Shown here: in pieces, positions 1-50,018 of the stretch
How the letters are laid out: each line of letters starts with the position of its first letter
Position numbering within the stretch: position 1 is the stretch's first letter
NCBI GenBank assembly: GCA_025774615.1
Contig: JALGVQ010000019.1
Span: 1 to 50,018, forward strand
Direction: 5' to 3'
Source: a bacterium
GTDB taxonomy: Bacteria; Blakebacterota; Blakebacteria; Blakebacterales; Blakebacteraceae
DNA length: 50,018 bases
Notes under the pieces: model-generated
The model's database searches: none
What the model was told of the DNA's origin: nothing
Seen by the model: the letters and a program-made list of their open reading frames with translations, nothing else
Made by a program: the position numbers and the translations under genes

Positions 1-761
1 ACCGGCGCAACGACTGGGCGGGCAGGAAGCGGGTCCGGGGCGGCGCCTGGATCCTCGACAGCCCCGCCAACAACGCCATGGCCCATTTTCTGCACAATCT
101 CTTCTACCTTGCGGGCGAGCGCGTGGACCGGAGTCTGGAACCGGTGGCAGTAGAGGCAGAGCTCTACCGGGCCTATCCGATCGAAAATTGCGACACGACC
201 GTACTGCGCGCGGTCACCGGGGAGGGGGTCGAACTGCTCTTCTACGCCTCGCATGCCGTGAAAACTGCCGTGGGGCCGATCTTCGATCTCGAGTTCAGCG
301 AGGCATCTGTCTCGTTCGAAGGCCCGGCGACGCACATCGTGGTCACCGACCGGAAGGGTGAGCACGTTACGTACGGATCACCCGAGTCCGACCACCAGTT
401 CCTGAAACTCTTCGACGCAGTCCGCATGGTGCGGGGGGAGGGCAATCTGGTCTGCGGTCCCGAGGCGGCCCGCTCCCAGACCCTCTGTATAAACGGCATG
501 CAGGAATCGGTGCCCGAGATAGTCGACTTTCCTGAGGAAGTGGTAAGGAAAGAAGCGGTGCCTGAGGTCGTCGACAAGTCCGGGGAAGTGATACGGAGTG
601 AGCCGGTCGCGGAGGAGAACGAACGAAGATGGGTCGACAGGCTGGTCGAGACGCTCCTTGGCTGTTACGCGGCGTGGAAACTGCCTTCGGAAGCGGGTAT
701 CCCATGGGCCGGTAAGGGGCCGAGGATCGATCTGAAGGATTACCGGGGATTCAGCGGATGA
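1..761 (+). CDS. Gfo/Idh/MocA-family oxidoreductase, C-terminal part (5' truncated)
   Basis: The reading frame is open from base 3 to the stop at 759-761, so the gene enters from outside the window and about 250 C-terminal residues are visible. The segment GGAWILDSPANNAMAHF is typical of the C-terminal substrate-binding beta-sheet domain of Gfo/Idh/MocA NAD(P)-dependent sugar or polyol dehydrogenases. The N-terminal Rossmann domain lies upstream and is not seen. The ATG at 78 is internal and not the start. The last ~100 residues contain a low-complexity stretch rich in VPEVVD/VVR repeats, then an ending (AAWKLPSEAGIPWA) that is usual for the family. The gene points the same way as the URO-D/symporter/lyase operon behind it and may share sugar-acid substrates with it. 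Family is fairly sure; substrate is unknown. Confidence 0.75.
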   Translation, partial: RRNDWAGRKRVRGGAWILDSPANNAMAHFLHNLFYLAGERVDRSLEPVAVEAELYRAYPIENCDTTVLRAVTGEGVELLFYASHAVKTAVGPIFDLEFSEASVSFEGPATHIVVTDRKGEHVTYGSPESDHQFLKLFDAVRMVRGEGNLVCGPEAARSQTLCINGMQESVPEIVDFPEEVVRKEAVPEVVDKSGEVIRSEPVAEENERRWVDRLVETLLGCYAAWKLPSEAGIPWAGKGPRIDLKDYRGFSG

Positions 762-798
762 ACGATCACACGGATCGTCAGAGATACAGCGGATGAAC
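752..798. repeat. Pair of 12-bp direct repeats spanning a stop codon
   Basis: The 12-mer cagcggatgaac occurs at 752-763 and again at 787-798, 35 bp apart. The first copy contains the TGA stop of the upstream oxidoreductase. Between the copies lies a further partial echo (cggatcgtcagagata). The unit could mark a short duplication that created the spacer between the two genes. No function is evident. Confidence 0.4.
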
Positions 799-833
799 AC
801 GGCCGTGATGATCTCGGGACGGACAGACAGTTG

Positions 834-1886
834 ATGGATTCCAGAGAGCTGGTTCGCAGGACCATCGAGTTCGATTCGCCCCCCGGGATCCCCCGGCAGA
901 CGTGGCTCCTGCCGTGGGCCGAGGACCACTATCCCGCAGAGTCGGTCCGGCTGACATCAGAGTATCCCGACGACATCGTGAGCGCGCCCGCTCTCTATAC
1001 CAGATCCGTCCCGGTGGAGGGTGAACGCTACCGGGCCGGACGGTATGTGGATGAATGGGGCTGCTTCTTCGACAACCTTCAGGACGGGATCATCGGGGTC
1101 ACGCGGGAGCCGTTGATCGCGTCATGGGACGATCTGGAATCGTTCGAACCCCCGGCAGCTGTCCTCGATCTCGACCGGGAGGCCATCAACGCCTTCTGCC
1201 GGGAGAGCGACCGGTTCGTGCTGGCAGGCACCGTGGTGCGCCCCTTCGAACGGCTCTGTTTCCTGCGGACATTCGAGCAGGCGCTGATCGATACCTTCGA
1301 ACGGCCGGCTGGATTCACCGAACTCCTCGAGGTCGTGCACCAGTTCTACCTGAAGGAAGTGGAGGTGTGGGCACAGACCGAGGTGGACGGGATCGCGCTG
1401 ATGGACGACTGGGGGCACCAGCACGGGCTGATGATCGCGCCCGACCTGTGGCGGGAACTCTTCAAGGATCTCTACCGGGAGTACGCCGAGATCGCCCGCA
1501 GTCACGGGAAATACGTCTTCATGCACTCCGACGGCTGGATCACCGACATCATCGGCGATCTGGCCGAGGTCGGCATCCAGGCCCTCAACAGCCAGGTCCA
1601 TTGCATGGACGTGACCGAACTGGGGGAACGATATAGGGGGAAGATCACTTTCTGGGGCGAGATCGACCGGCAACAGCTGCTCCCTCATGGCTCGCTCGAA
1701 GATATCCGGCAGGCGGTTGCGGAGATACACGAGAACCTGTATGCAGGAGGAGGGGTGATCGCCCAGTGCGAGTTCGGGCCGGCCGCTCGGCCGGAGAATG
1801 TCTTCGAGGTCTTTGCCGCCTGGGATGAGATCGCCGACACATTGCAGGCTGATACCCCGCGGAAGGAGGATCGCTCCGCCCCATGA
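834..1886 (+). CDS. Uroporphyrinogen-decarboxylase-family (URO-D/MtaA-like) protein
   Basis: About 350 residues with the TIM-barrel layout of the URO-D superfamily, which covers haem-pathway HemE and many corrinoid-linked methyltransferases (MtaA, CmuA). It is not HemE: the HemE N-terminal arginine motif is absent. Where zinc methyltransferases carry HxC, this protein has MHSDG (Asp for Cys). A Cys is present near the end (VIAQCEFGPAARPENV), at the place of the third zinc ligand. ATG at 834 is preferred over TTG at 831. The stop overlaps the symporter start by 4 bp (ATGA), so the two are translationally coupled. The link to an importer and a lyase suggests work on an imported, perhaps methylated, breakdown product; this is inference. 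Two paralogues lie at 23836 and 35431. Confidence 0.75.
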   Translation: MDSRELVRRTIEFDSPPGIPRQTWLLPWAEDHYPAESVRLTSEYPDDIVSAPALYTRSVPVEGERYRAGRYVDEWGCFFDNLQDGIIGVTREPLIASWDDLESFEPPAAVLDLDREAINAFCRESDRFVLAGTVVRPFERLCFLRTFEQALIDTFERPAGFTELLEVVHQFYLKEVEVWAQTEVDGIALMDDWGHQHGLMIAPDLWRELFKDLYREYAEIARSHGKYVFMHSDGWITDIIGDLAEVGIQALNSQVHCMDVTELGERYRGKITFWGEIDRQQLLPHGSLEDIRQAVAEIHENLYAGGGVIAQCEFGPAARPENVFEVFAAWDEIADTLQADTPRKEDRSAP

Positions 1887-3988
1887 CCCTGCTCGGTCTC
1901 CACATCCTCGATGTCATCGTCATCCTCGTCTATGTGGTCGTGATCCTCTGGATCGGGCACCGGGTGGGGAAGAATACCGAGGATACCGGTGATTTCTATC
2001 TCGCCGGGCGGAAACTGGGCAAGGTCTACCAGTTCTTCCTCAACTTCGGCTGTTCCACCAATGCCGACCAGGCGGTGGCGGTCTCCCGCGAGATCTACCG
2101 GCAGGGTATCGGCGGGATGTGGATCCAGTACCTGGTCCTCTTCCTGACACCCTTCTACTGGTTCACGACCTACTTCTTCCGGCGGGTCCGGCTGACGACC
2201 ATCGGGGATTATTTCACCGAGCGGTTCGACAGCCGGATGTTGGGCGGTTCGTACGCCATCTTCATTCTGCTCATCTCGATCATCGGCGGCGGGGTGGGGT
2301 TCATGGTGGCCGGCAAGACCTTCATGGCGGTCACGCCGAAGACGATGGAGGAGTGTACGGCCGCGGAGCGGGCGAGCATCCTGGAATTCCAGGAATACCG
2401 GGCCCTGATCGACCTGCAGGAAGAAGGACTCTCGACCACCGACCAGATCAGGTACGAGGAACTGAACGAGAAGAACAAGCGGGGTGAACTCAGTTCCTTC
2501 GCCTCCCACACCGACCCCGTAGTCTTCTATATCGTCTTCGCGCTCATCGTCGGGATATACACCATGCTGGGAGGTTTCCGCGCGGCCGCGATCACCGACT
2601 CGATCCAGGGAGTCCTGATCGTCATCTTCTCCTTCATCCTCATCCCCCTCGGGCTCTCGAAGATCGGAGGGTTCAGCGGCCTCCATGCCGCTGTGCCCGA
2701 TTACATGTTCGACCTGTTCGGGTCGGGCGCCCTGAGCGATTACGGCTGGTACACCATCCTCGCCATGGTCATCGCCAACCTGGTCTCCATCGTCGCGGTG
2801 TCTACCGGCATGCAGACCTCCGGTTCGGCGAAGGACGAGATGACAGCCCGGGTCGGCATGATCGGCGGGATGTATTTCAAGCGCGTCATCATGATCTTCT
2901 GGGCGCTGGCGGGACTGCTGGCGATCGGGCTCTATGCGGGACAGCTGCATGATCCCGATCTGATCTGGGGCTTCATGACCCGCGACCTGCTAATCCCCGG
3001 CGCGATCGGTCTCATGCTGGTGGGGATCCTGGCGGCGAACATGTCGAGTCTCGACGCCGCTTCCGTATCATACTCGGCGCTCTTCATCAGGAACCTCTAT
3101 GAGCCGTTGAGACCGGGCCGGTCGGATAAACACTACCTGGCGGTGGGGCGGATCGCCATCGGCGCCACCCTGCTCGGTGGTCTGCTTGTGGCCGTCCTGG
3201 TAGACGACCTGCTGGAACTTTTCAAGTACGCGATCTCCATCCCGGCGATCTTCGGTGCCTCGATCTGGCTCGGGTTCATCTGGCGGCGGGTATCAAAGCA
3301 GGCGGTCGCGATCCAGGTGGTGATCTGCATCGTGATATACGCCCTCATCCCCAATATCTTCACCTCCCTCAATGCCACGAAGTACAGCGAACGGCTTCTG
3401 ATCGAGACCCATGCGCGGACGGTGGTGGTTGAAGCCGAAGCCCTCCAGGAGGATGTCGATGAGGGGCGGGCAAGGCGGCTGGGGGAGATCATCACGAAAG
3501 AACACCTGATCGAACCGGCCGGGGTCTTTTTCGAACAGGTTGCCCGGATCGATCCTGAGGATCCCGATTCGCCGAAGGTGGGACTCGGTCGATTCAATGC
3601 TGAACTGTGGGTGATAAGCTGGTTCGGAGTTGATTTCCAGAACGCTCCGAGGTCGTGGCTGATCGCCTCCCGCTTTCTCTTCGACGCGCTCTTCCCCTTC
3701 CTGCTCCTCTTCCTGATCAGTTTCCTGACTGTACCGGTCGCGGGGGAGAAGCTCGACCGGTTCTTCGCGAAGATGCACACACCGGTGCAGCCCACGCCCG
3801 AAGAGGAGGAGGCGGCCCTTGAAGCCGCCTACCGTGATCCGGGACAGTACGAGGAACAGAAGATGTTTCCCGGCAGTGACTGGGAACTCCTGAAGTGGAC
3901 AAAGATGGATTATCTGGGATTTTTCGGCAGCTGGGCGCTGGTGGGGGTGATCATCCTCCTGCTCTGGCTGATGGTCAGCATACGCTGA
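1883..3988 (+). CDS. Sodium:solute symporter (SSS/SLC5 family)
   Basis: A 701-residue polytopic membrane protein of the SSS family, which imports sugars, sugar acids or other small organics with Na+. The early stretch DFYLAGRKLGKVYQFFLNFG and the segment LAANMSSLDAASVSYSALF are family hallmarks. It is longer than the usual 500-600 residues because of two hydrophilic insertions: about residues 150-212 (charged, Glu/Gln-rich) and about residues 500-570 (also acidic, before the late membrane helices). Such insertions could be periplasmic or cytosolic docking domains. It starts within the stop of the URO-D gene and is followed 25 bp later by the secreted lyase, so it probably imports a product of that enzyme. 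Exact substrate unknown. Confidence 0.85.
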   Translation: MTLLGLHILDVIVILVYVVVILWIGHRVGKNTEDTGDFYLAGRKLGKVYQFFLNFGCSTNADQAVAVSREIYRQGIGGMWIQYLVLFLTPFYWFTTYFFRRVRLTTIGDYFTERFDSRMLGGSYAIFILLISIIGGGVGFMVAGKTFMAVTPKTMEECTAAERASILEFQEYRALIDLQEEGLSTTDQIRYEELNEKNKRGELSSFASHTDPVVFYIVFALIVGIYTMLGGFRAAAITDSIQGVLIVIFSFILIPLGLSKIGGFSGLHAAVPDYMFDLFGSGALSDYGWYTILAMVIANLVSIVAVSTGMQTSGSAKDEMTARVGMIGGMYFKRVIMIFWALAGLLAIGLYAGQLHDPDLIWGFMTRDLLIPGAIGLMLVGILAANMSSLDAASVSYSALFIRNLYEPLRPGRSDKHYLAVGRIAIGATLLGGLLVAVLVDDLLELFKYAISIPAIFGASIWLGFIWRRVSKQAVAIQVVICIVIYALIPNIFTSLNATKYSERLLIETHARTVVVEAEALQEDVDEGRARRLGEIITKEHLIEPAGVFFEQVARIDPEDPDSPKVGLGRFNAELWVISWFGVDFQNAPRSWLIASRFLFDALFPFLLLFLISFLTVPVAGEKLDRFFAKMHTPVQPTPEEEEAALEAAYRDPGQYEEQKMFPGSDWELLKWTKMDYLGFFGSWALVGVIILLLWLMVSIR

Positions 3989-4013
3989 GGTGTGCTGAGA
4001 GGAGATACGTACC

Positions 4014-6341
4014 ATGAGGAAAACGGTGAACCGAGCCGCTGTCATCACGACAGCGATCGCGTTGACGATCACCCTGGCGGCGAGCGTGGCAGCCCAGTCC
4101 GGCATCCCCCGATCGGCGTATCTCGAGTATGCCACAGACTCGGCCGATGCCACCTGGGATCGGTACAATGAACTGATCGAGCGCTGGGAGGCCGGCTTCG
4201 ATCCTGAAAGTGTATTCGGGTATCGTGCTCCTGGCGGACTTCTGGAGATGGCGCTCATCTACTCCTGGTTGTATGAGCAGGATGGTGAGCGGGAGCACGC
4301 CCGCCGGGTGAAGCGGGTACTCCTCGAGTACGGCGATTACCGGTCCGCTTACCCGGAGTGGGCGGAACAGAACCGTCCCGACTACCTCAACGGGGTGCCG
4401 GCCCTGCCCGATTTCTTCACGGCCATGCGCTACATCCGGGCCTTCGATGCGATGAACCGGCTCGGTCAGTTATCGGCCAGGGAAACAGAGCAGTGCCGGG
4501 ATCTGATCGCCCACAGCATGGAATACCTCCTCCAGACCGCTGAGTGGGGCACCATGAACCGTACCGTTCTCAGGGCGGAGACCCTCGCCTGGGCCGTGCG
4601 GGCACTGCCCGATCATGAGCGCACCCCGGTATGGGAGATGCAGAGGCAGGCGCTGGGTGATGACAACTGGGGCAACTGGGAGATCGAGGACGCCACCATC
4701 TACCACGGGGTCTGGCTCTACGCGCTCATGGGCTACGCCTCGGCGCGGGATGATCTGGCGGGGCTCTTCCGAACCCCGGAGATCTATTACTATGCCCACT
4801 ACTTCCTGAACCTGATGTGCCCGTATGGCATCGTCCCCGACTTCGGGGACGCCAACTGGACCTCCAACTGGCGCCATTACCTGGTCTTCTTCCAGGTCGC
4901 GGCCGCCATCTACGACGATCACGAGTTCAAGTGGGCGGCTGACGTGATCGCCGGCAGGTTCGTCGATTTTAGCGATCCCTCGAGCGTGGGCCTGGGAGTA
5001 TTCCTGCTCGACTGCTACCGCTGGGGCACTGATGAGGTCGCCCCGGAGGTTCCGACCGCCGGTTCGATGGAGGTCATGGAGGATGTCCAGGGGAAGAAGA
5101 TCGTCTTCCGTGACGGCTGGGAGGAGGACTCGAATTATCTGCTGCTGAACTACCGTGACGAGGGGGACGGCGGGCTCAACTTCCGCGACTACCTCCGTGA
5201 TACGATCCCCGTCGAAGAGGAGAAGATGACCCACGGGCACGCCGACGAGAACAGCATCGTCCTGCTGATGTCGGGGGGATCGGTGCTGCTCCACGACGGC
5301 GGGTATCGCGACTTCATGCCGAGCGGTCCCTTCGGCGCCTACCGGCAGGATTACTTCCACAACCGGATCTGCGTGCGGCCAGAGAAGATCTTCATGGGCC
5401 AGGTAGAGGGGGAGGCGCGCTACGACCGAGGGGGAGAGGCCGTGCCGGGGCAGGGGATACTGGAGTTCATGCGCAATGCGGGCTCCTACCGGGAGGTGCG
5501 GACCCGCAAGGTCGACTTCATCTCCCTCTCAGATGTCGACTACAGCCGGTCGCGCATGATCGACGACAACTGGGGCTTCGAGTGGGACCGGGTGATCGCG
5601 TGGGTGAAGGAGCCGAACGTGTTCGTAGTCTTCGATATCGTGAAGTCGCGGGTCGAGGAGTACTTCACCATCGCCAACCTGTGGCACACCCGGAAGATCA
5701 TCTCCCAGGGCGAGCACTGGTACGACACGGTCTACGACCGGGTCCAGAACACCGAACTCCCCGTCGATACGCACCTGCTCATCCACTTCCCCGACCAGCA
5801 TTTCCGGCTGGAGGGGACCGAACCGCTGCAGCGGCATTACCAGGATGAGATCATGATCCACCAGACGACCGCGCACCACTTCGAGTTGGGTGAGACCGAG
5901 GCCTTCGTGACCGTGCTGGTGCCGCATGATGCCGCTGATGCGCCTCAGGAGTGGGTCGATCGGATCAGGCTCGCCGATACCGGACCGGGCCGCTCGGCCA
6001 AAGGGATCGTCATCGAGTGGGAGGGCAGGGAGTACATCGTCGGAGTGAAGAACGATCTGCGCCAGGACATGGCCCGCGACTGGCGTCGTCCGCGCTATAC
6101 CTGGGAGGCAGGCAGGATCGAGGTAGAGGCTTTCGAGACCAACGGTGACTTCATCTACGGCCGGCGGGAGGGGACCACCCTCGATTATACCATCGTCAAC
6201 CTCAGCCGGGCGCTCTGGAACGACCAGCTTCTCTACCAGGGCAAATCAGGTTACTTCGGTCTGGCCTACGACGGCACCCCGGTCATGGAAGACTATGGGA
6301 AATCCCGCTACTGGCGGGCGAGGGTGGATATCGGACGGTGA
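4014..6341 (+). CDS. Secreted heparinase II/III-like polysaccharide lyase
   Basis: A 775-residue protein with a Sec signal peptide (MRKTVNRAAVITTAIALTIT..., probable cleavage after the Ala-rich end near residue 27). The first ~330 residues are Trp/Tyr-rich helices as in the (alpha/alpha) toroid of heparinase II/III and alginate-lyase families. From about residue 350 come beta-rich segments with the heparinase C-domain motif HGHADENS (residues 407-414) and GAYRQDYFHN (441-450), where the family places metal-binding and catalytic His/Tyr. It should cleave a uronic-acid-containing polysaccharide by beta-elimination in the periplasm. It is third in an operon with URO-D protein and symporter, so secretion, import and processing are encoded together. 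The uronate substrate cannot be told from sequence. Confidence 0.75.
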   Translation: MRKTVNRAAVITTAIALTITLAASVAAQSGIPRSAYLEYATDSADATWDRYNELIERWEAGFDPESVFGYRAPGGLLEMALIYSWLYEQDGEREHARRVKRVLLEYGDYRSAYPEWAEQNRPDYLNGVPALPDFFTAMRYIRAFDAMNRLGQLSARETEQCRDLIAHSMEYLLQTAEWGTMNRTVLRAETLAWAVRALPDHERTPVWEMQRQALGDDNWGNWEIEDATIYHGVWLYALMGYASARDDLAGLFRTPEIYYYAHYFLNLMCPYGIVPDFGDANWTSNWRHYLVFFQVAAAIYDDHEFKWAADVIAGRFVDFSDPSSVGLGVFLLDCYRWGTDEVAPEVPTAGSMEVMEDVQGKKIVFRDGWEEDSNYLLLNYRDEGDGGLNFRDYLRDTIPVEEEKMTHGHADENSIVLLMSGGSVLLHDGGYRDFMPSGPFGAYRQDYFHNRICVRPEKIFMGQVEGEARYDRGGEAVPGQGILEFMRNAGSYREVRTRKVDFISLSDVDYSRSRMIDDNWGFEWDRVIAWVKEPNVFVVFDIVKSRVEEYFTIANLWHTRKIISQGEHWYDTVYDRVQNTELPVDTHLLIHFPDQHFRLEGTEPLQRHYQDEIMIHQTTAHHFELGETEAFVTVLVPHDAADAPQEWVDRIRLADTGPGRSAKGIVIEWEGREYIVGVKNDLRQDMARDWRRPRYTWEAGRIEVEAFETNGDFIYGRREGTTLDYTIVNLSRALWNDQLLYQGKSGYFGLAYDGTPVMEDYGKSRYWRARVDIGR

Positions 6342-6374
6342 TCCCGGGAATCGGCTCCTTCGAAGCGAGCAGCT

Positions 6375-8681
6375 TCAGCGTCTGATCGGCCTGTGGGTGA
6401 TGCTCCCCCCGGGCCTCAGTTGGAAATCCTCGATGTGATCCCGGTATCTGAAGGTCCCTTCGCCCCCCGCGGTCGTGCGGATAACGGCCTCCATCAGCTC
6501 GCCCTCTTTCCACTCGATGTCGACGGTGAATCCTCCACGGGAGCGCAGGCCTTTGACGTGCCCCGAACTCCATGCCCCGGGTAGTGCGGGCAGCAGGTGG
6601 ATGACACCCGTATGGCTCTGCAGTAACACCTCCGCTATCCCGGCCGTGCCGCCGAAGTTGCCATCGATCTGGAAGGGTGGGTGGTTGTCGAAGAGGTTCG
6701 GATGGGTCGATTTCCTGAGCAGTTCTCCCAGGTGATGGTGGGCGGTCTCCCCCTCGTGCAGGCGCGCATAGAAGTTGATTATCCAGGCCCTGCTCCAGCC
6801 GGTGTGGCCTCCACCGTGTGAGAGACGGAATTCGAGAGATTTCCTGATCGCGTCGATGATCCCGGGTGTTCCTTCCAGTGTGAACTGACTCCCCGGGTGC
6901 AGACCGTAGAGGTGCGACATGTGGCGGTGCCCCGGTTCCGCCTCCCCGAAGGGCCGGGCCCACTCCATCAGGCGGCCATCCTCGCCGATCATCGGGCCCT
7001 GGAGCCTGGGAAGCGCCTCGCGCACCCCCTCGATCACCTCATCGCCCGTCACTTCCAGTTCGCCGGCTGTTTCCAGCAGGTTCGTGAACAGGTCCCAGAT
7101 GATCTGCTGGTCCATGGCGTTGCCCATCCCCACATCGGCCCGCTGGCCATCCTCGGTGATGAACGTGTTCTCAGGGCTTGATGAGGGCCCGCTCACCAGC
7201 AGGCCCGTCTCCGGGTCCACGGTCAGGTAGTCGAGGTAGAAGAGGGCTGCCTCCCGCATGATCGGGAACGCCCGTTCGACCAGAAACCGCCTGTCCCCGG
7301 TAAAGAGCCAGTGCTCCCAGAAATGCCTGCAGCACCAGGCGCTTCCCAGCGGCCACAGCCCCCAGACCGTGCGGCCGATCGGCACCGTGAAGGCCCAGGC
7401 GTCGGATGTGTGATGGGCGACCCATCCACGTGCCCCGTAGAGCTCGCGGGCCGTTTTCCGCCCTCGCTCCACGAGTTTCTCCACAAAGTCGAAGAAGGGC
7501 TCGTGGCATTCTGAAAGGTTGCAGACCTCCGCGGGCCAGTAGTTCATCTGCAGATTGATGTTGATGTGGTAGTCGGCGTTCCAGGGGGCGCTGATGTGCT
7601 CGTTCCAGATGCCCTGGAGATTGGCCGGCATGGTTCCCGGCCGGGACGAACTCATCAGGAGGTAGCGGCCGTACTGGAAATAGAGCGCGAAGAGGTCCGG
7701 GTCCTCGGCTCCCTCCTTGAACTCCTCCAGACGGATATCGACAGGCTTTTCTGTCTGCCGCGTTGTTCCCAGGTCTATCGAGACCCGGTCGAAGATGGAG
7801 CGGTGTTCGGCGGTATGGGACGCCATCAGCTCTGCAAATGGTTTTCTGGAGGCCGAGTCCACGTGCCGCGTGGCGGTCCTGAGGGGATCATCGCCGCTGT
7901 AATCGGTTCCCGCTCCGATAAGAACGATGGTGGTTCCCTCCACCGGTTCCAGTATCCGCGCCACACACGCGAAGCGTACCCCGGGATGCCCTTCATTGAC
8001 CGCCCGACCGGTCATGACGATGCGGTTCCCCTGGTGCTCGACAGAACCCTCGGGCAGCTCCGGGCGCGAGAGCCCGATATCATGCTTCATACCGGGCAGG
8101 CCTTCGATCCTGACCACGATCACGTTGTCCACCGCGGAGGCGAAGACCGCGCGGCGGATATATCCCTCCCGGGTGAACCATGTCGTATATGCCACGCCCC
8201 CCCGCAGGTCGAGTAAGCGCTCATATGAATCGCCATCCAGAGACGGGGAGGGTGAACCGGACGCAAGCGAGATGGAGAGGTCCCCGAGCGTCTGGTGACT
8301 GCGTGTCAGGCGCTCGGACATGAACTTCTCCTGCAGCAGCCTCTGCGCCTCGACGACATCACCGGCGAACCACAGATCGCGCGCGCGTTCGAGGTCACCG
8401 GGCTCGACCTCCCGATCCCGGTCGAACGGACTGCCGGCCCACAGCGAGTCGATGTTGAGCTGAACGCGTTCCTCCCGCGTCCCGCCGAAGACCATGGCAC
8501 CCAGGCGGCCGTTCCCCACGGGGAGCGCCTCGGTCCACTCCGCAGCAGGCTGCAGGTATCGCAGAACCGGCCTGACAGACAGCGGTTCCTGATCTACAGG
8601 GAAGAACGGCTCCCCCGGGAGGAGGAGCGCAGCGCCGGTGAGGGCGGTACTCTGCATGAAATCACGACGGGATACGTCCAT
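6375..8681 (-). CDS. GH95 alpha-L-fucosidase/galactosidase, Tat-exported
   Basis: 768 residues matching GH95 along the full length. The N-terminus MDVSRRDFMQSTALTGAALL is a twin-arginine signal. The GH95 start ALPVGNGRLGAMVFGG is present. Residues aligned with the active site of the characterised enzyme AfcA are all there: HININLQMNYW (N373, N375), SPEN (E503, general acid) and IDGNFGG (D672). It should remove alpha-1,2-linked L-fucose, or L-galactose in some relatives, from glycans by inversion. It converges with the lyase gene (33 bp apart). Together with the GH29 enzyme at 11389 it indicates growth on fucosylated glycans. The start at 8681 gives the twin-arginine motif at the right distance from the N-terminus. 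Confidence 0.9.
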   Translation of the reverse strand: MDVSRRDFMQSTALTGAALLLPGEPFFPVDQEPLSVRPVLRYLQPAAEWTEALPVGNGRLGAMVFGGTREERVQLNIDSLWAGSPFDRDREVEPGDLERARDLWFAGDVVEAQRLLQEKFMSERLTRSHQTLGDLSISLASGSPSPSLDGDSYERLLDLRGGVAYTTWFTREGYIRRAVFASAVDNVIVVRIEGLPGMKHDIGLSRPELPEGSVEHQGNRIVMTGRAVNEGHPGVRFACVARILEPVEGTTIVLIGAGTDYSGDDPLRTATRHVDSASRKPFAELMASHTAEHRSIFDRVSIDLGTTRQTEKPVDIRLEEFKEGAEDPDLFALYFQYGRYLLMSSSRPGTMPANLQGIWNEHISAPWNADYHININLQMNYWPAEVCNLSECHEPFFDFVEKLVERGRKTARELYGARGWVAHHTSDAWAFTVPIGRTVWGLWPLGSAWCCRHFWEHWLFTGDRRFLVERAFPIMREAALFYLDYLTVDPETGLLVSGPSSSPENTFITEDGQRADVGMGNAMDQQIIWDLFTNLLETAGELEVTGDEVIEGVREALPRLQGPMIGEDGRLMEWARPFGEAEPGHRHMSHLYGLHPGSQFTLEGTPGIIDAIRKSLEFRLSHGGGHTGWSRAWIINFYARLHEGETAHHHLGELLRKSTHPNLFDNHPPFQIDGNFGGTAGIAEVLLQSHTGVIHLLPALPGAWSSGHVKGLRSRGGFTVDIEWKEGELMEAVIRTTAGGEGTFRYRDHIEDFQLRPGGSITHRPIRR

Positions 8682-8818
8682 TGTTCAAGCCTGCTTCCAG
8701 GGAGTTGCGGTTCCGGAGCCGGTCCAGGATCATTCGAATCAGTCTCCCGGATTGTTGAGGTATATCTCAATGCAATAATCGTCTCATGCCTCTCAGGAAG
8801 TCTTCCATCAACTGCAGT

Positions 8819-8847
8819 CGCGGGTTCGAATCGGGCCCCCGCTACCA
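8819..8847 (+). other. tRNA 3'-end-like fragment (T-arm and CCA end)
   Basis: The 29-base stretch contains GGGTTCGAATC followed by GGGCCCCCGCTACCA. It resembles the T-loop, acceptor strand and CCA end of a tRNA, closest to initiator-tRNA-like ends. The T-stem does not pair properly, and no D-arm, anticodon arm or matching 5' acceptor strand is found in the preceding ~90 bases, so this is not a functional tRNA. A lone 3' tRNA end can be the scar left by a site-specifically integrated element. It sits in the 261-bp gap between two minus-strand genes. No integrase is in the window. Confidence 0.35.
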
Positions 8848-8920
8848 ATCCATTCAGGGGTATATCAGGGGGTATTCAGGTGCTCGCGTGTCTCCCATGG
8901 CCTTCCGTTTAATTGGACTG

Positions 8921-8940
8921 ACCTGTCCCCCGAAACAGGT
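8921..8940 (-). terminator. Weak hairpin downstream of the KamA-type gene
   Basis: ACCTGT at 8921-8926 pairs with ACAGGT at 8935-8940 across an 8-base loop, starting just after the end of the minus-strand radical SAM gene. There is no good T-run on the minus strand, so termination would be weak. Confidence 0.3.
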
Positions 8941-8942
8941 TT

Positions 8943-11129
8943 CTACGCGGGGAGTTCGAGGTTGGTGATCTCCTCTGTTACCTGGTAATCGTATTCAGGG
9001 TATCCGTAAATGGAAAGACGGGGCTCTGTCTCTCCGATTGAATACCCGTAGATCCCTCTGTATTCGGAGATGTCCTCCCCGATAGCTGCCAGTTGCTCCA
9101 GGTATTCATAGATTGATTTCGATTCGATGATCACCACCTTACCCATCCGGTCGATGATAGGGCTGTGAGATCTGGTCCTGTCGTGATTGAACTCAAGTAT
9201 ACGGCGACCATACCGCGTGATTCCAATTACCCTGAAGGTCATGCTCTTTCCGACTGCCGGCAGGTTCAGGACATTCCGGTCTGTGGCCAGAAAGGGAAGG
9301 CCCGATTCCTTGCGCAGGGCCTCGATGTTATCCAGGATTATTTCCGGTTCCAGGGGAAGCTCCCTGATCCGTTCGTGGTATTCCTGTGGAATCGCACCCA
9401 GTCTCTTCTCCTCAAGCTGTTCCTGTACAGCTCGGGCATTAGTTGCAAAGTTAAATGTGTTCTCCATATAGCCTTTCACGGAGAACGTATAGTAGGAAAG
9501 GATGCCAACATCGTTCAGAACCTGTCTCAATTTTGCCGCGTGGCCTCGCCTGGAAGCTGCCGCAGTGAATACGTGCTGGTTTGTCAATGTCCAACCGGCT
9601 TCATTGAGCATCCGCACTGCCCTGCGGACCTCAGGAGTGATCTCCAACGGAGCCTCGAAATGGGTCTGGATCATGAACTGCCGGACACCTGCCTCTGACG
9701 CCTTCTCTTTGAATTCGGCCAGGATTTTCACAAGGTCAGGGGTAATCCGCTGGGGCAGGTAAGCGGGCAATCTTGTGCCTATCCGAACCCTGAGAAGTTC
9801 CGCGTACTTTTCACCATCCACCCGCTTCCGGTTGGCCTTCTTCTTCTTTACGGCCATACGGTAAACGGCATCAAGTATCACTTCGAGTGAGGTATCTGAA
9901 CTCATCAGGGCGTCACCGCCTGTGATCAGGATATCCCTCAGATGGCTGTCTTCCTCGAAGTACTGCATGAGCCGGTCCAGCTTCTCCTGCCACGTCTCGT
10001 CGGGCAGCAGGTCGTGCAGATTGAAGTTCAGATTCCCGCGCTGGAATTCGTACATTCGCTGGCACGAGGCACATAGTCCACCACATGCCCGGCCCAGGGT
10101 GTCGGGTATCAGGATTGCAACATCGGGGTAGCGGCGGTGGATATTGTACGAAGAGGGCAGTATCCAGCCGGCGGCGTTCGGTTTGCCCGGCTCCACCTCG
10201 TCTTCTTTTTCCCATGCCGCGATATGACCGAATTCATCCACGAGCTGCTGGCTGTAAACGACGTAGTAACGCATCGCCAGGTCAGCGCCTATCGCGAAAT
10301 GGGGTACCCGAACGTGGAGGAGAGAGAGGTAATAGGGATTCACAAAGAAGGGGATGCCCTTATCCCTGGCCTTGTAGAGGACATCCATCGTGTCGGGATC
10401 GAGCGAGTAGCCCAGCATCTCGTTGAGCAGGTCGGGATCCCGAATGGCAAAACCCAGATGGAATCGATGGTCATCCCACCACTCGAGCATCCGCTCGAAC
10501 TTCTGCTCCCTGGTCATCTCCGCTTCAAACTTGAACCTGGAGCTATGCAGCTCTTTCGAATCTATCTTGTCGATCAGGATGTTTATTATCCGTTCCCGGT
10601 TCTCTTTCCGGAGGACAACGATCCTTGGATCGAGACCCGAAGGGAAACGTTCCATCCACTTGAGTACTTCCGACCTGTCAGGACGTTTCTGCTCATACTT
10701 GCCCGAGAACTGCTGTAAGAGCATCAACATGTCCTGGAAGAAGTCGGGCCTGGCTCCGCCCGTTCCGTGGGTGACCGCAAGCCAGATCATTCGGATAGGG
10801 TTGCTTATGGCCAGCTGCCCCCGGAGGTTCAGATCCACGAACTCCATATCGGCATGGTCTATGTAATCGAGTAGCCGGATAGTTGCGTAATCTCGCCATT
10901 CGAGTGATTCGAAGAGCTTCATACCGGTGTGTTCGCTCTTATAGAACTCCAATGCCTGAGGTGAAGCTTCCGACTCCACCCACTCGCGCACTCCGATAAG
11001 TGCCTCTGTCTCGTTCCGGGCATTGTGCATGATTTCGGCGAGTATCGGATTCTCATTGAGGAGCCGGTCGAGAATCCTGTGGGAATGAACGTTTATTGCT
11101 ATCGGGTCCAGTTCGTGTTCTGGCAGCAT
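8943..11129 (-). CDS. Long KamA-family radical SAM protein (lysine-2,3-aminomutase-like)
   Basis: About 728 residues. The radical SAM triad is CGGLCASC (Cys 351, 355, 358 counted from the upstream TTG), spaced C-x3-C-x2-C as in KamA, and ITGGDAL matches the family's SAM-binding GGD motif. The C-terminal LPAVGKSM supplies a candidate PLP lysine where lysine 2,3-aminomutase has its GGGGK motif. Classical aminomutases have ~420 residues. Here about 300 extra N-terminal residues carry no motif I recognise, though long KamA-like proteins exist. The likely chemistry is a PLP-dependent 1,2-amino shift on an amino acid, making a beta-amino acid; substrate unknown. ATG at 11129 is chosen; TTG at 11135 is two codons upstream and a stop lies just beyond it. 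No obvious operon partner. Confidence 0.8.
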   Translation of the reverse strand: MLPEHELDPIAINVHSHRILDRLLNENPILAEIMHNARNETEALIGVREWVESEASPQALEFYKSEHTGMKLFESLEWRDYATIRLLDYIDHADMEFVDLNLRGQLAISNPIRMIWLAVTHGTGGARPDFFQDMLMLLQQFSGKYEQKRPDRSEVLKWMERFPSGLDPRIVVLRKENRERIINILIDKIDSKELHSSRFKFEAEMTREQKFERMLEWWDDHRFHLGFAIRDPDLLNEMLGYSLDPDTMDVLYKARDKGIPFFVNPYYLSLLHVRVPHFAIGADLAMRYYVVYSQQLVDEFGHIAAWEKEDEVEPGKPNAAGWILPSSYNIHRRYPDVAILIPDTLGRACGGLCASCQRMYEFQRGNLNFNLHDLLPDETWQEKLDRLMQYFEEDSHLRDILITGGDALMSSDTSLEVILDAVYRMAVKKKKANRKRVDGEKYAELLRVRIGTRLPAYLPQRITPDLVKILAEFKEKASEAGVRQFMIQTHFEAPLEITPEVRRAVRMLNEAGWTLTNQHVFTAAASRRGHAAKLRQVLNDVGILSYYTFSVKGYMENTFNFATNARAVQEQLEEKRLGAIPQEYHERIRELPLEPEIILDNIEALRKESGLPFLATDRNVLNLPAVGKSMTFRVIGITRYGRRILEFNHDRTRSHSPIIDRMGKVVIIESKSIYEYLEQLAAIGEDISEYRGIYGYSIGETEPRLSIYGYPEYDYQVTEEITNLELPA

Positions 11130-11388
11130 GGCCAATCCCAGTGCTTATACATGCTTGAGACCGTCAACGAGTTTAAAGCACTCTCAGTTTCTCGTCAGCA
11201 TTATACCTGTCCCTCTCCATAATGCCATCCGACTGAATTGAATAAGCATTATTGGACATCCGGAATCCTTCTGCGATACACTCGGCCACAATATGCAACT
11301 CATATGGATTCTCTCCCCATATCACGGAGACCGTATGACATGATTGGCAAGAGTGTCAGCCTGGCGCCTCCTATAAAAGGTGCTGATT

Positions 11389-12621
11389 ATGAATGAATCC
11401 GGTTCCGGTAATCCGTGCCGACGTGATTTTCTTCGATCCGCCGCGCTGGCCGGTGGGGCGTTCGTGCTCGGGGCGGAGATCGCCGGGGGAGCGGCGTGCA
11501 GTGGAGAGGGCGGGCGCAGGTCATTACAGGGTGCCGTACCCTCATATCTTCAGGGATTCGAAGATGAGTACGCCGTGGATCCTCATGGCGCGGCCCTCGG
11601 GTGGTTCGAGCAGGCCAGGTTCGGACTCTTCATGCATTACGGCCTCTACAGTCAGCTCGGGCGCGGCGAGTGGGTGATGTACAATGAGAAAATTCCGGTC
11701 GCCGAATATGAGAAGCTGAAGGACACCTTCAGCGCAGACCGGTTCGACGCCGACTTCATCACCGACCTTGCCCTCGAGGCCGGGATGGGATACATCAACC
11801 TCACCTCCCGTCATCACGACGGTTTCTGCCTCTTCGAGACCTCCACCAGCGATTACCATAGCATGAATAGTCCCACGAAAAGGGATCTGGTAGGGGAACT
11901 GGCCGAGGCTTGCCGGGCTAAAGGTCTGGGGCTGTTCCTCTACTACTCGTATGGTGCGGACTGGCGTCACCCTTATTTCTACCCGAGGAGTTTCAGCCAG
12001 ATAGCGCGCCCCGATTACCCGGAGCCCGATCCTTCATACCTCTGGGAGAAGGACGAGGACTTCGAGGAATATCTCGATTACGCCCACGGGCAGATCCGTG
12101 AACTCCTGACCAATTACGGTCCCCTCGCCGGTATCTGGTTCGATCCGCTGATGGGATTCTACGGGCGGCCCGATCTCTTTCCCATGAGGGAAACCTACGA
12201 AATGGTCCGTCGCCTCCAGCCCCAGACTCTCATCAGCTTCAAGCAGGGTGTCACCGGGACCGAGGATTTCGCGGCTCCCGAACGGAGCGGTCGTTCCCTG
12301 GAAGACCGCATCCGTCAGCGCCATGGTGATGAGACCGCGCAGATCGCCGCCACGGCCTGGGCCTCGAACAAGGATAAACACAACGAGATCTGTGATACGC
12401 TGCAGAGACAGGGCTGGGGCTACCGGGAGGGTCCCGACGACTCACACAAAGGACCTGATGAAGTCATGCAGATGCTCGCTGCTGCGTTCGACCAGAACTG
12501 CAACCTGCTCCTGAATACAGGTCCTCTTCCCGATGGATCGATCCACCACAAAGACGCAGCCACCCTGAGTGAGGTCGGCAGGCATATCCGCGAATCTGGT
12601 TGGCTTCCTGCGCCTGCCTGA
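11389..12621 (+). CDS. GH29-type alpha-L-fucosidase, Tat-exported
   Basis: About 410 residues. CRRDFLRSAALAGGAFVLGA is a twin-arginine signal, followed by GGAACSGE, a poor lipobox. The catalytic domain shows GH29 landmarks: FGLFMHYGLYS (H83), RHHDGF (142-146) and AGIWFDPL (nucleophile Asp 252). There is no C-terminal carbohydrate-binding domain. It should release alpha-linked L-fucose with retention. ATG at 11389 follows AAAAGG at a usable distance; GTG at 11380 is the other option. It is divergent from the KamA gene across ~250 bp, in which I found no convincing promoter. It complements the GH95 enzyme, which has a different linkage preference. Confidence 0.85.
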   Translation: MNESGSGNPCRRDFLRSAALAGGAFVLGAEIAGGAACSGEGGRRSLQGAVPSYLQGFEDEYAVDPHGAALGWFEQARFGLFMHYGLYSQLGRGEWVMYNEKIPVAEYEKLKDTFSADRFDADFITDLALEAGMGYINLTSRHHDGFCLFETSTSDYHSMNSPTKRDLVGELAEACRAKGLGLFLYYSYGADWRHPYFYPRSFSQIARPDYPEPDPSYLWEKDEDFEEYLDYAHGQIRELLTNYGPLAGIWFDPLMGFYGRPDLFPMRETYEMVRRLQPQTLISFKQGVTGTEDFAAPERSGRSLEDRIRQRHGDETAQIAATAWASNKDKHNEICDTLQRQGWGYREGPDDSHKGPDEVMQMLAAAFDQNCNLLLNTGPLPDGSIHHKDAATLSEVGRHIRESGWLPAPA

Positions 12622-12677
12622 TCAGTTCCAATCAGCTCGTCCGGCCATCTTCGCTGTTGTCCGACTGATAGTGGTAA

Positions 12678-12706
12678 TTGCATTCAGTAAATTATATTCA
12701 TATATT
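12678..12706 (+). promoter_or_regulatory. Sigma70-type promoter of the fic gene
   Basis: TTGCAT (12678-12683) and TATATT (12701-12706) are separated by exactly 17 bp inside an AT-rich island in otherwise GC-rich DNA. Transcription would start near 12713, giving a ~30-base leader that ends in the Shine-Dalgarno sequence AGGAGG (12731-12736) before the ATG at 12744. Confidence 0.55.
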
Positions 12707-12743
12707 CATAGGAGATTATCAGAATAATCCAGGAGGTACCAGT

Positions 12744-13922
12744 ATGTATCGCTGGACAATCACCGATGCTATCCGAGCCAACCTGAGTCGGATCACGGAA
12801 CTCAAAAAAATCATGGACACCCGGGGCGTTCTTCCGCGTCGCTGGGCGGGACGCCTGCGTCGAGAACTGGAATCGGCCTCGGTAGCGGCATCGACTTCGA
12901 TGGAGGGGGTGCCGGTCACGGTCGATGAGGTTCGGCGCATCCTGGCAGGTGACCGTCCGCCGGCGGTCTCAGAGGAAGACGCACAGCTGGTCCAGGGATA
13001 CCGGGACGCCATGTCGTTTGTGCTTCGACGGGCGGATGATGCCTCTTTCACCTGGCAGACCGAGTTGATTCTCGGCATCCATGACAGAGTACTGGCGGGC
13101 TCGCACACTGCCGGTGCCGGCCGCTTCAGGACAGGTCAGGTGCACGTGGCTGACTCCATTGCGGGCCATCTTGTATACGAGCCGCCTCCACCCGATACAG
13201 TTGCGGGACTCGTTGCAGAACTTTCAGCCTTTGCTGAGGAGAATCAGACCGGAATCGAACCACCGGTACTCGCGGCGATCATCCATGTGCGCCTTGCAGG
13301 TATTCACCCTTTCGCTGATGGTAACGGCCGCACGGCGCGGGTTCTGGCCTCTCTGGTGATGTACCGCGGCGGTTACACGATCCCTGAATTCACCAGCCTG
13401 GAGGAATACTGGGGCGCCTATCGCGATGACTACCAGAAAGCGTTCGCGTGTCTGGGCGCGGCCTGGGATCCAGGGGTGGATGTGACTCCATTCGTCTCCG
13501 TGCATGTTGGTGCCCAGCGACTCCAGGTTGATGCTCTCTCACTCCGACAGGCCACAGAACGGAATATCTGGACGATCCTCGAGGACATCGCCACAGAGGA
13601 CCTCTCCGGTCCGCCGCGATTCGCCGAGGCGCTGTTCGACGCCTTTTTCGGGCGGGAGGTATCAAACCGTTACTATCGCGGTCTCACAGATGTATCCATT
13701 GCGACAGCCACCAACGACCTGGGGCGGCTCGAGGCCAGTGGTCTGCTGGCAGCAAGAGGCGCAGGCAGGACACGTACCTATTCCGGAACTCATGCTCTGA
13801 TGGCGAGGGTGGCGAACCTGGGAGGCATCGAACCGGTCCCGGTCGATCCAGCCATTCCTCTTGCCCGATTGAGACAGATGATAATCGAAGGACTCGCAGG
13901 GCGGATCTCGGCTCCTGAGTAA
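12744..13922 (+). CDS. Fic-domain protein, class II (N-terminal inhibitory helix)
   Basis: 392 residues. The full Fic motif HPFADGNGRTAR lies at residues 188-199, so the catalytic His and phosphate-binding loop are intact. An N-terminal STSMEG at 50-55 fits the inhibitory motif S/T-x3-E-G/N, marking an autoinhibited class II enzyme. Residues ~285-370 look like a winged-helix DNA-binding domain. Proteins of this layout AMPylate (or otherwise nucleotidylate) target hydroxyls, sometimes themselves, in the cytosol. The ATG at 12744 is chosen because AGGAGG lies 7 bp ahead; the upstream TTG at 12678 falls in the promoter. There is no separate antitoxin gene, as expected for class II. Target unknown; a defence or stress role is possible. 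Confidence 0.9.
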   Translation: MYRWTITDAIRANLSRITELKKIMDTRGVLPRRWAGRLRRELESASVAASTSMEGVPVTVDEVRRILAGDRPPAVSEEDAQLVQGYRDAMSFVLRRADDASFTWQTELILGIHDRVLAGSHTAGAGRFRTGQVHVADSIAGHLVYEPPPPDTVAGLVAELSAFAEENQTGIEPPVLAAIIHVRLAGIHPFADGNGRTARVLASLVMYRGGYTIPEFTSLEEYWGAYRDDYQKAFACLGAAWDPGVDVTPFVSVHVGAQRLQVDALSLRQATERNIWTILEDIATEDLSGPPRFAEALFDAFFGREVSNRYYRGLTDVSIATATNDLGRLEASGLLAARGAGRTRTYSGTHALMARVANLGGIEPVPVDPAIPLARLRQMIIEGLAGRISAPE

Positions 13923-13928
13923 TCCACC

Positions 13929-13960
13929 GGATCTGCACAGGCGCCTGAGCAAACAGATCC
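13929..13960 (+). terminator. Hairpin downstream of the fic gene
   Basis: GGATCTG (13929-13935) pairs with CAGATCC (13954-13960), and the loop contains a second small palindrome (CAGGCGCCTG). It starts seven bases after the fic stop. No T-run follows, so it may be a weak or factor-assisted terminator. Confidence 0.35.
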
Positions 13961-14089
13961 TGCGGTGTCTGAAGTGGCGGTCGGGAGAAGGGTTCCTGGC
14001 CTGGGGAATTGACCGTTGATCAGGCGGAATGCTACGCTCGGCACGACGTCTGAACTTCCTGTCCCTGGTTATGTTCCACTGAGGTGCGC

Positions 14090-15673
14090 ATGACTCCAAC
14101 CGTTTCGATCACGACCGACACCGGCGAACTCGATGCCCTTCTGCCGATGGTCCGGTCCTTCCTTGAACAGGACATCATGGAACTCATTGTCGATGGCCGG
14201 AGAGTGAGCGGTTTCCGGACACCCGATGCCAGTTCCCTCTGGATCCGCGATCACTGCGACATGCTGCGGGCCGGCCGCTTCTTCCACGCCGACGCGACCA
14301 GCGTGGTCGAACACTTCGCCGAGACCCAGTCCGCCACCGGCCGGATCTTCGACTACTTCACGACCTTCCCTGAAAAGCTGCCATGCGAGCGCGAGAACTG
14401 GACCAAGTACGTCCGGGTGCCGGTGGAGGCAGATGTCGAGTACCGGTTCGTCAAAGCGGTCTGGCTCGCCTGGCAGGCGTGCGGGGACGACGAATGGCTC
14501 AAAACCCTGCTTCCTTCGATGGAACGTGCTCTCGAGTACATCCTCACTAATCCGTGGTACTGGGATGAGGAGATGGGTGTGGTGAAGCGGGCCTACACGA
14601 TCGATACCTGGGATTTCGCCTACACAGCGGGCGGTCATGACTGGCTCCAGTTCCAGATAGACGAGAACACCTTCTGGGGTGTGATGCACGGGGACAACAG
14701 CGGCTACCTTGAGGCCTTCCGGATCATGGCGCGGGTCCACGAACACTTCGGTGACAGTACGAGGGCCATCATGTGGAAGGAACGGGCCGAACGCCTCAGG
14801 GATAAGATGAACGAGGTCTGCTGGAACGGCACCTTCTACACCCACTTCGTCAAACGTTCCGATGTGACCATCCCGGGGGTCGACGAATCATCCCAGCTCA
14901 GCATGAGCAATCCGATGGATATCAACCGGGGAGCGGCCACTCACGAGATGGCGGTCTCGATCATCGGGGAGTACCAGCGACGCCGGGAAGAGAGTGGGGC
15001 GTTTGCTGAGTGGTTCTCGATCGATCCCCCGTTCCCCGACGGGATCTTCGGGGACGAGAAACTGGTGGGTGGGGCGTACGTGAACGGGGGGATCATGCCC
15101 CTTGTGGGTGGTGAACTCGCCCGGGCGGCGTTCGACCACGGATTCGAGCGGTACGGGGTCGACATCCTCCGGCAGTACCTCGAGATGATCTCGCAGTCGG
15201 GGGAGACCTACCTCTGGTACTTCCCCGACGGCACACCGGCGGCGGTTGAGACCAGCACGAGCCCTGAGGCCTCCGCGACAGATGGCTGGGGTTCGAGCGC
15301 CATGCTCCATGCCCTGATCGAAGGGCTGGCGGGGGTGGTGGACACCCACAAATCGTTCCAGCGGGTCCGGATCTCTCCCCGCTGGGAGGCTGCCGGAGTG
15401 ACCCGCGCCGAGGTCGCCCTGTCGTATGCCTGTTCGGGGAGAGGTATCAGGTATCTGTACGAGAGGTCCGATGGGAAGATCAGTCTGGAGATCTCTGGAA
15501 ACGCGGAAGAGGCAGGGTGCCACGTCCTGCTTCCCGATGAGAGCAGGGTCATATCGGTCTCACACGACGGGGATGAACTCTCATTTGCGGAGGTGATGGT
15601 CGAGAAGAGCCGGTATGTGGACTTTGAGGTTGATGGGCCGGTCGACGGCACGATCGTGATCAGACTCGGGTAG
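14090..15673 (+). CDS. Six-hairpin (alpha/alpha)6 glycosidase-like protein
   Basis: 527 residues with no signal peptide, so probably cytosolic. The early SLWIRDHCDMLRAGRFF and the later DTWDFAYTAGG and HGDNSGYLEAFRIMARV resemble (alpha/alpha)6-barrel glycosidases such as amylo-alpha-1,6-glucosidase, GH37 and GH63. The last ~90 residues are beta-rich, as in the C-terminal domain of those families. I cannot place it in a numbered GH family. ATG at 14090 is preferred over GTG at 14084 because GAGG (14080-14083) is correctly spaced. It begins a three-gene same-strand block with the PLP enzyme and a large TIM-barrel glycosidase, and probably trims an oligosaccharide that the block handles. Confidence 0.6.
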   Translation: MTPTVSITTDTGELDALLPMVRSFLEQDIMELIVDGRRVSGFRTPDASSLWIRDHCDMLRAGRFFHADATSVVEHFAETQSATGRIFDYFTTFPEKLPCERENWTKYVRVPVEADVEYRFVKAVWLAWQACGDDEWLKTLLPSMERALEYILTNPWYWDEEMGVVKRAYTIDTWDFAYTAGGHDWLQFQIDENTFWGVMHGDNSGYLEAFRIMARVHEHFGDSTRAIMWKERAERLRDKMNEVCWNGTFYTHFVKRSDVTIPGVDESSQLSMSNPMDINRGAATHEMAVSIIGEYQRRREESGAFAEWFSIDPPFPDGIFGDEKLVGGAYVNGGIMPLVGGELARAAFDHGFERYGVDILRQYLEMISQSGETYLWYFPDGTPAAVETSTSPEASATDGWGSSAMLHALIEGLAGVVDTHKSFQRVRISPRWEAAGVTRAEVALSYACSGRGIRYLYERSDGKISLEISGNAEEAGCHVLLPDESRVISVSHDGDELSFAEVMVEKSRYVDFEVDGPVDGTIVIRLG

Positions 15674-15737
15674 GATAGATCCCTGAGTGCAACGCTCCGT
15701 GATTGCGGAACGGTGTACTTAAGGAGGGAGCAGAGAG

Positions 15738-17042
15738 ATGGAACGGAGACGGTTCGTCGGTTCACTGGGTGGCGCGATGGGCGGGGTCTGGATGGCAAAG
15801 AGTGGCCGGTTCCCCGACCCGGGCGACCATGTCACCCGATCGTTCCACGATCTCGGTGAAGCTCTGGCAGGTGTTCAGGATGATCAACGGTACTGGGATC
15901 TGATCCGCAGCCAGTTCCTCTTTCCCGATGATTACCACTACCTCAACACCGGCGGTCTCGGTTCCTCCCCCTGGAGTGTCATCAACCGGATGAAGGAGAT
16001 GAGTGACCGGGAGGATGCCCGGCCGAACGCCGGCCACGACCTGAATCACTGGCGGGAGACGAAGGAGATGGCGGCGGGTCTGCTGGGACCGCGATGCCGG
16101 CAGGAGGAACTCGCCTTCACCAGCACGGCGACCGAAGGCATCAACATCATCCTGAACGGGCTTCCACTGGAGCGGGGGGATGAGATCATCACCTCGACCC
16201 ATGAACACCCGGCCCTGAACACCCCCCTCGTGAACCTGGTACACCGCAAGGGTGTTGTGGTCCGTACCTTCGAACCTGACCGGGATCGTGGAGCCGGGAA
16301 CGTCGAGGCGATCGAGCGGCTCATCACCCGCCGCACCCGTTTGATCTTCATCTCCCATCTCACCTGTACGACAGGGCAGTTCTTCCCGGTGGCGGAGATC
16401 GGCAGGCTCGCCCGGTCGCACGAACTCTGGTACGCCCTCGATGGGGTCCAGGCCATCGGGGCAGGTCCGATAGACATCCGGGAGATCGATGCCGATTTCT
16501 TTGCCGTGAGCGGTCACAAATGGATGCTGGGGCCCCGGCGGACCGGCATCCTCTATGTGAAGGAGGAACGCCTGGAGGAACTGGTGCCGACGGTGGTGGG
16601 TACGTACTCCGATCTGAGGAGTGACCTGTCGACCATGACGCTCGAATTCCAGCCCACGGCCCAGCGGTATGAGTTCGGCACCCAGAACGATGCGCTTTTC
16701 TACGGTCTGGCCGAAGCGATCGGATTCGTCACCACCATCGGTGTGGAGCGGATACAGGAGCACAACCGCCGCCTCTCGGAACGTTTCCATGAAGGCCTGC
16801 AGGACATCCCCGGTGCCACGATCCTCTCACCAGCAGAGGAAGAGTACCGGTCAGCGATGATCACTTTCAGGCTGGAGGATGTGCCATACCGGGATGTCAC
16901 CACGGCTCTCGGGCAGAAGGGATTCAGGGTCAGGCCGGTCGGCGAGGTGGGACTCGATGCCATCAGGGTCTCGTTCCATGTCTACAACAACGAGTCGGAG
17001 GTGGAGGGAGTACTCGATGAGATCAGGGCGATCGCGGAGTGA
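15738..17042 (+). CDS. Class V aminotransferase-fold PLP enzyme with Tat-like signal
   Basis: 434 residues of the class V (NifS/CefD) aminotransferase fold. SGHKWML supplies the PLP lysine (K261), ALDGVQAIG the Asp that contacts the pyridine nitrogen (D235), and TSTATEGIN the phosphate-binding region. The closest resemblance is to isopenicillin-N-epimerase-like proteins. The N-terminus MERRRFVGSLGGAMGG resembles a short twin-arginine signal, which fits export of a PLP protein after cytosolic folding. The hydrophobic part is short, so export is uncertain. AGGAGG precedes the ATG. The next gene starts 4 bp after the stop. Amino-group chemistry next to glycosidases suggests an amino-sugar or peptide-linked substrate, but this is inference. 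Confidence 0.8.
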   Translation: MERRRFVGSLGGAMGGVWMAKSGRFPDPGDHVTRSFHDLGEALAGVQDDQRYWDLIRSQFLFPDDYHYLNTGGLGSSPWSVINRMKEMSDREDARPNAGHDLNHWRETKEMAAGLLGPRCRQEELAFTSTATEGINIILNGLPLERGDEIITSTHEHPALNTPLVNLVHRKGVVVRTFEPDRDRGAGNVEAIERLITRRTRLIFISHLTCTTGQFFPVAEIGRLARSHELWYALDGVQAIGAGPIDIREIDADFFAVSGHKWMLGPRRTGILYVKEERLEELVPTVVGTYSDLRSDLSTMTLEFQPTAQRYEFGTQNDALFYGLAEAIGFVTTIGVERIQEHNRRLSERFHEGLQDIPGATILSPAEEEYRSAMITFRLEDVPYRDVTTALGQKGFRVRPVGEVGLDAIRVSFHVYNNESEVEGVLDEIRAIAE

Positions 17043-17046
17043 TGGG

Positions 17047-19437
17047 ATGACGATATCTGAAGCGCTATATGGTATCACTACCATCGGCATCCGGGATGGT
17101 GGGCATCCCGTCCTGCGGACAGCCGCCGACCTGCTCTCACAGGAGACAGGAGCGGAGATCGAGGTCGTCCCTGATCCAGCAGCGATGACCGGGCATGCGG
17201 GGACATTCCTTGTTTTCGACTCTCCCACAGACCTTCCCTCGATTGAGGGACTGTCTGAGGCTATGCGGGAGGGGGGGGAGGGTGTCTGGCTTACCCTGAG
17301 GGAGAACGGGTCGGGCCTGGTCGCGCCGACCGACGATCGTTTCCTCTACGGCTTCATGGCCCGTCTGCTCCGGCACGCGGGTGAAAGTCCCCTTGCTGAT
17401 ATCGAGCGAGGACGGTTCTTCCCGGCCGCCTTCTCGTGGAACCGGACCGCATACGATTTCTTCCTGAACCAGGAGGGCCGGATCCAGCAGGGACTCGACC
17501 GGGAGTCGTACATCGAGCGTCTCGCTTCCTCGGGCTTCACCCACCTGGAGGTGAACGGGCTGGCCGCTCCCACCGGACTCGAGACCGGTCCCCCGGGTGA
17601 GATCTACCCGATGTTCTACACCTATTGCCCCGCGCTCGACCAGTTCACATCCAGCCGTCTGAACACCGGGCTCTATCCTGAGGAGTGGCTCGCCGCCAAC
17701 CTGGCCCGATTGAAGGAGAACGCCCGGCTCGTCCGGTCGTACGGGCTTGTTCCCGGACTTCTCTGTTTCGAGCCCAGGTCGGTACCGGATGAGTTCTTCA
17801 CGAAGTACCCCATGCTGCGCGGTGCCCGGGTGGATCACCCCTTCAGAAGCTTCAAGCCCCGCTACAACATGACCATCACCCATCCGCTCGTGCGGGAGCA
17901 CTACGCGGAGATGCTCCAGAACCTGCTGAACGAGGTCCCCGATCTGGGGTTCATCTCCATCTGGACCAACGACAGCGGCGCCGGATTCGAGTACACGAAG
18001 TCGCTCTACGTGGGACGCAACGGGGGCGCTTACCTGATCCGGGAGTGGAAGGACGATGAGGAGATCGCCAGGGCGGCCGGGGAGAACGCGCTCACCTTCT
18101 TGCGTACCCTCAGAGACGCGGGGCGGGATCTGAATCCCGGTTTTCGGGTCATCACGCGGCTGGAATCGTTCTACGGGGAGCACGATACCATCTGGGAGGG
18201 GGTGGAGGAGGGGATCGACGTGGAGACCACCTCGCTGGTCGGACGGGGATGGGAGATGCCCTATACGCATCCCCGCTATCCCGATTCCCGTTCGATCAAC
18301 GGCGGGACCGTCTATCAGCTCTCGTTCGATGAGCGGGAGAAGGATCTGATGGCAGATCTGGCAGAACGGTCAAGCCGCCCTCACTTCTATTTCGCGGCCG
18401 GCCCCAATTCCATGTTCGCGCCGCTGTTGGGCGTCCCCTATCCACGGCTCACCTGGCAGCGGCTGCACCTGCTCCACCGCGAAGGTGTGCGGAACCTGGC
18501 CCACATGGGAGGAACCTGTCCGCCGGATATCGTTCCCTTCAACATCAACCATGAAGTGGTGAGCCTCTTCCAGTTCGATCCCGACCTCGACCCGGAGGTG
18601 GAGATCGCGCGGATCTCCAGCGAGTGGGCCGGAGACGACCGGGGGGAGACACTGCGGGAGGCGTGGAAGCTGACCGAGGAAGCAATCCTGGCCTTCCCGA
18701 ACATCACACCGCTCTATTCGACCTTCGGCTTCGTCTGGTACCGGCTGTGGGCCCGTCCCTTTGTGCCTGATATCGAAGCGATCCCGCTGTCCGAACGGGC
18801 GTACTACCAGGAGTGGATGTGCACCACGCCGCATAATCCCAACAACGTCGACCTGAGCCGGGATGTGCTCTTCGAACTGATGACCCCCGAACAGTGCGAA
18901 CGTGACCTCGAGCGTATCGATACCAACCTGTGGGGGCCGCTCGACAGCGCGATCACTCTGCTGGAGGGGATCCGCGGCAAGGCCGGAAATAGAGGGGGAG
19001 AGGGTGACGGGAGCGATGTCGATGGTGATGTAACAGACGTGATCGAGGATCAGTATGTTCGGATCTCCGCCCTGCGCTGCTGGTTCGAAACACAGCGCAA
19101 CGTGGCGGCCTGGGTGGCCGGTGTCTACGGCTACATGAAGGCGAAAGAGCAGGGAGATGACGGCGGGATGTCCACTTCTGTCTCACTTCTCGGGGAGATG
19201 ATCGATCGTGAGATCGCGAACTCACATCGCCTGCTCGGGCTCCTCGACTCGGGGATCGAGTTCATGGCCACCACCGACCTGGAAGAGACCCAGCTCATCC
19301 ACGGGCGGAACCTGGACGAACTGCTCCGGAAACGGATCGCCCTGATGGAGGCTCACCGGGAGGATGAGCCCTTCATAGATCCCGATTACATCGAGCGGCA
19401 GGCCGGACGGGAGATCCCGACCGGCTGGCGTCCCTGA
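17047..19437 (+). CDS. Large TIM-barrel glycosidase-like protein (GH20/GH67-like architecture)
   Basis: 796 residues. The first ~120 (TTIGIRDGGHPVLRTAADLL...) look like the alpha/beta domain that precedes the barrel in GH20 hexosaminidases and GH67 alpha-glucuronidases. Residues ~140-560 have TIM-barrel strands with SGFTHLEVNGLAAP, FISIWTNDSGAGFEY (a plausible acid pair) and an Asn/Trp-rich C-terminal part. The last 200 residues are helical. No signal peptide. ATG at 17047 is supported by GGAG at the end of the preceding gene; the frame is open further upstream, but that part overlaps the PLP gene. It is coupled to the PLP enzyme and ends at a strong terminator. I cannot assign a GH family or substrate. 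Confidence 0.55.
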   Translation: MTISEALYGITTIGIRDGGHPVLRTAADLLSQETGAEIEVVPDPAAMTGHAGTFLVFDSPTDLPSIEGLSEAMREGGEGVWLTLRENGSGLVAPTDDRFLYGFMARLLRHAGESPLADIERGRFFPAAFSWNRTAYDFFLNQEGRIQQGLDRESYIERLASSGFTHLEVNGLAAPTGLETGPPGEIYPMFYTYCPALDQFTSSRLNTGLYPEEWLAANLARLKENARLVRSYGLVPGLLCFEPRSVPDEFFTKYPMLRGARVDHPFRSFKPRYNMTITHPLVREHYAEMLQNLLNEVPDLGFISIWTNDSGAGFEYTKSLYVGRNGGAYLIREWKDDEEIARAAGENALTFLRTLRDAGRDLNPGFRVITRLESFYGEHDTIWEGVEEGIDVETTSLVGRGWEMPYTHPRYPDSRSINGGTVYQLSFDEREKDLMADLAERSSRPHFYFAAGPNSMFAPLLGVPYPRLTWQRLHLLHREGVRNLAHMGGTCPPDIVPFNINHEVVSLFQFDPDLDPEVEIARISSEWAGDDRGETLREAWKLTEEAILAFPNITPLYSTFGFVWYRLWARPFVPDIEAIPLSERAYYQEWMCTTPHNPNNVDLSRDVLFELMTPEQCERDLERIDTNLWGPLDSAITLLEGIRGKAGNRGGEGDGSDVDGDVTDVIEDQYVRISALRCWFETQRNVAAWVAGVYGYMKAKEQGDDGGMSTSVSLLGEMIDREIANSHRLLGLLDSGIEFMATTDLEETQLIHGRNLDELLRKRIALMEAHREDEPFIDPDYIERQAGREIPTGWRP

Positions 19438-19512
19438 GCAGGTCAGCCTGATCAACCTGTTGCGGAACGGAAAAGGGGCCGGCAGAGCAGACACATGCGT
19501 CTATAGACGGCA

Positions 19513-19551
19513 AAAACGGGAGCGGACAACTGTCCGCCCCCGTTTTCTTTT
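19513..19551. terminator. Strong bidirectional rho-independent terminator
   Basis: AAAACGGG-A-GCGGAC (19513-19527) pairs with GTCCGC-C-CCCGTTTT (19532-19546) around the loop AACT, with one mismatch. It is followed by TTTT on the plus strand and by a T-run on the minus strand. It separates the converging TIM-barrel glycosidase (+) and PEP carboxykinase (-) genes and can serve both. Confidence 0.9.
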
Positions 19552-19574
19552 GTGCTTCTCCTTCGAGTCCCGGT

Positions 19575-19808
19575 CTAGCCGGCGTTTTCGATCAGCTGTC
19601 CGGGCGAGACGATCGATCCGTACGTGTCCTTGAGCGCGAGCAGGTCCTTCTTCTGCGCTTCATAAACCTCGAAGATCCGCTTCGGGACATCCTGGTCTTT
19701 GCCGTACGCTTCCGCCTGCAGGTCGATGCGGTCCACGATGTTGTCGACGTACAGCGCGAACTGCTTATTGTACAGGTCTTCCGGATAGTCCTTATCGATC
19801 TTCTCCAT
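19575..19808 (-). CDS. pckG: PEP carboxykinase, C-terminal fragment after frameshift
   Basis: This frame encodes the normal PEPCK C-terminus (KIDKDYPEDLYNKQFALYVD and onward to the stop at 19575). The homologous sequence does not begin at the ATG at 19808 but runs upstream to about 19917 (HSEVDGIETPIGVIPKYDD), where it meets the main fragment in a different frame. Total span 1952 bp, not a multiple of three. No ribosome binding site argues for separate translation. It is best read as the tail of one gene. Confidence 0.8.
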   Translation of the reverse strand: MEKIDKDYPEDLYNKQFALYVDNIVDRIDLQAEAYGKDQDVPKRIFEVYEAQKKDLLALKDTYGSIVSPGQLIENAG

Positions 19809-19819
19809 GAACAGATTCT

Positions 19820-21526
19820 TCAGATCATCGTACTTGGGAATGACGCCGATCGGTGTTTCGATCCCGTCGACTTCCGAGTGAGCCAGCAGTTCCAGCCAGC
19901 CGAGCCAGACCCAAGGAGTTTGGTGCCCTCCGTGCCGCCGCGAGCATCGTGCGTCAGGAAATAGTTGAGACCGGCCATGACCGGCCTGAACTCATCATTG
20001 ATCAGGTTGCTGTTGAAGAAGTCGAACTGCAGCTGCATGTAGTCGCCCAGGGCACCGGGGATGAACGGAGCGTTCGCCCACGGGGCGCGCTTCACGCCAG
20101 TGGCGCCGACTTCCGTCGCCGTGGCGGCCGAGACAATCGACGCACCGATCGAGACGCCTTCGTCGGGATTCTTGGCCACCCAGACCGGTGGCATGGTGTC
20201 GCTGTCACGGCCGCTGTAGGTAATCACGCGGATGGGAGCACCATCGCCCGATTCGGCCACTTCGGAGAACGTGTCCAGGGCGCTCGATTGCAGCGTGCAG
20301 CGGGCGTTGGGGTGGGAGAGCGGGATGGGCTTGCCGTTATCGTCCGTCATTCCCTCCTGCCATTCCCCCTGGAAGTTGAAACCTTCCTTCGCGTGCTCTT
20401 CCCCGTTTCCTGCCCAGTGCGGCTTCAGGTCGTCGTCGATCAGCACGTTCGACCAGATCACTTCCGTGCCTTCCTGGCGGAGCAGTTTCATCAACAGGGG
20501 ATCACCTTCTTCGTTCACGTCTTGGACGATGCCGAAAATACCGGCTTCCGGGTTGATCGCCCGGACGGTACCGTCGTCGGCAATCCACATCTGCGCGAGG
20601 TCGTCGCCGACGAAGTCGGTGCCCACCATCGCAGTGGTGGTCTTGCCGCAGCCGCTGGGGGCGGCGCCGGCAAAGAAGGTGACGCGCCCACCCGGACCGC
20701 GCAGGCCGGTGATGAACATATGCTCGGAGACCTCCCTGTCCTTGCCGTAGTACACCGATTTATCTACTGCGAAGCGGTGGTTGCCCTTCTTCATCAGCAG
20801 AGTGTTACCCGCGTAGGTGCAGAACATGCTGAAGGTGGTCCACCAGCTGCGGTCCATGTATACGCGGGCGTTGGGCAGGTCTTCGAGGCGGTTCGCTCCC
20901 TCGCTGTGCACATTCGTGAAGAAGTGTCCCAGACGCTCGACTTCCCGTTCGAAATCCTCGAAAACGTTCCGGTACAGCAGTTCGGCGCTGTGGCACACAT
21001 AAGCGGAGCTGGTGATCTCGAGCGCGGGGTTTGACACGGGCGCGCCGACGGGTCCTCGCATGTAGAATCCGACCACCATCGGCATGCCCTTCATGATGCC
21101 GGTCATCTTCTCCCTGACGTCCACCAGCGCCTCGTCGCGCAGCTTCTTGTTGGCCAGCGCGCTGACGGACTCCCCCTCGTTTATGATGTAGAACGTGCGG
21201 TCGACGATGCGACCCTGCTCGTCTTTGAGGTCATAGTGGATCGTGTGGTTCTTGAGCTTGAGCGGTTTTTCCTCACCCTTTTCCAACGCCAGGTTGCGGA
21301 CCCACTGTTTGTCTTCTTCCGACCCGGTATTGATGAAGACGCTGTCGGGCTCACACATCGCAATCGCGTTGGCGATCTTCAAGCGAACTTCGGAGTTTTT
21401 GATCCTGTCCAGTTTGGCCAGGTTAACATCGTCCATCTTCTCCTGAAAGATGGCGTTTGCTTGATCCTCCGTCTTGACCCCACCGATCTCAGACAGGATG
21501 TCGATGCCCGCTTTAAGCTCTAGCAT
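19820..21526 (-). CDS. pckG: Phosphoenolpyruvate carboxykinase (GTP type), main fragment before frameshift
   Basis: 568 codons. The kinase loop GAAPSGCGKTTT (residues 287-298, with reactive Cys 293 and Lys 295) and HFFTNVHSEGANR identify GTP-dependent PEPCK, which converts oxaloacetate plus GTP to PEP plus CO2 in gluconeogenesis. Up to LTHDARGGTEGTKLLG the frame matches the family. The next codons (SGSAGWNCW...) are out of frame, and true family sequence (WVWLGWLELLAHSEVDGIETP) continues in another frame from about 19915. A few residues normally found between LLG and VWL also seem missing. ATG at 21526 follows GGAGGT. The leader (21540-21600) is AT-rich, but I could not fix a promoter. The gene stands alone. 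Either broken, frameshifted in translation, or an assembly error. Confidence 0.85.
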   Translation of the reverse strand: MLELKAGIDILSEIGGVKTEDQANAIFQEKMDDVNLAKLDRIKNSEVRLKIANAIAMCEPDSVFINTGSEEDKQWVRNLALEKGEEKPLKLKNHTIHYDLKDEQGRIVDRTFYIINEGESVSALANKKLRDEALVDVREKMTGIMKGMPMVVGFYMRGPVGAPVSNPALEITSSAYVCHSAELLYRNVFEDFEREVERLGHFFTNVHSEGANRLEDLPNARVYMDRSWWTTFSMFCTYAGNTLLMKKGNHRFAVDKSVYYGKDREVSEHMFITGLRGPGGRVTFFAGAAPSGCGKTTTAMVGTDFVGDDLAQMWIADDGTVRAINPEAGIFGIVQDVNEEGDPLLMKLLRQEGTEVIWSNVLIDDDLKPHWAGNGEEHAKEGFNFQGEWQEGMTDDNGKPIPLSHPNARCTLQSSALDTFSEVAESGDGAPIRVITYSGRDSDTMPPVWVAKNPDEGVSIGASIVSAATATEVGATGVKRAPWANAPFIPGALGDYMQLQFDFFNSNLINDEFRPVMAGLNYFLTHDARGGTEGTKLLGSGSAGWNCWLTRKSTGSKHRSASFPSTMI

Positions 21527-21623
21527 GGTGTTTTACCTCCGGGGTTGGATAGAAGTGTTACTATGACCAAATGTATATTCTCAGTAGTAATAAGCGAAGC
21601 GTATATGAGGACCTCCACCCGAT

Positions 21624-23798
21624 TCAGAACTTCCTGATCCAGAAGTAATCGAACCCGAACCGGCCCGCTTCGACACATTCCAGGACCAGCTCGTGTTCAC
21701 CTGCCTCCAGCGCTCCCCGGCGGAAGCCGGTGCTGAGCAGACGGCGGGCGAACCCGCTTCGCAGGACCAGCTCAGACTTCCCGCGTTCTCCCATCCCGGC
21801 GCCGCCGAGATTGGTCACTTCGAGCGGTGAACCGTCGAGCGATATGCGCAGGCTGCCCGACTCGGGCCAGTGGGCTGCCACCAGGTTGATAGCGTGATCA
21901 CCACTCTCCTCGATCTCGAAGGTGACCGTCAGGCGGTCACCGGCCTCGGCATTCCAGCAGAACAGACTTCCCCGCGATGCTCCTGGCTGCGCTTTCTCCG
22001 TGTCCAGGTCCCCGCCGGTGACGCTGTGCGTCATCGCATCCAGGTGGTGGAAGGTCGAGTTGCTCGCCCCGCCATAGGCCTCCGGTTCATACACGGGCAG
22101 GTCCCTGACCACCAGTTCGGATATCTGTACCCGGCGGTGATCGTCGAGAGCGCCCGGCCGGGCGTAGCAGTAGGCGATCCGGTCGTAACAGAGACCGGGA
22201 AATGCCCGGTGATGCCACAGCTCGAGGTAGAAGGCGAAGTGGTCGGAGAATGGCACCGAGTCGAGGATGTGCCAGCGGTGATTCGAAATATATCCCAGAG
22301 TGCCCGGGCCGGTGTCGAGGGGCTGTCCGCAGTAGGGATGATCGAACAGGTCGGGACGGCTCCATGAGTAATTGTAGTAGTCCTCCGTGCCGGTCCCGAA
22401 GAAGACGGGGAAGGGATCGTCGTCCACGAAGATCTTCTCATCACCCTCGCCCCACCAGTTGCCTCCGGGTGTGGGTACGGCTGAGGGATTCACCAGGAAC
22501 GATGCCGCGCCCACGAAACGTCCCTGGCCCTTCAGCACCACAAAGGGCACATCGAAGGGACCGGATGCCAGGTCGAGATCGTGGTCGCTCCTCCATCTGG
22601 CGCGGAAGTAGAGGGAAGTGTCGTCCCACTGCCACGGGGAGACGTTGATCGTCGTCTCGATATGGATCCAATCATCGGAGTGGTTCGTGAAGCGTAAGAG
22701 GGCGGTTTCCTGGAACGGCATGACGAACCGGCAGGTCATCGTCCCGTCCTCGCTGACGCTCATCGGCAGACTGTCATAGGGATTCACGCCTGGTCCTGAA
22801 CCGAAGAAGTCACCGGCGGGGGACTCGACCTGGTGCCGGGCCGCTCCATCGAATGCGATCTGAAGCAGGGTGCCGCGCAGTGCCTTCCACAGGTCGGGGG
22901 CAGTGACGCGCAGAGTGAACAGGGTGATGGCTCCGCTGGTGCCTGCCGAGGAGGCTTCGAGGTCCCAGCTGGTACCCGGAGCGAGGTCGGCCGAGCGTTC
23001 GTAGAGGGTGCCGGTCGGGGGAGAGGGGGGTGTGAGAAGTGCGGAAGCCGCAAGGAGCAGGTCCTCCTCACCGCGCCCGAGGTCCCGAACGGGATCGAAG
23101 CTCCTGACCCGGGTGCCCTCCTCGTACAGACGAACCTCAACATGGTAGAAGTGGAGTTCCTCCAGGTTGCCCTCCCAGGTGATGGTCAGCGACCGATTGA
23201 ACGGGATCGGCAGATAGTCGGCGTCCTGCTGGCGGAAGGCGTCTTCGCAATCGATATCCAGTCCCGCCTCTTCGAGGAACACGTCAGATTTTGCTGCAAG
23301 GAAGCTATAGGCGTCGCCCAGGTAGAGCGGTGAACTCGGGGCGTCGAGATAGACGTGGAGAGTGCCGGCCATCCTGGCTGACCAGGTCCGCACGATCGCT
23401 CCCGGTCCGTTCACCTCGCAGAGCAGGTAACTTCCGATGCCCTCCTCGTCTGGCTCGCGCAATACCCTCAGGAACCCGGGGATCGGTTCCCGTCCGAAAC
23501 CGTCGGAGTTGGAGAACCATCCCTCTTCCTCGGGAGAGACCGAACGCCTGTCGTAACTGGAGAACTGGATTGTCCGGTAGCCGGGGGCAGGCAGCCTCCC
23601 GAGTTCCGACAGGTCGGTCATCTCCTGGAGCAGGGTCGCGGTCGTGATCGTCCTCGCGCGTCCGCCCCCGGCCTGGGCCGAGGCGGGAACTGCGAGCAGG
23701 ACCACGATCAGCGCAGAGAGGATGGGGTAAGGGATAGAGCAAAGGATGCAGTCGAGGACGGGGGAGATGATGGAGTGGAGGCGAACTGGTCGATTCAT
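21624..23798 (-). CDS. DUF2961 (GH172-type) protein with C-terminal carbohydrate-binding-like domain
   Basis: 724 residues from the ATG at 23798, chosen because it is followed by a plausible Sec signal (PILSALIVVLLAVPASAQA); the open frame further upstream overlaps the URO-D gene. The central part carries the DUF2961 pattern: NWWGEGDEKIFVDDDPFP and FFGTGTEDYYNY, with paired acidic residues at the presumed active site, and GYISNHRWHILD. DUF2961 is now GH172, whose characterised members act on alpha-D-fructofuranosides and alpha-D-arabinofuranosides. The last ~120 residues (LTVTFEIEESGDHAINLVAA ... FDYFWIRKF) look like a beta-sandwich carbohydrate-binding module. It lies 37 bp behind a URO-D gene on the same strand. 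Activity on furanosides is family inference. Confidence 0.8.
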   Translation of the reverse strand: MNRPVRLHSIISPVLDCILCSIPYPILSALIVVLLAVPASAQAGGGRARTITTATLLQEMTDLSELGRLPAPGYRTIQFSSYDRRSVSPEEEGWFSNSDGFGREPIPGFLRVLREPDEEGIGSYLLCEVNGPGAIVRTWSARMAGTLHVYLDAPSSPLYLGDAYSFLAAKSDVFLEEAGLDIDCEDAFRQQDADYLPIPFNRSLTITWEGNLEELHFYHVEVRLYEEGTRVRSFDPVRDLGRGEEDLLLAASALLTPPSPPTGTLYERSADLAPGTSWDLEASSAGTSGAITLFTLRVTAPDLWKALRGTLLQIAFDGAARHQVESPAGDFFGSGPGVNPYDSLPMSVSEDGTMTCRFVMPFQETALLRFTNHSDDWIHIETTINVSPWQWDDTSLYFRARWRSDHDLDLASGPFDVPFVVLKGQGRFVGAASFLVNPSAVPTPGGNWWGEGDEKIFVDDDPFPVFFGTGTEDYYNYSWSRPDLFDHPYCGQPLDTGPGTLGYISNHRWHILDSVPFSDHFAFYLELWHHRAFPGLCYDRIAYCYARPGALDDHRRVQISELVVRDLPVYEPEAYGGASNSTFHHLDAMTHSVTGGDLDTEKAQPGASRGSLFCWNAEAGDRLTVTFEIEESGDHAINLVAAHWPESGSLRISLDGSPLEVTNLGGAGMGERGKSELVLRSGFARRLLSTGFRRGALEAGEHELVLECVEAGRFGFDYFWIRKF

Positions 23799-23835
23799 CT
23801 TCTGGGCCTTTCGATCTTGGGCATTCCAGGCGCAA

Positions 23836-24870
23836 CTATAACGCCAGCATCCCTTCTTCATAGAACGCATGAATGTTCTCCAACGGTGTATCCGCCTGGA
23901 TGTGATGGGCAGGAGCCAGGATGTAACCACCGCCTTCGCCGCATTCGCTCTTCAGTTTTCGGACTGCGGCACGGACCTCGTCCGGTGTACCGTGCGGCAT
24001 TGTATGCTGTACACAGAGTCCGCCGAAAAGCGCCAGGTGTTTCCCGTAACGGCGCTTCACCGCGAACGGATCGATCGCCGTCGGCTGCAGCGGGTTCAGG
24101 ACATCCAACCCGATCTCCACCATGTCGTCCAGGACCGCCTCACAGTTGCCACAACTGTGATAGGCTACCTTGATGTTCGGATTGATTTTCTTCGGCTCCG
24201 CGAAGAGTGTTGCCAGTCGCGGTTTCAGATACGTACGCCACATATCGACCGATATCATCATCCCCTGCTGGTGCGATATATCGTCCCCGAACCAGACCAT
24301 ATCCGCGCCCGATTCCGCATGCCTGCGCGAAGCGATCAGCGGAAAACGCATGACCTTGTCCAGCAATGCATTTGTGTAATCCGGATCGAGTGCCATATCC
24401 ATCAGGAACTCTTCCATCCCGCGCAGGTACCAGGCCGCCTCGAAGATGCTGATCTGGCTGGAACCGACCATCCATTTTTCTTTCCCGTACAGATCCTTCA
24501 TTTTCCGGAACGTCTCGTAATGCGAATCCAGTTCCGGATCCGGGATGATGAAGCTCTCCAGCTTCGACTTGTCACCGGCCAGCGGTGGACCGACGATCTC
24601 GGTATATTCCCCGATTCCGTAGCTCACCCAACGCCAGCGGATGCCCCAGGGACAGGTGTACTCCGGTCTCTCTCCACCATAGAAACTCAGTTCCAGGCCG
24701 GCAGAGGTCGTCACCAGATCACTCCCCAGTGCTGCCCCCAGATCCGGTTCCTTCTCACCGATCTCCGCTTGCAGCTGCGCCTGTATCTCCGGAACGAACG
24801 TTGCATAGATGGGGGGACGATCCGGGGTCTCGAAATTCAGGGCCATCTCGACACGTGTGCGTGAATCCAT
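23836..24870 (-). CDS. Uroporphyrinogen-decarboxylase-family (MtaA-like) protein
   Basis: 344 residues. TPDRPPIYATF near the N-terminus and YHSCGNCEAVLDDMVEIGLD in the barrel are URO-D superfamily features. HSCG supplies the His-x-Cys zinc pair of MtaA/CmuA methyltransferases. Where those have a third Cys before the TPLEN motif, this protein has APAHHIQADTPLEN, so His may replace Cys. It is not HemE. A strong GGGGGGAG site precedes the ATG at 24870. It is co-transcribed with the GH172 protein and divergent from the isomerase/ABC operon. No corrinoid protein or activating kinase is near, so methyl transfer is only a possibility. Confidence 0.8.
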   Translation of the reverse strand: MDSRTRVEMALNFETPDRPPIYATFVPEIQAQLQAEIGEKEPDLGAALGSDLVTTSAGLELSFYGGERPEYTCPWGIRWRWVSYGIGEYTEIVGPPLAGDKSKLESFIIPDPELDSHYETFRKMKDLYGKEKWMVGSSQISIFEAAWYLRGMEEFLMDMALDPDYTNALLDKVMRFPLIASRRHAESGADMVWFGDDISHQQGMMISVDMWRTYLKPRLATLFAEPKKINPNIKVAYHSCGNCEAVLDDMVEIGLDVLNPLQPTAIDPFAVKRRYGKHLALFGGLCVQHTMPHGTPDEVRAAVRKLKSECGEGGGYILAPAHHIQADTPLENIHAFYEEGMLAL

Positions 24871-25035
24871 ATCCGACTCCCCCCGGGTTCATCCCATTCT
24901 ACATCCCTGGACACCAATCTTGAAGAGGGGATGCCGGATCGACATCGATCGGCAAAGACGGTGGGCCGACAGACTGATAGAGGTGTAGACTCACCCGAAA
25001 AACAGTGCCGGTAATCGACAACAGGAGCGATGAAG

Positions 25036-26682
25036 ATGGCGGAGTACACGATCCCGGTAATTGAGAAACCGAAGAAGGTATGCGGTAACCAGGTGGTGCT
25101 GGTGGCCAGTGGTGATCTTCGCGAGTCGGCGAACCAGGTCTGCTGGCCGGCCCAGGCGGAGATGGAGAAATCCCTCAGATCGGTGGCTGCCTCTCTCGGG
25201 TACGAGATAGTCAGGGCACACCCTTACCGCCCCTCGAAGAAGCACGGGTTTATCGGTTCGCAGCGGGAGGGGATGGAGGTCTTTGCCGGTATCGATCCCG
25301 ACGCTCCGCTGATCGTGGCTGAGGCGGTCTGGCAGTACTCTCACCATGTCCTGTCCGGTCTGATCGGTCACCGGGGTCCCATCCTCACCGTCGCCAACTG
25401 GTCGGGTCAGTGGCCCGGGCTGGTCGGGATGCTCAACCTGAACGGTTCCCTCACCAGGGCAGAGGTGAAATACTCGACCCTCTGGGGTGAGGACTTCAGC
25501 GATCCCGCCTTCAGGAACAAACTGAAGACCTGGCTCGAGAAGGGGCGAGTCACCCATCGGCTCGATCACGTCACGCCGTATGAGAAGGTCCGGATACCCG
25601 CGAAGGAACGGAAGCTCGGAGAAGCACTGGCAACTCAGCTCAAACAGCAGCGTGCGATCATGGGGATCTTCGATGAGGGATGCATGGGCATGTACAACGC
25701 CATCATTCCCGACCACCTCCTGAACCCGACCGGTGTCTTCAAAGAACGGTTGAGCCAGTCGGCGCTGTATGCAGCCACCATGGCGGTACCCGATTCCGAG
25801 GCCAGGGAAGTCCTCCGCTGGATTCGCAAGGCAGGGATGAAGTTCAGGTTCGGCAAGGATGAAGCGACCGAACTGACCCGGGAGCAGGTGCTCACCCAGT
25901 GCAAGATGTACATAGCCGCGCTGCGGATTGCGGGCGAGTTCGGTTGCGATACTATCGGTATCCAGTACCAGCAGGGCCTGAAGGACTGCCTCCCCGCTTC
26001 CGACCTGGCCGAAGGGATGCTGAACGATTCGAAGCGGCCTCCGGTCAGGGATGCCCGCGGACGGATCCTCTACCGTGGCGATCCCCTGCCGCATTTCAAC
26101 GAAGTGGACGAATGCGCCGGCCTGGACGGCCTGATGATCTTCCGGGTCCACAAAGCGATGGGCGAACCGGTGGAGAACACCCTTCATGACCTGCGCTGGG
26201 GGGATGTGGACCGATCGGGCACCGTCGATGACTACGTCTGGGTATTTGAGATCAGCGGGGCCGTCCCGCCCTCTCACTTCATCGGCGGCTGGAGCGGGGC
26301 AGTGGGGGAACGCCAGCCGCCCATGTACTTCCGCCTCGGCGGGAGCACCATCAAGGGGATCAGCCGGCCCGGGGAGATCATCTGGTCGAGGATCTACGTC
26401 GAGAAGAATCGGCTGAACATGGACATCGGACGGGGGAAGGTCGTGGAACTGCCCCGGAAGGAGACACAGCGTCGGTGGGATTCCACCACACCCCAGTGGC
26501 CGATCATGCATGGTGTCACGTACGGTGTGAGCCGTGACCAGATGATGGCCCGGCACAAGGCCAACCACATCCAGGTGGTCTATGCAGGGAGTGCTGAACG
26601 GGCCGATAAGGCAATGTACGCCAGGGCCTCCATGGCTGAGGCCCTCGGCATCACGGTCAGTTTCTGCGGGACAAAGAGGTAG
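25036..26682 (+). CDS. L-fucose/L-arabinose-isomerase-family protein
   Basis: About 548 residues. [20 protein letters not shown] in the middle and the C-terminal [20 protein letters not shown], with [10 protein letters not shown] near the end, match the FucI-type ketol isomerase family. That family interconverts aldoses such as L-fucose, D-arabinose or L-arabinose with their ketoses using Mn2+. Acidic metal ligands (Glu of DEGC, Glu/Asp of NEVDECAG) and the late His are present. AGGAG at 25023-25027 suits the ATG at 25036 better than that at 25030. It starts a four-gene operon with a ribose-type ABC importer, 7 bp ahead of the ATPase gene. Substrate not fixed; D-arabinose or L-fucose are both plausible given the GH172, GH29 and GH95 enzymes nearby. 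Confidence 0.8.
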
Positions 26683-26689
26683 CGTCCGG

Positions 26690-28201
26690 GTGGAACCGCT
26701 TCTGCGGATGGAATCGATCATCAAGGCCTTCTCAGGCGTGCGTGTCCTGCACGGCGTCGAATTCGAAGTTCTGCCGGGGGAAGTGATGGCCCTCGTAGGA
26801 GAGAACGGGGCGGGGAAGTCCACCCTGATGAAGATCGTGGCCGGTGTTCATCAAGAGTGGCAGGGGGACCTTCATTTCGACGGCGAGCAGGTCAGGTTTC
26901 CTGCTACCCGGGCCGCCGAGGAAGCCGGCATCGCTATCATCTACCAGGAATTGAACCTGGTGCCCGGTCTCACCGTGGCCGAGAACATGTTCCTCGGCCG
27001 GGAGCCGACCCGATTCGGCGGTGTCATCGACTACGCAGCCATGAACCGGATGGCGCGTGAGATCATGGACTCGCTCCATTTCGACGATCCGGTGACGATC
27101 CCGGTTTCGGAACTCCGTATCGGCGGCCAGCAGCTCGTGGAGATCGGCAAGGCGCTCTCACTCGATGCCCGCCTGCTGGTGATGGATGAACCGACCTCGG
27201 CCCTGACCGGGGCGGAGGCTGAAATCCTCTTCACGGTTGTTCGAAAACTGCGTTCAGATGGGGTCTCGATCGTCTATATCTCGCACCGTCTCGATGAACT
27301 CTACCAGATAGCCGATCGGGTGACGGTCATGCGCGACGGCAGAACGGTCGGCGTTATGAACGCGGAGGATATATCCCGCCGGGAACTGATCAGCCTGATG
27401 GTCGGACGTGATTTCGAACAATTCTTTGTCAGGGAGGGGGAACCGGACGAGGATGTCGTGTTCAGGGTGCGCAATCTCACACGGGTGAACGAGGTGCCTG
27501 GCAGGCGTGCTCTGCTTGATGACATCTCCTTCGAAGTACGTCGGGGCGAGCAGTTCGGTATCGCCGGACTACTCGGCTCGGGGCGGACAGAACTGCTGGA
27601 GGCGCTGTTCGGCGTGGCTGCCCGCGACACGCGTGGAAGAGTGGAACTTGAGGGGGTGGAACTGGATCTCTCCAATCCGCGCCAGGCGATCGAGGCCGGG
27701 ATCGCGCTGCTCACGGAGGACCGGAAGGGCAACGGGCTCGTGCTTAGCATGAATGTCGAACAGAATCTGACCCTGGCCGCCCTGAAGGAACTCCTCCACC
27801 TCTGCATGATATCTCCCGGGAAGGAACGGGCTCTGGCAGAGGAGTATGTGGACCGGCTGTCGATCGATGTGGCCGACCTCGGCAATCCGATCGAATCTCT
27901 CTCGGGCGGCAATCAGCAGAAAGTGCTTCTCGCCAAGTGGTTGGCAACCCGTCCGAGGGTGCTCCTGCTCGACGAACCGACCAGGGGTGTCGACGTCGGC
28001 GCCAAGCACGAACTCTACATCTACCTTTCGAAGCTGGCTGAAGAAGGGGTCTCGATCATCATGACATCATCCGAACTTCCGGAACTCCTCTCGATCTGCG
28101 ATCGGATCATGGTATTGAGGGAAGGTCGGGTTTCGGCTCTCTTCGACCATGAGGAAGCGACCCAGGAGAAGATCCTGCACGCCGCGGCGCCAGCGGCATG
28201 A
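26690..28201 (+). CDS. Sugar ABC importer, double ATPase (RbsA/AraG type)
   Basis: 503 residues with two ATPase domains. Domain 1: Walker A GENGAGKST, signature LRIGGQQLVEIGKAL, Walker B LLVMDEPTSAL. Domain 2: degenerate Walker A (AGLLGSGRTELL) but full signature LSGGNQQKV and LLLDEPTRGVD. This is the standard layout of CUT2 importers for monosaccharides. GTG at 26690 is chosen because the family begins with EPLLxMxxIxKxFxGV and the site is 7 bp behind the isomerase stop. The stop overlaps the permease start (ATGA). Confidence 0.9.
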   Translation: MEPLLRMESIIKAFSGVRVLHGVEFEVLPGEVMALVGENGAGKSTLMKIVAGVHQEWQGDLHFDGEQVRFPATRAAEEAGIAIIYQELNLVPGLTVAENMFLGREPTRFGGVIDYAAMNRMAREIMDSLHFDDPVTIPVSELRIGGQQLVEIGKALSLDARLLVMDEPTSALTGAEAEILFTVVRKLRSDGVSIVYISHRLDELYQIADRVTVMRDGRTVGVMNAEDISRRELISLMVGRDFEQFFVREGEPDEDVVFRVRNLTRVNEVPGRRALLDDISFEVRRGEQFGIAGLLGSGRTELLEALFGVAARDTRGRVELEGVELDLSNPRQAIEAGIALLTEDRKGNGLVLSMNVEQNLTLAALKELLHLCMISPGKERALAEEYVDRLSIDVADLGNPIESLSGGNQQKVLLAKWLATRPRVLLLDEPTRGVDVGAKHELYIYLSKLAEEGVSIIMTSSELPELLSICDRIMVLREGRVSALFDHEEATQEKILHAAAPAA

Positions 28202-29412
28202 ACCGGAGAACGATGAACGGGCTCGACGAACAGATGACCGGCACGACATCAACCGCACGCGGGCTGGCCCGCCGCCTCGGTCCCTTCCTCGGTCTGATCG
28301 GGATCCTCCTTGCCGGGGTTGTCCTTAACGGTCAGACCTTCCTCAGTCTCTACAACCAGCTGAATGTGCTCGGTCGGGTATCGATCATCGCCCTGCCGGC
28401 GATCGGTATGACACTGGTCATCATCTCGGCCGGTATCGATCTCTCTGTCGGTAGCCTGCTCTCCCTCTCAACGGTTGCCTGTGCCATGCTCCTCATGGAG
28501 CGGGAGTGGACCCGCGCTACCTCGATCACAGTGCCCCTCTTCATCCTGTTCGCGCTCATGGTGGGTTACTTTATCGGCAGAGGTATCCTCATCCACAAAG
28601 GCCACGATCGGAAACGGGCCGACATTGTCGGTCTGATCGCAGGGCTCCTGATGGCGGTAGCTGTCGGATTGTGGAGCAGTGCGCAGGTGGCACATGGTTT
28701 CAGCACCATCGCGGTCCTGCTGATCATCCCGATCCTGGGATTATTCCTCGGGGCTTTCAACGGTGTGATCATCGCGAAAGGGAGGATCCAGCCCTTCATC
28801 GTGACGCTGGGGATGATGAGTGCGGCCATGGGACTGGCGAAATTCATCGCCGGCAGGGGTGGGCAGATCCACCCGATCTACTACCAGTCAGCCGGGTACA
28901 GCGCTGAAGGAACCGTCAACATCGCCCCTCAGAGCTTCGACTTTCTGAGTAGCCAGGTGGTGATCCACTTCACACTGACCAGACTCCGTTTCGGGCGGCA
29001 CATCTATGCCATAGGCGGCAATGAGGAGACAGCTCGGCTCTCAGGCGTGAACGTCGACCGGGTGAAGATGATGGTCTACGGGATCTGCGGGAGTCTCTCG
29101 GCACTGGCCGGAGTGCTCTATTGTGCCTCCTACAGCCAGGGGAAGCCGGACGCGGGCGCCACCTGGGAACTCGACGCCATCGCTGCGGTTGTGATCGGCG
29201 GCACCAGCCTGATGGGTGGCAGGGGGACGGTGATCGGGACGATGGTAGGGGTTCTCATACTCGGATACCTGGGGAATATCCTGAACCTCCAGGAAGTACC
29301 GAGTGAAGTGCAGGACATCCTGAAGGGTGTGATCATCATCGGTGCTGTCCTCCTCCAGGAGGGTACGCTCCTCTGGTGGTTGCGGGGCATCAAGCGGAAG
29401 AGGATCAGTTAG
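28198..29412 (+). CDS. Sugar ABC importer permease (RbsC type), atypical length
   Basis: 404 residues, against ~320 usual. AGIDLSVGSLLSLS, FGRHIYAIGGNEETARLSG and LDAIAAVVIGGTSLMGG identify a CUT2 permease. Two departures stand out. About 70 extra residues (101-170) between family segments add one or two membrane helices around a charged loop (IHKGHDRKRAD). Around residues 250-262 the helix normally found before the FGRH motif is reduced to SSQVVIHFTLTRL, so a membrane segment seems shortened by a dozen or more residues. The frame is intact. It starts inside the ATPase stop and precedes the binding protein. Confidence 0.85.
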   Translation: MNRRTMNGLDEQMTGTTSTARGLARRLGPFLGLIGILLAGVVLNGQTFLSLYNQLNVLGRVSIIALPAIGMTLVIISAGIDLSVGSLLSLSTVACAMLLMEREWTRATSITVPLFILFALMVGYFIGRGILIHKGHDRKRADIVGLIAGLLMAVAVGLWSSAQVAHGFSTIAVLLIIPILGLFLGAFNGVIIAKGRIQPFIVTLGMMSAAMGLAKFIAGRGGQIHPIYYQSAGYSAEGTVNIAPQSFDFLSSQVVIHFTLTRLRFGRHIYAIGGNEETARLSGVNVDRVKMMVYGICGSLSALAGVLYCASYSQGKPDAGATWELDAIAAVVIGGTSLMGGRGTVIGTMVGVLILGYLGNILNLQEVPSEVQDILKGVIIIGAVLLQEGTLLWWLRGIKRKRIS

Positions 29413-29457
29413 AGAGGCCGGTATCCGGCACGGACGAATTCCCGGGAGGGATACAGT

Positions 29458-30468
29458 ATGGAGCAGAAAATGCACGACCGGATCGGAGCCATCCACACCA
29501 GACGATATCTGTTGTCCGCACTGACGATTCTCCTGCTGTTGCCGGTCGTGATGACCGGGTGCGCGAAGTCGGCGGATGAGGGAACGTGGGTTATCGGCTT
29601 CTCGCAGGTGACGGTGAAGGAGCCGTGGCGGGTGGTCTTCAACGAGAACCTGAGGGCGAAGGCGCTCGAGTACGGTGATGCGGTCGATCTGATCGTGCTC
29701 GATGCCGATGACAGGACCGAGAACCAGGTCGAACATATCCAGATCTTCATATCACGGCAGGTGGACGCAATCCTGATCTCTCCGAAGGAAGCCTCAGGAT
29801 GCTCGCGCGCGATCCAGGAGGCCACTGAAGCGGGAATCCCGGTGATCGTGCTCGACCGTGACACGACCTGGAAGGGATACGCGGCGTTCATCGGGGCGAG
29901 CAATCTGGTCATCGGTCGTGCCGCAGGGACGTATGCGGTCCAGCAACTGGGTGGTGCCGGGTCGGCTGAAGGGAAGATCTACGAGATCTGCGGTGCGCTG
30001 GCTTCGACACCGGCCCAGGAGAGACGCGACGGATTTCACGAGGTCGTCGGTCAGGAGCCGGGGGTAGTGATTCTGGGCGGTCTCGACGGCGACTGGAAGC
30101 TCGATCAGGGCAAGGCCATCGCACAGGACGCTCTCCAGATCCACCGGGATATAGACATCATCTACGCGCACAACGATCCGATGGCATACGGAGCATACCA
30201 GGCCGCGCGTGAGATGGGTGTCGCCGACCGGATCAGGTTCCTCGGTATCGACGGTCTGCCCGAGGAGGGGGCCGTGTGGGTCCGGAACGGGATACTGGCA
30301 GCGACCTTCCTCTACTCGACTCCGGGAGAAGCAGGGCTCGAAATCGCCATCGATATTCTCGAGGGGCGCCGTGAGATCACGCCCGGCGAGCGGATCACCC
30401 TTCCGACCGCGACCATCACCGCGGAGAACGTCACGGAATTCCTGAAGCAGGATGATCCACGCCCGTGA
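29458..30468 (+). CDS. Sugar ABC importer periplasmic binding lipoprotein (RbsB type)
   Basis: 336 residues. A hydrophobic leader ends in the lipobox VMTGC, so the protein is a lipid-anchored periplasmic binding protein. The body follows the type I fold: WVIGFSQVTVKEPWRVVF, QVDAILISPKEASG, IPVIVLDRD and IIYAHNDPMAYGAYQAA are the usual hinge and ligand-binding segments of ribose/galactose-type receptors. GGGAGG precedes the ATG. Last gene of the isomerase-ATPase-permease-receptor operon. Sugar specificity is not readable. Confidence 0.9.
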   Translation: MEQKMHDRIGAIHTRRYLLSALTILLLLPVVMTGCAKSADEGTWVIGFSQVTVKEPWRVVFNENLRAKALEYGDAVDLIVLDADDRTENQVEHIQIFISRQVDAILISPKEASGCSRAIQEATEAGIPVIVLDRDTTWKGYAAFIGASNLVIGRAAGTYAVQQLGGAGSAEGKIYEICGALASTPAQERRDGFHEVVGQEPGVVILGGLDGDWKLDQGKAIAQDALQIHRDIDIIYAHNDPMAYGAYQAAREMGVADRIRFLGIDGLPEEGAVWVRNGILAATFLYSTPGEAGLEIAIDILEGRREITPGERITLPTATITAENVTEFLKQDDPRP

Positions 30469-30487
30469 TCTGAACGGGATCACGGGC
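30461..30487. terminator. Hairpin between converging genes
   Basis: GCCCGTGATC (30461-30470) pairs perfectly with GATCACGGGC (30478-30487) over a 7-base loop. The stem contains the TGA stop of the binding-protein gene. No T-run follows on either strand. It lies between the ABC operon (+) and the GH172 gene (-) and may end or protect both transcripts. Confidence 0.5.
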
Positions 30488-30507
30488 TGATCAGCCGGCC
30501 GGACAGA

Positions 30508-31668
30508 TCACTTCGCGATCGCAAGAGCCTCCCGAGAGGGCAGAGTCGGGAAGGGCGCGTGCGGTTCCGCCTGGTACCAGAACGCCACCGATGAAATGTC
30601 ATCCTGAAGATGCAGATACCGTCCTTCACTCTTCCAGCCAAGAGCCTGCATCGTCACCCTGAGATCCTTCTCGAAACGTACTGGATCCATGATGTGCCAC
30701 CGGTAGAGACCGAAGCGGGGTGGCGTGTTCCGCTCCTCGTTCGGTCTGAGGACCTGCGGCATGCCGGCATAGGGGGTGCTGAACTCCATGTAATCCCGGG
30801 TCCTCGGATTCGAGAATCCGTATGAGCCACAGAAGTAGTCCTCGGTGCCCGTACCGCAGATGGTGGGAAACTCTCCGTCTCCATCCATGAAGAACTTGAT
30901 CTCACCCTCACCCCACCAGCCGGGACTGTTTGCCCCCCAGCACATGTAGGTGCCGACGTACTGCCCCTGACCACTGACACCCTCAAGGATGGTGAAATCC
31001 TCCATGTCAGGCAGGGGATTGGAGCGACGGAACTGGGCATGGAAGTATCCGGCGTCACGGGGAATCTCTGTCAGGGTGTAGTCGATCTGGTAATAGAGGG
31101 TCATGCCCCGTTCGTCGATGTTCTCCATGGTGACCCGGCACGACCCTCTGAAGGGCATCGTCCAGTAGCAGTTGAAACCACTGCCGGGATTGACGCAGAC
31201 GGCCAGTGAATTCACGTGCGCGAACTCGCCCCATCCGTTGGCGAAGAAATCGCCCACCGGGACCTCGATCGACGCTTCGTTCTCACCGTCCCAGTAGAAG
31301 CGGAGGATCGAGTGCCGCCAGTTACCGGTCGGGGTCATCCAGATATGCTGGATCGCTCCCGGTCCATCGATCTCGGCAAGGGTGAAGGTCTCCCCGGCGG
31401 AGATACGCACCGAGGGCGAGACTTTCCAGCCCTGTCCCAGTTCGCGGGCGGCATTGGCACCGGTGCCCTCAGTTGCCATCCCGGCCATTCCCTTCTCACC
31501 GGTGAAGCTCTCGGGGCTGATCGAACGAGTCTTCGCGTCGCTCAGGAGCGGGAGGGTGGAGAGGCTCATCTCGAGCCCGTCGAAGTCTTCCCGGTCGGCG
31601 CAGCCAGAAAGGGGCGCGACGCACATCCCGAACAGCGCTATTGCGGTGACAGCCTTCAGCATCAACAT
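30508..31668 (-). CDS. DUF2961 (GH172-type) lipoprotein
   Basis: 386 residues. The leader ends in the lipobox PLSGC, predicting a membrane-anchored protein. The DUF2961 core is compact: FTLAEIDGPGAIQHIWM, SIEVPVGDFFANG, PGWWGEGEIKFFMDGD and CGTGTEDYFCGSYGF, which hold the conserved acidic pair. The closing RFGLYRWHIMDPVRFEKDLR is also typical. GH172 members hydrolyse or rearrange alpha-D-fructofuranosides and alpha-D-arabinofuranosides. AGGAG sits 8 bp before the ATG at 31668. It is the last gene of a minus-strand group with the (alpha/alpha)6 lipoprotein and flavin reductase, and it converges with the isomerase/ABC operon. No extra binding domain, unlike its paralogue at 21624. Confidence 0.85.
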   Translation of the reverse strand: MLMLKAVTAIALFGMCVAPLSGCADREDFDGLEMSLSTLPLLSDAKTRSISPESFTGEKGMAGMATEGTGANAARELGQGWKVSPSVRISAGETFTLAEIDGPGAIQHIWMTPTGNWRHSILRFYWDGENEASIEVPVGDFFANGWGEFAHVNSLAVCVNPGSGFNCYWTMPFRGSCRVTMENIDERGMTLYYQIDYTLTEIPRDAGYFHAQFRRSNPLPDMEDFTILEGVSGQGQYVGTYMCWGANSPGWWGEGEIKFFMDGDGEFPTICGTGTEDYFCGSYGFSNPRTRDYMEFSTPYAGMPQVLRPNEERNTPPRFGLYRWHIMDPVRFEKDLRVTMQALGWKSEGRYLHLQDDISSVAFWYQAEPHAPFPTLPSREALAIAK

Positions 31669-31732
31669 GGCACGGTCTCCTGTTTTGTGGATCGATACCT
31701 CAATGTCAGTTTCTGGACGGCTGGTCTGGATA

Positions 31733-34072
31733 TCATCGGGTCCGTTCTTCCCTCGGCCGGACAGGTGGTCGGATGACTATCCTGTCGACCAGGGTGACTT
31801 TCTCTTCCGAACCATCTTCGTAGACGATCCGGATGGTCCGCGGCGTGCCAGTTTCATTAACGAGTACCCAGCGTCGACCTCTTTTCCGGACCTCTACCCG
31901 ATCGATCCCGAAGGCCTGATCGCGGTCGCGGTCGATGTAGACATGGCCCCAGTGATCGAGGATACGCATTGCTGCTTCGGCAGCGGCCCCATTGCCCCAG
32001 TCGTAGATGGTGAAGACTCCCATTCCCTCACCTTCGGGGGAGGTGCGGCCGCCGTGGCCGTAGTTCTCCATGGTGAAGCCGTAGTCTTCCGGCCCGAACC
32101 AGGGGTAGACCTTTTCCCACATCTCCCGCACGATCGGATTCTCGGGGCAATACATCATGATGAAGCCCGACTTCAATGCCGCGATGCCGCGCTCGAAGCA
32201 GGCAGGATCGCCGGTCCAGCGATAGTAGTCGAGGAAGAGTTCGGCGAAGAGTGTTTCACGCGAGTCATTCCACTCCCCGTCGGCATTCATCACCCCAAAT
32301 CCACCCAGTGCGGGCACATGGATGAAGGGGGGCTGCCAGACCTGCTGGGCCATGGAGAGTTCATCCAGGGTACGCCACCCGAAGCCGAGGTAGTGCTGGC
32401 TGCCGGTCACGCGCCATGCCTGCAGGAGCGCTTCGGCTGTCCAGAACATCGACAGGGTGTTCTGCTTGTGCATGGCATTGCGATCGATCTTCCGATCGAG
32501 GTACATATCACGACCCCAGCCGCAGCACGACCAGTAGGTCTCGTAATCGAGCCAGTTGCCCTCAGGGACGATCTCGGCAAGCACAGCATCCATGGCCCTG
32601 AGCGCGGCCTCGCGGTAGCGGGATTCGCCGGTCACCCCGGCCAGTTCGAGCAGGAAGGTCACGCTCATGCTTGTCTCGGGGGTACGGTTCATGACCGGGC
32701 CAGGTGCGTGGGTCTCCGGATGGAGCCAGCCCGGGAAGAATCCCTCTTCGCCCTGAAGGGTGAGCAGGCGGTCGCCCCAGGCGCGGGCGTAGTCGACCAG
32801 GCGCTCATCGCTCTCCAGTTCCAGGTGCCAGCGGAGCATGAGCAGGGCGGTCCAGCTGGCATCCAGGACATGGTACCAGTCGTCAGAGATGCCGTGATCG
32901 CGGGGAGAGCGGTTCGAATTGGTCCAGACAGCCTCATCCCAGTCCAGCGGACGACGATACTGCTCCCCGTCGATCTCCACCGTCTCATTGGGAGTGCGTA
33001 TCACGGCGGGGAACACACCGTCCGTCATCGGCGCTGCCAGGGCCAGTTCCTTCGTGAGCCGTGCTTTGCGCAGCAACTCCTCATCGCCGATGTCCCGCGC
33101 ATATCGATAGAGCCCCGATGCGCTGCGCAGAGACGAGAACCAGGTCTGGTTCCAGATCGAGAGGAATTCCCGCTGGTACCACACACCCGGGTAGTTGGGC
33201 GACTGGGAGATGTTGACGATGAACTGCGGAGCGCCCACCCGCACGCCACCCAGATCGAACTCCTGCCAGACGAAATCACCCCATGATTCGAAGGCCCAGT
33301 CGTATGTGTGCTGCGTATAGGTCTCAAGCGATGCCTGGACCGGTTCCCCTGCGACCAGGAGGGGGCTCCCCCAGCGTCCCCACAGGAAGGATGTCACCGG
33401 CGACCAGGGATTTCGCACTCCCCACTGGTCCTTCCAGACACGGATGAAGAAAGAGAGCTCCACCTCACCGGCCTCGATAGTCATCCCTGGTGCCTTCGTG
33501 TAGAGAACGTGGACGGGGATGTCGGTCAGGGTCATGCCGAGCCACAGCTGCCGGGCAGGAGCGTCCAGATCGAGGAACCAGGGATTGCCTGGCCGATCTC
33601 CGACCAGGTCCAGGTCGGGAACGATGGCCAGGCTGAGGTGATCCTGCTGGACGATCAGGGCGGGGGAGCGGAAGACGTGCTGCGCGATCACGTATCCCTC
33701 TTCCGGGGCGAGATGAGGCGCCCACCAGAAATCGGGTTCCATGGAGAGATCGAACATCACGGAGAGTTCGTCCTGGGTTATCTCGTGAGGGACCTCCCAC
33801 CGCATGCTCACCTGCTGCCAGCCCTCTTCTACCGCCCGGACCGACACCCGGGGCAGACCGATTCCGGCCAGTTCGGGAAGCTGAAAGTCCATGCACGCTT
33901 CCTCGTTGAGGGTCACCCGGTAACCTGAAACGGTTCGCGTGATGGACATCTCATCATCGGGCCCCGTCCGGGAAGTGGTTCCATCCCGGCTGCAGCCTCC
34001 GCAGACTCCCATGAAGCCGATAAGCACGACAAAGACGACCAGGTTTATTTTCTTGATGCTCATGACGGTCAT
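31733..34072 (-). CDS. Lipoprotein with (alpha/alpha)6-barrel glycosidase-like domain
   Basis: 779 residues. A hydrophobic leader (INLVVFVVLIGFMGV) is followed by CGGCS, a likely lipid-attachment site. Residues ~40-280 are beta-rich. From ~290 on there are regularly spaced helices with paired aromatics (VWYQREFLSIWNQTWFSS, WYHVLDASWTALLMLRW, WLDYETYWSCCGWGRD), as in six-hairpin glycosidases and lyases. A short beta-rich tail ends the protein. I do not recognise a numbered GH or PL family. Its ATG overlaps the flavin-reductase stop by 4 bp; a second ATG at 34063 is possible. The position before a GH172 gene suggests surface or periplasmic glycan processing. Confidence 0.55.
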   Translation of the reverse strand: MTVMSIKKINLVVFVVLIGFMGVCGGCSRDGTTSRTGPDDEMSITRTVSGYRVTLNEEACMDFQLPELAGIGLPRVSVRAVEEGWQQVSMRWEVPHEITQDELSVMFDLSMEPDFWWAPHLAPEEGYVIAQHVFRSPALIVQQDHLSLAIVPDLDLVGDRPGNPWFLDLDAPARQLWLGMTLTDIPVHVLYTKAPGMTIEAGEVELSFFIRVWKDQWGVRNPWSPVTSFLWGRWGSPLLVAGEPVQASLETYTQHTYDWAFESWGDFVWQEFDLGGVRVGAPQFIVNISQSPNYPGVWYQREFLSIWNQTWFSSLRSASGLYRYARDIGDEELLRKARLTKELALAAPMTDGVFPAVIRTPNETVEIDGEQYRRPLDWDEAVWTNSNRSPRDHGISDDWYHVLDASWTALLMLRWHLELESDERLVDYARAWGDRLLTLQGEEGFFPGWLHPETHAPGPVMNRTPETSMSVTFLLELAGVTGESRYREAALRAMDAVLAEIVPEGNWLDYETYWSCCGWGRDMYLDRKIDRNAMHKQNTLSMFWTAEALLQAWRVTGSQHYLGFGWRTLDELSMAQQVWQPPFIHVPALGGFGVMNADGEWNDSRETLFAELFLDYYRWTGDPACFERGIAALKSGFIMMYCPENPIVREMWEKVYPWFGPEDYGFTMENYGHGGRTSPEGEGMGVFTIYDWGNGAAAEAAMRILDHWGHVYIDRDRDQAFGIDRVEVRKRGRRWVLVNETGTPRTIRIVYEDGSEEKVTLVDRIVIRPPVRPREERTR

Positions 34073-34689
34073 TCTCCGGGGGGCTTATACCTGATCCGCT
34101 CCATCGGGAAGGTCTCGGTGATCCGCAGGTAGGAGTCGAGATGCAGGCGTCCGATCACGTTCATCGTCAGCGGATCGATCCCCTCGGCCCGGTCCCACTC
34201 CAGATCCTCGCGCAGCCAGTAAGCCCTCACTTCTCCCAGGATGAGTGAGGCCGGTGGATCCCCGACCGGTACGATCCGTTCCAGGACACATTCCAGGGCA
34301 GCGGGAGAGCCCGCGATACGCGGTACGCTGACCGTTCCGGAGGGTGCCAGTTCGATCCCGATCTCATCAGGTTCGCTCACCCCGTACGGGTACTCGGTGG
34401 CAGTACGGTTCATCTGTTCCGCCTGTTCCTCACTTACCAGGTTCACGACGAACTCACCTGTTGCGGCAACGTTTCGGGGAGTGTCCTTTTCGCCGTGGCG
34501 ACCCTGCCCGGCGCTTATCGAGATCACGGGCGGTTTACTGCGTACACCGCTGAAGAAGCTGTAAGGCGCGGCGTTCACAACACCGTCGGTACTGATGCTG
34601 GTCACCCAGGCGATGGGGCGGGGGACGATCAGACTGATAAGAAGCCGGTGGGCTTCCAGCCCGGTCAGTCCGGCGGGATCGATGATCAT
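34069..34689 (-). CDS. Flavin reductase-like FMN-binding protein
   Basis: 206 residues of the flavin-reductase-like split-barrel family. SLIVPRPIAWVTSISTDGV, NAAPYSFFSGVRSKPPVI and NVAATGEFVVNLVS are the FMN-binding signatures. Such proteins bind FMN and reduce flavin with NAD(P)H, often for a partner oxygenase, or have undefined roles. GGGAGGT is 10 bp before the ATG at 34689. It is the first gene of the minus-strand trio and is translationally coupled to the next. No oxygenase partner is in the window, so its part in glycan use is unclear. Confidence 0.85.
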   Translation of the reverse strand: MIIDPAGLTGLEAHRLLISLIVPRPIAWVTSISTDGVVNAAPYSFFSGVRSKPPVISISAGQGRHGEKDTPRNVAATGEFVVNLVSEEQAEQMNRTATEYPYGVSEPDEIGIELAPSGTVSVPRIAGSPAALECVLERIVPVGDPPASLILGEVRAYWLREDLEWDRAEGIDPLTMNVIGRLHLDSYLRITETFPMERIRYKPPGE

Positions 34690-34902
34690 CTCGGGGGTAC
34701 CTCCCGGTTGTCCGATGGTGTCGAACGGCAGATCCGCCTGCCGTCAGACCGCACCGGTCAGAAGGATGGCAGGCACTGGGGATCGGAATATCCTGAGTGT
34801 AGACCTGCCGGGTGAGCTTTGCACCAGTTGAAATGGTCCGTGTCGTTCCCCCCTGTACGGTAGAAAAAGCACTGTACCCACTCCACGATCGAGGAGTTGT
34901 CC

Positions 34903-35079
34903 ATGAAGAAGCGCTTAACTCTGGGTCTGATCCTGCTGCCGGTGATCTGGCTGCTGGTCGGACTCTACAATCTCCTGCCCGACCAAGGTCAGGGCTGGGT
35001 CGTCTTCGGTGCGATGGCCGGTATGGGGATGTCACTCGGCTTTCGAGGAGAGTCAGAAGAAGGGGGGATGAGGGAATGA
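34903..35079 (+). CDS. Small membrane protein, 58 aa
   Basis: ATG at 34903 is preceded by GAGGAG at good spacing. The product starts with a Lys/Arg cluster, has one clear membrane helix (about residues 7-25, LGLILLPVIWLLVGLY), a second Gly/Met-rich hydrophobic stretch (30-47) and an acidic tail. I recognise no family. Its stop overlaps the start of the next small gene by 4 bp, so the two are made together. It could be an accessory or immunity-type partner of that peptide; this is inference. Confidence 0.55.
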   Translation: MKKRLTLGLILLPVIWLLVGLYNLLPDQGQGWVVFGAMAGMGMSLGFRGESEEGGMRE

Positions 35080-35318
35080 GGAGCTGCGTATGGGAATGCT
35101 GCAAATACCAGTTCGGCTTCTTCGGGGCCATTGCTGTTATCGGGCTCCTCATGATTGCTCTGGCGGCGCTCACGGTGTCCACTGCTGGAACAGGACTGGC
35201 CGCTCTCATCTCAGCAGCTGTTGCGACTGCGGTTGGCGGCGCTGGTCTTGCCGTGGCCAAGTGTGGAGCCGCTGGTATGGGAGGGACCCTGATCGGCTGC
35301 ATCGCCAGGTGCTTTTAA
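35076..35318 (+). CDS. Small cysteine-rich hydrophobic protein, 80 aa
   Basis: Starts at the ATG overlapping the previous stop (ATGA, 35076). Six cysteines are clustered at both ends (residues 4, 8, 9 and 63, 75, 79), around a very hydrophobic Ala/Gly/Leu-rich core forming two probable helices (14-34 and 40-62). The C-terminus is CIARCF. There is no signal-peptide-like cleavage site or double-glycine leader. Size and composition recall pore-forming peptides or small membrane toxins, but I know no matching family, and no export or modification genes are adjacent. Tight overlap with a membrane partner supports a real two-gene unit. Confidence 0.55.
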   Translation: MRSCVWECCKYQFGFFGAIAVIGLLMIALAALTVSTAGTGLAALISAAVATAVGGAGLAVAKCGAAGMGGTLIGCIARCF

Positions 35319-35430
35319 AGTCTTCTCGGTGAGCCCGGTAGCCGTCTCGACTGACACTGCGAACAAGGGACCGTAAGCCTCATTTTCGTGGCCTGATCTG
35401 AGGAGCGGGCACAACCAGGATGAACCTGAC

Positions 35431-36588
35431 ATGACATCGCGGGAGCGTTTGCTCGCCGCACTCGATCGGAAGGTGTCCGATCGTCTTCCGGTCACCACCC
35501 ACCATCTCATGCCCTCTTTACTGGCCGGGATAGGTGAGGGGGTTGATCCCCGGGAGTTCTTCGAACAGTTCGGATTCGATCCTGTTACCTGGGTGGTTGC
35601 CCATCGTCCAGATGATTCAACCGGGGCATACCGCGATCCCGACCAGGGGCCACCCGGGTATCTGGAGCCGGTATGGATCTGTTCCGATGACTGGCGGATC
35701 GAACGGGAACCTCTCACCGGGACTGGTGGACCCGGTATCCATTATCGGATCCATACCCCGGCCGGGGTCCTCACGATGGCCTTGAGGGATGGCACAGACA
35801 CCATGTGGGTTGTGGAACGGCTCATCAAGCAGCCCACAGATATTGACCTCATCGCCCGCTTTGCTCCACCGCCACTCTGCGATGTACGGGAGGTCGAACA
35901 GCAGGCTGAAGCGTCCGGGGGTGAGGGGATCATCCGGGGGCAGGTGCCCGGCTTTGACATCTACGGTCAACCGGGTTGCTGGCAGGATGCTGCCGTACTT
36001 TTCGGGATAGAGAACCTGATCATGGCAACCAACGATGATCCGAACTGGGTGAAGGAGTTCCTCGGCATCCTGCGCGACAGGAAACTCCCCTGGCTGCGTT
36101 CCTCGGAAGGCGCCCCCTACGACCTGCTTGAGATGGGTGGGGGGGATGCCTCATCCACCGTCATCTCCCCGGCGATCTTCGAGATGTTCGTGGCTCCGTT
36201 CGATGCGCCCCTGATCGCTGAGGCGCACCGGGCCGGTCATCGGGTGGTCTACCACACCTGTGGCGGGATGATGCCGATCCTCGAACTGATCGCCGGTATG
36301 GAACCTGATGCCATGGAAACCTTCACCCCGCCATCACTCGGCGGGGATGCCGATCTCGCAGAAGCGAAACGACGGATCGGCGATCAGGTCTGCATGATAG
36401 GCGGATTCGACCAGGCCAGATATCTGCAGGGATGCGACCTGGAGGAAACCACGGCAGAAGTGCAGCGCTGTTTCCGGGAGGCCGGGGAGGGAGGAGGGTA
36501 TATCCTTGCTCCTTCAGACCATTTCTTCGAAGCGGACCCTGTTCTGCTGACTGCTCTCACGACGGAGGCACGCGCATGCGCCTATTGA
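35431..36588 (+). CDS. Uroporphyrinogen-decarboxylase-family (MtaA-like) protein
   Basis: 385 residues. MTSRERLLAALDRKVSDRLP is the standard URO-D family opening. YHTCGGMMPILELIAGME gives the His-x-Cys metal pair of the methyltransferase branch. GEGGGYILAPSDHFFEADP follows, with Asp/His where MtaA has its third Cys. A haem-pathway role is unlikely. It is the third such protein in the window and, like the others, sits beside genes for secreted glycan-related proteins. It overlaps the next gene (BNR-repeat protein) by 13 bp, so the pair is coupled. Confidence 0.8.
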   Translation: MTSRERLLAALDRKVSDRLPVTTHHLMPSLLAGIGEGVDPREFFEQFGFDPVTWVVAHRPDDSTGAYRDPDQGPPGYLEPVWICSDDWRIEREPLTGTGGPGIHYRIHTPAGVLTMALRDGTDTMWVVERLIKQPTDIDLIARFAPPPLCDVREVEQQAEASGGEGIIRGQVPGFDIYGQPGCWQDAAVLFGIENLIMATNDDPNWVKEFLGILRDRKLPWLRSSEGAPYDLLEMGGGDASSTVISPAIFEMFVAPFDAPLIAEAHRAGHRVVYHTCGGMMPILELIAGMEPDAMETFTPPSLGGDADLAEAKRRIGDQVCMIGGFDQARYLQGCDLEETTAEVQRCFREAGEGGGYILAPSDHFFEADPVLLTALTTEARACAY

Positions 36589-37718
36589 AACGGACTGTTG
36601 TTTCCCTGCTCCTGGTCAGCCTGACTCTGACCTGTTGTGGACGCGGAAGCGGCCCTCCACGGCCGGCGGAGGAATACCCTCTGCTTACCACAAGCGGTGC
36701 ATGGTGCTGGTTCGGAGATCCGCGTGGAGTCCGCTTCAAGGGCGAGCATGACCGGGTCTATGCAGGGTGGGTCGATGTCGGCGGCAGCATCATGGTATCG
36801 AGTCTCGATCTGGAGAGTGGTGAGCGCGCCTGGCAGGTAGTTGAGCCAGCCTTCAATCGTGACGATCACGCCAATCCCTCCCTCCTCATCCTTCCGGACG
36901 GGACCGTTGTCGTTTTCTACACCTCCCACGGATCGGATGTCAGCGAAGCGATGTATTACAGACGGACCCGCCGGCCAGAAGACGTCACCGCCTGGGATGA
37001 ACGGCGTGAGGTCGGGACCAATACCGAGGGGCAGAGAGGTTGTACCTACCCGAATCCGGTGAGATTGAGCGCCGAGGAGGGACGGATCTATCTCTTCTGG
37101 CGGGGCGGGAACTTCAAACCGAGCTTCAGCTTCACCGATGACCTCGTCACCTGGTCTCCGGCCCGCACCCTGATCCAGTCGGATGAGAATACCTTTGTAC
37201 GCCCCTACGTGAAGATCGCCTCGAACGGTGAAGACGAGATCCACTTTGCTTTTACCGACGGCCATCCACGCAATGAACCGGAGAACGGTATCTACTACAT
37301 GCGCTATCGTGACGGTGAGTTCACGCAGGCGGATGGAACATTGATAGGGTCGATGGAGGACCTGCCGCTGGTCCATGAGCGCGCCGATCTCGTCTATGAC
37401 GGTTCTCTGACCGGTGTCAGGGCCTGGATATGGGATGTCGCAGTCGATCAGCAGGGCTATCCGGTGATCGTCTACAGCCGTCTGCCGGAGGAATCCGATC
37501 ACCGCTACCACTACGCCCGCTGGACCGGCCAGGAATGGCTCGATACCGAGATAACAGCAGCCGGAGGATGGTTCCCGCAGACTCCGGAGGGGAGGAACGA
37601 ACCGGAGCCTCACTACTCAGGAGGGATCGTTCTCGATCATGGCGATCCGTCGGTGGTCTATCTCTCCCGGCCGGTGGATGGGACGTTCGAGATCGAACGG
37701 TGGCGGACCGGGAATTAA
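36576..37718 (+). CDS. BNR-4-type beta-propeller lipoprotein, N-terminal part before an in-frame stop
   Basis: 380 residues from the ATG at 36576. A hydrophobic leader ends in LTLTCCGRG, suggesting lipid attachment. The body matches BNR-repeat (BNR-4) proteins: WCWFGDPRGV, DHANPSLLILPDGTVVVFY, FVRPYVKIASNGEDEIHF and GYPVIVYSRLPEESDHRYHY are successive propeller blades. The frame ends at TAA (37716-37718) in the middle of the last blade. Family-like sequence (GWNWRSRAITTGSTNDNVRP) resumes immediately after the stop in the same frame. Relatives act on or bind polysaccharides outside the cell. Start overlaps the URO-D gene. Confidence 0.75.
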   Translation: MRLLKRTVVSLLLVSLTLTCCGRGSGPPRPAEEYPLLTTSGAWCWFGDPRGVRFKGEHDRVYAGWVDVGGSIMVSSLDLESGERAWQVVEPAFNRDDHANPSLLILPDGTVVVFYTSHGSDVSEAMYYRRTRRPEDVTAWDERREVGTNTEGQRGCTYPNPVRLSAEEGRIYLFWRGGNFKPSFSFTDDLVTWSPARTLIQSDENTFVRPYVKIASNGEDEIHFAFTDGHPRNEPENGIYYMRYRDGEFTQADGTLIGSMEDLPLVHERADLVYDGSLTGVRAWIWDVAVDQQGYPVIVYSRLPEESDHRYHYARWTGQEWLDTEITAAGGWFPQTPEGRNEPEPHYSGGIVLDHGDPSVVYLSRPVDGTFEIERWRTGN

Positions 37719-38390
37719 GGCTGGAACTGGCGATCACGGGCGATCACGACCGGCTCGACAAACGATAACGTCCGTCCCTTTGTCATCAGGGGGCATGGGG
37801 GAGCATCGCCTGTCCTCCTCTGGATGGAGAATCGCTACTATCGGCACTATCTCGACTACGATACCGCGATCAGAATCGATCGCGCGTCCGGGGATTCTTC
37901 GCCCTGGGCCGATGGGGCACTGTCCATCTCTTTCCGGCTCGACACTGTTGAGGGATTCGATCCCTCTTACCAGACGGTGGTGTGGCTGGAAGATGCTTCG
38001 GGTGCATATCTGCGTTCACTGCTTGTCAGTGAATACCTGGCCTTCGGTGGATACATCCATGAGGAAATCTGCCCACGCTGGAACGGCGCGGTCGACTGGG
38101 CGAACGAATCCCGGACCGTTTTCGATGCTGTAACAGCTGCTACTCCACGACGGGAAGCAGGCGAGGTCACAATCGACTGCACAGCCGAAAAACTGTCTCC
38201 CGGGGTCTACTACTACTGCATCCAGACCCATATCGTGGAAGAGTATAATATCCTCTGGCGGGGTATGATCACGATTGGTGGCGAAGAGGTAAGCAGTGAC
38301 GCTGATGCCTCCTGGAGTCCACAGCGTCATGATCGGGCGGGCGATATCCTGCGAGACGTCTCCGCGAAATACACTCCTTTCCCACGCTGA
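37719..38390 (+). pseudogene. C-terminal continuation of the BNR-4 protein beyond the in-frame TAA
   Basis: Same frame as the preceding gene. It first completes the propeller (NVRPFVIRGHGG, VLLWMENRYYRHYLDYDTAI). A domain of ~160 residues follows (TVVWLEDASGAYLRSLLVS ... LSPGVYYYCIQTHIVEEYN) that resembles DUF2271-like periplasmic beta-sandwich domains. Without the TAA, the gene would be 36576-38390, about 604 residues. The ATG at 37824 is internal to a conserved strand and has no good ribosome site, so separate translation is unlikely. Nonsense mutation, readthrough and sequencing error are all possible. Confidence 0.7.
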
Positions 38391-38452
38391 TCGCCAGAGG
38401 ACTATACTGACCAGGGATACCGAACAACCGACAAGAAAAGGAACGGACCGGG

Positions 38453-39433
38453 ATGTCACCAGATGACAGACAGCTGACCAGGCGCAAATTCATCCACTAT
38501 TCAGCCGCTGGGCTCGCGGCCGCATCGGCCGGGGGCGTGATCGGAGCCTGCTCTCAGAGTGGCGGATCACTGCCGACCAGGACTCTCGGTGCGACCGGGC
38601 TGGAGGTTTCACTCCTGACCTTTGGAGGCGGTTCCCAGTTCCTGCTGAACGAGGATGGAGAGTGGGAGGCGATGCTCGAACGGGCGATAGACCTGGGAGT
38701 GAACTTCTTCGACACCTGTTCGAGTTACCAGTGGGGCGCGTCCCTGAGCAGTGAGGAGCGGTTCGGTGAGATCCTCTCCCCGCGCCGGGATGAGGTCCTC
38801 ATCGCCACCAAATTCGAGTCGCGCGATCCCGCCGAAGCGATGAGGGAATTCGAGCAGAGTCTCGATCGGATGAAAACCGATCACGTCGACGTCCTGATGC
38901 TCCACGACATCGTTCCCTCGGAGGACATCAGTGCCCTTGAGAAGGGGGTCTACGCCGAACTACTCAGGTGCAGGGACGAAGGTTCGGCCCGGTTCATCGG
39001 TTTCTCCAGCATGGACAGCGCGGAGATGAGCAGGGAAGCGATCGAGAAACTCGAATTCGACGTGGCCCTACTGGCCATGAATCCAACCGGTTACGGCGAC
39101 TTCGTTACCGAGACCCTGCCGGCGGCCCGGGCAAAGAATATGGGGGTGCTGGCGATGAAGGTGATGCGGAACATCGTCGGTGACGAGACGACCCCCGATG
39201 AACTCATCCGCTACGCCCTCTCCCAGGAGGGTGTGGCAAGCGCCCTGATAGGACATCATGGGATGGCCACCCTGGAGGAGAATATCGGGATCGTGCAGAA
39301 TCTCGCTGCCGGGGAGGAGTTCGTCATGACCCCGGCTGAATGCGAGCGACTCGAAACGCGTCTCGCTGCGCTTGCCGGCCCGCACGCCCTCTGCTGGGCT
39401 CGTCCCGGGTATGTCGACGGCATGGTATGCTGA
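38453..39433 (+). CDS. Tat-exported aldo/keto reductase
   Basis: 326 residues. LTRRKFIHYSAAGLAAASAGG is a twin-arginine signal, and VIGACS just after it is a possible lipobox. The aldo/keto reductase fold follows, with the catalytic set visible: Asp in NFFDTCSSY and the Tyr of the same segment, Lys in IATKF and His in VLMLHDI. GFSSMDSAEMSREAIEKL is the usual helix after strand 6. It would reduce a carbonyl, probably with NAD(P)H. An exported NADPH-dependent enzyme is odd but common for this Tat subgroup. The start codon of the Nramp-like gene overlaps its last codons. Confidence 0.85.
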   Translation: MSPDDRQLTRRKFIHYSAAGLAAASAGGVIGACSQSGGSLPTRTLGATGLEVSLLTFGGGSQFLLNEDGEWEAMLERAIDLGVNFFDTCSSYQWGASLSSEERFGEILSPRRDEVLIATKFESRDPAEAMREFEQSLDRMKTDHVDVLMLHDIVPSEDISALEKGVYAELLRCRDEGSARFIGFSSMDSAEMSREAIEKLEFDVALLAMNPTGYGDFVTETLPAARAKNMGVLAMKVMRNIVGDETTPDELIRYALSQEGVASALIGHHGMATLEENIGIVQNLAAGEEFVMTPAECERLETRLAALAGPHALCWARPGYVDGMVC

Positions 39434-40848
39434 AACCTGTGGAGCCACTCCGGGGATTCCGGGCCGAACCACCCCGGGGATTCCCCGCGACAGGTGAAAC
39501 GGATCCAGGGGCCCTTGAGGAGGAACGGGCCCTGCTTCGGCGGCTCGCTGGAGAGGGCAGAGCAGGGCGATGTCGCGGGTATCTCCGTCTGAGCGGACCG
39601 GGATGGCTTCAGAGCGCCTTTACTCTGGGAAGCGGGAGCGCGGTCGCTTCCCTCTACCTCGGCGCTCATTACGGTTATGAACTCCTCTGGGTGCAGCCGC
39701 TGGCCATGATCGTGGGGATCTTCATGCTCATGGCCGCTTCCCATCAGACCCTCTCAACCGGGATACGCCCCTTCGAGGCCATGCGCCGCTTCATCCATCC
39801 GGGGCTGGCCTGGGCGTGGGCGATCGCAACGCTGGTCGCCACCTTCGTGTTCCACCTGCCCCAGTACGCCCTGGCAGCCGGTGTCACAGAGGACATGATC
39901 GCGGCAGCCACGGGCTGGCAACCCACCGGCGCGCTCCGCACGCTTTTCCTGCTCGGCATCGGCCTCGTCCTTGCGGCCGTTTCGACGCTCATCACCTGGA
40001 ATTACGGTCGCAGTCTGCGGGGTATCCGGATCTATGAGCGGACCCTCAAGGTGCTGGTCGGGATGATCATCATCGCATTCTTTGCCGTGGTGGCCCGGGG
40101 CGCGTTCGCGGGACGGCTGGAGTGGGGCGCCATGGTCACCGGCTTCATCCCCCGCAGCATCCCGACCGACCCGGCGGGTGTCATCAAAGTGGCCGGTGCC
40201 TTCGGAGCGGCGGTGGGGATCAATATGACGTTCCTCTTCGGCTATACCCTGCTCGCGCGGGGGTGGGGTCGCGAACATCGCCCGTTGGCCCGGTTCGACC
40301 TGATCACCGGCATGCTCCTGCCCTACACGATCGTCACCTCCCTGATCATCATCGCCTGCGCCTGCACCATCCACGGGACCGGATTCGCTCCCGAGCAGAT
40401 CCTGCCGGCGAACGTGGGGGTTCTGATCGGATCGGCCGGCGTCGGGCAGACCTTCGGCCGGTTTGTGTTCGGACTGGGGATCCTGGGGATGGCGCTGTCA
40501 ACCATCACCCTGCAGATGCTGGTGGCGGGTTTTGCACTCTGCGAGATACTCGGGATCGAGCCGGTGGGCTGGCGCTATCGGCTGAGCTGTCTGTTGCCCG
40601 TTCCCGCCTTCCTCGGAGTGGTCCTCTGGAAATCGATGGGGACCTGGATTGCCCTGCCTGCCTTCACCATCGGTCTCATCATGCTCCCGATCGCCTACAT
40701 CGGATGGTTTATCCTGCAGAACAGCGAGAGGTTCCTTGGCGAGGATCGGCCTCGCGGCCGGAGCAGGCTGCGCTGGAACCTGGCCCTCCTCTTCTCGCTG
40801 CTTGTCACGCTGGCAAGTGTGGTCTACATCCTGGTGAAACAGTTCTGA
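39427..40848 (+). CDS. Nramp-like divalent metal transporter, atypical
   Basis: 473 residues, about 11 membrane helices. The overall pattern fits the Nramp family (LRLSGPGWLQSAFTLGSGSA at helix 1, YGYELLWVQPLAM, GINMTFLFGYTLL at helix 6). The canonical helix-1 metal motif DPGN is replaced by GSGS, and the helix-6 MPH motif is absent, so the usual metal ligands are not there. The protein may move another cation or have a changed mechanism. ATG at 39427 overlaps the aldo/keto reductase stop; the frame is open further upstream but inside that gene. The first ~55 residues are a hydrophilic extension. Confidence 0.75.
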   Translation: MLKPVEPLRGFRAEPPRGFPATGETDPGALEEERALLRRLAGEGRAGRCRGYLRLSGPGWLQSAFTLGSGSAVASLYLGAHYGYELLWVQPLAMIVGIFMLMAASHQTLSTGIRPFEAMRRFIHPGLAWAWAIATLVATFVFHLPQYALAAGVTEDMIAAATGWQPTGALRTLFLLGIGLVLAAVSTLITWNYGRSLRGIRIYERTLKVLVGMIIIAFFAVVARGAFAGRLEWGAMVTGFIPRSIPTDPAGVIKVAGAFGAAVGINMTFLFGYTLLARGWGREHRPLARFDLITGMLLPYTIVTSLIIIACACTIHGTGFAPEQILPANVGVLIGSAGVGQTFGRFVFGLGILGMALSTITLQMLVAGFALCEILGIEPVGWRYRLSCLLPVPAFLGVVLWKSMGTWIALPAFTIGLIMLPIAYIGWFILQNSERFLGEDRPRGRSRLRWNLALLFSLLVTLASVVYILVKQF

Positions 40849-40904
40849 CGGAGAGCGGGATCTGTTCAGACACCTGAGCAGGGGATGGACCTGTCAGCGA
40901 TGGT

Positions 40905-41693
40905 CTATCCATCAATCTGCGGGAGCACACCCTCCAGCTGACCGAAATGTGGCACCGCATCCGTGATGTCGTCGCGGTTTGGATCGACGAATTTCTGTAG
41001 ACCAGGTGAGTAGTACAGACACCCGACCTCATCGGGCGGGCGACTGCGCACGAACGCATCGGCACTATTCAGTGCAGCGAGCCAGTCCGCTTTCAGATCC
41101 TGCAGATCGAGCGGTTCCGTAACATGCAGACGCGCTACCTCCTCAGGATGGAACTTGCCGCGGCGATTCAATATCTCGATAAGTGACAGGGGTGAGAATC
41201 CCGGATCTTTGCCCACGGCCGCCCAGATCATCGGCCCAAGGGTCAGAACCTGTTTATGAAGGTGCAGGGTGTCCAGAAGATCCCGTGCTTCATCCCGGCC
41301 TGCCAGCGCCAGCACCTTGTTGGTGGCCAGATCGATCGGGTGAAGCTGGTAACCGAACTCTTCGCTGGCGATCACCGGCATGAAGCGCCAGGCAGAGTCC
41401 CGGGCCCATTCTACCTTGATGGCCTGGTCGCGGCTGCGGATAACCGCACGAATATATCCGGGCAACACAATCTCGGGTTCGACGCTGTACTCGTGAGCAA
41501 GCAGTGTCTGGAGGTCAGCTTCATAGGCAGTGGCCACACGCTCTACACTGTCCTGGAAGTAATCGATGTCCTGGCTGATGCGCTTTGTATTCGGTTGCAG
41601 GAGGATGGCGGCACCACCGGCCAGATAGTTGTCCTCGCTCCGGTTTCTCGCCAGAAGACGGCCGATCTCGTACTGATAGTCTGTCAACGGCAT
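40905..41693 (-). CDS. AbiEii/AbiGii-type nucleotidyltransferase toxin
   Basis: 262 residues of the AbiEii family. LAGGAAILLQPNTKRISQDI carries the nucleotidyltransferase GG...R-S-x-D-I-D core, and DLATNKVLALAGRDEARDLL the conserved NK...R..RD helix. These enzymes form the toxin half of type IV-like toxin-antitoxin or abortive-infection systems and add nucleotides to targets such as tRNA. Its start overlaps the upstream small gene by 10 bp. It converges with the Nramp-like gene across 56 bp with no clear terminator. Confidence 0.85.
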   Translation of the reverse strand: MPLTDYQYEIGRLLARNRSEDNYLAGGAAILLQPNTKRISQDIDYFQDSVERVATAYEADLQTLLAHEYSVEPEIVLPGYIRAVIRSRDQAIKVEWARDSAWRFMPVIASEEFGYQLHPIDLATNKVLALAGRDEARDLLDTLHLHKQVLTLGPMIWAAVGKDPGFSPLSLIEILNRRGKFHPEEVARLHVTEPLDLQDLKADWLAALNSADAFVRSRPPDEVGCLYYSPGLQKFVDPNRDDITDAVPHFGQLEGVLPQIDG

Positions 41694-41950
41694 AGTTTTG
41701 CTGCTGCTTCCCAGGCCCTGCGGCCTCCATATTTCCTCAGTTGTTCAGCTACCCAGTGCACGTCGTCCGCCGTTATGATCAGGTCGGGAGTGCAGGCCCA
41801 GAAGCACTGGTGGTAATACCGGCGATAAGCACGCCGCGCTTCGCGGATCAGCACCATCTCGCGGGCTTTCTCCGGATTCAGCTCGCGCCTGCTGGCCATT
41901 CCTCCGCGCCGTCCTATCTCAGCGAAATATTCTCGCACTCTTGAATCCAT
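41684..41950 (-). CDS. Putative cognate antitoxin of the AbiEii-type toxin
   Basis: 88 residues, basic. The N-terminal half (EYFAEIGRRGGMASRREL ... EARRAYRRY) has the Arg/Gly-rich pattern found in small proteins encoded just ahead of AbiEii-like toxins. The C-terminal half ends DVHWVAEQLRKYGGRRAWE. It lacks the winged-helix domain of classical AbiEi antitoxins. The position, the 10-bp overlap with the toxin, and a palindrome over its promoter support an autoregulating antitoxin. ATG at 41950 has no Shine-Dalgarno; the transcript is probably leaderless. Confidence 0.65.
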   Translation of the reverse strand: MDSRVREYFAEIGRRGGMASRRELNPEKAREMVLIREARRAYRRYYHQCFWACTPDLIITADDVHWVAEQLRKYGGRRAWEAAAKLCR

Positions 41951-41954
41951 GCCA

Positions 41955-41977
41955 TTATCATAAGCCGCTTACGATAA
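41955..41977. promoter_or_regulatory. Imperfect 23-bp palindrome, probable antitoxin operator
   Basis: The sequence TTATC-A-TAAGC-C-GCTTA-C-GATAA reads almost the same on both strands, with only one symmetric pair and the centre not matching. It covers the spacer and -10 box of the antitoxin promoter, so a bound dimer would block RNA polymerase. Confidence 0.6.
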
Positions 41978-41985
41978 AAATGCAA
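41957..41985 (-). promoter_or_regulatory. Promoter of the antitoxin-toxin operon
   Basis: On the minus strand TTGCAT (41985-41980) and TATGAT (41962-41957) are exactly 17 bp apart. The ATG begins 6 bases after the -10 box, so transcription would start at or next to the start codon and the mRNA would have no leader. Confidence 0.6.
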
Positions 41986-42046
41986 TAGATATGCAAGATT
42001 CCACAGGAATTGATCTGTTGTTTGCGGCCGGTAGACCCTTCTGCTC

Positions 42047-43729
42047 TCAACGCCGGATCGTGTAGGTGTCGTCGATGAACGATCCCAGTTGCCGGTAGCG
42101 GTCGTACAGGTCCCGGTATCGCTCGGCGTTCTCCCGATCGGGCCGGTACTCGGCATCGAATCCGTTGCCCATTCTCCGCTGGGCCTCTTCGATCGTACCG
42201 TACACCCCTGCTGCCGTGGCGGCTGCCATGGCGCTTCCCAGGGCACAGGCCTGTTCGGCCCGGGCTACCCGGATAGGTACATCCAGTACATCGGTGACGA
42301 CCTGCATCACGAAAGGGGACCTCTTCGGGATGCCGCCCAGTGCGATCACCCCCTTGATGGGAACACCCTCCTCAATGAACCGGTCGACGATCGCCCTGGC
42401 CCCGAAGGCGGTTGCTTCGACCAGAGCGCGAAAAATGCGGGGCGGATCCGATCCCAGGGTCAGACCGGTCAGCGCACCCTTCAACGCCTGGTCGGCGTCG
42501 GGAGTGCGTCTCCCATTCAGCCAGTCGAGGGCGACGATCCCGCCATCGTCGATCGGAAGTCTGGCGGCTTCCTCCGAAAGCAGGGGGAGAATCTTCTCCA
42601 CTGCCGAATCGATGACATCTTCAGCGGAATCCGTTTCGATCCCCGCCTCCGGCAGACAGAGTGCAAGCGGCCATGCCAGCATTTTCCGGAACCAGGCGTA
42701 CACATCGCCGAAGGCCGACTGCCCCGCTTCCATCCCTACCATACCCGGGAGAATGGAGCCGTCGACCTGACCGCAGATGCCCCGGATCGTTCTCTCACCG
42801 ATCTCATCGGGAGGTGCCACCAGCATGTCACAGGTCGAGGTTCCCATCACCTTGCTCAGGATGTACGGGGCTATCTCAGCTCCGACCGCTCCCAGGTGGG
42901 CGTCTATAGCTCCCACGCCGACCGTGATCCCCGCTGGAAGCCCCAGGCGCCCGGCCCATTCCTCCGTCATTTGTCCCGCAGGTGTATCGATCGTCCAGGT
43001 CTCCCGGTAGAGACGGTCGCGTAGTCCTTCAAGACGCGGATCCACATGCCGGAGGAACTCCTCTGATGGAAGCCCCTCGAATGATGTATGCCACATCGCT
43101 TTGTGTCCGGCAGCGCAGCGGCTCCGCCTGATGGTAAGCGCATCGGTGTTTCCGGTGAGCAGGGCGGGTATCCAGTCGCAGTGTTCGATCCACGACCAGG
43201 TTGCGGCACTGACCTTTGGATCAGCTCGGAGGATGTGAAGTATCTTTGACCAGAACCATTCGGAGGAGTAGATACCGCCTGAGTAGCGGGAGAAATCCTC
43301 GCCGCCCCAGGACCTGGCGGCACGATTGATCTCCTCCGCCTCGGCCACTGCTGTATGGTCTTTCCAGAGAACGAACATCGCGTTCGGATTTTCTTCGAAT
43401 CCTTCTGTCAGGGCGAGGGGGGTGCCGCTTCGGTCGATAGCGACAGGAGTCGATCCGGTCGTGTCCACCGAGAGTCCGACGATCCGGTCGGCCGTTCCGG
43501 CCGGGGCTTCCTCCAGGGCCTGCAGGACCGTGACCTCGAGCCCTTCGATATAGTCGAGCGGATGCTGCCGGAAACGGTTGGACGCGGGGTCACTGTACCG
43601 TCCTTCACTCCACCGGCGGTAGTCAGCGACCGCGCTTGAAACTTCCGAGCCGTCACCCGTTTCGATAATGGCCGTCCTGACAGAGTCGGTGCCGAAATCG
43701 ATGCCGATCGTCAGTGCGCTGCTCTTCAT
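42047..43729 (-). CDS. araB: Ribulokinase-type FGGY carbohydrate kinase
   Basis: 560 residues, close to the ~566 of ribulokinase. TIGIDFGTDSVRTAIIETG is the N-terminal phosphate-binding motif, VGLSVDTTGSTPVAID the ribulokinase-specific segment, and GVIALGGIPKRSPFVMQV the C-terminal FGGY motif region. It should phosphorylate a ketopentose (L- or D-ribulose) with ATP. GGGAGGT precedes the ATG at 43729. It is a single gene with its own promoter and a LacI-like operator in a ~98-base leader, so it is sugar-regulated. The FucI/AraA-like isomerase at 25036 could supply its substrate. The symbol reflects family, not proven specificity. Confidence 0.85.
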   Translation of the reverse strand: MKSSALTIGIDFGTDSVRTAIIETGDGSEVSSAVADYRRWSEGRYSDPASNRFRQHPLDYIEGLEVTVLQALEEAPAGTADRIVGLSVDTTGSTPVAIDRSGTPLALTEGFEENPNAMFVLWKDHTAVAEAEEINRAARSWGGEDFSRYSGGIYSSEWFWSKILHILRADPKVSAATWSWIEHCDWIPALLTGNTDALTIRRSRCAAGHKAMWHTSFEGLPSEEFLRHVDPRLEGLRDRLYRETWTIDTPAGQMTEEWAGRLGLPAGITVGVGAIDAHLGAVGAEIAPYILSKVMGTSTCDMLVAPPDEIGERTIRGICGQVDGSILPGMVGMEAGQSAFGDVYAWFRKMLAWPLALCLPEAGIETDSAEDVIDSAVEKILPLLSEEAARLPIDDGGIVALDWLNGRRTPDADQALKGALTGLTLGSDPPRIFRALVEATAFGARAIVDRFIEEGVPIKGVIALGGIPKRSPFVMQVVTDVLDVPIRVARAEQACALGSAMAAATAAGVYGTIEEAQRRMGNGFDAEYRPDRENAERYRDLYDRYRQLGSFIDDTYTIRR

Positions 43730-43795
43730 GCCAACCTCCCGGGTGCTCTCTGGTTCTGGCAGGATGATTTGCTGATTATCCACTTCCATCCTACG

Positions 43796-43810
43796 ATGCA
43801 AACGGTTGCT
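43796..43810. promoter_or_regulatory. LacI/GalR-family operator upstream of the ribulokinase gene
   Basis: GCAAACGGTTGC (43798-43809) is a palindrome with the central CG typical of LacI-family operators. The surrounding 15 bases fit the loose CcpA-type consensus WTGNAANCGNWNNCW at every fixed position. It lies just after the predicted transcription start, where repressor would block transcription. No LacI-type gene is in the window. Confidence 0.6.
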
Positions 43811-43833
43811 GTGTAAATCAGACCGATTGACGG

Positions 43834-43842
43834 ATTATACCA
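43834..43842 (-). promoter_or_regulatory. Extended -10 promoter of the ribulokinase gene
   Basis: On the minus strand the sequence is TGGTATAAT: a perfect TATAAT with an upstream TGn. No good -35 box is found at normal spacing, as is common with extended -10 promoters. Predicted start near 43827. Confidence 0.55.
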
Positions 43843-43939
43843 GACAAGTAGTTGTCGATCGGGGGGGATTGCCCATTGATCGGGAGGAGTTGTACACTTT
43901 GATCGATCCTCCCGACCACCTGATCCAGGGAGCAAGCGT

Positions 43940-44680
43940 ATGGAAACGGATCCTTCCCGGGGCGAGAATCCAGAGGCGGCTTTCGAAGTCTCGGAACAAC
44001 GCTGGCGATCCCTTGTGGATCATGCCCCGAGCATCATTACCGTCGTGAAGGCCGACCTGACGATCGAGTACATCAACCGGCCAGTGCCGGGGCTTGCCCC
44101 TGAAGAGGTCGTGGGTCGTAATGTCCTCGATTTCATCCAGCCTGAATTCCATCAACTGGCAGAGGAGAAGATCAGGTACGTACTCGAAACCGGTGAGCCC
44201 GCATCGTATATCTCACAGGCAACGGGTCCCGATGGCAGTGTTGCCTGGTATGACAATCAACTAGGACCGCTCATGATCGAGGGACGGGTCGATGCAGTCA
44301 CCTTCTTTGCGACTGATATCACTCCCCGGATGATCGCCGAAGAAGCCCTCAGAGAAAGCGAGGAGAAGTTCAGGATCCTGTTCGATCTCTCCCCTTATTC
44401 CATGGTCCTGAGTGATCTTGAGGGCACTATCGAGATCTGTAATCACCAGTTCACGGAACTGCATGCCACCAGGGAAGGACCAGAAACACAGGTGGGCAGG
44501 AATGTGGCGGATTTCTTTCCCGAAGACCAGCGACCACTTCTCGAAGCAACCATAGGGAAGATGATCATGGAGGGAGGACCCCCGGAACGGGTCCAGTACA
44601 CCATGCTGAAAGAGGATGGCACAGAATTTCATGCTGAAGCCATCAGCAGTGTCGGTAAGTCTCCTGGCCCTTGCACATGA
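43940..44680 (+). CDS. Multi-PAS hybrid histidine kinase, N-terminal fragment before frameshift
   Basis: 246 codons. One complete PAS domain (about residues 20-130, ending TDITPRMIAEEAL) is followed by most of a second (FRILFDLSPYSMVLSDLEG ... EDGTEFHAEAISSV). The last residues (GKSPGPCT) are out of family frame. In the overlapping frame the expected end of the PAS domain (LLALAHDISERIEAEQQ) continues. About ten codons usual between these two parts seem lost. GGGAG precedes the ATG. As it stands the protein would stop before the kinase domain. It is divergent from the ribulokinase gene. Confidence 0.75.
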   Translation: METDPSRGENPEAAFEVSEQRWRSLVDHAPSIITVVKADLTIEYINRPVPGLAPEEVVGRNVLDFIQPEFHQLAEEKIRYVLETGEPASYISQATGPDGSVAWYDNQLGPLMIEGRVDAVTFFATDITPRMIAEEALRESEEKFRILFDLSPYSMVLSDLEGTIEICNHQFTELHATREGPETQVGRNVADFFPEDQRPLLEATIGKMIMEGGPPERVQYTMLKEDGTEFHAEAISSVGKSPGPCT

Positions 44681-46643
44681 TATCTCGGAACGGATAGAGG
44701 CCGAGCAGCAGGTGATTGAGAGCGAGCAGCGGCTGGCCCGAATACTTGCTTCCGTCTCCGATGTCGTCTGTGAGGCCGATCTGCAGGGAAATCTGATTTA
44801 CGTCAATGAAACCGGTTACAGGAAATTCGGGTACACGGAGGAAGATTTTGCCAGGGGACTCTCAGTTATCCAGATGATTGCTCCGGAGGATCACGAGCAG
44901 GCGGGCGAAAACCTGAAACGGATACTCACCGGGGAAGATATCGGGGCGAGTGAATATACCGGGATCACCAGGAGTGGCAGGAGATTCCCGATTCTTATCC
45001 ATTCCACTCCCTTCATGAAGGATGGACAGCCTGCCGGACTCATGGCTGTCATCGTGGACATCACCGAGATCAGAGAGTCCCAGGAGTTGGAACAGGTTGT
45101 CACTGAAGAACTCAGAAACGAGAGGGACCGGATTCAGACCATCCTCGATCTGGTGGCTGAAATAGTCGTGGTCCTTGAGAAAGATGGGACCGTTGGTGCC
45201 ATCAACAGAAAGGGCTGCCTGGTTCTGGGATGTCAGGAAGAGGAAATCGTCGGAAAGGACTGGTTCGAGTACTTCATTCCGGCTGAGATAAGTGACTCGG
45301 TTCGGGTCATCTTCGATGAGTTGATAGCAGGCAATATCGATCTGGTTGAACGGTATGAGAACCCTGTCCTGACAGCTTCGGGAGAAGTGCGGATCATCGA
45401 CTGGCACAACAGTGTCCTCTACGATGAGGAGGGCGGAATCCTCAACATCATCTCTTCCGGAACAGATATCACCGACCAGAAGGAGTTGGAACAGCAACTT
45501 ATCCAGGCCCAGAAGATGGAGGCAGTTGGCCGGCTCGCGGGCGGTATCGCTCACGACTTCAACAACCTGCTGACCGTGATCAGCGGCAGTGTTGAACTCG
45601 CTGAGAAGGAATCCGATATATCCGGGATTCAAACACGTCTGGAAACGATCCAGAAGGCTTCCCAGCAAGCTGCCGATCTGACATCCCAGTTGCTCACCTT
45701 CAGCCGGAAGCAGTTCTCCCTCCCGGTTCTGGTCCAATTGAATGCTGCAGTCGATGAATCACTGAAGATCCTGCGCAGGGTGCTGGGTGAGGATGTACAG
45801 CTGGAAATCGAAACAACGAAGGAATCGGTTCCTGTCGAGATCGATCCGGGACAACTCAATCAGGTGCTCATGAACCTGGTGGTTAACGCGAAGGATGCCA
45901 TCACCTCAGGGGGCACTATCAGGATACGGACTGATCGGATCGAACTCGGTCCCGAGATGCTGCAGGCGCGTTCCGATATGGAACCGGGTGAATTCGCTCT
46001 GATGTCCGTTGAAGACACAGGCGAGGGGATGACCCTGGAGCAGAAGGCGAGCATCTTCGATCCCTTCTTTACGACCAAGGAGCCAGGCAAGGGAACAGGA
46101 CTCGGCATGGCGACTGTGTATGGTATCGTCACCCAGCATGGTGGTCTTATCGATGTACAGAGTGAGCTGGGTTCGGGTACTTCGGTACATGTGTATCTCC
46201 CGATCTCATCCCTGGTCGATGAAGAGGTAGAGACAGAGGGCGGGAAGGATACACGGCTCCGAGGATCTGAGAGGATCTGCATCGTGGAGGATGAAGACGC
46301 GGTCCGTGATTTGGCGTCCGAGATCCTCACTGAGTATGGTTATGAAGTGTTCACCCATGGGGATCCCGTTGAAGCTCTTGAGTTGCTCATGGCACTCAAG
46401 AAGAAGGAAAGGCCCGATCTTGTCATCGCCGACGTCATCATGCCCGGTATGAGCGGTGTGCAGATGGTGTCTGAGTTAAAAAGGAAGGCGAAGGGCCTCA
46501 AGGCACTCCTGATGAGCGGCTATACCGATGATGCCCTTGAAGAGAAGGGGCTCGCAGGTACTGAATACGAGCTGCTGATGAAGCCCTTCACGATCGAGGA
46601 ATTATGCCTCAAGGTCCGCAAAGTACTCGATAATACGGACTGA
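44616..46643 (+). CDS. Multi-PAS hybrid histidine kinase, kinase and receiver part after frameshift
   Basis: 675 codons in the second frame, overlapping the first fragment by 65 bp. Order: end of PAS 2, PAS 3 (ILASVSDVVCEADLQGNLIY), PAS 4 (ILDLVAEIVVVLEKDG), H-box GGIAHDFNNLL (His 313), N-box NLVVNAKDAI, G-boxes DTGEGM and GTGLGMATVYGIV, then a receiver domain with phospho-acceptor Asp in VIADVIMPGMSG and the Lys of LLMKPF. All catalytic parts of a cytosolic hybrid kinase are intact. Only the join to the first fragment is broken. ATGs at 44616 and 44631 could allow restart, but neither has a well-spaced ribosome site. Signal and output unknown; no membrane helices. Confidence 0.8.
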   Translation: MAQNFMLKPSAVSVSLLALAHDISERIEAEQQVIESEQRLARILASVSDVVCEADLQGNLIYVNETGYRKFGYTEEDFARGLSVIQMIAPEDHEQAGENLKRILTGEDIGASEYTGITRSGRRFPILIHSTPFMKDGQPAGLMAVIVDITEIRESQELEQVVTEELRNERDRIQTILDLVAEIVVVLEKDGTVGAINRKGCLVLGCQEEEIVGKDWFEYFIPAEISDSVRVIFDELIAGNIDLVERYENPVLTASGEVRIIDWHNSVLYDEEGGILNIISSGTDITDQKELEQQLIQAQKMEAVGRLAGGIAHDFNNLLTVISGSVELAEKESDISGIQTRLETIQKASQQAADLTSQLLTFSRKQFSLPVLVQLNAAVDESLKILRRVLGEDVQLEIETTKESVPVEIDPGQLNQVLMNLVVNAKDAITSGGTIRIRTDRIELGPEMLQARSDMEPGEFALMSVEDTGEGMTLEQKASIFDPFFTTKEPGKGTGLGMATVYGIVTQHGGLIDVQSELGSGTSVHVYLPISSLVDEEVETEGGKDTRLRGSERICIVEDEDAVRDLASEILTEYGYEVFTHGDPVEALELLMALKKKERPDLVIADVIMPGMSGVQMVSELKRKAKGLKALLMSGYTDDALEEKGLAGTEYELLMKPFTIEELCLKVRKVLDNTD

Positions 46644-46656
46644 CATTCCAGTGCCC

Positions 46657-46682
46657 TGTCACGCGACAACCGTCGCATGACA
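46657..46682. terminator. Hairpin between converging kinase and STAS genes
   Basis: TGTCA-c-GCGAC (46657-46667) pairs with GTCGC-a-TGACA (46672-46682) over a 4-base loop, with one internal mismatch. No T-run on either side. The position between two converging stops suggests transcript ending or 3'-end protection. Confidence 0.5.
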
Positions 46683-47015
46683 CTAGAAACGCTTGATTGC
46701 CTCCTCAACAGTGTCGAAGTATTCCACGAGTTTATACAGGTGAACCAGTTCAAAGACATTCCGCACATTTTTGCTGACGCCGCCGATTTTCAGTGTTCCC
46801 TGGTTCGCCTTGACTGACTTGAGGCAGGAGAGGATCGCGCCCAGCCCAGAGCTGTCGATGAAATCGAGCTGGCTGACATCGAGTACGATGTTCTTCGGTT
46901 TGTCCATGAAAGGAGCGATTCCGAAACGGAAGTCACCGTCATTACTTGCATCAAGTTCCTCGAAAGGAACCTTGATGACTGTGACACCTTTTTTCTTTTC
47001 AGCTGAGAACTCCAT
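46683..47015 (-). CDS. STAS-domain anti-sigma-factor antagonist
   Basis: 110 residues, the size of SpoIIAA/RsbV. IVLDVSQLDFIDSSGLGAIL holds the phosphorylatable serine (S55/S56 in DSSG). In partner switching such a protein, when dephosphorylated, binds a HATPase anti-sigma factor or kinase and frees its target. It lies 6 bp behind the SpoIIE/HATPase gene on the same strand, so its phosphatase and kinase are probably that neighbour. No sigma factor is adjacent. Confidence 0.9.
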   Translation of the reverse strand: MEFSAEKKKGVTVIKVPFEELDASNDGDFRFGIAPFMDKPKNIVLDVSQLDFIDSSGLGAILSCLKSVKANQGTLKIGGVSKNVRNVFELVHLYKLVEYFDTVEEAIKRF

Positions 47016-47021
47016 CGGTTG

Positions 47022-48788
47022 TCAGTCTCCTCTCATTTTCGTCAAGGTGACGATGCTCGAACCGTCTTCTTCCTGAGAATAAACAATGCTGTCTACGCTC
47101 TTGTCGATGATGAACAGACCGCGCCCTCCTGAAGCAGTATCCTCGGGGAGAGCAGGAGGGATAAGTGTTGATCTGAGACCCTCTCCAAAGTGTCGCAGGC
47201 GCACCGTGATCCGGTCCTCCTGCGATTCTATGGTGGTTCTGATGGTGCCATCGGGTCGGCCCCTGTAAGAATGTCTCATGATGTTACTGGCCACCTCAGT
47301 TACTGCCAGAATGATCTCAGCCGTCTGATCCGGCCCCAGTATTAATTCTTCTGCCTGACCGACATACTGTTGTATGAACTCACGGATCCTTTTCAGTTCA
47401 GCAAGGCTGCTCGAGGTTTCCAGGGAGTCTTGCTGTCTGATTGAACGAGAATCTGTCGTCTCCAGAGCTATGGCTATGCAGGTCAGGTCATCACGGACCT
47501 GATCTGATTGAGAGAAAGTCGCTACATCTTTCTTGAGCATCTCCACAATATTGATTGGAGTCAGAGTTCCTCCGGTCATAATCAGATCCACTACCCGTTC
47601 CAGGCCATACTGCTCTCCATCAGGAGAACGGGCCTCAGTGACTCCGTCAGAGAAGAAGAGGAATCTGTCTCCCGGGCTGAAGTCGATTGATTTCTGTTGG
47701 TATACCTCATCTGGATTAAACCCGATAGGTGCGTACTCGCTTGTGAGATATTCGATTCTGTTCTTCTCACGCTGGTAATGTATCCCGGGCGGATTTCCGC
47801 AATTCAGATATGTAAGCTCATGGTTATCGAGATCGAATCGTGCGTACAAGACGGTCACGAAGCTTTCAAGGGCGCTCAATTGGTTCGTGAATCGACCGTG
47901 CACAAACCGGACGAGTTCCTCAGGTCGGGGCAGATGGTGATCTTCAGTCGTCACGGCGCTATGCGCCAGTGCCAGCAGGAATCGGCTCTTGGTGGCAGCT
48001 CCGATCATAGCCGCCGGAATACCCTTTCCCATGACATCGCCGACCAGGATGTCGAAGCAGCATTCGCCATGCCGGTAGATGTCATAGAAGTCACCGCTCA
48101 CATGCCGGGCGGTGACTATTTCCGCGCAGAGGGTCGCTCCCTTCAGACTCCGTGGAGTGGCACCGAAGAGCAGCATCTGCTGGACACGCTCGGCTGCCTC
48201 TGTTTCTGCTGTACGGGATCGCTGGAGATCTTCGAGAAGTTCCCGGTTCTCGATCTGTAACTGCAGGGCGCCGTCGACAGCACGGAACATGTTTCCCGAA
48301 AAGACCCAGAGTATCACCATGTATACGATCATCATGGAAGCGATCGCGATCCGGATCTCTGATCCGAGAATAAAGAGAGCAATGCTGAACGGCAGTATGA
48401 CCGGTACAAAGAACCGAGGACTCGCATAACGCAGGGATGCGAAGGTGGCGACGGATCCGGTTGATATGCCTCCAAGGAGAAAACCGACGAACACGGTGTG
48501 AGAAAGGGATTCAGAAGTGATCAACAGAACTCCTCCCGCGCCCCAGAGTACGCCATTCAGCAGGAGGGTAGCATTGAATACGTGAAACCATTGCTGGATC
48601 GAGATATCATCCTGATCCCGTCGACGGAACCGCAGATAACTGATTCCCTGTATGAGGACCGCCCCCAGGGCAGTGCCGGACCAGATAAGGATGACAGGTC
48701 TGTCGGTCTTGCCCCACAGAACGACGACAACAGCAATAAGACAGACAACTGCTCCGATGAGTGCCTGTGGAGTCTGCGCCCAGATCAA
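47022..48788 (-). CDS. Membrane protein fusing SpoIIE phosphatase and RsbW-like HATPase
   Basis: 588 residues from TTG at 48788. About five or six membrane helices in the first ~175 residues lead by a coiled-coil (ENRELLEDLQRSRTAETEAA) to a PP2C/SpoIIE domain (SGDFYDIY, ILVGDVMGKGIPAAM, FFSDGVTEA, RDDLTCIAIAL). A C-terminal RsbW-type HATPase follows (EVASNIMRHSY, GGRGLFIIDKSVD). One protein can thus both phosphorylate and dephosphorylate the adjacent STAS protein in response to a membrane signal. The frame is open upstream of the TTG, and conserved-looking sequence (DQLTVARLRLIW) extends there, so the true start may be an unusual codon such as ATT at 48833. Confidence 0.85.
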   Translation of the reverse strand: MIWAQTPQALIGAVVCLIAVVVVLWGKTDRPVILIWSGTALGAVLIQGISYLRFRRRDQDDISIQQWFHVFNATLLLNGVLWGAGGVLLITSESLSHTVFVGFLLGGISTGSVATFASLRYASPRFFVPVILPFSIALFILGSEIRIAIASMMIVYMVILWVFSGNMFRAVDGALQLQIENRELLEDLQRSRTAETEAAERVQQMLLFGATPRSLKGATLCAEIVTARHVSGDFYDIYRHGECCFDILVGDVMGKGIPAAMIGAATKSRFLLALAHSAVTTEDHHLPRPEELVRFVHGRFTNQLSALESFVTVLYARFDLDNHELTYLNCGNPPGIHYQREKNRIEYLTSEYAPIGFNPDEVYQQKSIDFSPGDRFLFFSDGVTEARSPDGEQYGLERVVDLIMTGGTLTPINIVEMLKKDVATFSQSDQVRDDLTCIAIALETTDSRSIRQQDSLETSSSLAELKRIREFIQQYVGQAEELILGPDQTAEIILAVTEVASNIMRHSYRGRPDGTIRTTIESQEDRITVRLRHFGEGLRSTLIPPALPEDTASGGRGLFIIDKSVDSIVYSQEEDGSSIVTLTKMRGD

Positions 48789-48920
48789 TCTGAGACGGGC
48801 AACAGTGAGTTGATCGCTTCTGTCGTGGTTAATTGCGGGTTCCCCTTCTTCATGAACAGGTCACCAATTCAGAACAAGGTGAGTCTAGCAGGACCCGCTG
48901 GGTGAAGAAAGGTTTGCCAG

Positions 48921-50018
48921 CTATGCCTGGATCATGCCGCCCTCTTCACCGCCGTGAATCGCTCTCCAGAGCATCCAGACGAGTGCCCCGATCGGGATAA
49001 GGACCAGCAGATGCTGCGGGTAGTGCTCAAGCCAGGCAAGAAATCCGGGGAAGAGCGGGGTGGGCTTGCCCATGAAGAATGCCCAGGCAGCGATAGCGAC
49101 ACCCATCAGCCCCTCACCTCCTACCAGACCTGATCCGAAGAGTATCCCGCCCTCCCGTCTCCGGTGCAGGAGATCGGTGTCATGGGCGCTCCGCTTCTCG
49201 ACTATCCGCCTCATCAGACCACCGATGAAGATAGGAGTCATTGTGGAGAGAGGCAGGTAGACACCTACCGCGAACGCCAGCGGTGGCAGTTTGAACATGA
49301 CGGCCACCATGGTGATCCCCACACCCACCAGCACCAGCGCCCACGGGATCGACTGGTCTATGATCCCGTCAACGACCAGTTTCATCATGTTGGCCTGCGG
49401 AGCAGCGAGCTCAGCTCCGCCGATCTCGTACTGACTGGCCAGCAGGAACACCGATCCGGCGACGAAGAAGGCACAGGTGAGTACGCCGATCACCTCACCT
49501 ATCTGCTGCTTTTGAGGTGTAGCACCGAGGAGGAATCCGGTCTTGATGTCCTGGCTGGTGTCACCGGCGATCGAGGCGGCAACGCCGACCATGGTTCCGA
49601 TCACGATGATGGTCACCTTGCCGGTGATGTCGGTCCAGCCGCCGAGGGCGAAGATGAGGCTCACACAGATCAGTGTGGCGATGATCATCCCCGAAGTCGG
49701 GTTGGATGTCACACCCACCAGCCCGACGATCCGGGCGCTTACGGTGACGAAGAAGAAGGCGAAGATGACAACCATAACGCCGATCCCGAAACGGAGCAGG
49801 AAATTCATCGGTGCGATGGAAGGGAAAAGGAAGGGAAGAATGGTGATGACACCGACAATGATCAGCGCCACGGTGCCTACCACCTTGAGGCTGAGATCCC
49901 GCTCGGTACGTCGTTCGGGAGCTCCACCCAGACCGGCCTGCATCTTCTGTATCCCGACCTGGAACGATTTGATCATGGTCGGGATCGACTTGATAAGGGT
50001 GATGATCCCTGCGCTTGC
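48921..50018 (-). CDS. OPT-family transporter, C-terminal part (5' end outside window)
   Basis: The frame runs through the ATG at 49976 to the window edge (ASAGIITLIKSIPT), so the true start lies beyond 50018. More than 360 residues with about nine membrane helices are visible. GVTSNPTSGMIIATL, GDTSQDIKTGFLLGATPQKQ and GLVGGEGLMGVAIAAWAF are hallmarks of OPT-family carriers, which move oligopeptides or metal chelates with protons. The 132-bp gap to the phosphatase gene shows no clear terminator or promoter. Confidence 0.85.
   Translation of the reverse strand, partial: ASAGIITLIKSIPTMIKSFQVGIQKMQAGLGGAPERRTERDLSLKVVGTVALIIVGVITILPFLFPSIAPMNFLLRFGIGVMVVIFAFFFVTVSARIVGLVGVTSNPTSGMIIATLICVSLIFALGGWTDITGKVTIIVIGTMVGVAASIAGDTSQDIKTGFLLGATPQKQQIGEVIGVLTCAFFVAGSVFLLASQYEIGGAELAAPQANMMKLVVDGIIDQSIPWALVLVGVGITMVAVMFKLPPLAFAVGVYLPLSTMTPIFIGGLMRRIVEKRSAHDTDLLHRRREGGILFGSGLVGGEGLMGVAIAAWAFFMGKPTPLFPGFLAWLEHYPQHLLVLIPIGALVWMLWRAIHGGEEGGMIQA

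Follow-up and report, generated by a model that had tools for sequence, protein, structure and literature searches.

Exo-α-D-arabinofuranosidase activity has been proven for ExoMA1, a GH172 enzyme from Microbacterium arabinogalactanolyticum, whose D-arabinan PUL encodes EndoMA, ExoMA1, and ExoMA2 (PMC10509167). PUL42 of Dysgonomonas gadei is a Bacteroidota PUL with GH183 endo-arabinanases, three GH172 genes, and a predicted fucose isomerase, and its GH172 proteins and isomerase were abundant during growth on D-arabinan (PMC10115798). Another GH172 member, aFFase1 of Bifidobacterium dentium (PDB 7v1v), is a fructofuranosidase/DFA I enzyme.

The stretch of DNA analysed here (hereinafter the window; 50,018 nucleotides from a Blakebacterota bacterium) resembles the Microbacterium locus in that a GH172 protein of the ExoMA1 clade, an ABC importer, an isomerase, and a kinase are encoded in one neighborhood, and it shares several GH172 genes and a predicted fucose isomerase with PUL42, the likeness of the isomerases being one of description. 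The Microbacterium importer, with its SBP_bac_8-type binding protein, is considered an oligosaccharide importer, and signal sequences are missing from the exo-enzymes of that locus (PMC10509167), whereas the window encodes a CUT2 importer, also in contrast to PUL42, and a GH172 protein of the exported type (GH172b). We consider it somewhat probable that the locus is a D-arabinose scavenging system. Its theme is known from other bacteria, and its layout in this Blakebacterota lineage is new, with D-arabinose as the presumed sugar. Family searches of the 82%-complete assembly found no GH116 exo-β-D-arabinofuranosidase (controls positive in 3) and no GH183 endo-D-arabinanase (search run without a positive control), which would set the genome apart from the Microbacterium D-arabinan PUL (PMC10509167) and, for GH183, from PUL42 (PMC10115798). 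A full D-arabinan degrader is therefore not supported, and D-arabinan, named as a possible glycan in an earlier sequence-only reading of this DNA, is too strong a term.

Table 1. Genes of the putative D-arabinose locus and its surroundings (positions within the window).
Feature	Position	Strand	Evidence and remarks
GH95 enzyme	6375..8681	-	PF22124, E=1.3e-175
GH29 α-L-fucosidase	11380..12621	+	PF01120, E=1.3e-61
GH172a ORF	21624-23930 (GTG 23930 frame)	-	DUF2961, E=3.4e-54; likely true span 21624..23798
URO-D-superfamily gene, MtaA/CmuA methyltransferase-like	23836..24870	-	PF01208, E=4.8e-32
FucI/D-arabinose-isomerase-superfamily aldose-ketose isomerase	25030..26682	+	Profile, fold, metal triad
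CUT2 sugar ABC ATPase, two ABC domains	26690..28201	+	Domain matches; start supported by homologues
CUT2 permease	28198..29412	+	PF02653, E=6.3e-43
CUT2 sugar-binding receptor	29458..30468	+	PF13407, E=4.2e-48
GH172b, exported GH172	30508..31668	-	DUF2961, E=3.3e-94
Unclassified lipoprotein directly upstream of GH172b	31733..34072	-	No Pfam or NCBIfam family
AraB-type FGGY ribulokinase	42047..43801	-	NF003154 and TIGR01234 passed

As described in the sequence-only reading, the isomerase, ATPase, permease, and receptor genes formed, in this order, a tight operon on the + strand, and the DUF2961 domains of both flanking GH172 proteins were confirmed (Table 1). The likely start codon of the ATPase gene, GTG 26690, lies 7 bp past the isomerase stop, and the permease ORF overlaps the ATPase ORF by 4 bp. 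The genes for GH172b and the receptor are convergent, and the former lies downstream of the gene for the unclassified lipoprotein. Overlooked in that reading was the URO-D-superfamily gene, located upstream of GH172a and divergent to the isomerase gene; because it sits between the two, GH172a is divergent from the operon and not a member of it. Its product matched TIGR01463 at 1.4e-22, under the cut-off, and its divergent position was kept in a genus mate (G001). Elsewhere, a URO-D-like gene divergent to a distant isomerase homologue in G131 was not close to the window gene and was dismissed as coincidence. One further GH172 gene was found in a search of the 3.3 Mb assembly. The chance that two of three randomly placed GH172 genes fall within the same 10 kb was about 3x10^-5, under a null that is generous because carbohydrate genes cluster.

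GH172b matched DUF2961 with 315.2 bits (cut-off 27) and carries an N-terminal lipobox (...PLSGC) of the exported type. It matched ExoMA1 (PDB 8ic8) at E=1.2e-129 and, in a midpoint-rooted tree, fell inside the ExoMA1 clade (42 rows, support 100/96), with aFFase1 and DgGH172c outside. Both catalytic Glu residues (in GWWGEGE and GTGTED, equivalent to E270/E291 of aFFase1) and the adjacent Asp were retained, and judged by its sequence GH172b is a probable exo-α-D-arabinofuranosidase. At the position of ExoMA1 Asn253, a residue reported to exclude fructofuranose and kept as Asn by 33 of 43 ExoMA1-clade members, GH172b has Gly, like aFFase1 at Gly299. The same Gly was found in the genus mate and in the ABC-linked GH172 of a family mate (G002). 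The neighboring lipoprotein had no family match in Pfam (E<=0.001) or NCBIfam, and its structure prediction from two sequences (pLDDT 31.7) gave no usable model for want of relatives; it adjoins GH172b in the genus mate too (84%/82%).

GH172a, with a likely start at ATG 23798 and a predicted signal peptide (VPASA/QA), has an N-terminal extension and a DUF2961 match of 184.3 bits over residues 351-589 of the GTG 23930 frame. The catalytic motifs NWWGEGDE and GTGTEDYY were retained, and the protein is divergent within GH172 (tree branch length 4.4), too much so for a common product sugar of both GH172 proteins to be upheld. Assigning two GH172 proteins to a D-arabinose path, as in the sequence-only reading, goes too far: GH172b lies in the clade of a proven α-D-arabinofuranosidase, albeit with the fructose-permissive Gly, and GH172a lies outside it.

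The isomerase scored at or just under the Pfam FucI cut-offs in a protein scan (PF02952, 29.1 bits against 29.3; PF07881, 20.9 against 28) and just over the former in a six-frame genome search (C-terminal domain PF02952, 31.9 bits). No NCBIfam model matched it, and phmmer with the single sequence found no relative in the PDB. In contrast, a 32-sequence profile matched D-arabinose isomerase 3a9r (1e-24) and FucI 1fui (2.8e-22), and only FucI and D-arabinose isomerases, not AraA. The AF2 model (pLDDT 92.1) was closest in a fold search to 3a9r (Z 37.4), followed by FucI (Z about 34-36) and AraA (Z about 29-33). Its triad E358/D387/H513, invariant in 32 relatives, aligned with E337/D361/H528 of FucI, which we take to be the Mn ligands. 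Fold and metal triad are thus common to 1fui, 3a9r, and the window protein, at about 17-19% identity across the aligned core. Unlike these two, the window isomerase belongs to a large subfamily, drawn mostly from the PVC group, that has no NCBIfam name and whose tested members gave borderline Pfam scores; the clade had at least 577 matches in the GTDB species set, mostly from Planctomycetota and Verrucomicrobiota.

The importer has the CUT2 makeup of a double-domain ATPase, a BPD_transp_2 permease, and a Peripla_BP_4 receptor. The best PDB relative of the receptor was the sensor domain 2x7x (E=4.9e-46), presumably that of BT1754. BT1754 has been described as fructose-binding (PMC3404733). All ABC-linked GH172 proteins had an exported-type N-terminus, which most unlinked close homologues lacked, and this fits a monosaccharide-type importer.

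The kinase, recognized in the sequence-only reading as a ribulokinase-type FGGY protein, passed the NCBIfam ribulokinase cut-offs (NF003154, 733.7 bits against 428; TIGR01234, 624.7 against 583) and matched the AraB structure 3qdk at E=2.8e-103. Its gene is 11.6 kb from the isomerase/ABC operon and is unlinked to araA or araD. Unlike in the L-ribulokinase setting of AraB, family searches of the 82%-complete assembly detected no AraA partner (PF02610; controls positive in 5) and no AraD-like epimerase outside the rhamnose locus, which holds the sole class II aldolase found in the genome. E. coli AraB has been reported to phosphorylate D-ribulose (PMC12307932).

The linkage of GH172 with this transporter type was found in three arrangements: that of the window, a single operon in Ereboglobus (GH172b-ATPase-permease-receptor-isomerase), and an operon in the family mate, where a GH172 gene precedes ATPase, permease, and receptor genes at 73-77% identity. 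AraB-type genes adjoined isomerase homologues in four genomes (L044, L050, L067, and L235), and all three of these kinases that were scanned passed the NCBIfam PRK04123 ribulokinase cut-off. The gene set is thus partly conserved: in the genus mate GH172b was not beside the receptor gene, and of 387 Verrucomicrobiota genomes, 10 encoded both GH172b and the isomerase, against 10.4 expected (Fisher odds ratio 0.94, p=1), a chance-level result that is unusable as support for their link.

L-fucose use, named as the main alternative in the sequence-only reading, is unlikely, though likelier than the other rivals. Here the isomerase would act as the genome's L-fucose isomerase, GH29 and GH95 would supply its substrate, the rhamnose locus would provide kinase and aldolase, and the GH172 proteins would be separate neighbors. 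FucI-type enzymes accept L-fucose and D-arabinose alike, this is the only FucI-type gene found by family search of the genome, and both fucosidase-family genes lie in the window, at 6-13 kb. In many Verrucomicrobiota an isomerase homologue adjoins a class II aldolase gene, an L-fucose-type setting, and in a few a rhamnulokinase-like gene; in G003 another CUT2 operon precedes the isomerase gene, and the ATPase and permease of this operon share 66-76% identity with their counterparts in the rhamnose locus of G000. However, fuculokinase and a dedicated fuculose-phosphate aldolase are absent at the locus, the isomerase lies at a distance of 12-18 kb from GH29 and GH95, with an SSF symporter on the GH95 side, and in the family mate and Ereboglobus the ABC operon is tied to GH172 rather than to fucosidases. 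The isomerase may nevertheless serve L-fucose as well. Use of α-D-fructofuranosides, with GH172b freeing fructose like aFFase1, CUT2 importing it, and the isomerase incidental or serving another sugar, is less likely still: the Gly and the receptor's relation to 2x7x would suit it, but GH172b is deep in the ExoMA1 clade, has Tyr at the position of aFFase1 Trp298, and shares its neighborhood, as in Ereboglobus, with an operon-encoded aldose isomerase that fructose would not need.

That an operon for an isomerase and a CUT2 importer of general use merely lies beside unrelated glycoside hydrolase genes in a polysaccharide-rich region is very improbable; the chance-level co-occurrence and the separation in the genus mate speak for it, and the recurrence of the linkage in differing arrangements speaks against it. 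Least credible is an L-arabinose path formed by a non-AraA isomerase and AraB, with GH172 unrelated. The kinase passes an L-ribulokinase model, AraA belongs to the isomerase's fold family, and G272 has a consecutive run of an AraB-type gene, the isomerase gene, and a stretch of the class II aldolase family, but FucI-type stereochemistry is unsuited to L-arabinose, and both the profile result and the AraD search oppose this path. The D-arabinose reading draws instead on the ExoMA1 match and clade of GH172b, on an isomerase whose best solved relative by profile and fold is a D-arabinose isomerase and whose FucI metal ligands are invariant, on an AraB-type kinase without AraA and a sole class II aldolase confined to the rhamnose locus, on the four kinase-isomerase neighborhoods, on the recurrent GH172-transporter linkage, and on published parallels (PMC10115798, PMC10509167). 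It is weakened by the Gly, the co-occurrence result, the arrangement in the genus mate, the distant kinase, the GH183 (uncontrolled) and GH116 searches, and the receptor's kinship to a fructose sensor domain. The path from GH172 through importer and FucI-type isomerase to ribulokinase thus stands as the best-supported reading, tempered by the Gly and by partial clustering.

From the gene order, the protein families, the isomerase's fold and metal site, the catalytic Glu residues, the placement of GH172b in its clade, and the partly conserved linkage, all established by computation, we infer the sugar, its source glycan, the kinase's membership in the pathway, and all biochemistry as follows. 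Exported GH172b would trim terminal α-D-arabinofuranosyl residues outside the cytoplasm, possibly assisted by GH172a and the neighboring lipoprotein. Free D-arabinose would be taken up by the CUT2 transporter, converted to D-ribulose by the FucI-superfamily isomerase, and phosphorylated by the AraB-type kinase to D-ribulose 5-phosphate, which would enter the pentose phosphate pathway. A more tentative and rather doubtful proposal is that glycan trimming by exported GH172 lipoproteins, CUT2 uptake of the free monosaccharide, and an unnamed, divergent, but widespread D-arabinose/L-fucose isomerase clade make up a D-arabinose strategy of this sparsely sampled lineage that is distinct from known D-arabinan systems, and that the lipoprotein encoded at 31733-34072 represents a novel glycosidase family acting alongside GH172.

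Outside cell walls of the mycobacterial type and a handful of other glycans, D-arabinose is seldom found. Dedicated D-arabinose uptake in unrelated bacteria, if true, would suggest that some sources of D-arabinofuranosides in the environment have been overlooked. Assigning the isomerase clade would further bear on the annotation of hundreds of genomes, mostly of Planctomycetota and Verrucomicrobiota.

Domain searches confirmed that two GH172 (DUF2961) proteins, GH172a and GH172b, lie around a plus-strand operon of a FucI-like isomerase and its ABC importer, as proposed in the sequence-only reading. A URO-D-superfamily gene missed there lies between GH172a and the isomerase and reads away from the latter, which places GH172a in a separate transcription unit. 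GH172b and the receptor gene run towards each other, and an unclassified lipoprotein gene precedes GH172b. The FGGY kinase passed curated ribulokinase models, as expected from that reading, but lies 11.6 kb from the operon. The window contained three divergent URO-D-superfamily genes, and a 730-aa protein without a Pfam family carried an aminomutase-like region.

Features of the locus and other genes in the window
Feature	Position	Strand	Remark
URO-D-superfamily gene	831-1886
730-aa protein	8943-11135		KamA-type radical SAM region, below NCBIfam cut-off
GH172a, DUF2961/GH172 domain	21624-23930	-	domain search
URO-D-superfamily gene	23836-24870	-	MtaA/CmuA-like
Isomerase	25030-26682	+	first gene of operon between the GH172 genes
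CUT2 ATPase, double-domain	start GTG 26690	+	7 bp past isomerase stop; domain/family search
Permease	28198-29412	+
Receptor	29458-30468	+	Peripla_BP_4
GH172b, DUF2961/GH172 domain	30508-31668	-	domain search
Lipoprotein	31733-34072		779 aa
Flavin-reductase-like gene	34069-34689
URO-D-superfamily gene	35431-36588
FGGY kinase	42047-43801	-	AraB-type

A single-sequence PDB search with the isomerase gave no match. A profile of 32 relatives best matched D-arabinose isomerase (3a9r, 1e-24), followed by L-fucose isomerases (1fui, 2.8e-22), and did not match L-arabinose isomerases in the PDB. In fold comparison, the AlphaFold model (pLDDT 92.1) gave Z 37.4 over 340 residues with 3a9r, about 34-36 with FucI structures and about 29-33 with AraA. 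E337, D361 and H528, the metal ligands in the E. coli FucI structure, align with E358, D387 and H513 of the isomerase, invariant in 32/32 sequences. It was the only FucI-type gene found by family search in the assembly (3.3 Mb, 82%-complete).

The top solved relative of GH172b in the PDB was 8ic8 (E=1.2e-129), the exo-alpha-D-arabinofuranosidase ExoMA1 of Microbacterium, far above the fructofuranosidase aFFase1 and Bacteroidota structures. In a 74-row tree, GH172b fell within a 42-row clade that included ExoMA1 and excluded aFFase1 and DgGH172c (support 100/96), and both catalytic glutamates were retained in the alignment. Its N-terminus carries a lipoprotein signal; all ABC-linked GH172s looked exported, and most unlinked close homologues had no hydrophobic N-terminus in a simple hydropathy test. 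Both genus members have the lipoprotein gene directly 5' of GH172b, the two lipoproteins being 84% identical, and its product, possibly a new glycosidase-type partner, has beta, helical and beta regions suggested by a low-confidence structure model. The flavin-reductase-like gene overlaps the start of this gene by 4 bp and was not seen 5' of it in the genus mate.

Read by eye, the GH172a sequence retains the catalytic motifs and has a putative signal peptide; in the tree it forms a very long branch (4.4) and was assigned to no substrate clade. The assembly-wide search (82%-complete) revealed one further GH172, on contig C65 (L023:15882-19364, minus strand), in which a GH172 domain (residues 17-248) and a Cons_hypoth698 (UPF0324/YeiH-like) membrane domain (809-1129) share one open frame of 1160 aa, its start truncated by the contig edge.

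No AraA was found by family search in the 82%-complete assembly, and its only class II aldolase lay in a rhamnose locus on contig C282 that also encodes RhaA, a RhaB-type kinase and another CUT2 transporter. In this assembly the AraB-type kinase therefore lacks the partners it normally has. A third FGGY match, a kinase on C72, had neighbours that appeared xylose-like by eye. Isomerase homologues in four compared loci (L044, L050, L067, L235) had an AraB-type gene directly 5', and 3/3 of those scanned passed the NCBIfam PRK04123 ribulokinase cut-off. D-ribulose phosphorylation has been reported for E. coli AraB (PMC12307932).

The gene set was partly retained in relatives. In Ereboglobus (L094), GH172b (63%), ATPase, permease, receptor and isomerase formed one co-directional operon, and a family mate (G002) carried a different GH172 directly 5' of orthologues of the ATPase, permease and receptor (74, 73 and 77% identical, respectively). 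In the genus mate (G001), URO-D, isomerase, ATPase and permease genes were together on one contig, and the lipoprotein and GH172b genes, followed by an unrelated gene, on another. In another family mate (G003), the isomerase homologue follows a distinct CUT2 operon; the ATPase and permease of that operon share 66-76% identity with those of the rhamnose-locus transporter on C282. Of 80 GTDB loci that carry the isomerase, which has at least 577 relatives, most had no neighbours in common. Of 387 Verrucomicrobiota genomes, 84 carry GH172b and 48 the isomerase; 10 carry the two together, where chance predicts 10.4, so genome-level co-occurrence gave no support. The linkage is real in a few operons and not general.

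Two main alternatives concern the sugar. FucI-type enzymes generally accept both D-arabinose and L-fucose, so that the isomerase by itself does not identify its substrate, and a class II aldolase gene adjoins it in many Verrucomicrobiota and a rhamnulokinase-like gene in a few, which is an L-fucose-type context. For GH172b, the alternative is fructofuranosides. The preference of ExoMA1 for alpha-D-Araf over alpha-D-Fruf was put down to Asn253, versus Gly299 of aFFase1 (PMC10509167). The equivalent position is Asn in 33/43 clade members, including the Ereboglobus copy, and Gly in the window and genus mate; judging from this residue, GH172b may possibly have fructofuranosidase activity.

The locus parallels the Microbacterium one (PMC10509167) and Dysgonomonas PUL42, whose fucose isomerase outranked all other carbohydrate-active proteins in abundance on D-arabinan (PMC10115798). 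What sets it apart is that its GH172 is exported and paired with a CUT2 importer, and that neither GH116 (family search) nor GH183 (search without positive control) was found in the 82%-complete assembly; D-arabinan as the glycan, raised as a possibility in the sequence-only reading, thus goes beyond the evidence. The D-arabinose path itself was partly supported and is the most likely reading. In it, terminal alpha-D-arabinofuranosyl groups would be the source of scavenged D-arabinose: the exported GH172b would cleave off these groups, the CUT2 importer would take up the released sugar, the isomerase would convert it to D-ribulose, and the AraB-type kinase would yield D-ribulose 5-phosphate.
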